Positions 1 through 64,000 of a DNA stretch of 64,000 bases are shown piece after piece. A program made the translations under genes and the position numbers. The notes under the pieces were generated by a model that saw only the letters and a list, made by a program, of their open reading frames with translations, was not told where the DNA came from and searched no databases. How positions within the stretch are numbered: the first letter of the stretch is position 1; each line of letters starts with the position of its first letter. Source of the stretch: Psychroserpens ponticola (GTDB taxonomy: Bacteria > Bacteroidota > Bacteroidia > Flavobacteriales > Flavobacteriaceae). The stretch lies in the NCBI RefSeq assembly GCF_023556315.2, contig NZ_CP116221.1:1499001-1563000 (forward strand), read 5' to 3'.

Positions 1-536
1 CTGTAATGCAATCTAAAACTTTAAGACAATTTCCTGTTAAAGATGAAGTAACTTATGAAAAAAACACAAGAAAGGCGATTGCAATTGTTACTTCAAATAA
101 AAGTGAAACAGAAATTAAAAATGAATTAACAACACATTATAATAATTTTATAAGACCAATTTTAATGTCTTTAAATGTGCCAGAAGAAAAGGTTAACTTG
201 TTTATATATAGTCAGTTAAAAACAAGTTTACAACCTTGGTCACGTTATTTTTTACAATACAATCCTGCTGATGAAATTGAGAAATTACAAATTCCGGTAT
301 TGTCATTAAACGGAAGTAAAGATTCCCAGGTAAATGCAAAAATAAATCAAGAAGGCATAAGAAATGCATTAATCAAAGGAGGTAATAAAGATTATAAGAT
401 TATTGAATTAGAAAATTTAAATCACTTTTTTCAGGAATGTGAAACAGGAAAGTTGGATGAATATAGAAAAATTGAGCAAACATTTTCTCCAACTGCTTTG
501 AAAGAAATTTCTAATTGGATTTTAAAAAGAATTTAA
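1..536 (+). CDS. alpha/beta hydrolase, C-terminal part (5' end outside window)
   Basis: The frame is open to the left edge, so the ATG at position 6 is probably internal. What remains looks like the cap and the last third of a serine alpha/beta hydrolase. A helical stretch is followed by a beta strand ending in GSKD (candidate acid D106, counted from that ATG) and by NLNHFFQ (candidate catalytic H140). This spacing is typical of the S33/BAAT-like families. The nucleophile elbow GxSxG would lie upstream of the window. The substrate cannot be told. It is convergent with the decayed regulator at 559-980. Confidence 0.75.
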   Translation, partial: VMQSKTLRQFPVKDEVTYEKNTRKAIAIVTSNKSETEIKNELTTHYNNFIRPILMSLNVPEEKVNLFIYSQLKTSLQPWSRYFLQYNPADEIEKLQIPVLSLNGSKDSQVNAKINQEGIRNALIKGGNKDYKIIELENLNHFFQECETGKLDEYRKIEQTFSPTALKEISNWILKRI

Positions 537-558
537 AATGGTAATAATCCATTCAAAT

Positions 559-980
559 TTATTTGAAAAGTTGATTGATATTTGCTTTATATAATTTTCC
601 TATTGGCACAATGTGATCTTGAATATAAACTCTGTTTCCTACAATACTATTGATATGCTTTTTGGCAACTGCAAACGATTTATGTACTTGAAGAAAATCA
701 TGATCTGAAAGCAATTGTATGGTATCAGATATTTTTTCGCGGATGGTTATGTTACTTTTAGTAGTAATAACTTTAGTATAATTTCCTGAAGCTTCAATAA
801 ACAAGATTGCATCTAAATCTATTTGAATGTAACTATTATATTGTTTAAAAACACATGCTTTTCTTTAGGTTTTGTATTTCCGTTGCTTTCATTTTTTAGT
901 GTAGCAGTATTAGAAGCTGTTACTTTGTTTATGGCACCTAAAAAGCGTTCAAAACTAAATGGTTTTAATAAATAATCTAA
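559..980 (-). pseudogene. remnant of a LytTR response regulator (receiver lost, frameshifted)
   Basis: Read on the minus strand from 980, the sequence starts with [13 protein letters not shown], the end of a response-regulator receiver domain. A linker and the LytTR DNA-binding domain follow (LFIEASGNYTKV, then FLQVHKSFAVAKKHIN). About 95 residues of receiver are missing. The codon before LDY is a stop and overlaps the end of the neighbouring T9SS gene. The linker and the LytTR part are in different frames; one extra T in the homopolymer at 847-851 would restore the frame. The 81-residue open frame at 559-804 is only the tail of this wreck. A base-calling error at the homopolymer is possible, but the missing receiver is not explained by it. 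Confidence 0.8.
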
Positions 981-3900
981 TTAATCACCATTTTTTTTGT
1001 TTTATAAGCACTTCCATTTGATAATTGCACGATGTAAACTCCGCTACTTAAAACATTAGCATTAACAGTATTTATAAGGTTTGAATTATCAAGAGTTTGA
1101 TTAATTACCAATCTACCATGGATATCATAAATATTCACAGTGCTATGTTCTAATAATTGACCTTTTATAATAATTTCACTACTAGAATTATATGAATAAA
1201 TTAAAATGTCATCTAACCCAGAAATTAGTGTCGTTATGTTTTCATTAGAATACCTTAAAAAGAAACGACCAGTTCCCGCAAAATTTGTATTTGGAGTAAA
1301 CACATAATCAGAATCATTTAAAAGGGTTAATGTCTTTAATAACGTATCTTCAAGATATACATTCACATTAGTTGGTAACGTAGAGTCATCTCCTAAACTA
1401 ATTGTTAAAACTGTTCCTTCTTGTGCTTTTACTCCTAACGGAATTACAACATCATTGAAATCATTATATGGCAACGATTGAATTGCAATATCTAAACCTT
1501 GATTATCTTCAACAAGATTTGTAAATATTGAAAAATCACCTGACACACCTCCATAAGCACTTGCATCATATCCTTTATCTAAACCTTTTGTAGTCCCTTC
1601 AATAAAATAAATATCTGTACTATAAGTCTTAGTATTGTTTGATAATATCAATTTGCTTAATACTGAACTAGTTCCATTTTGGGAACGTCCTATAATAAAA
1701 TCATCACTTGTTCCAGTAGCTCTCATTGTTGGAGTAAACTCTAAATCGTAAAGCGGTACATGAGTTGGGTCAGCACTAACAAAGAATCCTTGACCTGGAG
1801 CAATAAGTGTCGAAGGTGTTGTAGTAGCTAAATTGTAAATAATCCATCCATCTAGTACATTACCATCATATCCATATATAGCAGCAGTACTAGTATTCAT
1901 TAAATTAATATTTTTAAGACCTGTACTCACTTCATGATTAAGGAAAGCCTGAACGTTTAAATAGGAAGGATATGGATTACCAACTAGATTCCATTCAGCT
2001 TCCGTTGGTCCAGAATTAGTGATATTATAAGTAACAATATCATTATTAGCAGTTCCTGTAAAAGTAAAGGTGTCATTGTCACTTGATGCAGCTCTATATC
2101 CAATACCTGCATCTAATGCTGTTGTGGAAGAACCAGCATAAGTTAAGTAATCACCCGTGACTTTATCAAAAGGACCAAATAAATATAAGTTGCCATTGTT
2201 TAAAATATTAGGGTTTGCTAACACAAAATCATCAAATTCTTGACCAGTTAAAGGCGCTGAAATTAAGTCATTACTTCCAGTCTCACCAGAACCATTAATA
2301 TTAACATGGCGCTCGTAGTTAATTGTACCTGTAACAGATCCATCAAGAATTAAACTTGAATACAATTGAGATGTTGATTTTAAAGTCGTTGTATTTGCTG
2401 ATAACGTAACGCCTGTATTTACAGTTAAAGCTGCACCAGCTTCAACTGTTATAACATCAATTGCAGTATTCATAGAAATTACAGCTTCACCAGCTTCGAC
2501 TACAATAGTATCGTTATTACTAGCGACGTTATTAGGGTCACTCGGAGACCAAACGTTATTATTAAAGGTATAAGCTATTGGATTTACGCAGAAATTAGTG
2601 GTGTCAGAGCCTAAAAAGCTCCCACCGGAAGCAACTGTTGTTCCATTAGCTGTTACAGTAAATGATCCATTGCCATATCCACAGCAAATACCATCTCCGT
2701 AAGTATCATTAATGATAAAGTCATAACAACCATCAGCAAGGCATTCTTCAATATTTATCGTAGAGCCATCTGCTTGATCAGCATAAGTTCCGCCGGAAGC
2801 TACAATAGCGCCAGAGTTGTCTTGAATTGACCAGCTTGTTTCTTGTGGATAGTCGTCAAATGTAATAGAAATCACGATCACGTTTTCTGTACATGGGCAA
2901 ACATCTGGACACGACCCACCACAATCAATTCCAGTTTCATCACCATTTTGAATGCCATCAGTACATGTCGGCGTTACTGGGCAAGCATCTGGACACGACC
3001 CACCGCAATCAACTCCAGTTTCATCACCATTTTGAATACCATCAGTACATGTTGGCGTTGGTTGGCTTTCAATAATCTGTAAGAATTGATTAATTGCCGG
3101 ATTCATAATTTCATCAACAATACCTGAAGGCCAGCGAACAACTACTTTTTCTACTTGAGAGCTTACTCCAATTCCATAGTGTTGTGTAAACGAATTTACC
3201 AAACCATATCCTTCACCTGATTTTACATCTCTTATTTGTATACCCCAAGTACCATGTAATTCCACTCGGGCTCCAATACCATTTATATTACTGACTGTTC
3301 CTTCTAATTGAATATTAAGAAAGTTGTTTGAGTTCCCTTGATTTAGCCAAATTCTATCTTTTATTGTAGTTGGTGAATTGAATCCGTTAGCATATCCAGC
3401 ATAAATATCTAAGAAACCATCGTGATTGATATCTCCAACAGAGAACGAATGAATTTGATCGGAGTTAAACGGATTTATTGCATTCTGAAAAGTACCATCT
3501 CCATTATTATAGAAAAGGAAGTGACTATCGGTTCCTGATACCATTAAATCTATATATCCGTCATTATTTAAATCTTTAAAGAAACCTTGAATTCCAGTAA
3601 TATTTTGTGAATCTAGAGTTGGTAAAAGCCCACTTCCCGAAGTGATTTCGGTAAAGGTTCCGTCACCATTATTTCTCATTAAATTAGGACCTTCATAGTG
3701 GTTTATTATAATGGCATCTAAATCACCATCATTATCAATATCACCGAAATCAGATAACCAGCTTTGAGCTCCTATTTTAAGATTAGCTTGTTCAGCAACT
3801 TCAATAAAATTATTATCACCATCATTTTGCCATAACATGTTAATACGGCGCGGATCAGTACTACTGGTTGCACCACCTCTACATTTAGAAATATAAAGAT

Positions 3901-5941
3901 CAAGATCACCATCATTATCATAATCAATCCACATGCTTGCATAATTTCCAGAATTGTCACTACTTGGAGTCGTTTCAGTGCTTATTAAATTCTCATTGAA
4001 TAAGAGTGTTCCATCCTGATTATTTTGAAATGCTCGTGCTTCTGCATCGTCATGACAAGCAAAAATATCAGCCCAACCATCGTTATTTATATCTGCAAAA
4101 TTGGCACCTTGTAAGAATATATTTGAATTAAATAGATTAGACTGCGAGTATGAGTTGTTACCATTATTATTCTTAATAATTTTCAAGTTATCATAAGCTC
4201 CACCAGCCATAATATCATTGTATCCATTATGATCAAAGTCAGCAATAGCAGTACCCCATTGGTTTTGGTTACTTACATTACCGTGTTCAAAGCTTGTAAA
4301 TAGTTGTCCAGCTCCATTTTGATATTGGATACGAAGCGTTCTAGCATTATTAAACTGTACAATATCATCTTTTCCATCGCCATTCATATCGATGACTCCC
4401 ATAGGCAATCCACTAAAGTTGTCTTGACCTAGAAGAGCAGTTCCATCTGTAAAGCCTACTATATTTCCTCCAGGGTTAGTATTATTTACTGCAATTGTAG
4501 TTGTAGCTTGGTCAGATTGTAATCCATCACTAACAATTAATGTTGCTGTAAACTCAGCCGAACTCGTATATACATGACTAGTCGTAACACCTGAAGCTGT
4601 GTTACCATCTCCAAAATCCCAAGAATACGTTAGTGTGTCGCCATCAGCATCTGTTGAAGCTGACGCATCAAAATCAACACTTAAAGGTGCTGAGCCATTT
4701 ACTGTAGACGCTGAAAACAAAGCTATTGGTGGAGAAGACGTCGTAGGTGTAAGGCTATTAATCCAATCTTGAATTAATTGAACACCAGCTGTATCTACAA
4801 CATCTTTTGCTATTGGTGGCATTTCAATACCAGTTTGTGTAGAATTCATTCTAAAATGAGCCATTGAATTTGCAACATCCTGCGGAATAATAACTTTCGG
4901 ATCGCTCAAACCTTCATCATATACAACATCACCATAAATAATATTTTGATTTCCTAATGGCGTTGTAAAACGAGCGTCAAACATAGCTATATTATCGACT
5001 GTTGGGTTGTGACAACTTCCACAGTTCACATCAATATAAGATCTAGCTCTATCTTCAATAGAAGCGCTTAAATCGTCTTTTGCAGCTACGGCTGAATAGG
5101 TACTTACATTGCCATTGGTAATCGCTTCAGTTATGAGTCCGAGCTCACTAAAATTCACTAGTTGGTTCATTGTAATTCCAGTACTAGGATAAAGGATAGA
5201 CTTATTAAGGTTTCTTGTTTTTGGTCCTAGAACACTACCATTTTGAGGGAAGTGACAAGAAACACACTCGGTTCTACTTGGGTAATGCCAAGATTGGGTA
5301 ACTCCATTAACAACGACATCTTCATCAACAGCAGCATTTAATAGTGTTGCATCTGTTTGGGCTATATTCCACTTATACGTTAAATAGTAATATATGTCAT
5401 CGTCACCTTTAACTTCAAATCGTGTTTCAAGACGTTGTCCACCAACTTCAAAATGTTTAATTAGGACTGAGCCTCTTGGGAAGTCCCAAGCTTCATCATT
5501 TGAAAATGTAATTTGCTCGTCAGCAGTATTGTATGAGCCATCATTTGGTACAGCCATCCATCTTTTTTTGTCAGCTCCATCAGACCAAAACGGTTCAATC
5601 ATATCATAAGGAATGAGCCCAAGGCTTGGAGTTAACGCAACCAAATCGGAAAAGGCTCCAGTTTGTGACAATAAGGCTGGAATACCAGTGTTGCCTGAAG
5701 GTGTTGTCGTTGGTAAATTTCCATTAAGAAATTTTGCAATCGCTTCAGCGTTCATGGCTGACTCGGCTAGTAATTCTTCAACCTCGTAGGACGCTAAAGC
5801 TAGCATTTTATAATCTGCAACCTCTATACTTTCATATTCTGAATAATGTGAAGAATTAATTTGTGATTCATTAAAATATAGAACTGAAAGCGCTGCAATT
5901 GCTGCTAGAGTTAAAAATGTAATAAATTTCTTGTTAGCCAT
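977..5941 (-). CDS. giant T9SS-exported protein: diheme cytochrome-like, PKD, FG-GAP and ASPIC/UnbV domains
   Basis: The protein has 1654 residues from the ATG at 5941, chosen because [10 protein letters not shown] starts the signal or anchor helix; an ATG 14 codons upstream gives an unlikely leader. Domains in order: hydrophobic N-terminus; cytochrome-like region with two CxxCH heme motifs (CVSCH near residue 226, CGSCH near 307); PKD domain at about 400-487 (SWDFGDG); FG-GAP/VCBS repeats with many DxDxDGxxD calcium loops at about 500-860; ASPIC/UnbV domain at about 880-945; two Cys-rich [12 protein letters not shown] repeats; another Cys-rich module; a T9SS type A sorting domain in the last 70 residues ending KKMVIN. 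I infer a cell-surface redox or adhesion protein. Its stop codon abuts the regulator remnant. Confidence 0.85.
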
Positions 5942-6626
5942 TTTATTTGTGGAATTAACAAAAAATACATGCAAAAAAATCATGTGCTATTTATACATCA
6001 TCAGAAAAGAAAATGTATCGAATAAAACAAAAGCATTAATGAAGAATTTAGCGTGTAGTTTTTGTCATGGTTTATTGATTGTTGGTTTGTTAAGTTGGCT
6101 TGAATTAATTTCAAACGAAACGTGCTCTACAAGATGACATATAATTACGTTATATGGTAATATTTTCGTTTATCGTATTGGTTTTTAGGTTGTAGTACTT
6201 TTTAGCAGTTCTTGAGACAGGGGTAGAAAAAGGATTGGTTCCTGCTTCATAAAATTAATTCTATTATAATCTATAGGTGCATTGCCGTGCATTATAGGTG
6301 GCTTTACTATGGCGTATCTATGAAGTATCTATGGCGTATCCATTAACTAAACACTTGTAAATTCTTAAAAAAATTAAGAAATAGATCACAAACATTAACA
6401 TTATTTAGCATTTTGAAATGTAATAATCGAGATAAATGCTTCGTTATCAAATAATTGCAAATACACATACACATGATTTCCACAAAGCCGTATTGAAAAT
6501 CAATAGGCCTATTGATAATTATTGATTCTTTATAAAAGAGAATTGAAATTGTTTAACTAGAGTTCTAACGCTATGAAATAAGCTCATAACATGAGTTATA
6601 GTATTGGCTCATAATATTTAGAAATT
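5942..6626. other. 685-bp intergenic region with short repeats and a palindrome
   Basis: No convincing gene is seen; the short open frames here have no recognisable features. The stretch holds three 11-bp tandem units (6308-6340), a perfect 18-bp palindrome centred on AGGCCT (6499-6516), and a duplicated GCTCATAA near 6580-6615 just before the next gene. The upstream region of the minus-strand T9SS gene must also lie here. No clear TAnnTTTG element was found for either gene. Confidence 0.6.
6308..6340 (+). repeat. three 11-bp tandem repeats
   Basis: The units are TATGGCGTATC, TATGAAGTATC and TATGGCGTATC, end to end. The 11-bp period is close to one helical turn, so the units face the same side of the DNA. 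They lie about 290 bp upstream of the gene at 6627. Function is unknown. Confidence 0.8.
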
Positions 6627-7427
6627 ATGGCAAAGCAAAAAGGTTTTATCAGGTTAAAAGGTTCGTTGGGAGGACTTACTTTTTACAAGAATAACGGAAA
6701 TGATTTAATTAGAACTACTGGAGGTGTCGATAAAAATAGGATAAAAAACGATCCTGCTTTTAAACGTACTCGTGAGAATATGAGTGAGTTTGGAGCTTCT
6801 GCAACTGTTGGAAAAGCATTGCGCATGGGATTTGCAAATATTATCAAAACTATGAGCGATAACAGTATTGTTGGCAGAATAACTGGGCTTATGAAAAAAA
6901 TAAATTCTGTTGGGACAGGAATAAGAGGGCAACGTGCTTTTGAAATCATGCCAAATAAAATACTATTAGAAGGTTTTGAGTTTAACAAAACAATGCCTTT
7001 AGATGCAATATTTTATGCACCAAACACAGCACCAACTTTAGATGCTAATAGGAGTGTGGCCACTTGGGTTGTACCAGATTTTAATGCTTCTAACTATATA
7101 AATGCACCTGAAGGCGCAACCCATTTTAAATTGGTATTAGTTAGTACTGTTTTAAGCGATTATGCCTTTAATACACCTTTAGGGAAGTATGAAGCCACTA
7201 ATGCCGATGAAAATGAAACCAATGGCATTGCTTTTAGTGCAGAACTTCCACTAGATGGTATGGTAGGCGCAGATACTACATTAACTGTAGATTTAGGTTT
7301 TGCAGCTGCATTACCAGCAACAGTTGCTGTTATTAATGCTGTTGGTATTATTTTTTACCAAGACATAAATTCTTTGTTTTACGAATTGGCAAGTGATAAT
7401 GCTATGAAAATAGAGAGTATTGGATAA
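6627..7427 (+). CDS. conserved hypothetical protein with N-terminal KGFIRLKGSLGGLTFYK motif
   Basis: The protein has 266 residues. The N-terminus (MAKQKGFIRLKGSLGGLTFY, then NDPAFKRTRENMSEFG) resembles a family of unknown function that I recognise from flavobacterial genomes. A helical N-terminal third, rich in Lys/Arg, is followed by a beta-rich, acidic C-terminal part. There is no signal peptide and no membrane segment. It stands alone: 685 bp of non-coding DNA lies upstream and two terminator-like hairpins lie downstream. No function can be assigned. Confidence 0.75.
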   Translation: MAKQKGFIRLKGSLGGLTFYKNNGNDLIRTTGGVDKNRIKNDPAFKRTRENMSEFGASATVGKALRMGFANIIKTMSDNSIVGRITGLMKKINSVGTGIRGQRAFEIMPNKILLEGFEFNKTMPLDAIFYAPNTAPTLDANRSVATWVVPDFNASNYINAPEGATHFKLVLVSTVLSDYAFNTPLGKYEATNADENETNGIAFSAELPLDGMVGADTTLTVDLGFAAALPATVAVINAVGIIFYQDINSLFYELASDNAMKIESIG

Positions 7428-7428
7428 C

Positions 7429-7452
7429 ATGCCATCTGCCTTTGGCATTTTT
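7429..7452 (+). terminator. probable terminator directly after the 6627 gene
   Basis: The arms ATGCC and GGCAT, separated by 10 bases, are followed by four more T after the right arm. It starts one base after the stop codon. The stem is short, so this is moderate evidence. An alternative pairing (CTGCC with GGGCAG just downstream) is possible. Confidence 0.45.
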
Positions 7453-7511
7453 CCTAAGGGCAGAGAGCGGTTTAAAATATAAGGTTTGTGGAAACCTTTA
7501 TGTGAGGAAAG

Positions 7512-7539
7512 GCAATCTTAATTATTTAAGGTTGCTTTT
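7512..7539 (+). terminator. Rho-independent terminator
   Basis: A 10-bp stem (GCAATCTTAA with TTAAGGTTGC, one non-Watson-Crick pair) has a TTAT loop and is followed by TTTT. It is about 85 bp past the end of the 6627 gene. Confidence 0.6.
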
Positions 7540-7588
7540 CTTCATGCATTAAAGTAAAACTCAATCTTCTTTTTCTTTATTTTTTTCT

Positions 7589-7730
7589 TTACAACTGTTT
7601 CTCTACGATGTTAATGGAACCGCTTGCGGTTCATGAGCTCCTCTAAAACAATAAAAATCTTGCGAATAAACACTCTTTTTACGTAGCGACGATAGGAGCG
7701 TAGTGGAATGTGTGAGGAATGGATTAATTG
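7589..7730. repeat. dispersed intergenic repeat, family 1, copy 1
   Basis: The stretch contains GTTTCTCTAC, GTTAATGGAAC, a CACTCTTTTT run, AGGAGCGTAGTGGAATGTG and GGAATGG in order. The same series recurs at about 12980-13066 and 23843-23926. This copy carries about 50 extra bases between the GTTAATGGAAC and CACTCTTTTT blocks. No open frame is associated. The rest of 7428-7813 holds the two terminators and nothing else recognisable. Confidence 0.65.
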
Positions 7731-7813
7731 GTTAATATATTGTTTATAAATATAAATTTTACTGCTTATTAAGAAATCAAACTTTCTTATTTTTAGTGAT
7801 TAAATTTACATAG

Positions 7814-10800
7814 ATGAAGATATTACACATTACAGATTTACATTATACTAACCAAATTGGAGGAAGAACAAAACAAAAGAAATTACTAGACAACTTCTTC
7901 AATGACTTAGAAAAAAATATTGATAAAATTGACTTTGTAATATTTTCAGGTGATTTAGTCCAAAGAGGGGACAAAATTGAAGATTTTGAACTTGCAAAAG
8001 TTAATTTCCTTGAGAAGATAGTAGCTGTAACAAAAATTAGCAAAGAAAATATTTTCATATGTCCTGGTAATCATGATATAGATAGAAGCGTGGTTTCAAA
8101 ATCATTAATTAAGTATTTAGATGAGGAGATTGATGATAATATAAAACTGGATGATATTTTTAAACAAAGTAACACTGATTTAATTAACAGTCATAAGCCT
8201 TTAGAAAACTATAGGAATTTTGTAAATGATTATTTTAAAGAATGCACTAATTCTTTTGACTATGTAGAAGAAATGTATTCGACTCATATAAGAAATACTA
8301 GTTCAGGAAAAATTGGTTTTGTTTGTTTAAATACAGCTTGGAGATCAGTCGGAATAAATGATGATAATAATTTATTATATCCTATTAGCAAAATTGATGA
8401 AGCATTAGATAGAATATTATCTTGTGACATAAAAATTGTTTTACATCATCATCCTTTAAAAGATTTGCGTCCTTGGAATTTATACAAGGTTGAGGATTTA
8501 CTTCATAAAAGATTCGATTTTATGTTAAGTGGACACATTCATAAAAACAATCTGAGTCTAGATTTAACGCCTAATGATGGAGTTATTAAATTAGGTTCTT
8601 CTGCAAATCTATCTTTTGAAGTTGAATCTCAAATAGGATATTCTTTAATTAACCTTGATTATATCGAAGATATGTTTAGTGTTGATTTTCGAATGTATGA
8701 TTTAAAAAATGAAGTTTTTTATCCATTAGATAGCAAGAAATATAACATCCCAACTAATGAAGTTCTCGCAAAACAAAATGAATTAAGAAAAAACATTAGA
8801 AGACGTTTTTTAGATGAGCTAGACGATTCAAAATCTCTTTTTGTAGAAAGTGATAATAAGGAAAATCGAAAAGATTTACTAGAATTAAGTACAAACCCAG
8901 TTCTTAAAGAAAAATCTATTTCCGAAGTATTAAATGATGATAGTAGTCATCCTGATTATCTTTGGGCTAATTTTTTCAAATTTGAAAAAGACTTCATTGC
9001 TTATGGCAAAGATAAATGTGGCAAAACTATTATGCTAAAAAAAATAGAATTAGAACTTTTAAGGGATTTTTCTATTTATAATAAAATACCATTTTATATC
9101 GATTTAAAATACTGGAGTAATTCCATAAACGATTTTAACTTTTTTAAAGAATTATCAAAATATTATTATACAAATGCTAATGCGGCAATTAAACTTTTTG
9201 AAGAAAAAGATTTCATTCTATTATTAGATAATTTTCATCTAGAAGATAATAAAACGAAAGATGTTCTTGAAAAAATAGTAAGCGAAAATGATAATGTTAG
9301 AGTAATAATTTGTTCAATAAATAGCTCTCTAAATTCATTGGATACTGCAAGATTTGATGGAAGAGATTTAAACAAGTTATATTTTCATCGTTTACGTAAA
9401 ATACACATTAAAGAATTAACCAAAAGAAATTATTCTTTCACAGAGGAGAAAGAGAATCAGGTAGTTGAAAAAATAAATACAATTTTTAAAAAACTTTCTA
9501 TTCCTTTTAATTATTGGACAATTTCAATATTCTTGTGGGTATTTAATAAAGATGCTAATAACAAACTTCACAACGATGTAGATCTAATTAATCTTTATGT
9601 AGAAAAACTTTTAGAGAAGGAACAGTTAACTGTTTCGGCATCTTCATTCACGTTTAATAATTACAAAAAATTATTGGCGCATTTTGCTTACTTTTTATTA
9701 AAAGAAAATCACAAGAATTCTTATTATGCTAAGTACTCAGATATTATTGAATTTATTCAGAAATATCTGGATAAAAACCCAAGATTAAGAATAGATCCAA
9801 GAGATATTTTTGATTACTTAGATTCAAAAAGTTTATTGCGAAAAAAAGATCCTGATTATTATTCTTTTCGGTTAAATGGTGTTTTTGAGTATTTTGTTGC
9901 ATATTATATGACTTTCGACCAAGTGTTCTTAAACGAAGCTATTGAAGATGAAAACTTCTATTTGTCATTTTCAAACGAATTTGAACTTTACGCAGGTTTT
10001 AAGAGAGATAATGTAGAGTTTCTAAATAAAATTTATAATAAAACAAAAAATCATTTTTTTAATCTAAATCAAGAGTATGATCTAAAAATTACTTCAATAG
10101 ATACTGTTTTAATAAGCAAAATTGTTGAAGCTGATAAACTAGGAAAGTTAATTGAAAAATATTCTAGAAAATTTCAAGATAGTTTATCTGAAATTCAGCA
10201 GGATGAAATTGAAGAGCAAATGAATCAAGAGATGAAACTTGATGAGAATCATAGTGAGGTTAAAATGAAAAAAATTAATTCGCTCAACGAATCATCAAAT
10301 TCATTAGAAGAGAGTTTGACAATTTTAGGAAAAGTATTTAGAAATACTGATGATATTAATGATTCTGATTTAGTATATAAAATTTTTGATTATATAATTG
10401 AAAATGCTTGTTTATGGAGTTTTAAACTTTTAGATGAGTTTGGAGAAATGGATATATCCGAAATAATTAAAACAGATAGTAAAGGAGAGGCTCAAGGTCT
10501 TTTAAAACTTATTTCAAATGTAATACCAACGTTAGTACAAGTAAGGCTTTACGATATGCTTGGACATATTAATTTGGAAGGCATAATAATTGAACGATTA
10601 GAAAAGTCTAAAACTGACTATAAAAATAATCAGTTTAAATTATTCATTTACACTTTTCTACTTTTAGATATTAATTATTTACAGCATAAAGCTATTGTTG
10701 AAGAAATGATACCTTTAATTAAGATTCCAATTATAAAATATTCCTTTTTATTAAAATTAAATTATTATTTAGGTTTTAAAAATAATTTAAGCAATACTGA

Positions 10801-10915
10801 TAAGCGTGAATTAAAAAATAATATTCAAAGCCAATACCTTAAATTTAATAACAAAACTGATGTAGGTGATATTCAAAAGGGTATTGCACATAAAATAAAA
10901 AACAAAAAGCAATAA
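7814..10915 (+). CDS. calcineurin-like metallophosphoesterase fused to a STAND-like P-loop NTPase
   Basis: The protein has 1033 residues. Residues 1-300 form a complete calcineurin-like phosphoesterase: D8/H10 (ITDLH), D47 (SGDLV), N86-H87-D88 (GNHD), H211-H213 (LHHHP), H241 and H243 (SGHIH). A P-loop follows at 398-405 (GKDKCGKT), with a Walker B-like strand at 467-473 (FILLLDN) and a sensor-like strand near 493-498 (VRVIIC). The remaining 500 or so residues look all-helical, with no recognised repeat. There is no signal peptide or membrane helix, so it is probably cytoplasmic. This is the effector plus NTPase plus long helical sensor layout of STAND conflict proteins. It is very AT-rich and stands alone between repeats, which suggests acquisition. 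Nuclease or phosphodiesterase activity is inference. Confidence 0.8.
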   Translation: MKILHITDLHYTNQIGGRTKQKKLLDNFFNDLEKNIDKIDFVIFSGDLVQRGDKIEDFELAKVNFLEKIVAVTKISKENIFICPGNHDIDRSVVSKSLIKYLDEEIDDNIKLDDIFKQSNTDLINSHKPLENYRNFVNDYFKECTNSFDYVEEMYSTHIRNTSSGKIGFVCLNTAWRSVGINDDNNLLYPISKIDEALDRILSCDIKIVLHHHPLKDLRPWNLYKVEDLLHKRFDFMLSGHIHKNNLSLDLTPNDGVIKLGSSANLSFEVESQIGYSLINLDYIEDMFSVDFRMYDLKNEVFYPLDSKKYNIPTNEVLAKQNELRKNIRRRFLDELDDSKSLFVESDNKENRKDLLELSTNPVLKEKSISEVLNDDSSHPDYLWANFFKFEKDFIAYGKDKCGKTIMLKKIELELLRDFSIYNKIPFYIDLKYWSNSINDFNFFKELSKYYYTNANAAIKLFEEKDFILLLDNFHLEDNKTKDVLEKIVSENDNVRVIICSINSSLNSLDTARFDGRDLNKLYFHRLRKIHIKELTKRNYSFTEEKENQVVEKINTIFKKLSIPFNYWTISIFLWVFNKDANNKLHNDVDLINLYVEKLLEKEQLTVSASSFTFNNYKKLLAHFAYFLLKENHKNSYYAKYSDIIEFIQKYLDKNPRLRIDPRDIFDYLDSKSLLRKKDPDYYSFRLNGVFEYFVAYYMTFDQVFLNEAIEDENFYLSFSNEFELYAGFKRDNVEFLNKIYNKTKNHFFNLNQEYDLKITSIDTVLISKIVEADKLGKLIEKYSRKFQDSLSEIQQDEIEEQMNQEMKLDENHSEVKMKKINSLNESSNSLEESLTILGKVFRNTDDINDSDLVYKIFDYIIENACLWSFKLLDEFGEMDISEIIKTDSKGEAQGLLKLISNVIPTLVQVRLYDMLGHINLEGIIIERLEKSKTDYKNNQFKLFIYTFLLLDINYLQHKAIVEEMIPLIKIPIIKYSFLLKLNYYLGFKNNLSNTDKRELKNNIQSQYLKFNNKTDVGDIQKGIAHKIKNKKQ

Positions 10916-11116
10916 TATATTACCAAATTATTTCGACCTCATAAAATTTTGGCTAAAACAATAGGAGAGAGGAACGTAATATTTTAGGCTATACAAATGC
11001 AATTATCCTGAGGATATTGTATTTGTATATAACACTTAAGTAAAAGATTGCTTCAAATCATATTTAGCAAAAAATGTACTTTGGGTACAATTTCTTAACG
11101 TCAAATAGTCTGAAAT

Positions 11117-11290
11117 ATAGTGCAACGAACCGTAATTGTTTCCAAAATTATATACTATTTATGATATTGATTAAGTATCAATGTCGAGAATACTTAACTT
11201 GATTTTTTTGTTTAGCTCACGCGTTTATTTTTTAATGGAGTTCGTGAATCTCCTAAAGTCGATTTCTTTTGTTTCAAGACAAAAGATATT
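11117..11290. repeat. dispersed repeat, family 2, left copy flanking the 11432 gene
   Basis: Bases 11117-11225 match 12581-12689 over 109 bp with about six differences counted by eye. A GGAGTTCGTGAATCTCC block (hairpin arms GGAG/CTCC) follows and recurs near 12903. Then comes a hairpin with arms TCTTTTGT and ACAAAAGA. The surrounding gap 10916-11431 holds no gene that I can support. Confidence 0.8.
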
Positions 11291-11431
11291 GAAAGTTAAA
11301 AAAGACTAATTAGAATTATAAATAAATATTAACAAAACTCTACTGTCATTTCAGATTTCATAAAAATACCCTTTAATAGGTATTGTTGCCTTCAGATTTT
11401 AATATTAAATTGCGTGCTCAAAATAAAGATT

Positions 11432-12574
11432 ATGAGGAAGTTATATTTAATTTTTTTACTTGGAATATCATTTTGCAGCTTTGGACAAGAAACACTTTAT
11501 AAGAACTATAAGGTAACCAACTTTATTGATTTTTTGAATGACGATAAACATCAATACGATTTTGATAGTCTCACCGATAAAGTAAAGACGAAAGTAAAAT
11601 TTTTACTAAAAGAGAAATGCTCTGCCTATGAAGATTTATCTGTGAAAAACCAGAATACTATAGATGCTAAGTTCGATCTTGTAGCAAAAGGCGTAATACC
11701 AAGCATTGAATTAAAAGATTGTGCTGGAAATGTCTATCGCATTGATAAATCAAATGTTAATAATCCAGCGACGAAAAAATTAATAGTTATGAAAGAAATG
11801 TTGAGAGCGGGAACATTTGGAAATTCAAAGGAAAATAAGAAAACCTATAAAGCGGGTCTGCTATTTAAAGAGAATAAACTATATGTGAATTTATGGCCAT
11901 TTAAAGAAAAATCTAGTGACAGTGATAGCGATGATGATCAAGCGCAATTGGGAATTAAAAAAACAGTCACTATAGATGATGAAGACAAAGTAATATCTGA
12001 TGACAATGACCTCAATAAAACTAAAGATACCAGAGAAGTACTATTTTATGAAATACCAGATGATCATACCGCCAAATTAAAGTTTACTGAGGTTACCTTG
12101 ACAGCAATCACTATTCCTTTGAAATATAGATTTAGAACAAATAGAGCTGCTATTGATGCATCTGATGAGGAAAACCCATTGCAAGTTTCAATTGAAAGTG
12201 AGGAATTTAGTACATCTGTAAATATTGCTTTTTTTGGAGGGTATACATGGGGGAATACAAAATTTACTCATCGTAAAAAGATTGGAAACAGGACTTTTAC
12301 TTCTAAAAATACCCTTGGTGTTTTTATAGGTTCTTCTGCTGTTGAATTGAAGGGAACGAATACTGACATAACTTTGGATCAACCACAAGGGGATAGAGAA
12401 GGAACTTTTGGAACAATAAGTTTTGGAATTGGTTATGTAAAAAGTTGGAACAAAATAAGTGTTGGATTATTTGGCGGTATCGATAAAGGAGTAGGTCGTG
12501 TTGCTAAAACTTGGATATATAATGGTAAACCTTGGTTAGGTATTGGTGTCGGTTATGACTTATTTAAACTATAA
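11432..12574 (+). CDS. exported protein of unknown function, possible outer-membrane barrel end
   Basis: The ATG at 11432 is preferred over a GTG six codons upstream because MRKLYLIFLLGISFCSFGQ is then a clean signal peptide. The product has 380 residues. A charged region follows the signal. A very acidic Ser/Asp patch (SSDSDSDDDQ, near residue 170) is next. The last third has alternating strands rich in Gly and aromatics (FFGGYTW, ISFGIGYV, GIGVGYDLFKL), as at the end of outer-membrane barrels. I do not recognise the family. The gene is bracketed by 109-bp direct repeats, so it may travel or recombine as a cassette. Confidence 0.7.
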   Translation: MRKLYLIFLLGISFCSFGQETLYKNYKVTNFIDFLNDDKHQYDFDSLTDKVKTKVKFLLKEKCSAYEDLSVKNQNTIDAKFDLVAKGVIPSIELKDCAGNVYRIDKSNVNNPATKKLIVMKEMLRAGTFGNSKENKKTYKAGLLFKENKLYVNLWPFKEKSSDSDSDDDQAQLGIKKTVTIDDEDKVISDDNDLNKTKDTREVLFYEIPDDHTAKLKFTEVTLTAITIPLKYRFRTNRAAIDASDEENPLQVSIESEEFSTSVNIAFFGGYTWGNTKFTHRKKIGNRTFTSKNTLGVFIGSSAVELKGTNTDITLDQPQGDREGTFGTISFGIGYVKSWNKISVGLFGGIDKGVGRVAKTWIYNGKPWLGIGVGYDLFKL

Positions 12575-12580
12575 CCTTAT

Positions 12581-12870
12581 ATAGTGCAACGAACCGTTAT
12601 TGTTTCCAAAATCATATACTATTTGAGATATTGATTGAGTATCAATGTCGAGAATACCTAACTTGATTTTTTTGTTTAGCTCACGCGTTAATAATGTTTT
12701 AAGTGTTCGTGAATCTTCGATGTCTTTTTTTATCAAGAAAAAAAGATTTAATAAAACCTTGACCAGTTCATAACTCTTATAATCTATTTTACATAATAAC
12801 TATAAGTTTATTTAAAAGTGTTCAAATAGTAACGAGAATAGAATAAGTGCTTAGAATTTTACTTTACTCA
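12581..12870. repeat. dispersed repeat, family 2, right copy and tail
   Basis: Bases 12581-12689 are the right-hand direct repeat of 11117-11225. The tail, from a TTTTTTTATCAAGAAAAA hairpin near 12723 through GTTCAAATAGTAACGAGAAT to AATAAGTGCTTAGAATTTTA, matches 37268-37485. No coding sequence is apparent in 12575-13181. Confidence 0.75.
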
Positions 12871-12896
12871 TGTGTTTAATTATTTCATAAAACTTT

Positions 12897-12945
12897 AATG
12901 GTGGAGTTCGTGAATCTCCTAAAGTCGATTTGGTAAAAGTGAAAG
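12897..12945. repeat. dispersed repeat, family 2, short copy
   Basis: GGAGTTCGTGAATCTCC followed by TAAAGTCGATTT repeats the block at 11236-11264. It includes the GGAG/CTCC inverted arms around TTCGTGAAT. Confidence 0.65.
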
Positions 12946-12979
12946 TTGTTACCAATGATTCTTGAAAAAATTTACTCCA

Positions 12980-13066
12980 AAAGTTTCTTCTACATTGTTA
13001 ATGGAACACTTTTTATGCGACGACGTAGGAGGGAAGTGTAATGTGTGTGTGGAGTGGTTATAAATA
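12980..13066. repeat. dispersed intergenic repeat, family 1, copy 2
   Basis: This is the compact copy. TTCTTCTAC, GTTAATGGAACACTTTTT, CGACGTAGGAGGGAAGTG, AATGTGTGTGTGGAGTGG occur in order, as at 7589-7730 and 23843-23926. It lies in the gap before the 3' end of the T9SS gene at 13182. Confidence 0.65.
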
Positions 13067-13181
13067 ATGAAATGTTTTGATATTTAAATTCTCTTTTTTT
13101 CAATAATATACAACCTAATACTCGGTGGGAAGTAAGCTATGTTTAACTGTAACTATTGCTTATTTTATATCTATTATTCTT

Positions 13182-16100
13182 TTAATATTTTAATATTTTA
13201 ATATTTCTTTTGTATGTATTATCAATAATAATTTCAGCGATATACACACCTGTCTCTCCTTCAATTTGGATAGGTATGTCTTTTTTGTTGTTATGCTGAT
13301 TATTAACTATTACTTGTCCAAGTAGATTATAGACTTTAATTTTTACTTGAGCATAATTTTTATTTATTCTTAACGTAAAATCTCCATTGTTTGGGTTTGG
13401 AAATAGCAAAAGATCTCCTGCTGTAATATTATAATCATCTACAGATAAATTATTATCGTATATGGTAGCACAAGTGTCGTTAAAAAAAAGCATTAAACCA
13501 TCAGTAGAACTTGAACTATCACCAGAATACGTTCCTACATAATAGTTGTTTAAGGGGTTACAAAAAAAACCTTGAAAAGATATTATATTGCCTAAATCTA
13601 CATTGTTAAATACATTAACCTTTGCCAATAAACCTTCAGTTGTATAATTCCCAATAAAAACACTTGTGTTTTCTATAGATATTGATGTTGTGTTGTTATT
13701 TATATCATTAAAAATTATGCTCTCACTACCATCAGTTGTAGTTTTTGAAGCACACATGACATTAATCCTATCATTTAGTAGGTCTAATTTATATCCAACC
13801 GTATTAACATCTGAATTTTCAGAATCTGAACCAATAATCCAATCACAGAAGCCATCAGCACCAATTTTTTTTAAATAATAGGATTTAGCTAAACTTGAAT
13901 TTGTAAAGAGAGTACCATCTGCATTTTCAACTGTATGAATGTGGTTATAATTTGTATTGAAGTAACGGTTAGTACCAGTTATATATGTGTTTCCATTGTC
14001 ATCAGTAATAGCATCATTCATTTGTACATTATTATATTCGCCAGAATTTGTAGAATAACTTCGTGTTACCCATGATAAAGCTCCAGAACTATTGAGTTTA
14101 AAAAGGTGTGAATAATAGCTGCCACCAGGCTCATAAACATGGTAGTCTAAATCGGTAGACACACTAGAACCAGTATGATAAATGAACATTTCATTTTTGT
14201 ATTGTCCTTGAACATAATAATTATTGTTTGAATCAACACCAATTCGTTCTGCATGATAAGGTGTACCAAAAGTTCCTGATGTAGAAAAAATTTCGTTATC
14301 CCAAAGAATATTACCATTTGGATCAGATTTTATGATACCATTACAATAACGGTTACTATTGTTAGGAAAAATAATGGTTCCAACTTCATCAGTTTGGACA
14401 TCATCAAGATAAACAAAGTGATTATTATCATTAGAGAGGTCATAAGTTCCAGTAATAATTAAGTCATTATTATTATCCACTGTCAACCCAGTTGGATAAA
14501 ATGTTCTTATCCTCATAGACCAGATAAATTCACCTTTACTATTTAATTTTATAATATATCCACCTGAACTTAAATCAACTGAATTTCCTGTATTATCGTA
14601 AAACTTACCTGAGTTTGTATTAATGTCAAATCCTATATAAATATTGCCTAGTTGATCTTCCACTGAGGCATTCATAGAATTTGTACCAGAACTATTACCA
14701 TTAAGTGGTGATCCTGTAAAATAGACCAACCACTTTAAAACTCCTTTAAAATTGTGTTTTGATAAGAAACCACCTTGATTGTTTTCAAGATTAAGGGACA
14801 CACCATGATTTGTACCAAAAACTTCATTTCTATAAAATCCACCAGTAAGATAACCATCGGAAACTTTTGTTAAATTTGAAATATCTTTATTTCCAAATCC
14901 AGTCCAAGAAGGGTTTTTACTTTCATTTAAATAAGACCAACATGTTTGATCGTCTGATGGTTCATTATAAATATAAGGGCTGCTTAATGTTATTTGATCT
15001 TCGCAAAAGTTTTCAGAATTAGCAGTTAAGGTCACATCATATGTCCCATTCGAGTTGAAAACGTTTGTTGGATTTGCCAATGTACTTGATACAGTTGTAG
15101 CATTTTCAAAATCCCAATTGTAGTAACTAGCTTCAGTACATTGCTCAAAAAAATCAATCACTTCATTTGTTGCTGCATTAATTAAACCTGTATGAAATTT
15201 TGCTTCTGTTTGTTCTACAATGATATCAAATGTATTTGTGAAAGAATTATCACAATTAGTAGCAAAGACATTCTGAGATTTTAAATAATAGGTTCCCGTT
15301 TCATTTAAAGGAGCAGTATTAAAGGTTATAGTGGCTCCATTACCTTCAACACTTGCACCAAATATTTCATTAGAACCTTGTTTATAGAGTAAGTATTTAA
15401 CATCAGGTTCAGAATTTTCAAGTTGGATTTCTAAAGGTTCTTCATGACATAAAATAGCATCTATTATGCTGATAGGTTTATCAATCTGTGGTGGATTAAC
15501 AACATGAATGGATCTAGTATGCTCAGTAAACAAACCATTATTTTCTACTTGTAGTTTAATTTCATAAATACCTACAGTATCAAAAATATAATTAAACGAT
15601 TCGCAATTTGAACTTTGTACAACATTGTTAATGTACCAATTACATGAAGTAGAACTACCAATTTCAGCTTCAATTTCAGTAGCAAGTGTAGAAACGCATT
15701 GTCCTTCAGCGGAAGTAATGAATGCAAAAGGTTCTGCCTCGTTAGTTGGATCTAAGTTTCTTAAAATGACACCATTAGAGCCACAGGCGTATAGTGTAGA
15801 ATCATCTAAATTTACATTCCAAAACTCAGTGATATTATAGTTTAAAGAACTTGGTTGATATTCGAGAATATCCTTTGAGGTGTTAGACATAAATATACCA
15901 TGATCTGTGCCAATAAAGTTCCTATTATCTCTACTAAAAATGGTGTTTCCATTGAGTGTACCATAATTGTAATTGGGATATTCAACCACAGAAGCTAAAT
16001 ATAACCGTAAATACCTGTCATTAACACCGTAAGCAGAAGATGTAGAACTATATAAAATGTCTGTATAGGTTTCGTTAGGAGTTTCATAAGTTGTAGAAAT

Positions 16101-16724
16101 TTGAGAAGTTGCGCTATTAATGCTAACTTTATGATGTTTTTCTACAGAACCAATTTTAGCTGAAAGCCCTGAATTATTAAAACTAATGGCTTTTAAATCT
16201 TCTGTAAAACTAGTATTTAAAACACTATAATTAGAAATGTTATCTGGAATGCTTACAAATATTCCGTTGTCTCCAACTGCAAAATATCTATCAAAAGTGC
16301 TACTATATGCAATATCATTTAGACCACTATTAGATACATTTATTGTCACTATATCATAGTTTAACGACGGAAACTCAACACTTAAAATTACGGCTTTATT
16401 AGTAGTTGTGTTTCGGCCTACAGCAAAAATCTTAAATGTATTATCAGTGTTGTCAGGATTACTGAAGCACTTATTAAATGCTGTATTATTATAAAGCGTC
16501 GCATTTTGTGTGTTATCTGTAATTTCGAATCGTTGCCAGTTAGAAGAGCCATTTCCTCCATTTAAAGTATAATACAATCCATTTTCAGCAGAAACAATCC
16601 CAGTATCTTCAAAAAAGACTATTCCTGATAAATTGTCATTTATTCCTGAGTCAAGGTTTTCCCATTGGCAATATGAATTTTGGTAACTAAAGTAGATTAG
16701 TAAAAGAAGTATTGTTTTTTTCAA
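13182..16724 (-). CDS. large T9SS-secreted protein with PKD-like domains
   Basis: The protein has 1180 residues. It begins at a TTG (16722-16724), the only start that gives the signal peptide MKKTILLLLIYFSYQNSYCQ; no ATG is available. The N-terminal part resembles Ycf48/BNR-type propeller strands (LYYTLNGG, YFAVGDNGIF, LYACGSNGVI). Two PKD-like Ig modules follow, one near 340-410 and one near 520-590 (YNWDFEN, GTYDVTLTANS). Then come repeated strands of the GNIYIGFD/NTYITGTN type. The last 80 residues (LLLFPNPNNGDF to NIKILKY) are a T9SS type A sorting domain. It is probably surface-bound or secreted. A 25-bp tandem duplication covers its start. No enzyme domain is seen. Confidence 0.8.
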   Translation of the reverse strand: MKKTILLLLIYFSYQNSYCQWENLDSGINDNLSGIVFFEDTGIVSAENGLYYTLNGGNGSSNWQRFEITDNTQNATLYNNTAFNKCFSNPDNTDNTFKIFAVGRNTTTNKAVILSVEFPSLNYDIVTINVSNSGLNDIAYSSTFDRYFAVGDNGIFVSIPDNISNYSVLNTSFTEDLKAISFNNSGLSAKIGSVEKHHKVSINSATSQISTTYETPNETYTDILYSSTSSAYGVNDRYLRLYLASVVEYPNYNYGTLNGNTIFSRDNRNFIGTDHGIFMSNTSKDILEYQPSSLNYNITEFWNVNLDDSTLYACGSNGVILRNLDPTNEAEPFAFITSAEGQCVSTLATEIEAEIGSSTSCNWYINNVVQSSNCESFNYIFDTVGIYEIKLQVENNGLFTEHTRSIHVVNPPQIDKPISIIDAILCHEEPLEIQLENSEPDVKYLLYKQGSNEIFGASVEGNGATITFNTAPLNETGTYYLKSQNVFATNCDNSFTNTFDIIVEQTEAKFHTGLINAATNEVIDFFEQCTEASYYNWDFENATTVSSTLANPTNVFNSNGTYDVTLTANSENFCEDQITLSSPYIYNEPSDDQTCWSYLNESKNPSWTGFGNKDISNLTKVSDGYLTGGFYRNEVFGTNHGVSLNLENNQGGFLSKHNFKGVLKWLVYFTGSPLNGNSSGTNSMNASVEDQLGNIYIGFDINTNSGKFYDNTGNSVDLSSGGYIIKLNSKGEFIWSMRIRTFYPTGLTVDNNNDLIITGTYDLSNDNNHFVYLDDVQTDEVGTIIFPNNSNRYCNGIIKSDPNGNILWDNEIFSTSGTFGTPYHAERIGVDSNNNYYVQGQYKNEMFIYHTGSSVSTDLDYHVYEPGGSYYSHLFKLNSSGALSWVTRSYSTNSGEYNNVQMNDAITDDNGNTYITGTNRYFNTNYNHIHTVENADGTLFTNSSLAKSYYLKKIGADGFCDWIIGSDSENSDVNTVGYKLDLLNDRINVMCASKTTTDGSESIIFNDINNNTTSISIENTSVFIGNYTTEGLLAKVNVFNNVDLGNIISFQGFFCNPLNNYYVGTYSGDSSSSTDGLMLFFNDTCATIYDNNLSVDDYNITAGDLLLFPNPNNGDFTLRINKNYAQVKIKVYNLLGQVIVNNQHNNKKDIPIQIEGETGVYIAEIIIDNTYKRNIKILKY

Positions 16725-16763
16725 AATAGTATATGATTGTTTTTTTCAAAATCGTATATGTTG
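16714..16763. repeat. 25-bp tandem duplication over the start of the T9SS gene
   Basis: Two copies, 16714-16738 and 16739-16763, start GTTTTTTTCAAAAT and continue (A/C)GTATATG. On the minus strand each copy contains TTGAAAAAAACAAT. The copy nearer the gene provides the TTG start; the other is out of frame because 25 is not a multiple of three. Confidence 0.8.
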
Positions 16764-16825
16764 GTTTAACAAAAAACCAGTTTGTCAAATATATCGTTTT
16801 TATAAATAACACTTAAACCTCAAAT

Positions 16826-16850
16826 CTTACGTTCCTGTACTTTTCCTTTC
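16826..16850 (+). promoter_or_regulatory. candidate LytTR-type operator upstream of the kinase gene
   Basis: TTACGTTCCTGTACTTTT here closely matches CTACGTTGCTGTACTTTC at 19943. Each lies about 55-75 bp before a start codon. The TACGTT core resembles half-sites known for LytTR regulators, and a LytTR regulator is encoded next door. Binding is inference. Confidence 0.4.
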
Positions 16851-16885
16851 AATATTTAAAAGTATTTTGTTGTTTTGCTTTAAGA

Positions 16886-17974
16886 ATGGATATCAATAAA
16901 AAAACAAATAATAGTAATACGAAGATATCTCTTTATTGGAAATGTCAATTAATTGGATGGAGTATCGTTTCAGTTTATTGGGCTTATACAGTATATACAA
17001 GAGATAATTACGGCATTTTTTATACGTTGTTAAATTATGTATTAGACATTTCTATAGGAATATTCTTAACACATATGTATAGACAATTTGCCTTAAAAGC
17101 AAAATGGAGTAGTTTACCCATAAAAAAATTACTAATCCGTTTAGTCCCTACTATAATTTTATTAGCTATTTTATATGTAATAATAAACAATTTAAAATGG
17201 TATGTGTACTGGACTTTTATTGCAGGCGAGGATGAAAACATATGGGAATCTATTATTTACTGGGATCCAATTTTACTTACAGGACTTCGACTAATGTCTA
17301 TTTGGATATTGGCGTATCACTTGTATCACTACTATCAAAAAGAAGTTGTTACTGCTAAAGAAAATGCGCAATTATCTTTAATAGCGAAACAAGCTCAATT
17401 AGATAATCTATCGGCTCAATTAAATCCACATTTCTTATTCAACTCCTTAAACTCAATTAAATCGTTGGTCATCGAAAACCCTAAGGTTGCAAGAAGAGCA
17501 ATTGATTTATTATCAGATTTATTGCGGTCATCATTATATGAAAAAGACAAAGGTTTAATTTCTATTAAAAATGAACTTGCTTTAGTTTATGATTATATTG
17601 AATTAGAAAAAATGCGTTTTGAAGAACGTTTGCAATTAGAAATAACAATTGATAAAACATTAAACAGATTCAAAATTCCTACATTAAGTATTCAGTTATT
17701 GGTTGAAAACGCCATTAAACACGGCATTGATTTAATTGTTAAAGGAGGAATTATCAATCTTGTAATAAAAAAACAACAAGGTTTTATTGAAATTATTGTT
17801 ACAAATCCAGGGAAAATAAACAATAAAAAAACTATTGGATTAGGCTTAAAAAATTTACAAGAGCGATTAGCTATTCAATATAAAAACAACGCTGATTTTA
17901 GTTTAACTGAATTAAATAAAAATGAAGTTGAAGCAAAAATAAAAATACCATTTACAGTTAATGAAAACATTTAA
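16886..17974 (+). CDS. LytS/YehU-type sensor histidine kinase
   Basis: The protein has 362 residues. Four hydrophobic segments at about 20-35, 45-63, 83-110 and 127-150 form the membrane sensor. A coiled linker follows. The His_kinase (PF06580) region has H182 in LNPHFLFNSLNS as phosphoacceptor. The ATP-binding part has N275 in VENAIKHG and the glycine box IGLGLKNLQERL. The input signal is not apparent. The stop overlaps the start of the response-regulator gene by 14 bp, so the two are translationally coupled. A motif at 16826-16850 shared with 19943-19967 may be its own regulator's site. Confidence 0.93.
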   Translation: MDINKKTNNSNTKISLYWKCQLIGWSIVSVYWAYTVYTRDNYGIFYTLLNYVLDISIGIFLTHMYRQFALKAKWSSLPIKKLLIRLVPTIILLAILYVIINNLKWYVYWTFIAGEDENIWESIIYWDPILLTGLRLMSIWILAYHLYHYYQKEVVTAKENAQLSLIAKQAQLDNLSAQLNPHFLFNSLNSIKSLVIENPKVARRAIDLLSDLLRSSLYEKDKGLISIKNELALVYDYIELEKMRFEERLQLEITIDKTLNRFKIPTLSIQLLVENAIKHGIDLIVKGGIINLVIKKQQGFIEIIVTNPGKINNKKTIGLGLKNLQERLAIQYKNNADFSLTELNKNEVEAKIKIPFTVNENI

Positions 17975-18683
17975 AACCATAATTATTGATGATGAGCGTT
18001 TGGCAAGAGAAGAAGTAAAACGTGCGTTAAAAAATTATCCAGAGTTTGATATTGTTGGTGAAGCCAATAATGTTGATTCAGCTATAATTATCATTGAAAA
18101 AGAACAACCAGATATTCTTTTTTTAGACATTCACATGCCAGAAAAATCTGGATTCGATTTGTTAGAAGAATTGACGACTGTTCCCGAAGTGGTGTTTACA
18201 ACAGCTTACGATCAATATGCAGTAAAGGCTTTTGAAATGAATGCGTTAGATTATTTAGTAAAACCTTTACGTAATGAACGCTTTTCAAAAACTATAGAAA
18301 AAGTAAAATTAGAATTAACAAAAAAAAAGGAATTAAATACAGATGTTTTACCTATGAATCGTAAAATATTCATAAAAGATGGTGAAAAATGTTTTTTCAT
18401 TCCTTTATCAGAAATCTATTTTATAGAATCTATTGGTAACTACGTTCGTTTGTATTTTGGAGATAAAAAGGCAATGATAAAAAGATCTTTAAAATTATTG
18501 GAAGAAAAATTAGATGCCACTGTTTTTTTTAGAATTAATAGAAGTCAAATAATAAATACACATTTTATAAAAGAAATTCACCCATATTTCAATAATAAAC
18601 TTCAAATTAAATTAATAACAGGCGAAACTTTAGAAGCTTCAAGTAGACAATCTGTAAAGTTTAAAAATTGGAATAGTCTTTAA
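17961..18683 (+). CDS. LytTR-family response regulator
   Basis: The protein has 240 residues. The N-terminal receiver has the acidic pocket D10/D11, phosphoacceptor D56 (LFLDIHMP), T81 and K101 (LDYLVKP). The LytTR DNA-binding domain spans about 130-235 (IYFIESIGNYVRLY, FRINRSQIINTHFI). It forms a pair with the kinase upstream, whose gene it overlaps. The esterase gene follows after 11 bp, so all three are probably one operon. Compared with this intact gene, the remnant at 559-980 and the fragment at 37041-37304 are clearly broken relatives. Confidence 0.94.
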   Translation: MKTFKTIIIDDERLAREEVKRALKNYPEFDIVGEANNVDSAIIIIEKEQPDILFLDIHMPEKSGFDLLEELTTVPEVVFTTAYDQYAVKAFEMNALDYLVKPLRNERFSKTIEKVKLELTKKKELNTDVLPMNRKIFIKDGEKCFFIPLSEIYFIESIGNYVRLYFGDKKAMIKRSLKLLEEKLDATVFFRINRSQIINTHFIKEIHPYFNNKLQIKLITGETLEASSRQSVKFKNWNSL

Positions 18684-18694
18684 ATTCAAAAAAA

Positions 18695-19873
18695 ATGACT
18701 CAAAAAAATTATAAAACAAAAATGCTTATCGTGTTTTTGTTGTTCTTGCAATACACAGTAGTTTCGCAAAATGCAACTTCTTATTCAATAGGAAAAACTT
18801 ATAAAATTAAGTCCAAAGTTTTAAATGAAGAACGTACTTATATTCTTGAATTACCAAGTTCATATAAAACAGGTGAAACAAAGTATCCTATTTTAGTATT
18901 ATTAGATGGAGAAATGAGTTATCACTCTCATTCAGGAATATTAAACCATATGACACAAGGACGTCAAATTCCTGAAATGATTATTGTTGCCATTACAAAT
19001 GTAGATAGAAACAGAGATTATACACCAACAAAATATTTAACCAATTTAAATGGATCTAGTGCAATAGAAAACCATAAAACTACAGGAGGTAGCGCAAAAT
19101 TTTTACAATTTATAGAACAAGAATTATTACTTATTGTTGAAAAAAAGTATAGAACTAACGGATTTAAAACTTTAGTAGGAATTTCACATGGTGGTTTGTT
19201 AGTAGGATCTGCTTTTTTATCAAAAGAAACTACATTTAATGGTTTTGTATCTATGGATCCAAGTTTTTGGTGGGACAATCAACACGTAGTAAAACAACTG
19301 GAGAAAACGGATTTGAATCAAATAAAAAACAAAAAATTTTATTTATCCACTGCAGATAAATTTGAAAACTTTGATAGAATTCCACATGTGTTTACAGCAA
19401 ACATTAATAGCCATGAGAAATTTAATACAATCTTAAAAAATAAGGGGTTTTCACCTTCAAATATTGCACTAGAATATTTTAAAGAAGAAAATCATTGGAC
19501 AGTTGCTCTAATGAGTTTGTATCATGGAATGCAATTCATCTACAAAGGTCTTAAAATGAAAAATATGAATAGTAGTTCTATTGATGAAATTGAACTTTAT
19601 TATAAAAACAATTATAATGGAAGTTTTTTACCTCCAGAAAACGATATAAATTCTTTAGGGTATAGCTTTTTAATTAATAACCCTAAGAAAGCATTGACGT
19701 ACTTTAAATTAAATGTAAAAAATTACCCAAAATCATCTAATGCTTTTGATAGTTTAGGAGAAGTATATTTTAATTTAGGTGATAAAGTGAATGCGTTAAT
19801 GAGCTATAAAACGTCTTTTGATTTAGATCCGAATAATAAAAACGCCTTAAAAATGATAGAGAAACTAAACTAA
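18695..19873 (+). CDS. exported esterase (IroE/Fes-like alpha/beta hydrolase) with C-terminal TPR
   Basis: The protein has 392 residues, with a hydrophobic signal after a short basic leader (LIVFLLFLQYTVVSQ). The esterase domain at about 30-285 starts with YILELPSSY and LVLLDGE and carries the nucleophile S164 in GISHGG. The histidine of EENHWT fits the end of the triad. Two TPR-like helical repeats fill the last 60 residues (NAFDSLGEVYFNLGDKVNAL). This combination is common in Bacteroidota next to LytTR systems. Substrate is unknown; peptides, siderophore esters or acyl groups are all possible. It is likely cotranscribed with the two-component genes. Confidence 0.85.
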   Translation: MTQKNYKTKMLIVFLLFLQYTVVSQNATSYSIGKTYKIKSKVLNEERTYILELPSSYKTGETKYPILVLLDGEMSYHSHSGILNHMTQGRQIPEMIIVAITNVDRNRDYTPTKYLTNLNGSSAIENHKTTGGSAKFLQFIEQELLLIVEKKYRTNGFKTLVGISHGGLLVGSAFLSKETTFNGFVSMDPSFWWDNQHVVKQLEKTDLNQIKNKKFYLSTADKFENFDRIPHVFTANINSHEKFNTILKNKGFSPSNIALEYFKEENHWTVALMSLYHGMQFIYKGLKMKNMNSSSIDEIELYYKNNYNGSFLPPENDINSLGYSFLINNPKKALTYFKLNVKNYPKSSNAFDSLGEVYFNLGDKVNALMSYKTSFDLDPNNKNALKMIEKLN

Positions 19874-19942
19874 CTGTTTTTCAAATAAGTATAATCTATG
19901 CTCCTTTTAAAATTTAATGTTTTAACGCTTGTAAGCATATTT

Positions 19943-19967
19943 CTACGTTGCTGTACTTTCTCTTTTT
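19943..19967 (+). promoter_or_regulatory. second copy of the candidate LytTR operator
   Basis: CTACGTTGCTGTACTTTCTC matches the block at 16826 (TACGTTnCTGTACTTT shared). It lies 53 bp before the start of the 20020 gene in a 146-bp gap. This suggests that the 20020-23665 genes are targets of the neighbouring regulator. Confidence 0.4.
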
Positions 19968-20019
19968 AACTATTTATATAATCTATTTCTTTGTGCTATA
20001 ATTAATAAAAAATCATATT

Positions 20020-20640
20020 ATGAGTTATTTAAAAGGAGTATTTCAATTAGTAAAAATCATTGTTGCAGTTATAATTCCCCTATTATATTCTTTCTGTATA
20101 AACACCGCTTTAGTCGCAAATCAACTCACCTTAGCTGATTATTCAGTTGGAGAGAAATGGGTTTGGAAATATAAAGGCGTAACCACTGAAGGCGAAGTCC
20201 GTTCAGAAGGAGAAGACACAAAAGAAATAATTAGCACAAATGGTGTATTAAGTATGACTGTCGGAAACGATACAATTCCACTATCAGACATTGTAAAGCC
20301 AGAAGCGAGTGAAACACCAAGATATAAATGGCCTTTAAAAGTTGGTAAAACTTGGAAATATGAAAAAAACTGGACAAGTCAAGATGGTACCACAGGAACA
20401 CAAAGTCAAGATGCAAAAGTGTTATCTTATAAAGAAGAAACGGTTGGAGCAGGAACATTTATGGCTTACACTATTGAATACATAGGAACCGTTTCAAATT
20501 CAAGAGGATATAACGCACAAACCGATGAAGTTTGGTTGTATGCTCCAGAAATAAAAAATTTCATTAAAATGACGCAAACTCAAGATGGCTTTTTATACAA
20601 TGAAGAGTTAATTAAGTACGTAAATCCAAGTAAAAAGTAA
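20020..20640 (+). CDS. exported protein of unknown function
   Basis: The protein has 206 residues with one N-terminal hydrophobic segment at about 10-34 that may be a signal peptide or anchor. The mature part is rich in Trp, Lys and Gly in a beta pattern (YSVGEKWVWKYKG, KWPLKVGKTWKYEKNW, DEVWLYAPEIKNFIKM). Such Trp-rich strands are typical of lipocalin- or TapB-like periplasmic proteins in Bacteroidota, but I cannot name the family. The CPBP protease gene follows after 37 bp. Confidence 0.7.
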   Translation: MSYLKGVFQLVKIIVAVIIPLLYSFCINTALVANQLTLADYSVGEKWVWKYKGVTTEGEVRSEGEDTKEIISTNGVLSMTVGNDTIPLSDIVKPEASETPRYKWPLKVGKTWKYEKNWTSQDGTTGTQSQDAKVLSYKEETVGAGTFMAYTIEYIGTVSNSRGYNAQTDEVWLYAPEIKNFIKMTQTQDGFLYNEELIKYVNPSKK

Positions 20641-20677
20641 TATATACTATTACTTCTCACTTTTCAAATTAATCAAT

Positions 20678-21412
20678 ATGGGTGAAGAAAAAAAAGCACA
20701 GTTAACAATAAAAAAGGGAATTCTTGCCATTGTTGGTATGTACGTATGTCAGCTTCTAGCAGGAATTATAACCTCTTATGCTTTTAAGTTGTTTGTTCCG
20801 TCAAAGACGGTTCCTATTGAAATAATTGGAGTGACGTCTGTCTTGTTAAGCGGCATTATGATATTGTTTCTATTCTGGTGGGATCTAAATAGGTATGGCA
20901 AATCATTATATGCACAGATAGGACTGCAAGCTAGTAAAATCAAAAATAACAAAGCAGTTTTATTAGTGATAGCGGCATTGGTATTGACACATTTTTTAGC
21001 CTGGATATATAGGTCGGTTATTTTACCAAGCTTTGACCAAGCAGGTATTATCGGCAGTGGGTCTAAAATGTTTAGTTTTATTCATGCCAACGGAGGAGCA
21101 CTTGAAATGAGTGGATTTTTACTATTGGCACTTATTGTGGGTCCTATAATGGAAGAGGTTGTTTTTAGAGGATATTTGCAATCGTCATTAACAAAGCGGA
21201 TACCTGCTTGGGCAGCTATATTAATAACTTCTGTTGTTTTTACTGCTGGCCATAGCCCAATGATTTTATGGCCAATGTATTTTCTATTTAGTATAACTTG
21301 GGGTTGGATATATTTAAGAACAGAATCTTTAAAAATGGCCATTCTAATACATGTCTTAAGCAACTTATTTTATACTGTTATTGGTTTTACAGGTTGGGAT
21401 ATTCTTGCTTAA
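20678..21412 (+). CDS. CPBP-family intramembrane glutamic endopeptidase
   Basis: The protein has 244 residues and about seven or eight membrane segments. Motif 1 is MEEVVFRGYLQ (EExxxR), motif 2 is VFTAGHSP (conserved His), and the last motif is HVLSNLFY. These are the catalytic residues of the CPBP (Abi/CAAX-protease-related) family. The substrate is unknown. In bacteria such proteins act in peptide maturation, self-immunity or membrane proteolysis. The 30-bp spacing to the next gene suggests one transcript. A second, diverged CPBP gene lies at 30623. Confidence 0.88.
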   Translation: MGEEKKAQLTIKKGILAIVGMYVCQLLAGIITSYAFKLFVPSKTVPIEIIGVTSVLLSGIMILFLFWWDLNRYGKSLYAQIGLQASKIKNNKAVLLVIAALVLTHFLAWIYRSVILPSFDQAGIIGSGSKMFSFIHANGGALEMSGFLLLALIVGPIMEEVVFRGYLQSSLTKRIPAWAAILITSVVFTAGHSPMILWPMYFLFSITWGWIYLRTESLKMAILIHVLSNLFYTVIGFTGWDILA

Positions 21413-21442
21413 TTTAATCTATTTGCACCATAAAAAAAATCA

Positions 21443-23665
21443 ATGAAAAAGACATTTCTGTTACTACTTTTATTCGCAATTAACACGTTTTCTTTTGCAC
21501 AAGAATTGCCATTTAAAAAGGTGAAACTATCAGATTCAGTAGCACTTGAAAATCAAATGCAGCAATTGGCAACAAGATGTGATACTCGAAATTTATCTGA
21601 ATTAGACTTGTTTAAGTTTCAGTTAATTAAAGGTAATTATAAAGAAGCATTGATTACTTTTCAAAAAAGAATTAAAGAAACACCAACAGAACAAAGACAG
21701 TATTTAGATGTTTATATGCATTATGTGGAAGCTAAATTATCTAAGAGCTTTAAAGATGCATTTAAAAAATCATATAGAAAATACGTAAAGAATTCTAATG
21801 ATATACAAGTGATTAATTTAGACAAAGCATTAATCATTAGAGATCCTACAGATTATTATGTTGGTAATTTTAAGAATACCTATCAAAACATTACATCTGA
21901 CAAAATATCACAAGAAATCGCTATAGATTTAGTAAAAAAATACTTTTTAAGTATGGTGTTTTCATCAACTAGAGCAATTTATTTTGAAGAAATAGCACAA
22001 GATCATAAACGTAGGTATGCCATAAATGATAGTATTGTAATTTCTATGAAAGATGGTGCAGAAGTTTCAATTGTAGTTGTAAAACGAAAAGGAAATACAA
22101 CAACCAAAAAATCGACCATTTTAGTTTCTTCTATTTACGCAGGAACTAATGAAACGGCTGCCATGTTAGCAGCATCTAAAGGATATATTGGAGTTATTGC
22201 TAATACCAGAGGAAAAAGATTGAGTACAAGTGATATAAAGCCTCTTGAATATGAAAACACAGATGTGTATGAAGTCATCGATTGGATTAGCAAACAATCA
22301 TGGTCTAATCAAAAAGTAGCCATGGTTGGTGGTAGCTATAATGGCTTTACACAATGGGCTTCAATGAAACACAACGTGCATCCTGCATTAAAAACCATTG
22401 TGCCAATGGTGGCTGTTGCCCCTGGAATAGATTATCCGATGGAAAACAATATACTTCATAATTATTCGTATTCATGGAATTTTTATGTCACCAATAATAA
22501 GTTTTTAGATTTTGAAGTTTCAAATGATTTTAAACGTTGGAATACCTTAAAAAATAAATGGTATAAAACAGGGGTTGCCTTTAATAAATTGGATAGTTTA
22601 GATGGAGAAGTCAATACATTATGGAACACCTATATGCAACATTCTAGTTATGATGATTATTGGAAAAAAATGATTCCATATGAGGAGGAGTTTGCTAAAA
22701 TTGATATTCCTATTTTAACGATCACTGGTTATTATGATGACTCGCAACGAGGAGCTATGTATTATTTTAATGAGCATCATAAATACACAAAAAAACCAAA
22801 TCATTACTTATTAGTTGGGCCTTATGATCATTGGACTGCGCAAACCAAACCGGAAGAAAGCCTAAGAAATTACAAATTAGATAAAGCTGCTTTGATAAAC
22901 ATTGAAGAAGATGTTATTTATCAATGGTTTGATTACATTTTAAATGGAAAAGAAAAACCTAGCATTTTAAAAGATAAAGTCAATTTTCAGGTCATGGATA
23001 CCAATACTTGGATGCATAAACCAAGTTTAAATGCCATGACAAATGATACGTTGACGTTTCATTTAAGTTCTGATAAAATCAAAGATTTTTATGCCTTAAA
23101 ACCGAAACAAAATAATTCAGAGATTCAAATGTCTGTTGATTTTAAAGATAGGGAAAGTATGACCAATACGGATTATTATCCTTGGCCCTTAGAAAAGGAG
23201 AATATCAACTTAAAGGATGGTTTAATTTTTAAATCTGAAGCATTACTTGAAGATGTCATTATAAACGGATCATTTTTTGGCAACCTAGAGTTTACAATCA
23301 ATAAAAAAGATGTTGACTATTCTGTTATTATATATCAATTAACTCCAGAAGGAAACTATTTTCATCTTAGTTATTATATAGGTAGAGCTAGTTATGCCAT
23401 AGATAGAGAGCATAGAAATTTGTTAACTCCTAATCAAAAGACGCAAGTATCTTTTAACAATTCAAAACTAATTAGTAAAAAGTTAGAAAAAGGCAGTAGG
23501 ATAGTGGTAGTACTTAACGTTAATAAAAACAACAATGCGCAACTTAATTATGGCACAGGTAAAGATGTAAATATCGAAAGCGTTAAAGATGCCGAAATTC
23601 CTTTAAAAATAACTTTTACAGGCAACAGTAGTATTTCTTTACCAATTTGGAATTCAATAAAATAA
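21443..23665 (+). CDS. exported CocE/NonD-family (S15-type) hydrolase
   Basis: The protein has 740 residues with signal peptide MKKTFLLLLLFAINTFSFAQ. A helical insert of about 130 residues precedes an alpha/beta hydrolase with nucleophile S298 in VGGSYNGF, a probable Asp in GYYDDSQRGA and His in GPYDHWTA. The C-terminal 200 residues form the beta-jellyroll typical of X-Pro dipeptidyl peptidases and cocaine esterases. The family cleaves acyl or peptide bonds; the exact substrate is unknown. Its last 480 bp are duplicated at 31341-31828, where the rest of the gene is missing. Confidence 0.88.
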   Translation: MKKTFLLLLLFAINTFSFAQELPFKKVKLSDSVALENQMQQLATRCDTRNLSELDLFKFQLIKGNYKEALITFQKRIKETPTEQRQYLDVYMHYVEAKLSKSFKDAFKKSYRKYVKNSNDIQVINLDKALIIRDPTDYYVGNFKNTYQNITSDKISQEIAIDLVKKYFLSMVFSSTRAIYFEEIAQDHKRRYAINDSIVISMKDGAEVSIVVVKRKGNTTTKKSTILVSSIYAGTNETAAMLAASKGYIGVIANTRGKRLSTSDIKPLEYENTDVYEVIDWISKQSWSNQKVAMVGGSYNGFTQWASMKHNVHPALKTIVPMVAVAPGIDYPMENNILHNYSYSWNFYVTNNKFLDFEVSNDFKRWNTLKNKWYKTGVAFNKLDSLDGEVNTLWNTYMQHSSYDDYWKKMIPYEEEFAKIDIPILTITGYYDDSQRGAMYYFNEHHKYTKKPNHYLLVGPYDHWTAQTKPEESLRNYKLDKAALINIEEDVIYQWFDYILNGKEKPSILKDKVNFQVMDTNTWMHKPSLNAMTNDTLTFHLSSDKIKDFYALKPKQNNSEIQMSVDFKDRESMTNTDYYPWPLEKENINLKDGLIFKSEALLEDVIINGSFFGNLEFTINKKDVDYSVIIYQLTPEGNYFHLSYYIGRASYAIDREHRNLLTPNQKTQVSFNNSKLISKKLEKGSRIVVVLNVNKNNNAQLNYGTGKDVNIESVKDAEIPLKITFTGNSSISLPIWNSIK

Positions 23666-23697
23666 TTCGATTTAATTGAACTTCTTAGAATAACATT

Positions 23698-23778
23698 ATG
23701 TAAAATAAAACGAAAATGTTCTATTCGCTATTTTACTTACACGAATGCATTTGTACTATAATGTACTTGCGTTATGTA
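23698..23778. repeat. dispersed repeat, family 3, copy 1
   Basis: TATGTAAAATAAAACG, TTCTATTCGCTATTTTAC, ACGAATGCATTTGTACTATAA and TTATGTAAA match 37908-37990 block for block. Arms GTAAAATA and TATTTTAC can form a hairpin around TTCTATTCGC. Confidence 0.75.
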
Positions 23779-23842
23779 AAGATGGGCTTTGGTTAAATGC
23801 GCATTTTAAATATTACTTTTCTATATTTTTTTCTTTTCAAAT

Positions 23843-23926
23843 GTTTCTCTACTAAAGTTAATGAAACACTCTTTTTAAGAAAGGGCAGAGGAGTGGAGGA
23901 AAATGTGTGTGGAATGGCAATAATAT
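23843..23926. repeat. dispersed intergenic repeat, family 1, copy 3
   Basis: GTTTCTCTACTAAAGTTAAT, GAAACACTCTTTTT, GCAGAGGAGTGGA and AATGTGTGTGGAATGG occur in the same order as at 7589-7730 and 12980-13066. Together with the family 3 copy this fills most of the 23666-23996 gap; no gene is seen there. Confidence 0.65.
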
Positions 23927-23996
23927 CATAAACTAAATATTGTAACTGCTTTTTTCTATTAAAAAATCCTTAAAAACTTATTTTAAATCAAATGAA

Positions 23997-26096
23997 TTAT
24001 AATAGGTTTTTATCTTTTAATGATTTTTTCAGCTCATTATGATTTTCCCAGAATCTATCTTTAATTTTTTGAATTACTTCATCATATTCTGGATGACTTT
24101 TTAAAGTTTTCATTAAGGGGTCTTCTTCAATGAATAGCAGAAACCAATATTGGTAATTATTTTTGGTCGAAAATACTTTCAATTGCTCTATTGCTAGATT
24201 GGATTTTCCTTCATGCAAGTATTTCATAGCCAAACTAGCTGGCTGGTATATAGATTTATCATTTTCACAATATGCCGCATAGGCTCTATAATAATCTTTG
24301 GCTTTATCCTTTAAGCCCATTTTATCGAATACCAATCCAATCTTTAGATTTTCTTGAGGATACATATCTAGTCCATTACTTGCCTTAATTTTTTCAAATT
24401 TATCATAGTAGTAAAAAGCGCTATCATATTTTTTTTGGAAATAATAAAACTTGCCCACTTCCTGCATTATGTCTAGACGTGTTGTATCTTTTTTCCATTC
24501 GTTAACTAATGCACCAGTAGCCTTTTCCATATTTTGATGTTGTGCGTATTGTATAAATACGTTTAAAAATGGTGCATAATAATTCGCTGGATTATTATCT
24601 AATGACAACTCTATATACTTCTGTGCTTCATCTGTAAAGCCATTTTGAACAAAGGCATTACTTAAGGCCAAATACATATAGCTTTTGTTAATTGAATCGT
24701 TCGCTTCAATATCCAGTTGCAAACCTTTTAAGGCATATTGTAAATATTTACCTGTATCAGGAACTGCTCGTGAATACAGATCAGCAAGAATTTGTATAAC
24801 AGAAGACGCATTGGGATTATATTCTAAGGCTTTTTCTAAATGTGGAATAGCTAATCGAAACTCATTACTGTTTATATAGTAAAGTGCCTTTGCAATGAGG
24901 CTGTTGGCAGATTTTGAATCATAAAGCAATGCCTTATCTGCATTTTTGTTAATGATATCTGTAAATTGCTTTTGTGCTTGGTTTACGTCTAAATAATAGT
25001 ATGATGTTGCAATTTGAGCATATGCGAGTGCAAATTCAGGGTCTTGTTCTATCGCTTTTTCAAATAAAATAATAGCAGCTTCTAAACCCTCTTTAGTTTC
25101 TTCTTGAAGTCGTTCAAGCCCTTTTAAGTAATAATCATAAGCCAATACGTTTTCTGTTGGTTTCTTATCAATTTGTTGTAATTCAGCTGGAGTTACTGTT
25201 GCTTTTATGGATTCAGCAATCTTTTTAGCAACTTCATTCTGTACAGAAAAAATATCTTTAGTTTTATGATTGTACTGTTCCGCCCATATGGGCGTGTCAT
25301 TTGAGGCATCGATCAATTGAATATTCAATAAAACCTTATTGTCAGCACGTTGACCACTTCCTTCAATCAAATAGTTAACATTAAGTTCTTTTGCTATTTC
25401 TGAGATGGTCTTATCTGTATCTCTATATTTTTCTACGGATGTCCTACTTATTACTCTAAGATCTTCTATCTTTTGTAAATTGTTTAGTGTGGACTCCATA
25501 AGTCCGTTTACAAAATACAAGTTATTCGAATCACTACTCATATTCTTAAACGGCAATACAGCTATGGATTTTTTAAGATTGGTATCTTTTTTATCAGCAT
25601 TAAGTGTTTCTTTTGGAAAAAACAGGAATACTACTATGACTGCTATTAAGGCAGCTGCTAATCGTATTTGAATTCGGTACTGTTGAAAAAATCCTTTTTT
25701 AGCAACTTCAATAGTGTCTGTGTTTTGGCTATCTTCTTGTATTAATTCTACTTGTTCGTCTATCTTTTTTCTAGATTCGCCTGGTGAATACCCATAATAG
25801 TCTCTAAAGCATTTAATGAAATAAGAATTATTACTAAATCCAACCTGATAAGAAATTTCAGAAACCGTAAGTTCCGTTTCTTCTAACAGAGTCATGCCTT
25901 TTTGCAATCGAACTTCACGAATAAACTGACTGGCACTACCTTGTGTTTGTTTCTTAATCTTACGCAACAAGTTTGATCGACTCATATTCATCAAGTCTGC
26001 CAATTCTGAAACCCCAAATTGCTCATTAGAGATGTTCTCTAAAATGAGAGCCTCAGCCAGTTCTATAAATTTTCCTTGATGTGGGATGTTAGACAT
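23997..26096 (-). CDS. membrane-spanning AraC-type regulator with TolB-like and TPR domains
   Basis: The protein has 699 residues. The AraC/XylS HTH is unusually at the N-terminus, at about 20-115 (MSRSNLLRKIKKQT, then VGFSNNSYFIKCFRDYYGYSPGE). One membrane helix follows at about 150-170. Next is a TolB/FlgO-like domain at about 185-300 (KSIAVLPFKNMS, YLIEGSGQ). TPR repeats fill about 320-660 (AAIILFEKAIEQDPEFALAYA). DNA binding is thus cytoplasmic and the TPR part is predicted outside the inner membrane. This is a one-component sensor layout seen in Bacteroidota. It is divergent from the ankyrin operon across a 236-bp region with repeated GTCA motifs, a likely target. Confidence 0.88.
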   Translation of the reverse strand: MSNIPHQGKFIELAEALILENISNEQFGVSELADLMNMSRSNLLRKIKKQTQGSASQFIREVRLQKGMTLLEETELTVSEISYQVGFSNNSYFIKCFRDYYGYSPGESRKKIDEQVELIQEDSQNTDTIEVAKKGFFQQYRIQIRLAAALIAVIVVFLFFPKETLNADKKDTNLKKSIAVLPFKNMSSDSNNLYFVNGLMESTLNNLQKIEDLRVISRTSVEKYRDTDKTISEIAKELNVNYLIEGSGQRADNKVLLNIQLIDASNDTPIWAEQYNHKTKDIFSVQNEVAKKIAESIKATVTPAELQQIDKKPTENVLAYDYYLKGLERLQEETKEGLEAAIILFEKAIEQDPEFALAYAQIATSYYYLDVNQAQKQFTDIINKNADKALLYDSKSANSLIAKALYYINSNEFRLAIPHLEKALEYNPNASSVIQILADLYSRAVPDTGKYLQYALKGLQLDIEANDSINKSYMYLALSNAFVQNGFTDEAQKYIELSLDNNPANYYAPFLNVFIQYAQHQNMEKATGALVNEWKKDTTRLDIMQEVGKFYYFQKKYDSAFYYYDKFEKIKASNGLDMYPQENLKIGLVFDKMGLKDKAKDYYRAYAAYCENDKSIYQPASLAMKYLHEGKSNLAIEQLKVFSTKNNYQYWFLLFIEEDPLMKTLKSHPEYDEVIQKIKDRFWENHNELKKSLKDKNLL

Positions 26097-26167
26097 GTTG
26101 TTTTGTACTATGTCAAATGTAAATATTTATATTGAAACATTCTACCGCTTAAAGTTCAAAATTCTAT

Positions 26168-26230
26168 GTCAAAAACAGTTGCTTGCGTCATAATTTATAC
26201 TTCTGCGTCATAATTTTCAACTCGTCATCA
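26168..26230. promoter_or_regulatory. candidate AraC-type operator: phased GTCA direct repeats
   Basis: TGCGTCATAATTT occurs at 26184-26196 and again at 26204-26216, exactly 20 bp apart. Further GTCA cores lie at 26168 and 26224, giving spacings of 19, 20 and 17 bp. Direct repeats two helical turns apart are the normal form of AraC-family sites. They lie between the divergent AraC regulator and the ankyrin gene. Binding is inference. Confidence 0.5.
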
Positions 26231-26332
26231 AACTTGATATAATAGGCTTCATGCGCATTACAAGCCAAGTAGCTTAGTGTCGCATCTTTGTAGAAACAAA
26301 AATCAAGTTATTAATCATTACACAAATAAATT

Positions 26333-26926
26333 ATGAAAACACTTAAAATTACTTCAATTAAAATGACCATTCAGATGGTATTCTTTGCGCTTTTATTAAC
26401 AAGTTCATGTGCACAATCTGATAAAAAAACAGACTCAGATAATATTGCTAATACAACAAAGACAGTAAACAAACCAAGTTTAGATATACATGCTGCAGTA
26501 TTAACCGGAAATTTGGAAGCCGTTAAGCAGCATATTGAAGCTGGGACAGATATTAATCAAAAAGAGGCCATGTCTGGATCTACACCTTTAATGTCTGCAG
26601 CCACATTTAATAAACCTGAAATAGCTAAAGCCCTTATAAATGCAAATGCAGATTTGTCTATAAAGAATAATGATGGAGGAACGGCTTTACATACAGCAGC
26701 ATTCTTTGGACGTATTGAAATTGTACAGTTATTGATTGATGCAAAAGCAGATAAAACGGTTCGCAATAATTTTGGAGCTACAGCAAGAGAAATAGTTATG
26801 GTAGATTTCGATCAAATGAAACCTATTTATGAAATGCTAATTCAACAATTACAACCAATGGGTTTTACATTAGACCTTAATGAATTGCAAAAAGCACGTC
26901 CTGTTGTTGCAATGATGTTACAATAA
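26333..26926 (+). CDS. ankyrin-repeat lipoprotein
   Basis: The protein has 197 residues. The N-terminus ends in a lipobox, LLLTSSCAQ, so it is probably a lipoprotein. Three ankyrin repeats span about 50-150 (GSTPLMSAATFNKPEIAKAL, then GGTALHTAAFFGRIEIVQLL). The repeats imply protein-protein binding in the periplasm. It is the first gene of a run reading to 29941 and is divergent from the AraC-TPR regulator. The acyltransferase gene follows after 12 bp. Confidence 0.88.
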   Translation: MKTLKITSIKMTIQMVFFALLLTSSCAQSDKKTDSDNIANTTKTVNKPSLDIHAAVLTGNLEAVKQHIEAGTDINQKEAMSGSTPLMSAATFNKPEIAKALINANADLSIKNNDGGTALHTAAFFGRIEIVQLLIDAKADKTVRNNFGATAREIVMVDFDQMKPIYEMLIQQLQPMGFTLDLNELQKARPVVAMMLQ

Positions 26927-26938
26927 ACACAATTTAAG

Positions 26939-28024
26939 ATGACCACAGAAAGAAGATACGATATAGATTGGTTAAGAGTCATTGCTATTGGTTTATTACT
27001 GATTTACCATATAGCCATTATATTTCAACCTTGGGCATTGTTTATAGGTTTTATAAAAAGTGATGACGCATTAGAAGGACTTTGGAAACCAATGACAATG
27101 CTTAATGTTTGGCGAATACCCTTACTCTTTTTTGTATCAGGAATGGGGCTCTATTTTGCAATGAAAAAAAGAAATTGGAAGCAGTTATTTTTCGAGCGAG
27201 GAAAACGAATTCTTTTACCTTTTGTGTTCGGATTTTTGGCAATTACACCATTACATTTTTTAATTTTTCAGAACTACTATAATATGTCTTTAAGCTATTT
27301 TCCGCATATGGGCCATTTATGGTTTCTAGGAAACATCTTTGTATATGTCGTAGTGTTGTCACCTGTTTTTTTCTATTTAAAGAATAATGAAAATGGAAAA
27401 TTTAAGAAAGTAATTTCGAAAGTCATGACCTATGCTTTTGGTCCACTAACCATATCTGTTTTTTTTATGTTGGAAATAGGTTTAGTAAAACCACAACTAT
27501 TTGAACTGTACGCTCAAACTTGGCATGGCTTTTTTATAGGATTTCTGGCTTTCTTTTTTGGTTTTCTTTTTGTGTTTACTGGTAAAGCATTCTGGCAAAC
27601 CGTTTCAAAGTGGAAATGGTTGTATATAGGAATAGCAGCGGTTTTATTTACGCTTCGATTCACAGGATATGAATCTATATCAAATATGTATATCACTACA
27701 ATAGAATCTAATGCTTGGATATTAGGTTTATTCGGAATAGGATATAGCTACCTTAATAAACCAAGTAGCTTACTAAGTTATTTGAGTGCAGCTGTTTATC
27801 CTGTTTATATTATTCACATGTTTGTTTTATATGCAGGAGCATTACTCATTCTGCCATTAGATCTTCATCCTATGCTAGAGTTTATTGCAATCACCCTATT
27901 TACGTTTATCGTCTGTTTTCTTATTTATGAATTTATCCTTAGACGAATTAATATTTTAAGACCATTGTTTGGATTGAAATGGAAATTTAAAAGTGTCGAA
28001 CAGAAAAGATTAAAGAATATTTAG
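26939..28024 (+). CDS. acyltransferase family 3 membrane protein
   Basis: The protein has 361 residues and about ten membrane helices. The opening ERRYDIDWLRVIAIG with H24 (LLLIYHIAIIF) is the acyltransferase-3 (OafA/NodX-like) signature, where the Arg and His are essential. It is expected to transfer acyl groups to a sugar or lipid at the inner membrane. The substrate cannot be told. It sits 12 bp after the ankyrin gene and 44 bp before the DUF6090 gene, so it is likely in one operon. Confidence 0.87.
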   Translation: MTTERRYDIDWLRVIAIGLLLIYHIAIIFQPWALFIGFIKSDDALEGLWKPMTMLNVWRIPLLFFVSGMGLYFAMKKRNWKQLFFERGKRILLPFVFGFLAITPLHFLIFQNYYNMSLSYFPHMGHLWFLGNIFVYVVVLSPVFFYLKNNENGKFKKVISKVMTYAFGPLTISVFFMLEIGLVKPQLFELYAQTWHGFFIGFLAFFFGFLFVFTGKAFWQTVSKWKWLYIGIAAVLFTLRFTGYESISNMYITTIESNAWILGLFGIGYSYLNKPSSLLSYLSAAVYPVYIIHMFVLYAGALLILPLDLHPMLEFIAITLFTFIVCFLIYEFILRRINILRPLFGLKWKFKSVEQKRLKNI

Positions 28025-28068
28025 AGTCAAATCCAATACTCTGTTTCAAATTGATAAACCATTAAGTC

Positions 28069-28764
28069 ATGATAAAATTATTTAGAAAAAATAGACAAAA
28101 AATGCTGACTAATAATAAGTTCGGGAATTATGTAGCCTATGCCGCGGGAGAAATTATTCTGGTTATTGCAGGAATTCTTATTGCTTTAGCAATTAATGAA
28201 CATTCAAATAGCGAGAAGAAATTAGAGTTACGAAATTCATACATTATTCAGTTGAATGATGAAGCAGATCGTAATCTAAAAAAGCTAGCAATTCTAGATA
28301 ATGAGTCAAAGCAAATGCTCAAAGAGTTAGATACAGTATTCAAAATATTATTATTTAAAGATTATGATAACCCAAGATTATCGACAAAATCATTCTATTT
28401 AATAATGTCTAAAAAGTTTTATCCAGTTATGATAACCTATGAAAATTTAAAGTTTTCAGGTGATTTAAAATTGTTTGACGATTTAAACTTACGTAACGCT
28501 ATCTCTGAAACCTACGAAACATTTAACCCAATAGAAAAACTAGAATCTTCAGAACAACAGGCAATTGAGGCCTATTACGAAAATTTTTTGATGCGAAACG
28601 TTAAATTTAGGGATATGGGCATATCGTCAGACACTTACGAAAAAGACATTTATTTTGAAAATATGGTGTTAACGAGAATGACAACGATTGCACAAAATCG
28701 AGAGGCCTACAGTAATGCAATTGAATCCTTAGAAAACCTAAAAAATACTTATGCTGAATTATAA
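28069..28764 (+). CDS. DUF6090-type membrane-anchored protein
   Basis: The protein has 231 residues. A basic start (FRKNRQKML) leads into one conserved membrane helix, YAAGEIILVIAGILIALAIN, followed by a long helical domain rich in Glu and Leu. The N-terminal 50 residues match those of the proteins at 39067 and 39793, which places it in the DUF6090 family. Function is unknown. The helical part should lie in the periplasm if the basic end stays inside. The thioredoxin gene follows after 14 bp. Confidence 0.8.
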   Translation: MIKLFRKNRQKMLTNNKFGNYVAYAAGEIILVIAGILIALAINEHSNSEKKLELRNSYIIQLNDEADRNLKKLAILDNESKQMLKELDTVFKILLFKDYDNPRLSTKSFYLIMSKKFYPVMITYENLKFSGDLKLFDDLNLRNAISETYETFNPIEKLESSEQQAIEAYYENFLMRNVKFRDMGISSDTYEKDIYFENMVLTRMTTIAQNREAYSNAIESLENLKNTYAEL

Positions 28765-28778
28765 AACACAAATTAAAA

Positions 28779-29249
28779 ATGAAGAATAAAAAAAATAGCT
28801 CAACTATAAAGAAATCAAAAAAGAAATCGCATCCCTTTTGGCAATTTTTCTGGTTAACATTTCTTGTCGTTTCTCTTTGGTATGCATGGTACTCATTTTA
28901 TGCGCCTTCAAATGATATTACTTGGACAAATGACATTGAATCTGCTCAAAAACTTGCCAGCAATTCTGATAAAAATATTATGATATTCTTTACTACGGAA
29001 TGGTGCTCACCTTGTCGCATTATGAAACGTCAAGTTTTTGCTGATAACGAAGTTATGAAAGCTATGGATGCGGAAGTTGTACCAGTTGAAATTGACATTG
29101 ATGACCCTAATAATGAACAACTTGTAAAGCAATATAATATTGGTGCTACACCAACAACCATCTTTATTGATTTTGAGGGAAAGGTAATTTCTTACGCTGT
29201 TGGAAAAGTAGAGAAGACAAAATTCCTAGAAATGCTTGAAAATCAATAA
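28779..29249 (+). CDS. membrane-anchored thioredoxin-family protein
   Basis: The protein has 156 residues. A Lys-rich N-terminus precedes one membrane helix at about 21-40. A thioredoxin fold follows with the active site C76-S-P-C79 (WCSPCRIM) and the cis-Pro motif GATPTTIF. The catalytic domain is predicted to face the periplasm, so it may act as a disulfide reductase or isomerase for exported proteins. It lies in the 26333-29941 run. Confidence 0.9.
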   Translation: MKNKKNSSTIKKSKKKSHPFWQFFWLTFLVVSLWYAWYSFYAPSNDITWTNDIESAQKLASNSDKNIMIFFTTEWCSPCRIMKRQVFADNEVMKAMDAEVVPVEIDIDDPNNEQLVKQYNIGATPTTIFIDFEGKVISYAVGKVEKTKFLEMLENQ

Positions 29250-29338
29250 GGGTTTACAGAGAAGTAAAAAAACAGAAATTATAAAAATTTAATATAAAAA
29301 AGTAATCATCAATTTAATCAATCAAAAAACGAACAATC

Positions 29339-29941
29339 ATGAAAACAATCAAAAAACAAATAGTATTAAGAATGGCTTGTCTAGCCTTTGCATTAGTATC
29401 TAGTATAACATACGCACAAAACACAAATCCAGAAACTACAACACAAAGAGATGGCTTCATCTTCGAATTTGTAGTAGGTGGAGGCATTATCAGTATAGAA
29501 GATAGTGCAGGTATTCAAACATTTGACACATCTCAAGGAACATTCGTTTTTCCAGATTTGAAGTTTGGCTACATGTTAAACGAGAAACTCGCTATTACTC
29601 TTTCAATGCCAGGAAACATTTATGAATTTCAGAATAATGACAGGAACTTTGGAGGTTTTATTCCATCCGTACAATATTGGGTAAAAGATCGTTGGTGGAT
29701 TCATGGAGGTATTGGTTTAGCTATAGATTCGCCAGCACTTTATGATATTAAAGACGATGTAAATGACGATTGGAACTTTGGTTGCGCTGTTATGGCAAGT
29801 ACAGGTTACGAAATTTACAAAAAGAAAAACTTTGCGCTTAATGTACAGTCTAAATTAGTGCTTGGTCGTACGTCTTTTGATGGAGATGAACATAGAGATG
29901 CTTTAATCTTTAATATAGGATTAGGGTTTAGTTGGTTATAA
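29339..29941 (+). CDS. predicted outer-membrane beta-barrel protein, copy 1
   Basis: The protein has 200 residues with a signal peptide ending SSITYAQ. The mature part has alternating strands (FEFVVGGGIISIED, LKFGYMLNEKLAITLSM, WWIHGGIGLAID) and ends FNIGLGFSWL, with the terminal aromatic pattern of outer-membrane barrels. It is almost identical to the protein at 32468. The last 270 bases or so look identical at DNA level while the signal peptides differ, which suggests gene conversion or recent duplication. Function is unknown. Confidence 0.8.
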   Translation: MKTIKKQIVLRMACLAFALVSSITYAQNTNPETTTQRDGFIFEFVVGGGIISIEDSAGIQTFDTSQGTFVFPDLKFGYMLNEKLAITLSMPGNIYEFQNNDRNFGGFIPSVQYWVKDRWWIHGGIGLAIDSPALYDIKDDVNDDWNFGCAVMASTGYEIYKKKNFALNVQSKLVLGRTSFDGDEHRDALIFNIGLGFSWL

Positions 29942-29947
29942 ATTTTC

Positions 29948-30037
29948 ACCCTAATTATGCAATAGAAGATCGGAATATAACTTTAGTATTTACAGTATTT
30001 CTATACAGTAATAGATTTTGTATTGCATAATTAGGGT
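29948..30037. repeat. 90-bp element bounded by perfect 17-bp inverted repeats
   Basis: ACCCTAATTATGCAATA at 29948-29964 is the exact reverse complement of 30021-30037. The 56 bp between include a second imperfect symmetry (TTACAGTATT, then ATACAGTAAT). It could be a very small MITE-like element or a large hairpin that ends the upstream operon. No T-run follows. Confidence 0.75.
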
Positions 30038-30046
30038 TTGATATTA

Positions 30047-30622
30047 ATGATGAATAAAATGAAACAATTAACCAAATTTATAGAAAAGAATAGTTCAGGA
30101 AAAAAAGTTTTAGGACTTTTTATCTTAACCAATGTTGTTTACACCTTTATGCTGACTGTTACAATTCCTAAAACAATGGAATTCTCTAACGGAATGAAAT
30201 TACTGGATATGATGCCTACAGGATATGATTGGGATTATGTAAGTGAATTATTGACTTCGCTTGGAGAAAATGGACGTTTGACGTATCTGACCAATCAAAT
30301 ACCTGTGGATATGATTTACCCACTACTATTCGGACTCTCTTACTGTTTGCTTTTGGGATATTTCTTAAAAAAATTAAACAAATTAGATTCCCCTTATATC
30401 TATCTCAGTCTATTACCCATAATTGCAGGGATTGCGGATTATTTGGAGAATTTCGGAATTATCAGAATGTTAAAAAGTTACCCTGATTTGACAGAGATTT
30501 CAGTAAAAACGACTAGCTTATTTTCACTGATAAAAAGTATTTCGACAACTACTTTTTTTATTACCCTAATTATCGTTTTAATGATACTTGGGCTAAAAAC
30601 CATAAATAAAAAAAACAATTAG
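30047..30622 (+). CDS. predicted multipass membrane protein of unknown function
   Basis: The ATG at 30047 (or 30050) is preferred over a TTG three codons upstream that abuts the inverted repeat. The product has about 191 residues with four hydrophobic segments, near 25-42, 90-112, 118-135 and 160-185. Between the first two lies a hydrophilic loop (MMPTGYDWDYVSELL). No known family was recognised. Its stop codon touches the start of the CPBP gene, so the two are translationally coupled and may work together. The pair sits between the two halves of the segmental duplication. Confidence 0.7.
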   Translation: MMNKMKQLTKFIEKNSSGKKVLGLFILTNVVYTFMLTVTIPKTMEFSNGMKLLDMMPTGYDWDYVSELLTSLGENGRLTYLTNQIPVDMIYPLLFGLSYCLLLGYFLKKLNKLDSPYIYLSLLPIIAGIADYLENFGIIRMLKSYPDLTEISVKTTSLFSLIKSISTTTFFITLIIVLMILGLKTINKKNN

Positions 30623-31339
30623 ATGAATGATATGGAACCACAAAAGAAACCCTTTAATATTAAAATACTTGCAGAAGTAGCAATTGTATTCCTAACTATA
30701 GTGAGCATAAAACACCTTGCGGATTATTTCGAAGTGATTGGTGCTGGCTCAATAGCAATTTGGTGTGGAATTATAGTTAGTACAATTTTTATGAAACAAA
30801 ATAAAATAAAATGGAAAGCGTTTGGACCTAAGATTCCAAAAGGCACAAAAAATTGGTTGATTAATATATTGATAGCACTTGGCACTGTAATACTAGTTTT
30901 TTCAATTATGGGACTAATTGTAAAACCAATTTTGGAAAGTTTTGGTCTAACTAACCCAGCAGGTGTAGCTGATAGATTTGCCTTTTTTATGGGAAAACCT
31001 CTTGTGTTTATAGGTTACCTAATTACAGTTGTTTGGTTTGGTGCAGCGTTAGGTGAAGAGTTGTTATTTCGTGGATATTTACTAAATAGATTGGTTGATT
31101 GTTCTGGAAATAATAAATTGGGAATAATTATGGCATTAATTACACATGCTGTAATATTTGGAATGCTACATATTTACCAGGGACTAGCAGGTGTTATTGC
31201 CACTGGTTGTATTGCCCTTATATTTGGTTCAGTCTATTTTATAATTAAGCGAAAACTTTTTCCTATAATAATTGCACATGGAATTATTAATTCTTTCAGT
31301 CTTATTGGATTATACCTAAATGATGGCATTATAAGTTAG
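30623..31339 (+). CDS. CPBP-family intramembrane protease, second copy
   Basis: The protein has 238 residues and about seven membrane segments. The catalytic motifs are GEELLFRGYLL (EExxxR), FGMLHIYQG (His) and IIAHGIINSF. It is clearly diverged from the CPBP protein at 20678, so it is not part of the recent duplication. ATG 30623 overlaps no base with the previous stop (TAG then ATG). A second ATG three codons in is also possible. Its stop codon lies at the left edge of the duplicated hydrolase fragment. Confidence 0.85.
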   Translation: MNDMEPQKKPFNIKILAEVAIVFLTIVSIKHLADYFEVIGAGSIAIWCGIIVSTIFMKQNKIKWKAFGPKIPKGTKNWLINILIALGTVILVFSIMGLIVKPILESFGLTNPAGVADRFAFFMGKPLVFIGYLITVVWFGAALGEELLFRGYLLNRLVDCSGNNKLGIIMALITHAVIFGMLHIYQGLAGVIATGCIALIFGSVYFIIKRKLFPIIIAHGIINSFSLIGLYLNDGIIS

Positions 31340-31340
31340 A

Positions 31341-31828
31341 GCTCTTGGCCTTTAGAAAAGGAGAATATCAAATTAAAGGATGGTTTGGTTTTTAAATCTG
31401 AAGCCTTAAAAGATGATGTCATTATAAATGGATCATTTTTTTGCAACTTGGCGTTTACAATCAATAAAAAAGATGTGGATTTTTCGGTAATCGTCTATCA
31501 ACTAACGCCAGAAGGAACATACTTTCATTTAAGTTACTATATAGGCAGAGCTAGTTATGCCATAGATAGAGAGCATAGAAATTTGTTAACGCCTAATGAC
31601 ATTACACAAGTATCTTTTAACAATTCAAAACTAATTAGTAAAAAGTTAGAAAAAGGCAGTAGGATAGTGGTAGTGCTTAACGTTAATAAAAACAACAATG
31701 CGCAACTTAATTATGGCACAGGTAAAGATGTAAATATCGAAAGCGTTAAAGATGCCGAAATTCCTTTAAAAATAACTTTTACAGGGAAGAGTAGTATTTC
31801 TTTACCAGTCTGGAATTTTAACAAATAA
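31341..31828 (+). pseudogene. 3' fragment of the CocE/NonD hydrolase gene (duplicate of 23183-23665)
   Basis: The fragment encodes the last 160 or so residues of the hydrolase jellyroll and shares long identical stretches with the 3' end of the 21443 gene (for example around 31625-31780). The nucleophile, acid and His parts are missing. Homology starts abruptly at about 31345, five bases after the CPBP stop. The frame is open, and the first internal ATG (31379) is followed by FKSEALKDDV, but a jellyroll without its catalytic domain is unlikely to work. This is the clearest scar of the segmental duplication. Confidence 0.85.
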
Positions 31829-31971
31829 AATATTCTGTTATAATAATTTGCTTCAAGCGTATCTGTTTTTGAATGAAATCTAGATTTATAAATAAGTTCT
31901 GATTCTTAAATTAGAACTTTAAACTCTATCATTCATCCTACTTTTGAAAGCAATTATCACAATCAATAAAA

Positions 31972-32130
31972 ATGAAAACTAAAAAAAGTAAGAAAGGCGT
32001 TAAATTAGGAATAGGGATTATACTAGGCACCATAATAGGCTATATAACCTCAAATATGCAATTATGGTTTGTTCTAGGAATCGCTATTGGAGCGGCATTA
32101 GAATATGGTTTAACTAATAATCAATCCTAA
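31972..32130 (+). CDS. small membrane protein, 52 residues
   Basis: ATG at 31972, stop at 32128-32130. The basic start MKTKKSKKGV is followed by two short Gly-rich hydrophobic helices (LGIGIILGTIIGYI and LWFVLGIAIGAALEY), as in glycine-zipper hairpins. It fits small flavobacterial membrane proteins of unknown function. It lies between the hydrolase fragment and the second barrel gene. Confidence 0.55.
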   Translation: MKTKKSKKGVKLGIGIILGTIIGYITSNMQLWFVLGIAIGAALEYGLTNNQS

Positions 32131-32467
32131 ATATTGATACAATATTAAACCATAAAATAAATATGATTAATGCATTAGGATTGGCCAATACGGTAAATCA
32201 ATATGAAATGGAAATGAATATATAAATTGCAGGCAACATAAACTTCTCGTGATAACTCCATGGTTTTATAATTAGGCCATTGAGTTTAGTTAAGAATCAC
32301 AAAGTAAATTCAGAATTTAATTACCAATCAACAATTCATTATTTTAAATCAACAGTTCGGAAAGTTAACTTCATAATCGCCTGTTTTTACAGGAAGTTTG
32401 CACCGTAATTATAAAAATCAATAATCAAAAAACAATCAAAAAACAAACAATTATGAAATCAATTAAA
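32131..32467. other. 337-bp gap, no gene seen
   Basis: There is no credible coding region. The last 40 bases (AATCAAAAAACAATC) resemble the leader before the first barrel gene at 29300-29338, so the duplicated segment begins before the start codon. Confidence 0.6.
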
Positions 32468-33070
32468 ATGAAAACAATCAAAAAACAAATTTTATTAAAA
32501 ATGGCTTGTATAGTCTTGGCATTAGTATCAAGTATAGCATATGCACAAAACACAAATGTAGAAACAACAACACAAAGAGATGGTTTCATCCTCGAATTCG
32601 TAGTAGGTGGAGGCATTATCAGTATAGAAGATAGTGCAGGTATTCAAACATTTGATACATCTCAAGGAACATTCGTTTTTCCAGATTTGAAGTTTGGCTA
32701 CATGTTAAACGAGAAACTCGCTATTACTCTTTCAATGCCAGGAAACATTTATGAATTTCAGGATAATGACAGGAACTTTGGAGGTTTTATTCCATCGCTA
32801 CAATATTGGGTAAAAGATCGTTGGTGGATTCATGGAGGTATTGGTTTAGCTATAGATTCGCCAGCACTTTATGATATTAAAGACGATGTAAATGACGATT
32901 GGAACTTTGGTTGCGCTGTTATGGCAAGTACAGGTTACGAAATTTACAAAAAGAAAAACTTTGCGCTTAATGTACAGTCTAAATTAGTGCTTGGTCGTAC
33001 GTCTTTTGATGGAGATGAACATAGAGATGCTTTAATCTTTAATATAGGATTAGGGTTTAGTTGGTTATAG
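32468..33070 (+). CDS. predicted outer-membrane beta-barrel protein, copy 2
   Basis: The start at 32468 is chosen by comparison with the copy at 29339 (both begin MKTIKKQI); an ATG five codons upstream exists. The product has 200 residues with a signal peptide ending SSIAYAQ. The mature proteins differ at only a few sites (for example V for P after the signal, D for N and L for V near the middle). The second half looks identical at DNA level. The 33105 gene follows after 34 bp. Confidence 0.8.
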   Translation: MKTIKKQILLKMACIVLALVSSIAYAQNTNVETTTQRDGFILEFVVGGGIISIEDSAGIQTFDTSQGTFVFPDLKFGYMLNEKLAITLSMPGNIYEFQDNDRNFGGFIPSLQYWVKDRWWIHGGIGLAIDSPALYDIKDDVNDDWNFGCAVMASTGYEIYKKKNFALNVQSKLVLGRTSFDGDEHRDALIFNIGLGFSWL

Positions 33071-33104
33071 ATTAGAATTAACAAATTCACTTAAAATTTT
33101 TATT

Positions 33105-33674
33105 ATGAAAAAAACAGTATTTACCTTGATTTTATGCGGACTAACATTAATCGCCAAATCTCAAAACACAAGTGTAGAAAAATCAATATATGGATTACAA
33201 ACAGGCGTTTTAGGAATCTGGGCATATAATGAAGCAAAACTATCAAATACCATAGCATTGAGAACAGAGATTGGTTTTGATTTTGGTATTTGGGAAACAA
33301 CTTTTTACGATGATTATGATTCACCATTTCTATTAACACCTGTTATAGTTGTGGAACCAAGGTTCTATTACAACCTCAAAAAACGCTCAGAGAACTCAAA
33401 AAGAATTGATGGCAATAGTGGCAATTTTATTGCTTTAAAAATGAGTTATCATCCTGACTGGTTTGTCTTATTTAACACAGACAATGCTCCTATTGTAAGT
33501 GATTTTTCTATTATACCTACTTGGGGAATTAGGCGAAATTTAGGAAAGCATTTTAATTATGAAGCAGGTCTTGGTGCAGGATTTAGTTACACATTTGCAA
33601 AACGCGCTGGTTATTTAAAAAACAAAAGTGAAATGGAATTAAATATGCACTTGCGTATAGGGTATAGTTTTTAG
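33105..33674 (+). CDS. predicted outer-membrane protein of unknown function
   Basis: The protein has 189 residues with signal peptide MKKTVFTLILCGLTLIAKSQ. The mature protein is made of amphipathic strands (IALRTEIGFDFGIWE, VVEPRFYYNLKKRS, YEAGLGAGFSYTFAK) and ends LNMHLRIGYSF. This terminal aromatic pattern points to an outer-membrane barrel. It is unrelated in sequence to the 32468 barrel but is probably cotranscribed with it. Confidence 0.75.
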   Translation: MKKTVFTLILCGLTLIAKSQNTSVEKSIYGLQTGVLGIWAYNEAKLSNTIALRTEIGFDFGIWETTFYDDYDSPFLLTPVIVVEPRFYYNLKKRSENSKRIDGNSGNFIALKMSYHPDWFVLFNTDNAPIVSDFSIIPTWGIRRNLGKHFNYEAGLGAGFSYTFAKRAGYLKNKSEMELNMHLRIGYSF

Positions 33675-33792
33675 CATAGATAAAAAAAACAATTCAAAAT
33701 AGTGTTTTTGAAGCAAGTATCTATGGAGCATTATATTTTACTTCATTATCTAGAATAGGAGTAATGAAGTATTCTATTATAACTGAATTATT

Positions 33793-33835
33793 ATATAACG
33801 CATTAAAGTTTTTTAGAAACTTTAATGCATTATAT
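33793..33835. repeat. 19-bp inverted repeat (hairpin) in the 33675-34115 gap
   Basis: ATATAACGCATTAAAGTTT pairs with AAACTTTAATGCATTATAT across a 5-base loop with one mismatch. No T-run follows, so it is not a classic terminator. The rest of the 441-bp gap holds only a doubtful 27-codon frame at 33839-33922 and the promoter element before the peptidase gene. Confidence 0.7.
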
Positions 33836-34066
33836 GATATGCTCGAGGATATAAATAAAGTTATTAATGAAATCAGATTAAAAAAATACGACGAACAAAA
33901 GTGCCATCGAGTTTTATACTAAGCGTAATTATGTTATACGTGGTAATGTGTGCTTTCCAGATAGAGCATATCCATTTTATTGTATGGAAAAGCAAATAGT
34001 TTCTTAGGCTATTGAAATTAACTTCTTTAAGCTGGCTATCCTAAACCACTTACTGTCTACATTTCT

Positions 34067-34074
34067 TATATTTG
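34067..34074 (+). promoter_or_regulatory. -7 promoter element of the S9 peptidase gene
   Basis: TATATTTG fits the Bacteroidota TAnnTTTG consensus. It lies about 42 bp before the ATG at 34116 and overlaps the alternative GTG start at 34074, which argues against that start. No clear TTTG -33 box was seen. Confidence 0.45.
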
Positions 34075-34115
34075 TGAAATACCACATATTAATCAATCCA
34101 TTATACCAATTAATT

Positions 34116-36854
34116 ATGAGAGCCATCCTAAACCAACGACTTTTCAAAATAATTTTCGGACTACTAATCTGTAGCCAATTAAGTTTCGGTCAAACACAAA
34201 AACCTCTTACACTAGAGGATTACGCACAATGGAATCAAATAAGAAATACAGCGCTTTCACCAGATGGAAACTATATGACTTATGCCTATACACCAAATGA
34301 AGGCGATGCTACACTGCACATTCGTAAACTTGATGCAGATACATTACGAACTGTCATTAACGGAAAAAAAGTAGCCTTTTCAGAGGATAGTAAATGGTTG
34401 GCATTTTTTGTTGATCCAACTAAAGAAGCTATAAAAAAACTTAAAAAAGCCAAGGATCCAGTATTAAGTGATTTGCAAATTGTAAATCTTCAATCTAATG
34501 TAGTGTCTGAAGTTACAAGCGTTAAGGACTTTAGCTTCTCAAAAACAGCCAAGTTCATCGCCATTCATAAAAATTCAAAGGATAAAAAAGCAGATCATAA
34601 AGGAAGTGATTTACTGCTTAAAGATTTAGTAGGCGATAAGACGCTTAATATTGGTAACGTTTCAAATTTCGCCTTTAATAAAGAAGGAACATTCTTGTCT
34701 TATCTAGTGGATGCAGATGGAGACAACGGAAATGGAATGTACTTAATAGATTTGAGTAACATGCGTACATGGCCTTTACATACAGGTGCGTTTACCTATA
34801 ATCAAATGTCATGGAATAAAGAAAAAAAACAAATAGCAGTCCTATTCGGAACAAAGGATGAAGGAAATATTGAATTTAACAACACAATCTATTGGGCTTC
34901 AAACCTTACTCCTGGTATGACAACTGTAGGTAATCAAGCAACGTATGCATCAGAAAAAGATGCTAAGTTTCCTAAAAATATGGTTATCAGTGAGTACGCT
35001 AGTCTTAATTTTAATGAAGCTGGTACTCAACTAGTCTTTGGTGTAAAAGAACAACAAACCGAATTAAAAGAAGACGATGAACTTAAAGCCAATGTAGATG
35101 TTTGGCATTGGAAAGATGAACGCCTTCAATCACGTCAAATCGTACAAGCTAAAAGAGATCAAAAAGCAACATTTAAATCTATTTTAAACCTAGAAAACAA
35201 AACGTTTTTCCAATTAGAAAATGACAATATGACTTACGTTAACACTAGCGAAAAGAATATCTGGGCTGTTGGAAGTGTAGACACACTATATCGCAAAAAC
35301 GTAAACATTCCTGGCGGATTTGAAGATTTATACAGCATCAATACCAAAACAGGAGCAAAGCAGCTTATCGCTAAAAATGTATATAGAAATATGGGCATGT
35401 CGCCTAATGGTGATTGGACTTTATTCTCTAAAGATGGTGAGGTAATGGGATATCATTTCGAAAAAGGAAGCTTAACCAATCTAACGGCTAAAACAGGAAT
35501 TAACTTTAGTGATGAAGATAATGATAAACCTGTTGAAAAACCAACCTATGGTGTGGCTGGATGGTCTAAAGATGGCAATACACTACTTTTGAATCATAAA
35601 TATGATTTATGGACGATTGCTCTTAATTCAGACATGACAGCTAATCTTACACAAGGTTTAGGTAATGAAGGAAGCATCCGTTTCAGATTGGTGCAACTTG
35701 ATCCTGAGGCAGAAGCATTTGACCTAACTAAGCCTTTATTACTTTCTGCTTATGGAGATAAGACTAAAAAAGGAGGTTATTATGAAGTAGAAGTAGGCAA
35801 TACTCCAAAGGTGTTGCGTTATGAAGATAAAATGACTAGCAGAGTTACTAAGGCTAAACATGCAGATAAAGTTATTTTTACAGAACAGACTTTTGTAGAC
35901 TTCCCAGATTATTGGACTTCTGATCTGTCATTCGAAAAGCCTAAAAAAATAACGAATGCTAATCCACAGCAGTCCAATTACAAATGGGGAAAAAGAGTAT
36001 TGATAGATTATACAGATGAACGTGGACATGAATTACAAGCAACCTTAGCCTTACCTGCAGATTATGAGCCTGGAAAAACCTATCCAATGGTCGTGTATTT
36101 TTATGAAAGAATGTCTCAAAGACATCACGTGTATTCCATGCCAACGTATGATGACAGACCACACATGTCAACCTACGCAAGTAATGGGTATTTGGTATTA
36201 ATGCCAGATATCATATTTGATGTGGGTTTACCAGGTTCTTCAGCTTTAGATGATGTGACAAGCGCAGTAAAAGAAGTCATCAAACAAGGTTATGCAAATC
36301 CTAATAAAATTGGTTTACAAGGTCATAGTTGGGGAGGTTACGAAACGTCTTTTATCGTCACTCAAACCGATATGTTTGCCACTGTAGTAACAGGTGCACC
36401 ATTAACCAATTTAATCAGTATGTACAATGTGAATTACAAACGTTCTGGGAGTTCAAATGGACCACTTTTAGAATGGTCACAAGGTAGAATGGGAGTAAGC
36501 CCTTGGGAAAACATGGAGCTTTACCAAAGTCAATCACCTTTGCATCATGCGCCCAACATCAAAACGCCGTTTCTTATTCTGCATGGTACAGCTGATGGAG
36601 CAGTAGATTGGAATCAAGGCTTAGAGTTTTATTCAGCGGCTAGACGATTAGGTAAAGAAGTCATCCTATTATCATATCCAGATGAACCACATCATTTACA
36701 AAAAGAAGACAATCAAAAGGATTTCCAAATCCGTATGAAACAGTATTTTGATCACTACCTCAAAGATGCACCTGCACCACTTTGGATGACAAATGGTATT
36801 GAGCATTTAGATAAAAAGCGTTTAGGACCAGAGGTGTTGGAGAAGGAGGATTAA
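34116..36854 (+). CDS. S9-family prolyl oligopeptidase-like peptidase
   Basis: From ATG 34116 the product has 912 residues with signal peptide LFKIIFGLLICSQLSFGQ. A long N-terminal beta-propeller (YAQWNQIRNTALSPDGNYM and similar WD-like strands) is followed by an alpha/beta hydrolase domain in the last 260 residues. The nucleophile is near residue 738 in GHSWGGYE, the acid in HGTADGAVDW and the histidine in EPHHL. This is the DPP-IV/acylaminoacyl peptidase layout. It is probably periplasmic and trims peptides. It stands alone. Confidence 0.9.
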   Translation: MRAILNQRLFKIIFGLLICSQLSFGQTQKPLTLEDYAQWNQIRNTALSPDGNYMTYAYTPNEGDATLHIRKLDADTLRTVINGKKVAFSEDSKWLAFFVDPTKEAIKKLKKAKDPVLSDLQIVNLQSNVVSEVTSVKDFSFSKTAKFIAIHKNSKDKKADHKGSDLLLKDLVGDKTLNIGNVSNFAFNKEGTFLSYLVDADGDNGNGMYLIDLSNMRTWPLHTGAFTYNQMSWNKEKKQIAVLFGTKDEGNIEFNNTIYWASNLTPGMTTVGNQATYASEKDAKFPKNMVISEYASLNFNEAGTQLVFGVKEQQTELKEDDELKANVDVWHWKDERLQSRQIVQAKRDQKATFKSILNLENKTFFQLENDNMTYVNTSEKNIWAVGSVDTLYRKNVNIPGGFEDLYSINTKTGAKQLIAKNVYRNMGMSPNGDWTLFSKDGEVMGYHFEKGSLTNLTAKTGINFSDEDNDKPVEKPTYGVAGWSKDGNTLLLNHKYDLWTIALNSDMTANLTQGLGNEGSIRFRLVQLDPEAEAFDLTKPLLLSAYGDKTKKGGYYEVEVGNTPKVLRYEDKMTSRVTKAKHADKVIFTEQTFVDFPDYWTSDLSFEKPKKITNANPQQSNYKWGKRVLIDYTDERGHELQATLALPADYEPGKTYPMVVYFYERMSQRHHVYSMPTYDDRPHMSTYASNGYLVLMPDIIFDVGLPGSSALDDVTSAVKEVIKQGYANPNKIGLQGHSWGGYETSFIVTQTDMFATVVTGAPLTNLISMYNVNYKRSGSSNGPLLEWSQGRMGVSPWENMELYQSQSPLHHAPNIKTPFLILHGTADGAVDWNQGLEFYSAARRLGKEVILLSYPDEPHHLQKEDNQKDFQIRMKQYFDHYLKDAPAPLWMTNGIEHLDKKRLGPEVLEKED

Positions 36855-37040
36855 AAATAAGCGATTACTACGTTGAACCAACATTCATTATAAATCTGTT
36901 ATAAATTTAATAGTCTTGTATAAAGTACTTGTTGATATTTATTGGCTTTATTTAAAGGTGTTCATGCATCTCACAAACCCAATCCTACCATTCATAAAAT
37001 CTTTTCTAATAAACAATATACAATTCATATCTTTACGTTT

Positions 37041-37304
37041 ATGGCTGAAATTAAAGCGGTATTAATAGATGATGAACCAAGTGCGATAAGTGTTTTAGCC
37101 AATCTGTTAAAGAGAACATCTTCAAATATCAATATTGTTGCTACTTGTAATAATTTAGAAGATGGTGTAGAGCAAATAAAGAAATTACAACCTAATGCTG
37201 TTTTTCTAGATGTACAAATGCCAAATTATGCTGGTTACGAAATTGTAGAATTCTTTGATATCATCAATTTCGATTTCTTTTTTTATCAAGAAAAACAGAA
37301 TTAA
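37041..37304 (+). pseudogene. LytTR response regulator truncated after the receiver by a repeat
   Basis: From ATG 37041 a good receiver begins (VLIDDEPSAISVL, phosphoacceptor D57 in VFLDVQMPNY). Homology stops at about 37260, where the sequence runs into the family 2 repeat (TTTTTTTATCAAGAAAAA). The frame ends 14 codons later. The rest of the receiver (the TxxD and LDYLxKP motifs) and the whole LytTR domain are missing. No downstream remnant was found in the next kilobase. A working single-domain receiver is improbable because its last strand and helix are lost. Confidence 0.75.
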
Positions 37305-37485
37305 TAAAAACTTAAATAGTTCAAAACTTTAAAATTCTATTTTACATATTATTTGAAAGAATTGATTGAGTATCAATTTTTCAAATACAATCAGGTACTT
37401 CTATTTTACATAATAAAGAGATAGTTCAGAAAGGTTCAAATAATAGCGAAAATACAATAAGTGCTTAGAATTTTATTTTTTTTAA
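37252..37485. repeat. dispersed repeat, family 2, copy interrupting the receiver gene
   Basis: The run TCGATTTCTTTTTTTATCAA, a TTCTATTTTACATA block, GGTTCAAATAATAGCGAAAA and AATAAGTGCTTAGAATTTTA follows the order seen at 12716-12870. A TTGATTGAGTATCAAT block here matches 12631-12646. Confidence 0.7.
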
Positions 37486-37907
37486 ATTTAAGCTCTTATG
37501 GCAAGTCTCTGAGAATTGCTTAGAAAAAAATATAACGCACAAATACTCAAATAAGCCAAATTTTGAATAACAATCAAAAACTAGCTTTTTAAATGCGCTG
37601 GCAAGCGGCTGGAAATTGAGTTATAAATAAATTGCAATAAGCAATTTGAATTGTAAAAACAATAAGCGTTGGCAGCGGATATTTTACATAACGTCAAATT
37701 ATAGTTACAAATGAAACAACTCTGCGAAGCAAACCGCTTATAAGTTTAATTGCCCCAAATTCTGTATATTCTTTAGTAGACTAATGTTTCTGGGGTATTT
37801 TACATAGTATAGAATTATAGCTTACGAATGTTAACTAATAGCTTCCCGTAAAATAGCTGTTACATAATTGCTATCGATATGAACCTAAAGGCGTCATATC
37901 TGCAACT
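37486..37907. other. repeat-rich non-coding region
   Basis: No gene is supported. TATTTTACATA occurs near 37679 and a close variant near 37797. Inverted short motifs such as GCGTTGGCAGCGG and CGCTGGCAAGCGGC are scattered. Together with 37305-37485 and 37908-38316 this forms a 1-kb gene-free stretch. Confidence 0.6.
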
Positions 37908-37990
37908 ATGTAAAATAGAACCCAAAAGTTCTATTCGCTATTTTACTCGTACGAATACATTTGTACTATAATTTATATTATGTAAAATAG
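37908..37990. repeat. dispersed repeat, family 3, copy 2
   Basis: TATGTAAAATAGAAC, GTTCTATTCGCTATTTTAC, ACGAATACATTTGTACTATA and TTATGTAAAATAG match 23698-23778. The arms GTAAAATAG and CTATTTTAC are complementary. Confidence 0.75.
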
Positions 37991-38028
37991 AATTATTCAA
38001 TAAACCCAACCTCTTTATAATTGATTGT

Positions 38029-38150
38029 GTATCCAGAATCAATCATCCTCAGGATGATTACTTCTAGATAGTATGTAAAATAGAATTTAATTGCGTATCC
38101 AGAATCAATCATCCACAGGATGATCACTTCTAGGATAGTATGATAAAATG
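38029..38150. repeat. two 66-bp-spaced direct repeats, each with a palindrome
   Basis: GTATCCAGAATCAATCATCC starts at 38029 and again at 38095. Each copy contains a palindrome of the form ATCATCC-T(C/A)A-GGATGAT (38042-38058 and its twin), then a TACTTCTAG-like block and TAGTATG. They resemble REP-type units. The rest of the gap to 38316 shows no feature. Confidence 0.75.
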
Positions 38151-38316
38151 AAAATACCATTATAATTATTATATAGTCTGTGTTTCATGCTACAAAAATT
38201 TATCAATACTATAATTAACTATGCACTTCATCGAATAATTTAATAATTACATCGGATTTATAATTCATATATTATATTTATACACCCAAAAGAAACCAAC
38301 TAAACCTTTAACCTAA

Positions 38317-38940
38317 ATGAAACCTACTACTCGTACACGTGATCTTTCAAGTAAATCCCGATTTCAAGCGTTACACCAATATAATATACAAACTGGTTTT
38401 TATGACTTCATTTGGAATGCTTTAAAAACAGCGTTTCCATATATTGTTATATGTATTGTGGCTTTAGTAACGATTAATCAATTTTTTAATATCAATACAC
38501 TTTTAGTGCGTCTTACTGAAGTCTTACCAGTTTATGGTGTATTGAGTTTCTTTTTCATGTCTGAAACCATTCTTGGTCTCGTTCCTCCCGAAATGTTTAT
38601 AGCCTGGTCTGGGAAAATGGCGACACCTTGGGTGTTTCTTAGTATTTTGGCACTATTGTCGTATGCTGGTGGTTTAATGTCATATTGGTTAGGGCAACTA
38701 TCTACAAAGCTTCCATCAATACATCGTTATTTAGAGAACAAAATGGAAAAACAACTTGAAAATTCTAAAAAATGGGGTGGATTTCTAATTGTTGTTGGCG
38801 CTTTATTACCTGTGCCCTTTGCTGTGTCTTGCATGACAGCTGGCTTAATAAAATATCCTTTTAAAAGTGTGGCTTATTATGGTTCATTAAGAGTCTTACG
38901 CATCTTTGGCTATGGCATCGTTATTTTTAATGTCCTTTAG
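38317..38940 (+). CDS. DedA/VTT-domain-like membrane protein
   Basis: The protein has 207 residues and four or five membrane segments. The order GLMSYWLGQ, a cytoplasmic helix with KKWGGFLIVVGALLPVPFA, and AGLIKYPF resembles the central part of the DedA (VTT/SNARE-associated) family of lipid scramblases and transporters. It lacks some typical N-terminal sequence, so the assignment is moderate. It is a single gene flanked upstream by the repeat region and downstream by converging DUF6090 genes. Confidence 0.65.
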   Translation: MKPTTRTRDLSSKSRFQALHQYNIQTGFYDFIWNALKTAFPYIVICIVALVTINQFFNINTLLVRLTEVLPVYGVLSFFFMSETILGLVPPEMFIAWSGKMATPWVFLSILALLSYAGGLMSYWLGQLSTKLPSIHRYLENKMEKQLENSKKWGGFLIVVGALLPVPFAVSCMTAGLIKYPFKSVAYYGSLRVLRIFGYGIVIFNVL

Positions 38941-39066
38941 TAGAGAGCCTATGTCTTCTCATGTAAAATAATAAACTAGTAAAATTGTAGTCTAACAAGA
39001 CTATTATTAAGAAATCTTTTGTTTAAATAGTCAGCATTGCTGATTTCAAATCATCTCTAAGCATCC

Positions 39067-39789
39067 CTATTCAGAGATCAACGCTTCTAAATCAGTTTTT
39101 GAGGATTGTAAATCATTTTTAAATTCTTCAACAATTTCTCCGTAGCCACTAACATATAAAAATCGTAAAGAGGCTATTCTAGATTTATGACCTTCATCTT
39201 TTAGCAAGTAGTTAATGCAATCATTTCTACACACAAAATCAGTAATCAACTCCGTATACCAATCTTGTGTTTTTTCAATGTGTTCAAGATTAGCTGTTAT
39301 TTTCGTAAAGATAATATCTTCAATATCTTGTATATTCTTCAGATACAATTTAAAATTACCATTAAGTTCTATCAATTCTTGAGAGGCTTTACTATCATCT
39401 AATTCAGAGTTGTCTATCAAATTTGTAAGATGTCTATCTAACGATAGCGTAGTGACTTGAAATAAAACGGTAGATAATACGCCATTATCATTAACCATGC
39501 TTTTATCGTACTCACGACCTAATACCTTTCGATATGTCTGACCTAAGGTATCTAAATCCTTCTGAAAATCGTTAATGTAAGCAATGTCTTTATCCAATTG
39601 CACTAACACCTTTTTATGAAGCTCTAGATTTGCGGTTTCTAATTGATTTTTCTGATTCCAATTATTGATGCCTAAAGCGAATAATATGCCAATTATTACT
39701 AAGATAATCTCTCCTATGGCATATACTAAATACTTCTGAAATTGCTTTCCGTTCATGAGTTGAAATCTTTGTTTGTTAAATATTTTCAT
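39067..39789 (-). CDS. DUF6090-type membrane-anchored protein
   Basis: The protein has 240 residues. The basic start is followed by the family helix YAIGEIILVIIGILFALGIN and then NNWNQ. The rest is a helical domain that ends acidic. It lies three bases after the stop of the paralogous upstream gene (39793-40518), so the pair is one operon and may form a hetero-oligomer. Function is unknown. Confidence 0.8.
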   Translation of the reverse strand: MKIFNKQRFQLMNGKQFQKYLVYAIGEIILVIIGILFALGINNWNQKNQLETANLELHKKVLVQLDKDIAYINDFQKDLDTLGQTYRKVLGREYDKSMVNDNGVLSTVLFQVTTLSLDRHLTNLIDNSELDDSKASQELIELNGNFKLYLKNIQDIEDIIFTKITANLEHIEKTQDWYTELITDFVCRNDCINYLLKDEGHKSRIASLRFLYVSGYGEIVEEFKNDLQSSKTDLEALISE

Positions 39790-39792
39790 GCT

Positions 39793-40518
39793 CTACTCCT
39801 GTTTTAAACGTTCATTTAATTCACTTATAGTTTTCTTGTTAAATGACTGAATAGCTTTTAATTGCGGTTCTAAATTGCCATATACAAAGGTAGAATGTAC
39901 TGCTAATCGTGCTTTATAGTTTTGACTTAGTAAATATGGCATCATATCTGGATGGTCAATTTTTCCTGTAAGTAAATCGCCAATCCATGGCTGTTCTTCT
40001 TTAAAATACGTCAAATTATTATCGATATCATCACTAACACGGTCAACGGTTTCTTTGATTAAATTTTCATGAAATCTATGAGTAGCTAATATATTTGAAA
40101 TTAAAGTGTCTTGCTCAATTTCAGTATCATTGACATATTTTTCTAGTAGACCCATGCCCTTTTGCTGAAGTTTAAATGGAAAATAAGATAATATAATTCC
40201 GTAGCCTTCAGGATTTTCTTGATACGTTTTTGCCGAAACACTATCCCCTAAAAAAAGTTGAAAGTGCGCCTTTCTTTCATCTAAATATTTTAAAACTTGA
40301 CCAACAACCAATGTGTCTACTTCTAAATCTTGTTTATAGACTTGTAAATAAGATTCTAGTTGGTTTTTAGACGCTTTTTTTTCGTTGTAATTATTAATAC
40401 TCACAGCAATCAAAATACCAATAACGACAAGAATAATTTCTCCGATTCCATATAATAGATACTTTCCAAAACTTTTTTTGGTGACCAATATTTTTCTGTT
40501 TTTATTAAAAATACTCAT
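39793..40518 (-). CDS. DUF6090-type membrane-anchored protein
   Basis: The protein has 241 residues. It opens MSIFNKNRKILVTKKSFGKY, and the anchor YGIGEIILVVIGILIAVSIN is nearly the same as in the proteins at 39067 and 28069. The helical remainder is diverged. Conservation of the anchor above that of the domain suggests that the membrane helix itself has a binding role. It is divergent from the OmpA gene at 40669. Confidence 0.8.
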   Translation of the reverse strand: MSIFNKNRKILVTKKSFGKYLLYGIGEIILVVIGILIAVSINNYNEKKASKNQLESYLQVYKQDLEVDTLVVGQVLKYLDERKAHFQLFLGDSVSAKTYQENPEGYGIILSYFPFKLQQKGMGLLEKYVNDTEIEQDTLISNILATHRFHENLIKETVDRVSDDIDNNLTYFKEEQPWIGDLLTGKIDHPDMMPYLLSQNYKARLAVHSTFVYGNLEPQLKAIQSFNKKTISELNERLKQE

Positions 40519-40668
40519 AACTACATCACATTCATTGCAGATGTATAAATATAACTGAACTATTCAGAATTAAAAACTGCTTGTTAATAAAAAATGCCTT
40601 TGTATGAAGTCCATATTGTAATTGCTTGCGTAGATATCTATATAAACTAAAACTCAAATTGAAACATT

Positions 40669-41496
40669 ATGAAAAGAATTTCAGTAATTGCATTATCAGC
40701 TTTGTTTTTAACAGCTTGTGTATCAAAGAAAAAGTATGTTGCTCTTGAAACCGAAAACGGTGAGATTAAAAGCGAACTCACTAAAACAAAAGTTGAAAAA
40801 GAAGAACTTGAAGGCAAATTTGTAGCCATTCAAGCTCGTGTAGATAGTTATAATTCTAAAATTAATTCACTTACCGAAGACAACAATGCTAAACTTGTAA
40901 ATGTTGATGGAGTTATGGTTTCAGAAAACCAAAAGGCAGCCTTAAAAGAATCTCTTAAAAAGGTACCTCCTGCTTACCTTGCTACAGCAAAAACGTTGAA
41001 AGATTCAATGAATCTTGCGATTCAATTCAACCTAAAAGAGTCCATGGGAAACATTGAAGAAGACGATGATATTTCTATTAAAATAGAAGAAACTGTAGTG
41101 ATGATCTCTATTTCAGATAAGATGTTATTCAAATCTGGTAGTTATAAAATAAGTGATAAGGCAAATGTAATCCTACAAAAAATTGCAAATGTTGTAAATT
41201 CTGAAGAAAGCTTAGATATTATGGTCGAAGGTCATACTGATGATAAAGCAATGAAAAATACAGCTTCAGTAAAAGACAATTGGGATTTAAGTGTATTGCG
41301 TGCAACTTCTGTAGTTAGAAAATTGCAAAGTGAGCACAATGTAGCTCCAGAAAAACTTATTGCAGCTGGACGAAGTTTTTACCAACCTTTAGTTAACAAT
41401 GATACAAAAGAAAATAGAGCAACAAACCGAAGAACACGAATTGTTATTTTACCAAATATTGACAAATTCTTTGCGATGATGGCTTCAAAAGAATAA
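40669..41496 (+). CDS. OmpA-family peptidoglycan-binding lipoprotein
   Basis: The protein has 275 residues. A lipobox (LFLTAC, C17) is followed by a coiled coil at about 25-65 (LETENGEIKSELTKTKVEKE). An OmpA C-terminal domain at about 140-265 has the diaminopimelate-binding motif (VEGHTDDKA and NRATNRRTRI). It is anchored in the outer membrane by lipid and tethers it to the cell wall. A strong terminator follows, so it is a single-gene unit. Confidence 0.93.
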   Translation: MKRISVIALSALFLTACVSKKKYVALETENGEIKSELTKTKVEKEELEGKFVAIQARVDSYNSKINSLTEDNNAKLVNVDGVMVSENQKAALKESLKKVPPAYLATAKTLKDSMNLAIQFNLKESMGNIEEDDDISIKIEETVVMISISDKMLFKSGSYKISDKANVILQKIANVVNSEESLDIMVEGHTDDKAMKNTASVKDNWDLSVLRATSVVRKLQSEHNVAPEKLIAAGRSFYQPLVNNDTKENRATNRRTRIVILPNIDKFFAMMASKE

Positions 41497-41540
41497 AATG
41501 TAATTGAAAAATCCCTATATAAATTTTTAGTTAATCCATG

Positions 41541-41574
41541 AAAGACTACTGTTTTAAACAGTAGTCTTTTTTTA
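41541..41574 (+). terminator. strong Rho-independent terminator
   Basis: A perfect 14-bp stem (AAAGACTACTGTTT with AAACAGTAGTCTTT, one-base loop) is followed by a T-run. It ends the OmpA gene. Confidence 0.92.
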
Positions 41575-41632
41575 TTCTTACAAGTTAATTGTCTAAATAT
41601 TAGACATTTAATCGAAGTTGTGTAAGTATTTT

Positions 41633-41662
41633 TTTGTCAATTCAAAAACTTTTTTAATTTTA
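41633..41662 (+). promoter_or_regulatory. Bacteroidota-type promoter of the haloperoxidase-like gene
   Basis: TTTG at 41633-41636 and TAATTTTA at 41655-41662 are 18 bp apart, close to the TTTG / TAnnTTTG consensus. The start codon is 30 bp further on. Confidence 0.4.
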
Positions 41663-41691
41663 CTGTATAACTTTTAACCTACTGATTACCA

Positions 41692-43875
41692 ATGAAAAAA
41701 ATTACATTATTATTTTTTATCGTATTCACCTCTATAATTTCTTTAGCAAATGCACAGCAATCTGTTGCGCGTGAGTGGAATGAAGTATTATTAGATGCCG
41801 TTCGTTCAGACTTTGCTAGACCTACTGTACATGCAAGAAATTTATTTCACAGCTCTGTGTTAATGTATGATGCTTGGGCTATTTTTGATTCTCAAGCAGA
41901 AACAGTATTCTTAGGAAAAACCTTTAATGGCTACAATTGTGTATTTAACGGAATTTCAACACCTTCAGATACAGATGCAGCAACACATGAAGTGATTAGT
42001 TATGCGATGTTACGACTTCTTAAACATAGATTTGCTAATTCTCCTGGTAATGCTGAAATCACCATAGAGATTGATGATTTATTTTCAAGTTATGGTTATA
42101 ATGACGCTATAACTTCTGAAGATTATAGTACAGGGTCCTATGCTGCTTTAGGGAATTATTTAGCAGCCCAAATGATTGCTTTTGGATTGGATGATAATTC
42201 TTTTGAACAGTTTGGATATCCTAATTCATATTATACACCAGAGAATGATCCTCTCATTTTAGAATTGTATCAAGATAATACAGGAATTAATCCAAATAAA
42301 TGGCAACCATTAGCATTTGATATGTTTGTAGATCAAAGTGGTCATATTTTTCCTAGTGAAACACCAGCTTTTTTAAGTCCAGAATGGGGAACTGTAAAAC
42401 CGTTTTGTTTAGTTCCTGAAGATTTAGATGTTTTAAATGATGGTTTTGATTGTTATGTTTATAATGATCCAGGACCTCCTGCTTATATTCAAAATTCTAA
42501 TGAAGATGGAATTGATGATCCTTATAAGTGGAATTTTGCTTTAGTAGCTTCTTGGTCGTCACATTTAGATCCAACAGATCCAACAATGATAGATATTTCT
42601 CCTGGAGCTATTGGGAATTTTGATTTAGTTAATTTTCCAGAAACTTTTGAAGAATATAAAACATTTTATGATTTCACTAATGGAGGTGATGCTAGTACAG
42701 GTCATGCATTAAATCCATCAACAGGTTTAGCCTATGCGCCAAATATGGTGAAGCGTTCAGATTATGCTAGAGTTCTAGCTGAGTTTTGGGCAGATGGACC
42801 AGATTCTGAAACACCTCCAGGACACTGGTTTACTTTAATGAATTACGTGAGTGATCATCCAGATGTCGTTAAAAAAATTGGTGGAGTTGGTTCTACACTA
42901 GATGATTTAGAATGGGATGTAAAGTGTTATTTGGCACTTGGTGGAGCTATGCATGATTCTGCAGTGAATATATGGGGAATTAAAGGTTACTACGATTATA
43001 TTCGTCCGATTTCTGCCATAAGATATATGGCTGGAAAAGGTCAAAGTAGCGATGCAATGTTACCAAATTATGATCCTCATGGTATGCCATTAATTCCAGG
43101 ATTAATAGAGCAAGTGCAATCAGGTGAAGAATTAGCTGGAGCTGGAGATGAAAATGTTGGAAAAATCAAAATATTTGCTTGGAGAGGTCCAGACTTTATT
43201 AATGATCCAGAAACTGATGTTGCTGGTGTAGATTGGATTTTAGGTGAACATTGGTGGCCTTACCAAAGAGGAACATTTGTTACGCCACCTTTTGCAGGCT
43301 ACTTATCAGGTCATTCTGCATTTTCAAGAGCGGCTTCTGAAGTGTTGACACGTTTAACTGGAGATCCATTTTTTCCAGGAGGAATGGGGACTTTCGATTT
43401 AGTACAAAATGACTTTTTAGTGTTTGAAGTTGGTCCTACTGAAAACATGACATTACAATGGGCTACGTATCGTGATGCTTCAGATCAAACTAGTTTATCA
43501 AGAATTTGGGGTGGAATTCATCCTCCTATCGATGATATTAGAGGTCGAATTATTGGAGATAAAATAGGTAATGATGCGTTTGATTTTGCTTTAGGTTTTT
43601 TCGAAGGAACATTAAGCAATTCTACAGTTGCTATAGAAGATGCAATTAGCCTCTATCCTATTCCATTTAAGGATGAGCTTGTAATTTCAAATCTTGGTAA
43701 CAAGCCTTTGCGTGTAGAACTCTATAGTCTTGACGGTAAGCGAGTGTATCTATCTGATGTTTTTCAAAATAGTACTCAATTACAACTATCATCTTTGGTT
43801 TCAGGTTTGTATTTTGCTAAATTCATTGATAGTAATAACTCAACTGTATTCGTTAAAAAAGTTGTTAAAAACTAG
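41692..43875 (+). CDS. vanadium-dependent haloperoxidase/PAP2-family protein with T9SS sorting domain
   Basis: The protein has 727 residues with a signal peptide ending SLANAQ. The family motifs are YYDYIRPISAIR (Arg), LSGHSAFSRAASEVL near residue 540 (His) and LSRIWGGIHPPIDDIRGR near 605 (Arg and His). Together these make the vanadate or phosphate pocket shared by vanadium haloperoxidases and PAP2 phosphatases. The last 70 residues (SLYPIPFKDELVIS to FVKKVVKN) are a T9SS type A sorting domain, so it is secreted. Halide oxidation or phosphatase activity cannot be told apart from sequence alone. Confidence 0.9.
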   Translation: MKKITLLFFIVFTSIISLANAQQSVAREWNEVLLDAVRSDFARPTVHARNLFHSSVLMYDAWAIFDSQAETVFLGKTFNGYNCVFNGISTPSDTDAATHEVISYAMLRLLKHRFANSPGNAEITIEIDDLFSSYGYNDAITSEDYSTGSYAALGNYLAAQMIAFGLDDNSFEQFGYPNSYYTPENDPLILELYQDNTGINPNKWQPLAFDMFVDQSGHIFPSETPAFLSPEWGTVKPFCLVPEDLDVLNDGFDCYVYNDPGPPAYIQNSNEDGIDDPYKWNFALVASWSSHLDPTDPTMIDISPGAIGNFDLVNFPETFEEYKTFYDFTNGGDASTGHALNPSTGLAYAPNMVKRSDYARVLAEFWADGPDSETPPGHWFTLMNYVSDHPDVVKKIGGVGSTLDDLEWDVKCYLALGGAMHDSAVNIWGIKGYYDYIRPISAIRYMAGKGQSSDAMLPNYDPHGMPLIPGLIEQVQSGEELAGAGDENVGKIKIFAWRGPDFINDPETDVAGVDWILGEHWWPYQRGTFVTPPFAGYLSGHSAFSRAASEVLTRLTGDPFFPGGMGTFDLVQNDFLVFEVGPTENMTLQWATYRDASDQTSLSRIWGGIHPPIDDIRGRIIGDKIGNDAFDFALGFFEGTLSNSTVAIEDAISLYPIPFKDELVISNLGNKPLRVELYSLDGKRVYLSDVFQNSTQLQLSSLVSGLYFAKFIDSNNSTVFVKKVVKN

Positions 43876-43889
43876 ATATAGTAAGTCAT

Positions 43890-43923
43890 ATAAGGTACTT
43901 TTGCATTCAAATTAGTGCCTTAT
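43890..43923 (+). promoter_or_regulatory. hairpin covering the start codon of the DUF3817 gene
   Basis: ATAAGGTACT and AGTGCCTTAT form a 10-bp stem with one G-U pair. The right arm includes the first bases of the ATG at 43922. In RNA this could hide the start or act as a weak terminator of the upstream gene. Confidence 0.4.
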
Positions 43924-44218
43924 GTTTTCGTTATTTAATAGTTTTAAAACAATAGCCCTTTTAGAAGGTATCTCTTATCTCGTTTTGTTTGGGAACATGC
44001 TTTTTATTAAGCCTTATTTTTTAGATATTTATCAAGTTTTGTTGTTTCCAATAGGAATGGCTCACGGTTTGCTATTTATGGCTTATATCGTATTAGCAGT
44101 TTTGCTCGCAGCTAAACTAAAGTGGAATGGTAAAACTTTATTAATCGTACTTGTAGCATCAATTATCCCGTTTGGAACATTCTATGTGGATAAAACTTAC
44201 TTGAAAAAAACGAAATAA
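43922..44218 (+). CDS. DUF3817 membrane protein
   Basis: The protein has 98 residues with three membrane helices. The order LLEGISYLVLFGNM, GMAHGLLFMAYIVL and IIPFGTFYVDK matches the small DUF3817 integral membrane family, which also occurs as a domain fused to MFS-like proteins. Function is unknown. Its stop abuts the MscS gene, so the pair is cotranscribed and coupled. Confidence 0.85.
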   Translation: MFSLFNSFKTIALLEGISYLVLFGNMLFIKPYFLDIYQVLLFPIGMAHGLLFMAYIVLAVLLAAKLKWNGKTLLIVLVASIIPFGTFYVDKTYLKKTK

Positions 44219-45463
44219 ATGGAATCTATTCGTCATTTTTTTTATGATTATTTTATGTCGTTTGGTCTTGCAGAAGTTTCGGCAAAGTACCTAAACATGA
44301 TAAGTTTACTAATTATATTAGCGATTCTACTTTTTATTGCTGATAGAATTACTAGAAAGATTATTATAACGTTTTCTAACCGTTTTTCTGAAAGAACAAA
44401 AACAAACTTTGATGATTTATTAGTCAATAATCGTGCACCAAGACGCATTGCACATTTAGTTCCTTTAATACTTACTATTAAACTATTTCCAATAGTATTT
44501 CATGATTTTCCTCAATTTGAGACATATATTATTATGCTCATAAAAGTCTATGGAATTATATTGACCATTTGGATTATTAGAAGTATTCTTAAAACATTTG
44601 AATCCTACTTCAAAACTTTACCAAAATTAAAAGATAAACCAATAGATAGCTACATACAAGTTGCTATGCTTTTTATTTGGATTATTGGTGTTGCATCAAT
44701 GCTAGCCATTATTATTGATTTATCATTTATTAAATTTTTCACAACACTTGGAGCAGCTTCTGCTGTATTACTGTTGATATTTAAAGATACCATTCTTGGT
44801 TTTGTGGCAAGCATTCAAGTGGCTATAAATGATAGTGTTCGAATTGGCGATTGGATTACAATGGAAAAATATGGTGCTGATGGCGAAGTGATTGAAATTA
44901 ATTTATCTACAGTTCAGGTTCAGAATTTTGATATGACCATTACCAATATCCCAACGTTTGCGTTAATTTCAGATTCTTATAAAAACTGGAGAGGCATGCA
45001 ATCTTCAGGAGGTAGACGAATTAAGCGCTCCATTATTCTGAAGGCGAAAAGCATTAAATATTTAAAAGCGGATGATATTTTAAAACTGAAAGACATTCAG
45101 CTAATAACAAAATATTTAGACGCTCGAGAAAAAGATATTTCTGACTATAATACTGAAAAAGAAATTGATAAATCGGCCTTAATTAATGGTCGTAATCTTA
45201 CTAATGTTGGAGTCTTTAGAAAGTACATGCAAACCTATGTAGAAAATCATTCGGGAATTAATAAAGACATGACAATTATGGTTCGACAGCTAGAACCTAC
45301 ACCATATGGTTTGCCTTTAGAGATTTATTGTTTTAGCAGTGATAAACGTTGGGAAAACTATGAATATATTATGGCAGATATTTTTGATCATGCCTTAGCA
45401 GCAGTCTCATATTTTGATTTAGAAGTATTTGAGTATCCAACTAAATTTATGGATACTCAATAA
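44219..45463 (+). CDS. MscS-family mechanosensitive ion channel (YbdG-like)
   Basis: The protein has 414 residues with about five membrane helices, then the pore helix and beta domain (GAASAVLLLIFKDTILGF, VRIGDWITM). Cytoplasmic alpha/beta parts follow (TVQVQNFDMTITNIPTFAL). Length and motifs match the YbdG/MscM subfamily rather than short MscS. It should release solutes on osmotic downshock. It starts on the base after the DUF3817 stop. Confidence 0.92.
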   Translation: MESIRHFFYDYFMSFGLAEVSAKYLNMISLLIILAILLFIADRITRKIIITFSNRFSERTKTNFDDLLVNNRAPRRIAHLVPLILTIKLFPIVFHDFPQFETYIIMLIKVYGIILTIWIIRSILKTFESYFKTLPKLKDKPIDSYIQVAMLFIWIIGVASMLAIIIDLSFIKFFTTLGAASAVLLLIFKDTILGFVASIQVAINDSVRIGDWITMEKYGADGEVIEINLSTVQVQNFDMTITNIPTFALISDSYKNWRGMQSSGGRRIKRSIILKAKSIKYLKADDILKLKDIQLITKYLDAREKDISDYNTEKEIDKSALINGRNLTNVGVFRKYMQTYVENHSGINKDMTIMVRQLEPTPYGLPLEIYCFSSDKRWENYEYIMADIFDHALAAVSYFDLEVFEYPTKFMDTQ

Positions 45464-45541
45464 AAATATATTTTTATTTCAGTAGTGCTCAAGGTGACAA
45501 ATGCCTATGTTAAAATGATAAGCTTCTCTATAATAGGTTAC

Positions 45542-45931
45542 CTATTCCTCTAATCTATCTTTTACAAATTCTATCTCTGTTTTTCCATGAGGTTTTGGTT
45601 TTCCATCCTCACCAAGATTTACCATGATGATATTATCGACTGTTAAGATGGTTTCTCTTGTCATTTTATTTCGTACTTCAGATTTTAGAGTTAATGATGA
45701 TTTACCAAATTTTATAACTTCAATACCTATTTCAATAATATCACCTTGCTTTGCTGATGACATGAAGTTAATTTCTGAAATATACTTCGTAACAATTTTT
45801 GAATTCTCTAATTGAATAATCGTATATAGTGCTGCTTCTTCATCAATCCATGCTAAAAGCTGTCCTCCAAATAAAGTTTGATTTGGATTTAAATCTTCGG
45901 GTTTAACCCATTTACGTGTGTGGAATCTCAT
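45542..45931 (-). CDS. acyl-CoA thioesterase (hotdog fold)
   Basis: The protein has 129 residues in a single hotdog domain. NQTLFGGQLLAWIDEEAAL carries the usual active-site Asp/Glu helix, and INFMSSAKQGDIIEIGIEVI the core strands. The family (YciA/BFIT type) hydrolyses short- to long-chain acyl-CoA in the cytoplasm. It is a lone gene convergent with MscS. Confidence 0.9.
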   Translation of the reverse strand: MRFHTRKWVKPEDLNPNQTLFGGQLLAWIDEEAALYTIIQLENSKIVTKYISEINFMSSAKQGDIIEIGIEVIKFGKSSLTLKSEVRNKMTRETILTVDNIIMVNLGEDGKPKPHGKTEIEFVKDRLEE

Positions 45932-46110
45932 AGTTGTTTCATTGTTTTCACCAAAGATAATTCTTTGTGATTTTTTATGCTACAAAAAGATATTACGATG
46001 TTCAATACTGTAATAATAATATTGTATTTGTTAATAAGACAGTTAACAAGATAAAACAGACCCAATATATAAGCGTATCATAATCTCTATTTTTAGTTAA
46101 AATTAAAGCC

Positions 46111-46524
46111 ATGAATGATCGATCTACGAATTTGAAATCCATCAGACCCATTATAGCAACAGCTCTAGTTAATGATAATATGTCTTCAGACGAATGCTTT
46201 CAGAATGCAACCATACGTCCAATAGTTAAAATGCAAAATCATTTACTCGTTTTAGTATTTAGAAATTATATTACGAAACGGAAAAATGTATTTTATGATT
46301 TATCCTTACAAAAACAATTGGCTTATATTGAGAATGCTATTCATAAAGATATGAAGTTTAGAAACTCAATAAAAGGAATGATTATCGGACAATTTACTGT
46401 GGAAGAATATGAACTTTATATTCAAAATTCTTCAGCATTAAATAAACGAATGATGAGTATCGTAAAAGAACGTTTGGTTCGTAATATACAAGTGTTTGCA
46501 GAGCCTTTAGCGAAAGCGATTTAG
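46111..46524 (+). CDS. conserved hypothetical protein
   Basis: The protein has 137 residues, soluble and mostly helical with a basic C-terminus (SIVKERLVRNIQVFAEPL). There is no signal or membrane segment. I do not recognise a domain; the length and style fit a small flavobacterial protein. It is convergent with the DUF2461 gene, with only one base between the stop codons. Confidence 0.7.
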   Translation: MNDRSTNLKSIRPIIATALVNDNMSSDECFQNATIRPIVKMQNHLLVLVFRNYITKRKNVFYDLSLQKQLAYIENAIHKDMKFRNSIKGMIIGQFTVEEYELYIQNSSALNKRMMSIVKERLVRNIQVFAEPLAKAI

Positions 46525-46525
46525 T

Positions 46526-47203
46526 TTAAATAATCGATTCACCATTAAGATTGGTTGTGAGTACATCACTCATATAATCAAAAAACGGACGAATTGCTTT
46601 AAATGAATCATTAACATTGTCTATAAAATCACTACTAAGCACCTCTTTATCTGTATATTTTTTCGTAAAAATGTATTGCTTTTTTCGTATTAGATCAATT
46701 GCTGGATGTTCTTTATCAAAATCTCTAGGAGCAGTTTTTAATTCATCACCGACAATGTTTCCCCAAACCGATTTAAAAGCTTTTTGACTGATGATCTTTC
46801 TAATGTCTTCAGCATCTTGTTCAAATTCGCGTCTAATTCTTAATAAGTCATCTTTATTAGGTTCCCAAAAACCTGTTGCAATAAACGATTCGTTATTAGG
46901 TTGTATATGTAAATAATAACCACCTCTTAATTCTGGTTTTTTTCGTCCAAAAGAACCACCAAAATGTGTTTTGTAAGGCAATTTGTTTTTTGAAAAGCGC
47001 ACATCACGATAAATCCGAAACATTTTAAATTTATCTACTTGGTCATGTTTACTAAGTTTTTCAAATAATTGATGATACACTTGTTTTACTTCAGCTTCAA
47101 TCTCTTTGAATTCTTTTTTATGATCATTAAACCAATCGCGATTGTTATTCTTCTCTAAGGTTTTAAAAAAAGTAAAGGTTTCTCTAGGTATCGTTTCGTT
47201 CAT
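46526..47203 (-). CDS. DUF2461 domain protein
   Basis: The protein has 225 residues. The family signature runs from the start: FLKTLEKNNNRDWFNDHKKE-like opening (here FFKTLEKNNNRDWFNDHK), FRIYRDVRFSKNKLPYKTHF, and GGYYLHIQPNNESFIATGFW. DUF2461 is a soluble family of unknown biochemical role found in many bacteria. It is convergent with the 46111 gene. Confidence 0.92.
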   Translation of the reverse strand: MNETIPRETFTFFKTLEKNNNRDWFNDHKKEFKEIEAEVKQVYHQLFEKLSKHDQVDKFKMFRIYRDVRFSKNKLPYKTHFGGSFGRKKPELRGGYYLHIQPNNESFIATGFWEPNKDDLLRIRREFEQDAEDIRKIISQKAFKSVWGNIVGDELKTAPRDFDKEHPAIDLIRKKQYIFTKKYTDKEVLSSDFIDNVNDSFKAIRPFFDYMSDVLTTNLNGESII

Positions 47204-47242
47204 ATTAATTTTTGTCTAATTGCAAATATGTGATTAAAAGTA

Positions 47243-47274
47243 CAAAAAAAGTCTCGACAATAGTGCCGAGACTT
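47243..47274 (-). terminator. Rho-independent terminator
   Basis: On the minus strand AAGTCTCG pairs with CGAGACTT (8-bp stem), followed by a T-run. It ends the small lipoprotein gene. Confidence 0.82.
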
Positions 47275-47295
47275 AAGCTAATACAATTGTATTAA

Positions 47296-47481
47296 TTATT
47301 TATTATCATCAGTGATGTCTTCAACTTCATCTTCAACGTCATCTGCTGCATCTTCGATAGCATCGCCTGTGTCTTCAATAGCTTCTTCAACTTTTTCGCT
47401 TGCAGTTTTTTCTTCTCTGCAACTTGTAGTTAATAAACTTAAACTAAATAATGCGATAAATAAATATGTTAATTTTTTCAT
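47296..47481 (-). CDS. small acidic lipoprotein
   Basis: The protein has 61 residues. A signal with lipobox LLTTSC is followed by a short stretch with an acidic repeat (EEAIEDTGDAIEDAADDVED). The heptad-like pattern suggests one long amphipathic helix. Such proteins are common near stress genes in Flavobacteriia; function is unknown. It lies downstream of the DUF1328 gene on the same strand, and a good terminator follows. Confidence 0.8.
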   Translation of the reverse strand: MKKLTYLFIALFSLSLLTTSCREEKTASEKVEEAIEDTGDAIEDAADDVEDEVEDITDDNK

Positions 47482-47529
47482 TTTGAATGGTTTTTAATAG
47501 TTGTAATTTGTTTTTAAAGTGCTCTGCTC

Positions 47530-47691
47530 CTATTTTTTTACGATGCCTTTTAATAAGGATAATATAAAAAGGACTATGAAAATATAGAAACATATTTTAG
47601 CAATTCCTGCTGATGCTCCAGCAATTCCACCGAAACCTAAGATTCCAGCTATAATTGCTATAATTATAAATGTGATTGTCCAACGTAACAT
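47530..47691 (-). CDS. DUF1328 (YtjA-like) small membrane protein
   Basis: ATG at 47691, stop TAG at 47530-47532, 53 residues. It begins [20 protein letters not shown] and continues [20 protein letters not shown], which matches the DUF1328 family: two membrane helices joined by a Gly/Ala-rich turn. The family is common among stress-linked small membrane proteins. It sits 48 bp upstream of the small acidic lipoprotein gene. Confidence 0.9.
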
Positions 47692-47860
47692 AATTTTAAA
47701 ATTTTAATGATTAGTATTGAGTGTGTCTGACGATCAGAACTCTTGAATTTCTAATAATTTTATAGAATAGTTACCTATCAAACGTAGATGATATTGTTGT
47801 AATTTGCTAGATAGATTTTGTTGAATTTGCCTTTATGTATGCAAATAGTGATGTGTCGAA

Positions 47861-48364
47861 TTAAGATTCAATCATATCAACTTTCAATTTATCAGACGTG
47901 TTTTTTGTCCATGCATTTAGCATCCAACTTGATTTTTCCAAGCCTCTGATATAAGCTCCAATCAAATCTAAAGTGCCTTCATCTGAAGCATTTTCGGCTT
48001 TTTTAATCACATTACTCATTTGTTTAAGTAATATTTTATGATCGTTAAGGGTTTCAATGACCATATCTCTGTCAGATTTTAGAGGCGATACTTCCTTAAC
48101 CTCAGAAATTTCTAAGTAATCACTCAACTTACTCATTGGATGATGCCTTAGTGTTAATACTCGTTCTGAAATTTCATCTATTTTTATTCGAGCATCAGTG
48201 TATAATTCTTCAAACTTAGTGTGTAAATCGAAAAAATTTTCTCCTAAAATATTCCAATGGAAACTTCTTAGTTTTTGGTAATATACATGGTAGTTAGCCG
48301 ATAGTGTATTTAATTCTACAACAACTGGGATTAAATTTTCATCTTTCATATTCAAATAACTCAT
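47861..48364 (-). CDS. dps: Dps-family ferritin-like DNA-protection protein
   Basis: The protein has 167 residues. The ferroxidase ligands have the exact Dps spacing: H36 (SFHWNI), H48, D63 and E67 (KIDEISERV). It forms a 12-mer that oxidises and stores iron with peroxide and protects DNA in starvation or oxidative stress. A single gene, next to the small membrane stress proteins. No OxyR or other site was recognised upstream. Confidence 0.94.
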   Translation of the reverse strand: MSYLNMKDENLIPVVVELNTLSANYHVYYQKLRSFHWNILGENFFDLHTKFEELYTDARIKIDEISERVLTLRHHPMSKLSDYLEISEVKEVSPLKSDRDMVIETLNDHKILLKQMSNVIKKAENASDEGTLDLIGAYIRGLEKSSWMLNAWTKNTSDKLKVDMIES

Positions 48365-48481
48365 CGTGTTTATTTTTAGTGTTAATAATTAATTACACTA
48401 TATAAACTATAGGATATTTGAGATTTGGCAAGCGTTTTAACGACCTTTAACGATATCAAGATTCGTTTAACATAAATTATG

Positions 48482-49552
48482 TTAAAGCCACTTCTTCTTT
48501 CTAAAATAAATTAACATAAAAATGAAAAGAACAAACATAACGGCAAGTAAAATGTAGTATCCATTTTGAGATTGTAGCTCTGGCATATTAGTGAAATTCA
48601 TACCGTAAATACCTGCAATAAAAGTTAAAGGAATAAAAATAGTAGCAATAATGGTTAGTACTTTCATGACTTCATTCATTTTATTGCTAATGATGGTCAT
48701 GTACATATCCATTAAACTCCAGACCATTTCGCGATATAAATCAATAGACTCATTGACTTGTATAATATGATCATATAAATCTCTTATATAACTTAGAGAT
48801 TTTTCATCAATAATTGTATTGTCTAATTTTTCAAGCTTGTTTATGACTTCTCGTAACGGAAATATAGAGCGTCTTATTTTTAAAACCTCTTGTTTTAAAT
48901 ACTGAATTTGACTTGGTGTATTTGTATTATCTGCTTTAGATTCAAAAATATTGGCTTCTAAATCTTCAATTTTATCTCCTACTGCTTCAATAACACTAAA
49001 ATAATTATCTACAACAGCATCCAAAATTGCGTACATTAAATAATCGGCACCTTGCGAACGTATTCTACCTTTAGCAGTTTCAATGCGTTCTCTTAAATCA
49101 TCAAAAATATCACCATCAGCTTCTTGGAATGTTAATACATAATCTTTACCAACGACCATACTTAAATGCTCGTATTGTAAAATATCATTATCCTTAAAAT
49201 ATAACATTTTGAAAACAATAAAAATATAATTTTGGAACTCTTCAAGCTTAGGTCTTTGACTCGTGTTAACTATATCTTCAAGAGTTAATGGATGTAAATT
49301 ATAATGTTCACCAAGTTTCTCGATATCTTTTAAGTTGTTGAGTCCGTTTATGTTAATCCAAGTAACTTGTTTGTTTCCTTCAAAGTTGAACCCGTCTTCT
49401 ACATTGTTGCTATCAATTTTTTTAAAAGCCGCATTTGAATAGTTAATAATATCTACTACTGTTTTTAAAGCTGCTTTTTTTCCTCTATATGCCATTGTTC
49501 CTGGAGGCAAATTTGAAGCTTTATATGCTCTTTTTTTAGTTTTGACTTTCAT
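48482..49552 (-). CDS. corA: CorA-family magnesium/cobalt transporter
   Basis: The protein has 356 residues. A large N-terminal cytoplasmic domain is followed by a long helix and two C-terminal membrane helices. The signature YGMNFTNMPE is at 316-325 and the protein ends in a basic tail (RKKKWL). Mg2+, Co2+ or Ni2+ uptake as a pentamer is expected. It is a single gene. Confidence 0.94.
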   Translation of the reverse strand: MKVKTKKRAYKASNLPPGTMAYRGKKAALKTVVDIINYSNAAFKKIDSNNVEDGFNFEGNKQVTWININGLNNLKDIEKLGEHYNLHPLTLEDIVNTSQRPKLEEFQNYIFIVFKMLYFKDNDILQYEHLSMVVGKDYVLTFQEADGDIFDDLRERIETAKGRIRSQGADYLMYAILDAVVDNYFSVIEAVGDKIEDLEANIFESKADNTNTPSQIQYLKQEVLKIRRSIFPLREVINKLEKLDNTIIDEKSLSYIRDLYDHIIQVNESIDLYREMVWSLMDMYMTIISNKMNEVMKVLTIIATIFIPLTFIAGIYGMNFTNMPELQSQNGYYILLAVMFVLFIFMLIYFRKKKWL

Positions 49553-49752
49553 TAAATATTAAATTTTAGACCTATGTTAAAAGTATAAAAACTATTTGGT
49601 ATAGCATTAATCAATTTATTAATAACTATTAGCTATAAAAAATGCTGTTTTAGTATTTGTTATTGATTTACTTTTGATAAATTAAAGTAAGGCTTGCATA
49701 TTTATTTTATTTTCACTAATATGCAAATTCAATCCTTCATAAAATATTACAC

Positions 49753-49977
49753 ATGGGAAGACCTCCAACGAAACCTATAAAATTCAGAGATGGATTTTAT
49801 ATCGAATTAAGAAACAAAGGAAAAAATTCTGGTATTAAGTTACATAGAGATACTAAAGAACAAATGTTAAGAACCATTAAGGAGTACGAACTAACTAAAG
49901 ACGTATATATTCTTGGTGAATCTAAAAATGGAAAATGGGTAACTAAAACACCTGTTTTGCATGTCGTAGAAGATTAA
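49753..49977 (+). CDS. small conserved basic protein
   Basis: The protein has 74 residues. It starts MGRPPTKPIKFRDGFYIEL and contains a GRP motif and a Lys/Arg-rich middle (GIKLHRDTKEQMLRTIKEYE). It resembles small conserved proteins of Flavobacteriaceae without known function. Nucleic-acid binding is possible from the GRPPTKP start but unproven. A strong terminator follows. Confidence 0.75.
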   Translation: MGRPPTKPIKFRDGFYIELRNKGKNSGIKLHRDTKEQMLRTIKEYELTKDVYILGESKNGKWVTKTPVLHVVED

Positions 49978-50002
49978 TTACATATTTTTTTTATAAGTTA
50001 TT

Positions 50003-50048
50003 CCTTTCTTGAATTTGCGTAAAACGTAAATACAAGGAAGGTTTTTTT
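50003..50048 (+). terminator. strong Rho-independent terminator
   Basis: An 18-bp stem with three mismatches (50003-50020 with 50024-50041, AAA loop) is followed by seven T. Confidence 0.87.
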
Positions 50049-50106
50049 ATGTTTTAGCAATTATTTTCATAAATTGTTGTCAATAACTAACTAAATGTAA
50101 AATATT

Positions 50107-50529
50107 ATGACTGATTATTCAAACTCAAAACCACCTGTTTGGTTTTGGATCATTGCTGTAGTTGCCCTTATTTGGAATGGTATGGGAGTTTTAATGTATC
50201 TCACTCATGCTTTTATGACAGATGATATGATTGCAGCATTACCAGAAGAACAACAAGCTGAGTTTTTAATTGAACACCCTTCTTGGTATACAGCTGCATT
50301 TGCTTTAGCAGTTTTTTGTGGAGCTCTAGGCTGTCTTGCCTTGTTAATTAGAAAAAAATGGGCTTTTATGCTCTTTCTAATTTCATTTGTAACCGCTACA
50401 ATTCAACAAGTATATATTATAGCTACTGTAGAAGGAGCAAGTCCAGTAATGCCATTAATGGTTATTATAGTTTGTGCGTTTTTAGTATGGTTTTCAAAAA
50501 TGTCTTCCGCAAAAGGATGGCTTAAATAA
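50107..50529 (+). CDS. small multipass membrane protein of unknown function
   Basis: The protein has 140 residues with four membrane helices (about 12-32, 58-78, 84-104, 110-128). A loop after helix 1 (MTDDMIAALPEEQQAEFL) is conserved in character among similar Bacteroidota proteins. No assigned function. It is bounded by terminators on both sides, so it is transcribed alone. Confidence 0.75.
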   Translation: MTDYSNSKPPVWFWIIAVVALIWNGMGVLMYLTHAFMTDDMIAALPEEQQAEFLIEHPSWYTAAFALAVFCGALGCLALLIRKKWAFMLFLISFVTATIQQVYIIATVEGASPVMPLMVIIVCAFLVWFSKMSSAKGWLK

Positions 50530-50552
50530 GAGGTTTACAAATCAAAATTTCT

Positions 50553-50585
50553 AAAAGGTATTAGTTAAGCGCTGATGCCTTTTTT
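50553..50585 (+). terminator. Rho-independent terminator
   Basis: AAAAGGTAT pairs with ATGCCTTTT (one G-U), followed by more T. It ends the 50107 gene. Confidence 0.72.
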
Positions 50586-50601
50586 ATTTCAATTTATATA
50601 T

Positions 50602-50609
50602 TAGATTTG
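50602..50609 (+). promoter_or_regulatory. -7 promoter element of the symporter gene
   Basis: TAGATTTG fits TAnnTTTG and lies 26 bp before the ATG at 50635. A TTTG -33 box is not obvious; the preceding terminator overlaps that region. Confidence 0.4.
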
Positions 50610-50634
50610 TGACACTAACACTTCAATTTCTATT

Positions 50635-52365
50635 ATGACTATTTCTACACTTGATTGGGTTATTATAATTTCTTTTTTAATACTCTTTGCTGGCATCGGA
50701 ATTTATGTATCTAAACAAGCTGGAAAAAGCTCTAAAGCATTTTTTCTGTCAGGACGCAATATGCCTTGGTGGTTGCTAGGTGTTAGTATGGTGGCAACAA
50801 CGTTTGCTGCTGATACTCCAGGACTAGTAACTCAACTTGTAAGACAAAATGGTGTTTCAGGAAATTGGGTATGGTGGGCAATGTTGCTAACAGGTATGCT
50901 TACTGTATTTTTTTATGCTAAACTTTGGCGGAAAAGTGAAATTACAACAGATTTAGAATTTTATGAATTACGCTATAGCGGAAAAATTGCAGGCTATTTA
51001 AGAGGATTTAGAGCGATTTATTTGGGTGTTATTTTTAATGTTATAACAATGGCAGGAGTTTGTTTGGCTGGAGCAAAAATCGCAAATATCCTTTTAGGAA
51101 TATCTCAAGGAGAAATGCTTCTCTACTCTTCTATTATTGTAGTCATTTATTCTGCTTTTGGAGGTTTGAAAGGTGTTTTGATAACGGATTTTATTCAGTT
51201 TATTATCGCAATGATTGGAAGCGTTTGGGCAACCATTTATATTGTAAACTTGCCAGAAATTGGAGGCACTACAAATTTATTAACACATATAAATGTGAGT
51301 GATAAATTAGCGTTTTTTCCAGATTTTAGCGATACTGAAGCCTTAGTGACCATGTTAATTATTCCTTTAGCTGTTCAATGGTGGAGTACTTGGTATCCTG
51401 GAGCAGAACCTGGAGGAGGCGGTTATATAGCACAACGAATGTTAGCTGCAAAAGATGAAAAGCATGCCACTTGGGCTACACTTTTTTTTAATGTGGCACA
51501 TTATGCTATTCGTCCTTGGCCATGGATTATTGTTAGTTTGGCATCTTTAGTCGTGTTTCCTAGTTTAGAAAGTATAAACCATGCATTTCCTGGACTATCT
51601 TCTTCAATGCAAGGTGAAGATGTCGCTTATGCTGCAATGATGACTTATTTGCCTTCAGGATTAATTGGTATTGTTTTATTATCACTTATTGCAGCTTTTA
51701 TGAGTACAATTTCAACGCAGTTAAATTGGGGAAGTTCTTATATCGTAAACGATTTTTATAAGCGTTTTTTAAACCCGAATGCTACTGATAAAGATGAAGT
51801 TTTAGTTGGGCGAATTTCAACTGTAGTACTTATGATTTGCGCTGCATTATTTTCATTCTTTTTACAATCGGCAGGTGAAGTTCTCAATTTATTATTACAG
51901 ATTGGTGCAGGTACAGGCTTGCTGTTTATTTTAAGATGGTTTTGGAGTCGAATTAATCCGTATAGTGAAATTGCAGCTATGATTATCTCATTTGTAATTG
52001 CAGTGTTCTTTTTTGTTAACGGAAAGCTAGATACTCCAATGATAGAACTTGCTGGTCATTGGCAATTAGTCTTTGGTGTTGTTGTTACGACTATTGGATG
52101 GTTGATTGTTACATTACTGACTAAGCCTACTGATGATGATACGCTTCAAACGTTTAATGCTTTAATTTTTGGAAAAGAATCTAAATTTAAAGGCTTCGGA
52201 ATGAAAATTCTAGGGTTTTTTAGTGGAGTTATTGGTGTGTATTGTACATTATTTGCAATTGGAAACTTTATCTACGGAAAAACAGCATTAGCTTTTGGAT
52301 TGTTAGCAATAACAGGAGTATGTGCTTTTGTAATTATTAAATCATTTAAAGCAGAATCTAAATAG
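50635..52365 (+). CDS. sodium:solute symporter (SSS family)
   Basis: The protein has 576 residues and about 13 membrane helices with the SSS core (AGIGIYVSKQAGKSSKAFFL, SAFGGLKGVLITDFIQF, STISTQLNWGSSYIVNDFY). Sodium-driven uptake of a sugar, amino acid or similar solute is expected; the exact solute is unknown. Its 3' end overlaps the 3' end of mgsA by 8 bp on the other strand. The facing BadF-type kinase suggests an amino sugar as one possible solute. Confidence 0.9.
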   Translation: MTISTLDWVIIISFLILFAGIGIYVSKQAGKSSKAFFLSGRNMPWWLLGVSMVATTFAADTPGLVTQLVRQNGVSGNWVWWAMLLTGMLTVFFYAKLWRKSEITTDLEFYELRYSGKIAGYLRGFRAIYLGVIFNVITMAGVCLAGAKIANILLGISQGEMLLYSSIIVVIYSAFGGLKGVLITDFIQFIIAMIGSVWATIYIVNLPEIGGTTNLLTHINVSDKLAFFPDFSDTEALVTMLIIPLAVQWWSTWYPGAEPGGGGYIAQRMLAAKDEKHATWATLFFNVAHYAIRPWPWIIVSLASLVVFPSLESINHAFPGLSSSMQGEDVAYAAMMTYLPSGLIGIVLLSLIAAFMSTISTQLNWGSSYIVNDFYKRFLNPNATDKDEVLVGRISTVVLMICAALFSFFLQSAGEVLNLLLQIGAGTGLLFILRWFWSRINPYSEIAAMIISFVIAVFFFVNGKLDTPMIELAGHWQLVFGVVVTTIGWLIVTLLTKPTDDDTLQTFNALIFGKESKFKGFGMKILGFFSGVIGVYCTLFAIGNFIYGKTALAFGLLAITGVCAFVIIKSFKAESK

Positions 52366-52720
52366 CTTTGATTAATAATTCTGCTGTAGCAGGATTGGTA
52401 GCTAAAGGAACATCATGAACATCACATAAGCGCATTAGCATAAGTACGTCTGGTTCGTGAGGATGTTTTTCAAGAGGATCTCTAAAAAATAACACCATAT
52501 CACATTTACCTTCAGCAACTCTCGCAGCTATTTGTGCATCACCTCCTAAAGGACCAGAAAGTAAACGTTCTACTTCAAATCCAGCTTTCTTAACTTTTTT
52601 TCCAGTAGTTCCTGTAGAAATTAAATTAATACTTTTGTGGAGTAGAATTGCTCTATGTTCATTTAAGAATTGAACCATTTCAGCTTTCTTTCCATCATGT
52701 GCGATAATAGCTATTTCCAT
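52358..52720 (-). CDS. mgsA: methylglyoxal synthase
   Basis: The protein has 120 residues, shorter than the usual 150. The signature residues are present: H8 (IAHDGKK), STGTTG, D61 in SGPLGGDAQ (equivalent of the catalytic Asp of the E. coli enzyme), FFRDPL and H88/D91 in HPHEPDV. It converts dihydroxyacetone phosphate to methylglyoxal and phosphate when triose phosphates pile up. It is last in the run pfkA, gap, kinase, mgsA, three bases after the kinase stop. Confidence 0.93.
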   Translation of the reverse strand: MEIAIIAHDGKKAEMVQFLNEHRAILLHKSINLISTGTTGKKVKKAGFEVERLLSGPLGGDAQIAARVAEGKCDMVLFFRDPLEKHPHEPDVLMLMRLCDVHDVPLATNPATAELLIKAI

Positions 52721-52723
52721 GAT

Positions 52724-53584
52724 TTATAATTCGTTAGTGTGATATTTAACTAAACCTTCAATTGGTCGTCTTTCAAAATTGCCGACTGTAAAACCTAACT
52801 CGTTAGCAACTTGGATTATTTCATCTTTTGCAAAATAAGCTATAGATCCTGCAAAATGAACTGGAACCGTTTTTAATTCTTCTTTAAATTGAAAAATCAT
52901 GTTATTAGTAAAAAGGCGGAATCCTTTTTTTATCAATTCAACAATATATTCAGAATCCTTATTTAAAAACATAAACTCAGCAAAATTTGCTAAGTAAGCA
53001 TTTGGATTAGGCTGTTTATAAAGATTGTATTTAATGTAATCTGCTTCTACATTATATTTATGCTCAAATGCTATTTTAATATCTTCTGGCATATTGTTGA
53101 AATAGTAATCTTTAATTAATTCCTTTCCGTAATAATTTCCAGAGGCTTCATCCATTAGTGTGTATCCTAACGATACAACACGTTGATGTAATTTATTACC
53201 ATCAAAATAACTACAATTAGATCCTGTTCCCATAATACAAACTACAGCTGCTTCTGCATTATGATTAATAGTAGCTCTTATAGCTGCCATTGTATCTTCT
53301 TGAACATCAACTATTGCATTTGTAAAAATTGATTCTAAAATTTCAGTGAGTGCTAATCTTGGTTTCGCAGTACCACAACCTGCACCATAAAAAAAAATAT
53401 GAGTTACTTTATCTTTAAATTGCATTAACTCATCACTTTTTTTGATGATTTTAGAAAGCTTTTTCTCTTTTAAAATGGCAGGATTAAGACCTTTTGTACG
53501 AATTTTTTCATGCATTTGACTTCCTTCTTTGTCAATTACAATCCAATCACATTTTGTAGAACCGCTATCTGTTATTAAAATCAT
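52724..53584 (-). CDS. BadF/BadG-type ATPase, probable N-acetylglucosamine-like kinase
   Basis: The protein has 286 residues with an ASKHA fold. Phosphate 1 motif DSGSTKCDWIVID, phosphate 2 motif VCIMGTGSNCSYFDG, and the sugar-side YTLMDEASGNYYGKEL resemble eukaryotic NAGK and bacterial homologs. It likely phosphorylates an amino sugar such as GlcNAc in the cytoplasm. It lies three bases before mgsA. A hairpin terminator separates it from gap, so it may have its own promoter or be read at a lower level. Confidence 0.85.
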   Translation of the reverse strand: MILITDSGSTKCDWIVIDKEGSQMHEKIRTKGLNPAILKEKKLSKIIKKSDELMQFKDKVTHIFFYGAGCGTAKPRLALTEILESIFTNAIVDVQEDTMAAIRATINHNAEAAVVCIMGTGSNCSYFDGNKLHQRVVSLGYTLMDEASGNYYGKELIKDYYFNNMPEDIKIAFEHKYNVEADYIKYNLYKQPNPNAYLANFAEFMFLNKDSEYIVELIKKGFRLFTNNMIFQFKEELKTVPVHFAGSIAYFAKDEIIQVANELGFTVGNFERRPIEGLVKYHTNEL

Positions 53585-53603
53585 AGTTATGGGTTAAATA
53601 AAT

Positions 53604-53648
53604 AAATCTGTAGTTGATTAAACAAATTAAGTTTTCAACTACAGATTT
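53604..53648 (-). terminator. terminator or attenuator after gap
   Basis: A perfect 14-bp stem (AAATCTGTAGTTGA with TCAACTACAGATTT, 17-base loop) is followed on the minus strand by a T-rich stretch. It lies between gap and the kinase gene. Confidence 0.6.
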
Positions 53649-53662
53649 AAAATGAATTCTAT

Positions 53663-54667
<1,005 letters not shown>

Positions 54668-54700
54668 CTAATTATTTATATTCAATTATTTTGAGATTAC

Positions 54701-55687
54701 TTATATAGACATGATATCTGATACACGTAATAATTCTAAATTTATTTTTGATTGTCCTTTAATAGCTTGATCTAAAGGCGTCAATGCCATAACATCATTT
54801 TTTAAGCCAACCATACAATTTGTTTTTCCTGTAATTAAGCTTTCAACAGCCTTCACTCCCATTCTACTCGCTAATACGCGATCAAAACAGGAAGGAGAAC
54901 CACCACGTTGCATATGACCAAGTACAGAAACACGTACTTCATATTCGGTCATGTGTTCTTCGACGTAATCTTTTAGTTCAAATACACTTTTTCCGATTTT
55001 GTCACCTTCAGCCACAACTACTATACTAGATGATTTTCCAGATTGTTTACTGCGCCTTAAAGATTCTAAAAGACGATCTAAACCTAAGTCTTCTTCAGGA
55101 ATTAAGATTTCTTCAGCTCCTGCTCCAACACCTACATTTAATGCAATATGTCCGACATCTCTTCCCATGACTTCAACAAAAAATAATCTGTTATGAGAAC
55201 TTGCAGTATCTCGAATTTTATCGATGACATCTACAACTGTATTTAAAGCTGTATCGTAACCTAAAGTATGCGTGGTTCCGAAGATATCATTATCAATCGT
55301 ACCAGGAATACCCATGACTGGCATATTATACTCTTGACTAAAAATCATTGCTCCAGTAAAACTACCATCACCACCAATAACTACAAAGGCATTAATACCT
55401 GCTTTTACAAGTTGTTCATGTGCTTTTTTGCGTCCTTCGACTGTTCTGAATTCTTTTGAACGCGCTGATTTTAAAATTGTACCACCTTTATTAATAATGC
55501 CTTTTACACTACGTGCATTCATGGATTTGAAATCCCCTTCAATCATGCCTTCGTAGCCTCTATAAATACCGATACATTCGATGTTGTGAAACGCACATGT
55601 TCTTACGACAGAACGGATTCCAGCATTCATTCCTGGAGAATCTCCTCCAGAGGTTAATACTCCTATTTTCTTAATGGTGTGTAACAT
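54701..55687 (-). CDS. pfkA: 6-phosphofructokinase
   Basis: The protein has 328 residues. TSGGDSPGMNAGIRSVVR, VIGGDGSFTGA (the Gly after the Asp is the ATP-using type) and GIPGTIDNDI (catalytic Asp near 132) are the classic bacterial PFK motifs. It phosphorylates fructose 6-phosphate. It is the first gene of the pfkA-gap group. Confidence 0.96.
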   Translation of the reverse strand: MLHTIKKIGVLTSGGDSPGMNAGIRSVVRTCAFHNIECIGIYRGYEGMIEGDFKSMNARSVKGIINKGGTILKSARSKEFRTVEGRKKAHEQLVKAGINAFVVIGGDGSFTGAMIFSQEYNMPVMGIPGTIDNDIFGTTHTLGYDTALNTVVDVIDKIRDTASSHNRLFFVEVMGRDVGHIALNVGVGAGAEEILIPEEDLGLDRLLESLRRSKQSGKSSSIVVVAEGDKIGKSVFELKDYVEEHMTEYEVRVSVLGHMQRGGSPSCFDRVLASRMGVKAVESLITGKTNCMVGLKNDVMALTPLDQAIKGQSKINLELLRVSDIMSI

Positions 55688-55822
55688 AAAAACACGTTTG
55701 TTTTAGTAAAATTAGTAAACATAAACTAAATTAACTGTGGTATTTGTGATAATTTAACAGCACGAAAAAATTTCAAACGTTTTCGTTAATAACTAATTGA
55801 AAATAATGATAAAAGCAGAAGA

Positions 55823-58800
55823 TTATTTGTTCTTTTTATCATTTTTGGACTTCACATTTATGAAATCTGGTAGTAGTTTTTCTTCATCTTCTTTCGGCTT
55901 CTCTTCTTTTTGTTTTTCTTCTTTTTTGTTTTTTCCAGTGAAAATGATTTGAATTAATTCTTTAAAAGTATCAAATTCTACATTATAAGATAAACCAACA
56001 CCTTGAGTATAACCAATTTCTTCTCCAAAATTTCTAATGTTATTTTCTCTATTAAAAAATTTGGCAGTTAGTGTTCCTTCTTCATTTAAAAGTACATCTA
56101 TTTGAACATCACCTGCAATAACGGTTTCACTCACACCACCTATTGGCACTCCAACTTTTCCATTAACAAGTACTCTGTCACTAATTTTGGTGCTGAGAGT
56201 GAGTCCAATTTCATCATTTGTTTCATATTCTGTGGTTTGTTGACCAACTTGATAATTAACACCAATATTAATTTTATCGCTGCCATCGTTACCTAAAATA
56301 CTATTAAACAGTGAGTTCACACGATCTGAAATCGTTCCATAGGCATTTTGACCTAAGCTAAATTCACTAGCAAAAGACCCAAAAGACAAGACGTTAAGTG
56401 CTTGAAACTCTCTAGACTCTTTGGTTTCTAATCGGTATTCTAATTCAGATCTGATATTTGAATCCACATTTGGGAAATCGAAACTGAAATCTGGTTCTGG
56501 CTGTTCTAATTGTCCAGCAAGATTAATTTTTACTTCAACATCAATATTTCTATTAATTGGATTGTCTAATAATACTGAAGGATTTGCTTGTGCTTTGTAT
56601 ATGGCAGTTAATCCTATTTGTGCTTTAAGCGGATCACCTTCCCAACGAATGGAACCACCAGGAACAACGGTTAATTTTTTCTGGACTAATCCTCCATAAG
56701 CGAAATTATAATCACCTTCTTCTATTTGAAAATCGCCAAACATTTGAAATTTTCCGTTGGTATTAATATCAAATAGTAAATTCCCATTTCCTTTGCCATG
56801 AATTGTACTTCCTGAATTTTTATCGATTACGATTTCAATATCTGCATAAGGATTTACAAATAAGTTGAACTCCAATTCTAAACCTTTGAATTCATTTTCT
56901 TGAATGATTTCTCCGTTCTTTCTTGCATTCTTTTCTTCAGGTGATAAAAATCGAATGTATGAGTTGTCACCATAAGTTTCTAAGTCACTTAATGGGATTT
57001 TAAATATTGTACCTTCAGCAGTACTACCATTAAAAACAATTTTAAGAGCATCTGTAGGGCCAATTATATCTGCTTTCCCGTTTACAAAACCTGTTCCGTA
57101 ATACAACTCTTCTTCATCATACTCTGTATTCAATACTAGAAGTCTAGACGTATCAATTTCTAAACCTAGTTTCCAATCTGAAAAGTTATTATGACCTATG
57201 AAACCGTTTAGAGTCGCTTTTGAGAAATATTCAGAATCAGTAATTTCTACATTTTGAAAAATGAATTTTTGAGATTCTAATTTTACACGAGAATCAAAAT
57301 CAAAACTATAATCAACATTAAGGTATGGAATTGTTAAGCCAGCATTATCTAGTAATAAATCGCCATTAAATTGAGGGTTTTCCAAACTTCCAGTTACTTT
57401 GGCATTACCAGTTACTAAACCTCTAATATTCGTAATAACACCTTCTCCAAACGGATCCAATGGATCTAATAAAAACTCATCAAAATTAACATTTAGGTCA
57501 ATATTAGAATTGTTCTCGCTAACATCGATCGTGCCTTTGGCTGCTAAAGATTTTAAATTATCATTTTTTAAGCTAAGATCTACAACATAATTGGTTAGCG
57601 ATTGATTTCCAGAAACGATAGCTTTTAGTTCTCCAAGTTCGTAGTCATTTGCCCTTAAGTCACTTATGGTAACACTAGATGTTGGTAAATAAATACCATC
57701 TTTTTGCAGGATTTTAAGACCTCCATTGACTTTTCCTGCTAAGCTTAGGCTGTCTATTCTAGGAGTTATCTTAGTTAAATCTACCTCTGTAAAATTAAGA
57801 TTGATGTCTTTTGTTTTTGCATTATCAATATTGCCATAAAGTTCAATTTGTTCATCAAAGTGAGTCATCATAATATTGTCAATGTCAAAAGATTCGAAAT
57901 TTCTATCGAACGTTATTTTATTGGCATTATTTTTATCTTCATTAATTGTCCATGTGTTCTCTTTAAAAGTAATATCAGATTTTCTAAATCCTACAACAGA
58001 GTTCTGTTCTTCATTTATGGTATAATATAGACTTAAATCGAAATTATCAGTATTTTGCGTTCCGCCTTTAAATTCAGATTTAATAAATAAAGTATCTCTT
58101 TGCGTTACGTTAATTAAGCTAAAATCGGATACATTATAAAAATCTGTTTGCAATGAATCCACTTCAATATAGGTGTTGAAAACAGGATTACTATTATCTA
58201 CTAAAACAGATAAATCATTTGCATAATAATCTTTGAGCTTTATATGAGGTGATTTAAACGTAAGGTTGAATTTTTTCTCGTTGGTTTCAATTCGTCCTTT
58301 TATAGTGGTATTGGGACCCAATTCTAAATCGTGGTAAAATGCTTCAACGATCTTGTTGTAAATCTTGAAATTGAATTCTACATATTGATCTGTTTCAATT
58401 TTATGAGGTAAATAATTGGTATAAATACTTCCTACTGAATTCTCTGCAAGTTTAGCAAGATCTACAAATTTGAAATCACCTTTCATGGTGCCTTCAATAA
58501 TATCTGGTGAATTTATTTTTAGAGTTCGTTGTTTGCCAATAAATGAAGATGTTACTATAAAATCCTCAAAATAGTAATTGTCATTTTCATTGATGTAAGT
58601 AGTGTTTTTAAAATTTAGAGAACCAAAAGCATCATCGATACCAGATCCTTTCATTGACATTGTTACAATGCCTTTAAATACTGAAACGCTATCTTTTTCT
58701 ATAAAATTTAAAGCTTTAAGATTTGCATAGTCTACATCTGCGTTAAAGTCGAAGCTTTTAATCTCTTTTGATAAATCGGCTAAACCATTAAATTTAAATT

Positions 58801-60229
58801 TAAAGTTTTCATCTTTAGATTCAAGAAGTCCATTAAAGACTTGATTTCCTAATTTACCAGAAACATTAATATCTTGATAGTTATAATCATTGTATTCAAT
58901 TTGAAAAACTTCACCTGAAATTTGAGTGCTTAAATTTTTAACTGTAAATCCTTTTCCATCAACATCTAAGTCAAAAGATGTCGTTTTTACTACTGGATCG
59001 TTTAATAATACACCTAAATCGAACTCATCAAAAACGACATTTCCTATATAATTTGCATTATCAATATCGTCAACATGTGTCATTTTCATATCAGAAACAA
59101 TAATTCCTAAATCGGTATTAATGTTAATATTTGCATCAATAGTTGTATCAGTTATGTAAGATGTGCCTGTAATTTTAAAATTTCCAAGTTTTGAAAACAC
59201 GGTTGGAATTGATTCGCCTAAAATATTTGGTAGCAGTGCCTTTAAATCGTAATAGTTTGACGTTAGGTTGTCATAGCGTCCATTCATAGAAAAATCACCT
59301 TCAGCACTACTAAAGAGGTTTTTGAAATTTAAGTCGCCAAAAATTTGAGTTCTTCCACTGGCATTTAATTGAAGGTTATTGGCGTTCAAATCATTTAAAG
59401 TTCCTGTTAAATTCACATTAAGTGTTGCTTTTTGATCGATACCGAATTCATTATAAAATGTATTTAAATCATTTAAAGCGACTTCAGAATCTAAAAAATC
59501 TGCTGTGACTTGTACCTTATCTTCAAAATCTTTGAAATCTTCACGATTGTAATCAAAACGTAATTTCCCTTTTAAAATTGACTTATCGGTTTTAATGCTT
59601 AGATTATTAAAATTCATATGCGTAAGCGTATACTCAAAATCTGTCATGAGATTTTTAATATGAGCACCTCTACTATCTACAAATGCCAATGTGTTAATTC
59701 GGGTTCTTACATCGCTACCATCAATTACAAAATTTGTTGCGTTTATATTTAAATCGGTAAACTCTAAAACTTTATGTGTTTCTCTATTTTCATCAATAAG
59801 TCGAAATGTACTCTCATAAATTGAAACATCACTAGAAGATAATAAGAATCCGCTTTTTCCAGGACGTGGATTATCTTCATCAAATCTTGCAACAAATACG
59901 TCTAGATTAGTATCTGATTCTCCTTCATAGGTTTTAATATTGAATATTAAATTAATAATATCAATGTCACCGAAATTGAGTTTACCATTTGAAAGGTTCC
60001 TATAGTTAAGAATTGAAGTGTTTAATTCTTGAATGGCAATAAGGGTGTCTTTTTTATAGTCTTCAACGTAGATTTCTTTTAACTCAACATCACCATTAAA
60101 TTGAAGTCCGACTTTTCCAATATTGATATTTGTACCAAATTCATCATTAACCCAATTTGTTGCATATTTTCCCAAAGAAGTTTGAACTGCAGGAATAGAT
60201 AATATTAGCACCAAAATGATGAACAGCAA
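55823..60229 (-). CDS. tamB: TamB-family translocation/assembly protein (DUF490)
   Basis: The protein has at least 1468 residues. An N-terminal membrane helix (LLLFIILVLILSIPAVQ) precedes very long beta-rich repeats and a C-terminal DUF490 region with NFAYGGLVQKKLTVVPGGSI and VNYQVGQQTTEYETNDEIGL. This is the Bacteroidota TamB bridge that carries lipids or proteins between the inner and outer membranes. The frame has no ATG start: the first usual start is TTG 60229, inside the membrane helix. The in-frame codons upstream of it (RRIKKFLKILSKIVAI) encode the expected basic N-terminus, so translation may begin at an unusual codon upstream. Confidence 0.9.
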   Translation of the reverse strand: MLFIILVLILSIPAVQTSLGKYATNWVNDEFGTNINIGKVGLQFNGDVELKEIYVEDYKKDTLIAIQELNTSILNYRNLSNGKLNFGDIDIINLIFNIKTYEGESDTNLDVFVARFDEDNPRPGKSGFLLSSSDVSIYESTFRLIDENRETHKVLEFTDLNINATNFVIDGSDVRTRINTLAFVDSRGAHIKNLMTDFEYTLTHMNFNNLSIKTDKSILKGKLRFDYNREDFKDFEDKVQVTADFLDSEVALNDLNTFYNEFGIDQKATLNVNLTGTLNDLNANNLQLNASGRTQIFGDLNFKNLFSSAEGDFSMNGRYDNLTSNYYDLKALLPNILGESIPTVFSKLGNFKITGTSYITDTTIDANININTDLGIIVSDMKMTHVDDIDNANYIGNVVFDEFDLGVLLNDPVVKTTSFDLDVDGKGFTVKNLSTQISGEVFQIEYNDYNYQDINVSGKLGNQVFNGLLESKDENFKFKFNGLADLSKEIKSFDFNADVDYANLKALNFIEKDSVSVFKGIVTMSMKGSGIDDAFGSLNFKNTTYINENDNYYFEDFIVTSSFIGKQRTLKINSPDIIEGTMKGDFKFVDLAKLAENSVGSIYTNYLPHKIETDQYVEFNFKIYNKIVEAFYHDLELGPNTTIKGRIETNEKKFNLTFKSPHIKLKDYYANDLSVLVDNSNPVFNTYIEVDSLQTDFYNVSDFSLINVTQRDTLFIKSEFKGGTQNTDNFDLSLYYTINEEQNSVVGFRKSDITFKENTWTINEDKNNANKITFDRNFESFDIDNIMMTHFDEQIELYGNIDNAKTKDINLNFTEVDLTKITPRIDSLSLAGKVNGGLKILQKDGIYLPTSSVTISDLRANDYELGELKAIVSGNQSLTNYVVDLSLKNDNLKSLAAKGTIDVSENNSNIDLNVNFDEFLLDPLDPFGEGVITNIRGLVTGNAKVTGSLENPQFNGDLLLDNAGLTIPYLNVDYSFDFDSRVKLESQKFIFQNVEITDSEYFSKATLNGFIGHNNFSDWKLGLEIDTSRLLVLNTEYDEEELYYGTGFVNGKADIIGPTDALKIVFNGSTAEGTIFKIPLSDLETYGDNSYIRFLSPEEKNARKNGEIIQENEFKGLELEFNLFVNPYADIEIVIDKNSGSTIHGKGNGNLLFDINTNGKFQMFGDFQIEEGDYNFAYGGLVQKKLTVVPGGSIRWEGDPLKAQIGLTAIYKAQANPSVLLDNPINRNIDVEVKINLAGQLEQPEPDFSFDFPNVDSNIRSELEYRLETKESREFQALNVLSFGSFASEFSLGQNAYGTISDRVNSLFNSILGNDGSDKINIGVNYQVGQQTTEYETNDEIGLTLSTKISDRVLVNGKVGVPIGGVSETVIAGDVQIDVLLNEEGTLTAKFFNRENNIRNFGEEIGYTQGVGLSYNVEFDTFKELIQIIFTGKNKKEEKQKEEKPKEDEEKLLPDFINVKSKNDKKNK

Positions 60230-60339
60230 TAAAACAATTGCTACTATTTTTGATAGTATTTTTAGGAATTTTTTGATACGCCTTTAAAAGTTATAACTTT
60301 GACCTCAAAATTAACAATTATTGTGCCTAATTTATATTA

Positions 60340-61362
60340 ATGAGCTCACAAAATATATATATTCTTGCAATTGAGTCGTCATGTGATGATACTGCAGCAG
60401 CAGTAATGCTTAACGGTAAAATTTTGAGCAACATTGTAGCGACTCAAAAAATACATGAAGCTTATGGAGGCGTTGTTCCTGAATTGGCATCAAGAGCACA
60501 TCAACAAAACATAGTTCCTGTTGTAGATCAAGCGCTAAAAAAAGCGAATATTGATAAATCACAATTAAGTGCCATCGCTTTTACTCGTGGACCAGGATTA
60601 ATGGGTTCGTTATTGGTTGGCACTTCTTTTGCAAAATCATTGGCTTACGGATTAGATATTCCTTTGATAGATGTGAACCATATGCAAGCTCATATTTTGG
60701 CTCATTTTATTGAAGAACCAGATTTTGTTAAACCGCCTTTCCCGTTTTTGGCAATGACCATTTCTGGAGGACATACGCAAATTGTAAATGTGTCTTCATA
60801 TTTTGAAATGGATGTTATAGGAGAAACTATTGATGATGCTGTTGGTGAAGCATTTGACAAAAGTGGAAAAATTTTAGGTTTAGGTTATCCTGCTGGACCA
60901 GAAATTGATAGACGAGCAAAGCTAGGAAACCCGAAAGCATATCAATTTACAAAGCCAAAAGTTGGCGGCTTGAATTTTAGTTTTTCAGGATTGAAAACTC
61001 AGATATTATATTTCATTCAGAAACAAGTTAAAGCCAACCCGAATTTTATTGAAGCGAATTTGAATGACATTTGTGCCTCTATCCAATATACAATTATTGG
61101 AATTTTAATTGACAAGTTGAAACTAGCGACTAAAGAAACTGGCATTACTCATATCGCAATTGGTGGAGGTGTTTCGGCAAATACTGGAATTCGGCAAGCA
61201 TTGAAAGATGGAGAACAAAAGTTTGGCTGGACGACCTACATTCCAAAGTTTGAATACACGACTGATAATGCCGCAATGATAGCCATCGTTGGGCATTTTA
61301 AATATTTAGAAGGTAATTACGCAGATCAACGTGTCATGGCATCTTCAAGGCTGAAAATTTAA
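60340..61362 (+). CDS. tsaD: tRNA N6-threonylcarbamoyladenosine transferase
   Basis: The protein has 340 residues. It begins ILAIESSCDDTAAAV. The metal ligands H114 and H118 lie in HMQAHIL, and TTDNAAMIA supplies the C-terminal Asp. It joins threonylcarbamoyl to A37 of tRNAs reading ANN codons. It is divergent from tamB over 110 bp. The TfoX-like gene follows after 3 bp. Confidence 0.97.
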   Translation: MSSQNIYILAIESSCDDTAAAVMLNGKILSNIVATQKIHEAYGGVVPELASRAHQQNIVPVVDQALKKANIDKSQLSAIAFTRGPGLMGSLLVGTSFAKSLAYGLDIPLIDVNHMQAHILAHFIEEPDFVKPPFPFLAMTISGGHTQIVNVSSYFEMDVIGETIDDAVGEAFDKSGKILGLGYPAGPEIDRRAKLGNPKAYQFTKPKVGGLNFSFSGLKTQILYFIQKQVKANPNFIEANLNDICASIQYTIIGILIDKLKLATKETGITHIAIGGGVSANTGIRQALKDGEQKFGWTTYIPKFEYTTDNAAMIAIVGHFKYLEGNYADQRVMASSRLKI

Positions 61363-61365
61363 ATT

Positions 61366-61692
61366 ATGGCTTTCAACGAACAACTCGCAAACAGAATAAG
61401 AGAACAGCTTAAATTATTTCCTGAGGCATTCACTGAAAAGAAAATGTTTGGAGGCATCTGTTATTTATATAATGGAAAAATGACTGTTGGTATCGTTAAA
61501 GAAGATTTAATGGTAAGAATTCTTTCAGATAAAATAGAAGCAGAATTAGTCAAAGATAATGTAAGACCAATGGATTTTACAAAACGACCAATGAAAGAAT
61601 TTGTTTATGTTTCACAAGATGGTATTACAACCGAAATAGAATTATTGTATTATATTGAATTGGGTCTAGAGCATGCCAAAAGTAAATTGTAA
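61366..61692 (+). CDS. TfoX/Sxy N-terminal domain protein
   Basis: The protein has 108 residues in a single TfoX_N domain (KKMFGGICYLYNGKMTVGIV, then RPMDFTKRPMKEFVYV). The domain occurs in competence regulators but also alone in many bacteria, where its role is unclear. It is coupled to tsaD (3 bp upstream) and to the membrane protein gene that begins on the base after its stop. Confidence 0.88.
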   Translation: MAFNEQLANRIREQLKLFPEAFTEKKMFGGICYLYNGKMTVGIVKEDLMVRILSDKIEAELVKDNVRPMDFTKRPMKEFVYVSQDGITTEIELLYYIELGLEHAKSKL

Positions 61693-62283
61693 ATGGATAC
61701 TCAGGCATATAAAATAATTAGAGCTATCTGTGAATTTCTTGAAGGATTGTTTTTCGGATTTGGTATAGTAACAATATTGGCTTTAGTGGTTTTTGTTTTC
61801 TTTAAAAAGAAAGAACTAAAAATATTTATTGAGTATGCAGTTTTTGTGTCAAGAAACTTAGCCATTTTTTACATGGTTATTTATACAGTGTCTTTAGGTT
61901 TTTATTACGCTTCGAAAGAATTTGATTTCTTTTCTGAAAGAGCTACTGGTCCATATGCTTGGGCTTATTGGCTTATGTTAATCAGGCCAATTGTTTTTTG
62001 TGGATTGCTTCAGTTTTTCTGGTTAAAAAGAATCGCTAATAAAATGCTAAATATTTTTAGCATTACATTTTTAGTGTTTATTGTTTCTCTTTTCTCAGGA
62101 TCAATGTTTGAAAAATTAGTAATTATTAATGCATCATATCATAGAGATTACATGATGGAAACAAATCAGTTTAATACTGATATCATAATTATTATTGCAT
62201 CGTATATTATAGAGAATTCTATACTTTTTAGTGCTTTGGTATTCGTGAGTTGGGCAATTTTTAAAAATAGAAAACTAGACTAG
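61693..62283 (+). CDS. multipass membrane protein of unknown function
   Basis: The protein has 196 residues with five membrane helices (about 15-35, 52-75, 88-108, 116-137, 160-185). No domain is recognised. It starts directly after the TfoX stop, so the two are translationally coupled. It converges with truA, with one base between the stops. Confidence 0.7.
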   Translation: MDTQAYKIIRAICEFLEGLFFGFGIVTILALVVFVFFKKKELKIFIEYAVFVSRNLAIFYMVIYTVSLGFYYASKEFDFFSERATGPYAWAYWLMLIRPIVFCGLLQFFWLKRIANKMLNIFSITFLVFIVSLFSGSMFEKLVIINASYHRDYMMETNQFNTDIIIIIASYIIENSILFSALVFVSWAIFKNRKLD

Positions 62284-62284
62284 C

Positions 62285-63070
62285 TTATTCAAAATTCACT
62301 GAATTTAAAATTAGTCCAGAAGCAGGAGCAATAAAATCCATCACTTCTGTACTTTCAGGTTTTAATGAATTTTGAATGTAATTTAAGTCCACTTCTCCTC
62401 TACCCAATTTGATTAGTGTTCCCATCATTAGCCGAATTTGATTACGTCCAAAACCTTTTCCTTTTACAATTAGCGTGTATGTTTGCTTCGGAAAGAAATT
62501 TGCAGTATACAAAGTGTTTTCAACCAATTGACAGCTTTCAACTTCTCGAATATACAACCCTTTGTCTGTAGCTCTAAAACAATACGGTTTGAAATTATGC
62601 ACTCCTTCGAAAAGAGTTGCACCTTTTTTCATAAGTTCAATATCCAAATCATCAAGAATGGTAGTCATTAAAGGTGCACAAAACGGATGACATTTTTGTC
62701 CGAATGTGAATAGGTAAATATATTCTTTAATTTTTGAATGCTGAATGATGTTAAATTCGGCATCAACTTCTTCTATTGCTAAAGCTCTTAAGTCTTGTGG
62801 AAGGTTGTGATTAAACAATTCTAAAAAGGCCGTTTCGTCTTCTATCTTTTCATAAATAAAAAGTTCGAATGCCGTTTCATTTGCAGAAACCATGGCATCA
62901 GTTCTTCCAGAGCCTAAGGTTTTAAAATCTTTGCCTTTAAGAATGAAATTTAGTGTTCTATCTATCATTAAATGAATCGTTTTCAGTTTAGGTTGTTTTT
63001 GCCAACCATGAAATCGATATCCTAAGTATTGAATCTTAATTAAATAATAGTAACGTTTCTTATTAAACAT
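62285..63070 (-). CDS. truA: tRNA pseudouridine synthase A
   Basis: The protein has 261 residues, RluA/TruA fold. The catalytic D58 lies in GSGRTDAMVSA. Other TruA motifs are KIQYLGYRFHGWQ and KGFGRNQIRLMMGTL. It makes pseudouridine at positions 38-40 of tRNA. The middle is somewhat diverged from E. coli TruA, as in other Bacteroidota. It is divergent from the LytTR gene at 63172. Confidence 0.94.
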   Translation of the reverse strand: MFNKKRYYYLIKIQYLGYRFHGWQKQPKLKTIHLMIDRTLNFILKGKDFKTLGSGRTDAMVSANETAFELFIYEKIEDETAFLELFNHNLPQDLRALAIEEVDAEFNIIQHSKIKEYIYLFTFGQKCHPFCAPLMTTILDDLDIELMKKGATLFEGVHNFKPYCFRATDKGLYIREVESCQLVENTLYTANFFPKQTYTLIVKGKGFGRNQIRLMMGTLIKLGRGEVDLNYIQNSLKPESTEVMDFIAPASGLILNSVNFE

Positions 63071-63171
63071 ATTAGCAAGAACGCTATTTTATGAGTTTTT
63101 ACAAAATTTTTGATGTCTTTGTTATTGGTAGTTCTATATTGAAGTTTTATTTTTAAGCATAAAATTTACTA

Positions 63172-63969
63172 GTGTCTAAAACATATCCATTTGATCCTTC
63201 AATAAAACACCATTTGCTCATTGCATTAGGTTTATGTGTTTGGATTTTTGTATTTCTATATTTCACAGAACCACTTGATGTGAATGAGTTTGAAAACACA
63301 GAAAAATTAATATATTTACCTCTTTACGGATTAATAGGAGCCTTGTTGTATGTTATGGTTCTTCCGTTTCAGATGTGGTTGTTAAAAAAAAGTAACGCTA
63401 AATGGAAACTTTCAAAAGAACTACTCGTTTTAGGTTTATTTATAGTTTTTGCAATTTTTGGATTACGTCTTTTTTACTTGCATTTCATTGTGGAATGGCA
63501 TCCAAATGCTTACACTTTTTGGTATCATCTGAAATCAATTATTTTCCCTGCGATGCTAACCATATTGCCAATTGTAATAATAGGTCGCTTTGCCTTCGGA
63601 AAATATAAAGAGAAGAAATTAGAAGAACAAAAAATTGAAATTCAAGGGGAAGGCAATTATGAAAGTTTACGACTTCAGTTAAATGAATTAATCTGCATTC
63701 AATCTTCTGATAATTATATCGAAGTTTTTTATTTCAATGGAGCTAATTTAAAGAAAACACTCATCAGAAATAAATTATCTGTTATTGACGAATCATTTCC
63801 AGAATTATTAAGAACACATCGTAGTTTTATTATCAACCCATTTCATTTTCAATCTTGGAAAACTGAAAAAGGGAAACATTTTTTATTACTCGCATACGAT
63901 ATTGAAGTGCCAATTTCTAAAACGTATTTAGATAATGTAAAAGCACAGTTAAATTCCGCCACAGATTAA
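63172..63969 (+). CDS. membrane-anchored LytTR transcriptional regulator
   Basis: The protein has 265 residues. GTG start at 63172; no ATG fits. Four membrane helices (about 12-28, 46-64, 82-105, 118-138) replace the receiver. A LytTR DNA-binding domain spans about 165-260 (LNELICIQSSDNYIEVFYF, FPELLRTHRSFIINP). It is a one-component regulator that likely senses a membrane signal. It has no kinase partner nearby. Confidence 0.9.
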   Translation: MSKTYPFDPSIKHHLLIALGLCVWIFVFLYFTEPLDVNEFENTEKLIYLPLYGLIGALLYVMVLPFQMWLLKKSNAKWKLSKELLVLGLFIVFAIFGLRLFYLHFIVEWHPNAYTFWYHLKSIIFPAMLTILPIVIIGRFAFGKYKEKKLEEQKIEIQGEGNYESLRLQLNELICIQSSDNYIEVFYFNGANLKKTLIRNKLSVIDESFPELLRTHRSFIINPFHFQSWKTEKGKHFLLLAYDIEVPISKTYLDNVKAQLNSATD

Positions 63970-64000
63970 GTGTGTTTCGTCCCAAACACCTATTGTAATT

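Follow-up and report, generated by a model that had tools for sequence, protein, structure and literature searches.

What does the gene at positions 7814-10915 of this stretch of Psychroserpens ponticola DNA encode, and why does it lie between repeated sequences? The first-pass annotation had read its product as a fusion of a metallophosphoesterase (MPP), a P-loop NTPase and a long helical part. For the gene in the window (that is, the whole stretch of 64,000 nucleotides that was analysed), the function that we consider highly probable is that of an NLR-like anti-phage sensor that works as a single protein, of the same kind as PDC-S60 and DS-8, and that is carried as an exchangeable defence module in a cassette bounded by two elements, referred to as L and R (L..R cassette).

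A metallophosphoesterase joined to a STAND-type NTPase

The gene and the parts of its product are the following:

7814..10915, + strand: PDC-S60/DS-8-like gene, with an ATG start and an open frame of 1033 aa
7814..8764, + strand (residues 1-317): calcineurin-like metallophosphoesterase effector domain, with the ligands D8, H10, D47, N86, H87, H212, H241 and H243
8969..9403, + strand (residues 386-530): STAND/NACHT-like P-loop NTPase core, with Walker A at 398-405 and the Walker B-like D472
9404..9913, + strand (residues 531-700): helical/winged-helix part, including the nSTAND4 small alpha-beta domain (637-695; Pfam PF24406)
9914..10912, + strand (residues 701-1033): helical C-terminal region of the predicted structure, presumed to be the sensor

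At least 120 proteins are related to the 1033-aa product at E<=0.001, counting the window's own protein (123 in total, of which the best 120 are listed), and 63 relatives showing 18-93% identity were aligned with it (n = 64). This alignment bears out the complete set of phosphoesterase ligands claimed in the first-pass annotation, as D47, N86, H87, H212, H241 and H243 appear in 64/64 sequences, and D8 and H10 are kept in all 62 sequences that have a letter at those positions. It equally confirms the Walker A motif GKDKCGKT (residues 398-405), in which K404 is found in 60 of the 64 sequences (three hold R and one holds A), and the Walker B-like strand LLLDNF, whose D472 is invariant (64/64). 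The conservation of the ligands and the P-loop is far beyond chance. Moreover, Pfam Metallophos (PF00149) matches residues 1-244 (E 1.7e-17, 65 bits versus a gathering score of 21.5), and the two-metal ligand set is complete, so that both profile and ligands identify the N-terminal domain as a calcineurin-like metallophosphoesterase.

The predicted fold (pLDDT 84.2, pTM 0.75) proceeds from the MPP to a P-loop alpha/beta domain and then to helices; the boundaries of the NTPase core (386-530) were drawn from the predicted secondary structure. A NACHT/STAND fold had been anticipated for this region. Pfam nSTAND_NTPase4 (PF24406) matches residues 637-695 (E 1.8e-12, 47.6 bits versus a gathering score of 27), but Pfam NACHT (PF05729) is absent among the families matching the protein at E<=1, which counts against the anti-phage reading. 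The relative P0041 does carry Pfam NACHT. A sequence search of solved structures with the window's protein gave two matches at chance level (E 0.19-0.24). The long helical region described past the NTPase is present as well, with residues 531-700 being helical/winged-helix with a small alpha-beta domain, followed by about 330 helical residues. Among the five segments compared, residues 531-700 show the highest conservation.

By analogy with the architecture of STAND proteins, the C-terminal helices would act as the sensor. In relatives of 30-50% identity this region is conserved to the same degree as the MPP (segment identity 0.370 vs 0.367) and lacks the hypervariability that an arms race might leave in a sensor, a point against the anti-phage reading; in relatives of <=30% identity the values are 0.223 vs 0.281. 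This pattern would fit a conserved trigger, and is only suggestive. The gene is indeed very AT-rich, as had been noted (GC 0.24-0.27 in three 1-kb intervals inside it), but this does not single it out, since the region at 17-20 kb likewise has a GC of 0.27, within a range of 0.27 to 0.38 for the other intervals at 1-20 kb.

Relationship to PDC-S60 and DS-8

PADLOC-DB 2.0.0 holds two PDC-S60 models, PDLC05051 and PDLC05050. The window's protein matches the first over its full length (residues 1-1031 on profile positions 1-1022 of 1027, 1277.9 bits), and the family shares with it the single-gene organisation. However, PDC-S60 is itself a candidate label, and a literature search on the name gave no match.

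DS-8 (DefensePredictor) has been described as a one-protein system in which an SMPDL3A-like metallophosphatase is combined with a NACHT domain; it guards Escherichia coli against phages, mutations in one domain or the other abolish this effect, and its substrate is reported as unknown (PMC13092281). The window's protein has the same order of MPP, NACHT-like part and C-terminal part within a single protein, and combines an MPP and a P-loop NTPase with intact catalytic residues. Its match to the DS-8 model (NCBIfam NF053861, DS8_antiphage; residues 5-847), however, reaches 169.5 bits, far under the equivalog cut-off of 790, which also speaks against the anti-phage reading; this cut-off was exceeded in none of the 8 genomes searched. 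P0118, a Chryseobacterium protein, reaches 718.8 bits with the DS-8 model and is also matched by the two PDC-S60 models, best of all by PDLC05050. Across 888 alignment columns, in which the MPP motifs line up, P0118 shares 22% identity with the window's protein, which is longer (1033 vs 956 aa).

On the basis of the end-to-end match to PDC-S60, the 169.5 versus 790 bits and the comparison with P0118, the gene is classified by sequence within PDC-S60; to DS-8 it is distantly related, without being a DS-8 itself. In view of this full-length match and the relatedness to DS-8, the architecture is already known, and the window's protein extends the known MPP-STAND kind. The earlier proposal of an immune-type architecture, and with it of a candidate anti-phage protein, gains support from the 1278-bit match and the kinship with DS-8.

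Distribution and carriage

Homologs were detected in 2/23 genomes of the genus (the other copy being 34% identical), 6/397 of the family and 2/395 of the class, with the own genome included in every count; for the family and the class, the scoring took two candidates from each genome. In IMG/VR, seven loci match: a 61.7-kb contig (L010) holds a full-length copy, 35% identical, and in the other six the N-terminal part alone matches. No match was found among 50,697 INPHARED phage records, and among plasmids 13 of 72,556 records match, none of them covering >80% of the query at one place. Gene neighbours vary between genomes; in locus L019 they include HipA-like genes and what is likely to be a tyrosine recombinase, as recognised from the list of open reading frames.

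It is very improbable that the gene encodes a STAND-type regulator or a metabolic phosphoesterase with no defence role. Even though STAND proteins are described as also including transcription regulators such as MalT, and phosphoesterases are common housekeeping enzymes, such a reading is contradicted by the lack of a shared partner gene in the neighbourhoods read, the patchy occurrence, the homology to PDC-S60/DS-8, and the borders around the gene, which often hold defence systems elsewhere.

Conserved non-coding borders around the gene

The gene had been placed between repeat families, and this turned out to be the most informative part of the first-pass annotation: the repeats correspond to the L element, 5' of the gene (7579-7722), and to the R and D1 elements, 3' of it (10935-11267). 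The features surrounding the gene are:

7579..7722, + strand: L border element, split into halves at 7579-7620 (nhmmer L model, E 6e-5) and 7669-7722 (E 1.9e-13)
10935..11079, + strand: R border element (nhmmer R model, E 2.2e-34)
11117..11267, + strand: D1 element, after R (nhmmer D1 model, E 4.9e-33)
11414..12574, + strand: open reading frame of 386 aa between two D1 elements (from the list of open reading frames)
12581..12931, + strand: second and third D1 copies, 12581-12719 and 12819-12931 (D1 model)
12971..13056, + strand: second L element, which opens the next stretch, 13049-23830
23825..23917, + strand: third L element, which opens the stretch reaching the DedA/YqaA-like gene
38317..38940, + strand: presumed DedA/YqaA-like core gene (named by recognition), 207 aa, the right end of the hotspot, with matches in 97/259 Flavobacteriaceae genomes at E<=1e-45

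The order in the window is therefore L, PDC-S60 gene, R, D1, 386-aa frame, D1, L, genes, L, genes and DedA-like gene. The first L ends about 90 bases 5' of the start codon, and the conserved core of R, whose exact form occurs once in this genome and never as the reversed pattern, begins about 20 bases past the stop codon. By blastn, this L matches the upstream flanks of the homologs in loci L002 and L020. The latter belongs to another genus (genome G146) and its homolog is only 32% identical, with flanks showing 89% identity over 76 columns and 86% over 56 columns upstream, and 86% over 155 columns downstream. The 386-aa frame (11414-12574) matches no Pfam, PADLOC or NCBIfam family at E<=1, and the genes of the stretch 13049-23830 appear non-defensive, its largest open reading frame being without a PADLOC match.

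The copy in this genome could also be regarded as an inert passenger, a view suggested by the 48 extra bases between the halves of the first L and by the 90%-identical copy of genome G368, which is interrupted by an in-frame stop before about residue 59. This is very unlikely for the window's copy, whose frame is open and whose ligands and P-loop are all intact.

A defence hotspot upstream of a DedA-like gene

The setting of the gene was followed in 48 loci, corresponding to the 47 genomes with a DedA-like match of >=59% identity (out of the 97 genomes with a match among the 259 searched) and to L002, which was found through its PDC-S60-type gene. The reading covered up to 20 kb upstream of the DedA-like gene, or less where a contig stopped earlier, and 38 kb in the window. 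One or more L or R elements were found in 31/48 loci, and neither was present within the upstream stretch read in the other 17. The 79 L and R elements of these loci are all oriented as the DedA-like gene (79/79). The typical order is L, cargo, R, D1 and DedA-like gene, at times in tandem, and the edges of the conserved sequence are sharp, the L core stopping just 5' of the cargo and the R core beginning just 3' of it. Cargo genes mostly follow the L-to-R direction and run against it in L089, L095 and L092. Two loci of one genus share the same outer genes and hold different cargo, L091 having a KAP ATPase between L and R and L092 an MPP gene and a NACHT gene. L-like sequences were detected in at least 87 and R-like sequences in at least 58 of 299 genomes of the family (two candidates scored per genome), and L..R units also occur away from the DedA-like gene and at several places in one genome (G146, at 0.74, 1.10 and 3.59-3.62 Mb).

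The association of PDC-S60-type genes with these borders is real but not obligatory, since L and R surround 4/9 copies or relatives (window, L002, L020 and L021) and are lacking in 5/9 (L003, which lies on a 4.5-kb contig, L010, L017, L018 and L019). Genes of this type whose proteins are 93%, 32% and 26% identical to that of the window are flanked by L and R in different genomes and places, the last value being that of L021, a presumed relative.

Cargo of the L..R cassettes

In total, 26 L..R cassettes were found in the 51 stretches read, including the extra stretches L089, L105 and L130, which give cassettes yet lie outside the 48 loci and 79 elements. Their median length is 5.1 kb (range 2.3-11.2 kb), and PDC-S60 is the cargo in 2/26. 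The largest open reading frame was scanned singly in 20 of the other 24, while L123, L130, L131 and L140 were scanned only within bulk set A2. A survey of neighbourhoods for defence islands had been suggested for this gene, and it leads to the hotspot described here, with no partner gene common to the neighbourhoods read and with a PADLOC match at 1e-10 for the largest frame of 14/20 sister cassettes lacking PDC-S60. Strong matches were obtained in 10/20, and they are two Argonautes (L088), methyltransferases (L099 and L108), an E1-E2/JAB protein (L101), IetS (L104), a Pycsar cyclase (L110), an NsnA-like protein (L115), PDC-M60A (L118) and a CBASS-type cyclase (L119). The match is weak or partial in L089, L096, L113 and L116.

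No PADLOC match at 1e-10 was found for the largest frame in 6/20 cassettes (L095, L105, L106, L107, L109 and L139). According to Pfam, L095 carries an outer-membrane efflux protein in an efflux operon, L105 encodes a subtilase, the protein of L106 ends in a secretion tail, and L107 has a KAP ATPase; the 1477-aa cargo protein of L139 matches no Pfam family at 1e-3. The other cargo of L095, L105 and L106, together with the 5/9 copies or relatives lacking borders, weighs against the anti-phage reading.

As a control, the largest frames of 30 stretches without R and with open reading frames were used. Ten were hand-picked once the result of bulk control A3 was known, with L130 and L134 left out, and gave 1/10 matches (weak); the remaining 20 were scanned together and gave at least 3/20 (25 of 33 families listed), namely AbiLi in L130, an OmpA/MotB-like protein and a methyltransferase, which is surely that of L134, a DpnII-type operon by its appearance. 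The difference between 14/20 and 4/30 has a Fisher p of 7e-5, that between 10 and 2 strong matches a p of 7e-4, and p would be 0.004 if the control matches were as many as 8/30, in a comparison in which control frames are on the whole smaller than L..R frames, with no length matching, which may favour the L..R set. In bulk and at 1e-15, the 95 L..R proteins of set A2 match 167 PADLOC families (25 of them listed) and the 97 proteins of A3 match 41, some of which correspond to genuine restriction genes, to AbiLi and to a phospholipase effector.

One chromosomal place thus holds differing defence systems across species, as in a core defence hotspot, and the window's gene is one cargo of this family-wide defence hotspot with sharp non-coding edges. 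Its position in an L..R cassette, at a place that different defence systems occupy in other species, makes it most likely that the gene is gained, retained and exchanged as a module of defence.

The nature of L and R

A search of positions 5500-14000 against Rfam gave no matches at E<=1. R is not a dispersed high-copy repeat, since its exact core occurs just 24 times in 21/54 genomes, once or twice in each and never reversed; the L search pattern, in one spelling, was found in 6/54 genomes and is too strict. A by-eye comparison with attC boxes gave no convincing match to an attC-type integron site. A degenerate R seemed by eye to follow the Mesoflavibacter-like copy (L018), for which the HMM gave no support.

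RNAalifold found no pairs in R. In L, there is an 11-pair stem with covariation, in which 95.4% of cells are paired, versus 19.8-61.9% in slid versions; 19 cells change on both sides, versus a shuffled mean of 7.3, although the alignment used for these values also served to derive the structure, and of five measures two (the number of pairs changed on both sides, and further pair types) are no better than in shuffles. With this stem, L could form a hairpin at the level of either DNA or RNA.

An explanation that we regard as fairly likely is that L and R have only a conserved regulatory or structural role in a variable locus of long standing, where ordinary homologous recombination between shared flanks would replace the cargo without a dedicated recombination system. 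The uniform direction of the 79/79 elements of the 48 loci relative to the DedA-like gene fits such a role, as do the lack of a recombinase recognised as a constant neighbour in the lists of open reading frames and the covarying stem of L, which could function in RNA. It is harder to reconcile with the L..R units away from the DedA-like gene, at several places in G146, with the cargo that opposes the L-to-R direction in three loci, unlike a plain leader and terminator, or with the abrupt end of the conserved sequence at the cargo on both sides. It has also been considered, tentatively and as a rather unlikely possibility, that L and R are recognition borders of a dedicated and so far undescribed exchange system, integron-like in its logic except for a cargo of several genes (2-11 kb), by which defence operons would travel between fixed Flavobacteriaceae sites in the form of L..R cassettes; PDC-S60-type genes would be one cargo, and cargo of the type of the 1477-aa protein of L139 would represent new defence systems.

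Proposed mechanism

For the anti-phage sensor proposed here, the C-terminal helical region would recognise a phage-made molecule or its effect. The STAND/NACHT-like NTPase would then, as expected from other STAND proteins, exchange nucleotide and oligomerise, and the resulting assembly would switch on the N-terminal two-metal phosphoesterase. Once activated, this domain would hydrolyse a phosphodiester or nucleotide substrate and so halt the infection by depleting a nucleotide or nucleic acid, probably at a cost to the cell. Within the same immune architecture, the activated phosphoesterase might instead be an Mre11/SbcD-like nuclease on DNA or RNA, and not an enzyme of cyclic or free nucleotides, a variant that is possible but doubtful.

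Comparison with known systems

As an MPP-STAND immune protein, the product of the gene represents a Bacteroidota clade open to testing. Its setting outweighs the protein itself. The "repeats" beside the gene are conserved non-coding borders, and since this L/R pair is found across genera around Argonaute, CBASS, Pycsar, methyltransferase, IetS and MPP-STAND genes, it can be used to search marine flavobacteria for defence systems that are still uncharacterised. It also poses the testable question of a clean swapping of defence modules at one chromosomal place.

SMPDL3A and the acid sphingomyelinase-type MPPs show 14-15% identity, and SMPDL3A is not known to carry a STAND part. The layout of effector, STAND NTPase and C-terminal sensor described for Avs and other bacterial NLR-like STAND proteins (PMC12931631) is shared by the window's protein with its presumed sensor, and Foldseek lists Avs4 (8dgf_B, E 6.1e-4) among the matches. 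Nevertheless, Avs proteins carry a nuclease or Sir2 effector, and the window's protein an MPP effector with an nSTAND4-type small domain; in the PADLOC scan at E<=1 it matches only PDC-S60 and an "Effector" model, with no Avs-named model among the matches.

In Pseudomonas aeruginosa, the core defence hotspots cDHS1 and cDHS2 have been described as places beside core genes where defence systems vary by strain (PMC10250203). Core defence hotspots are therefore known, and conserved non-coding borders across a bacterial family appear to be new, a narrow literature search having found no report of the L/R hotspot. Both cDHS1/2 and the Flavobacteriaceae hotspot combine a place fixed by core genes with varied defence cargo. 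What may distinguish the latter is the presence of short conserved non-coding edges on both sides, which are shared across genera and delimit L..R cassettes that sometimes stand in tandem.

Proteins shared between arrays and repeats within the window

Proteins recurring across the arrays of L and R border elements comprise the following:
window 6627-7427: ORF of 266 aa
L088:16755-17189, L089:17513-17947, L090:15913-16347 and L094:9656-10090 (arrays of other Flavobacteriaceae): 144-aa protein near the R element, with a similar start in each array

A family search with the 266-aa ORF returned no match. Over 163 aa it matches L089:19035-19631, an array ORF of another genus, at 94% identity, and it has therefore been shared recently.

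Within the window, ORFs 29339-29941 and 32453-33070, of ~200 aa each, lie in the same array stretch, and their N-terminal parts (as shown) are almost identical by eye, a comparison by which they appear to be duplicate genes. Two direct repeats of 84 nt, 92% alike (2894-3061), are found within the 1668-aa ORF 977-5983.

In genome G368 (loci L005/L017), the 90%-identical copy of the MPP-STAND gene is interrupted by a stop codon in frame, ahead of roughly residue 59, which represents either recent decay or an assembly error.

Cargo of other cassettes and a possible second hotspot

The genomes of the L/R cassettes L091, L092 and L094 are absent from the list of matches to the DedA-like gene that marks the hotspot. 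Near these cassettes lies a gene presumed to encode an HPF/raiA-like ribosome factor, and they point to a possible second hotspot in its proximity.

The cargo of other loci includes:
L087:1757-19844: array whose L..R units hold TetR-regulated oxidoreductase-type operons, with a type I restriction-type operon after these units
L088:3584-16488: single array with two Argonaute cassettes, one of class II type and one of class I type
L139:12985-17418: 1477-aa protein, sole cargo of an L..R cassette
L092:7657-12342, strand opposite to the L-to-R direction: adjacent MPP (373 aa) and NACHT (1187 aa) genes inside an L..R cassette
L140:2015-5814: gene pair inside a cassette, MPP (491 aa) adjoining HATPase (GHKL, 774 aa)

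The L087 array, as read from ORF lists, indicates that L..R cargo is not limited to defence. Between the two Argonaute cassettes of L088 lies a gene that we take to be patatin-like. The L139 protein, which matched no Pfam family at 1e-3 and no PADLOC family at 1e-10, is a candidate new defence protein.

The L140 genes, whose cassette presumably also encodes a DNA cytosine methyltransferase, constitute a further MPP and ATPase pair. In the L092 pair, the MPP-STAND architecture is divided between two genes.
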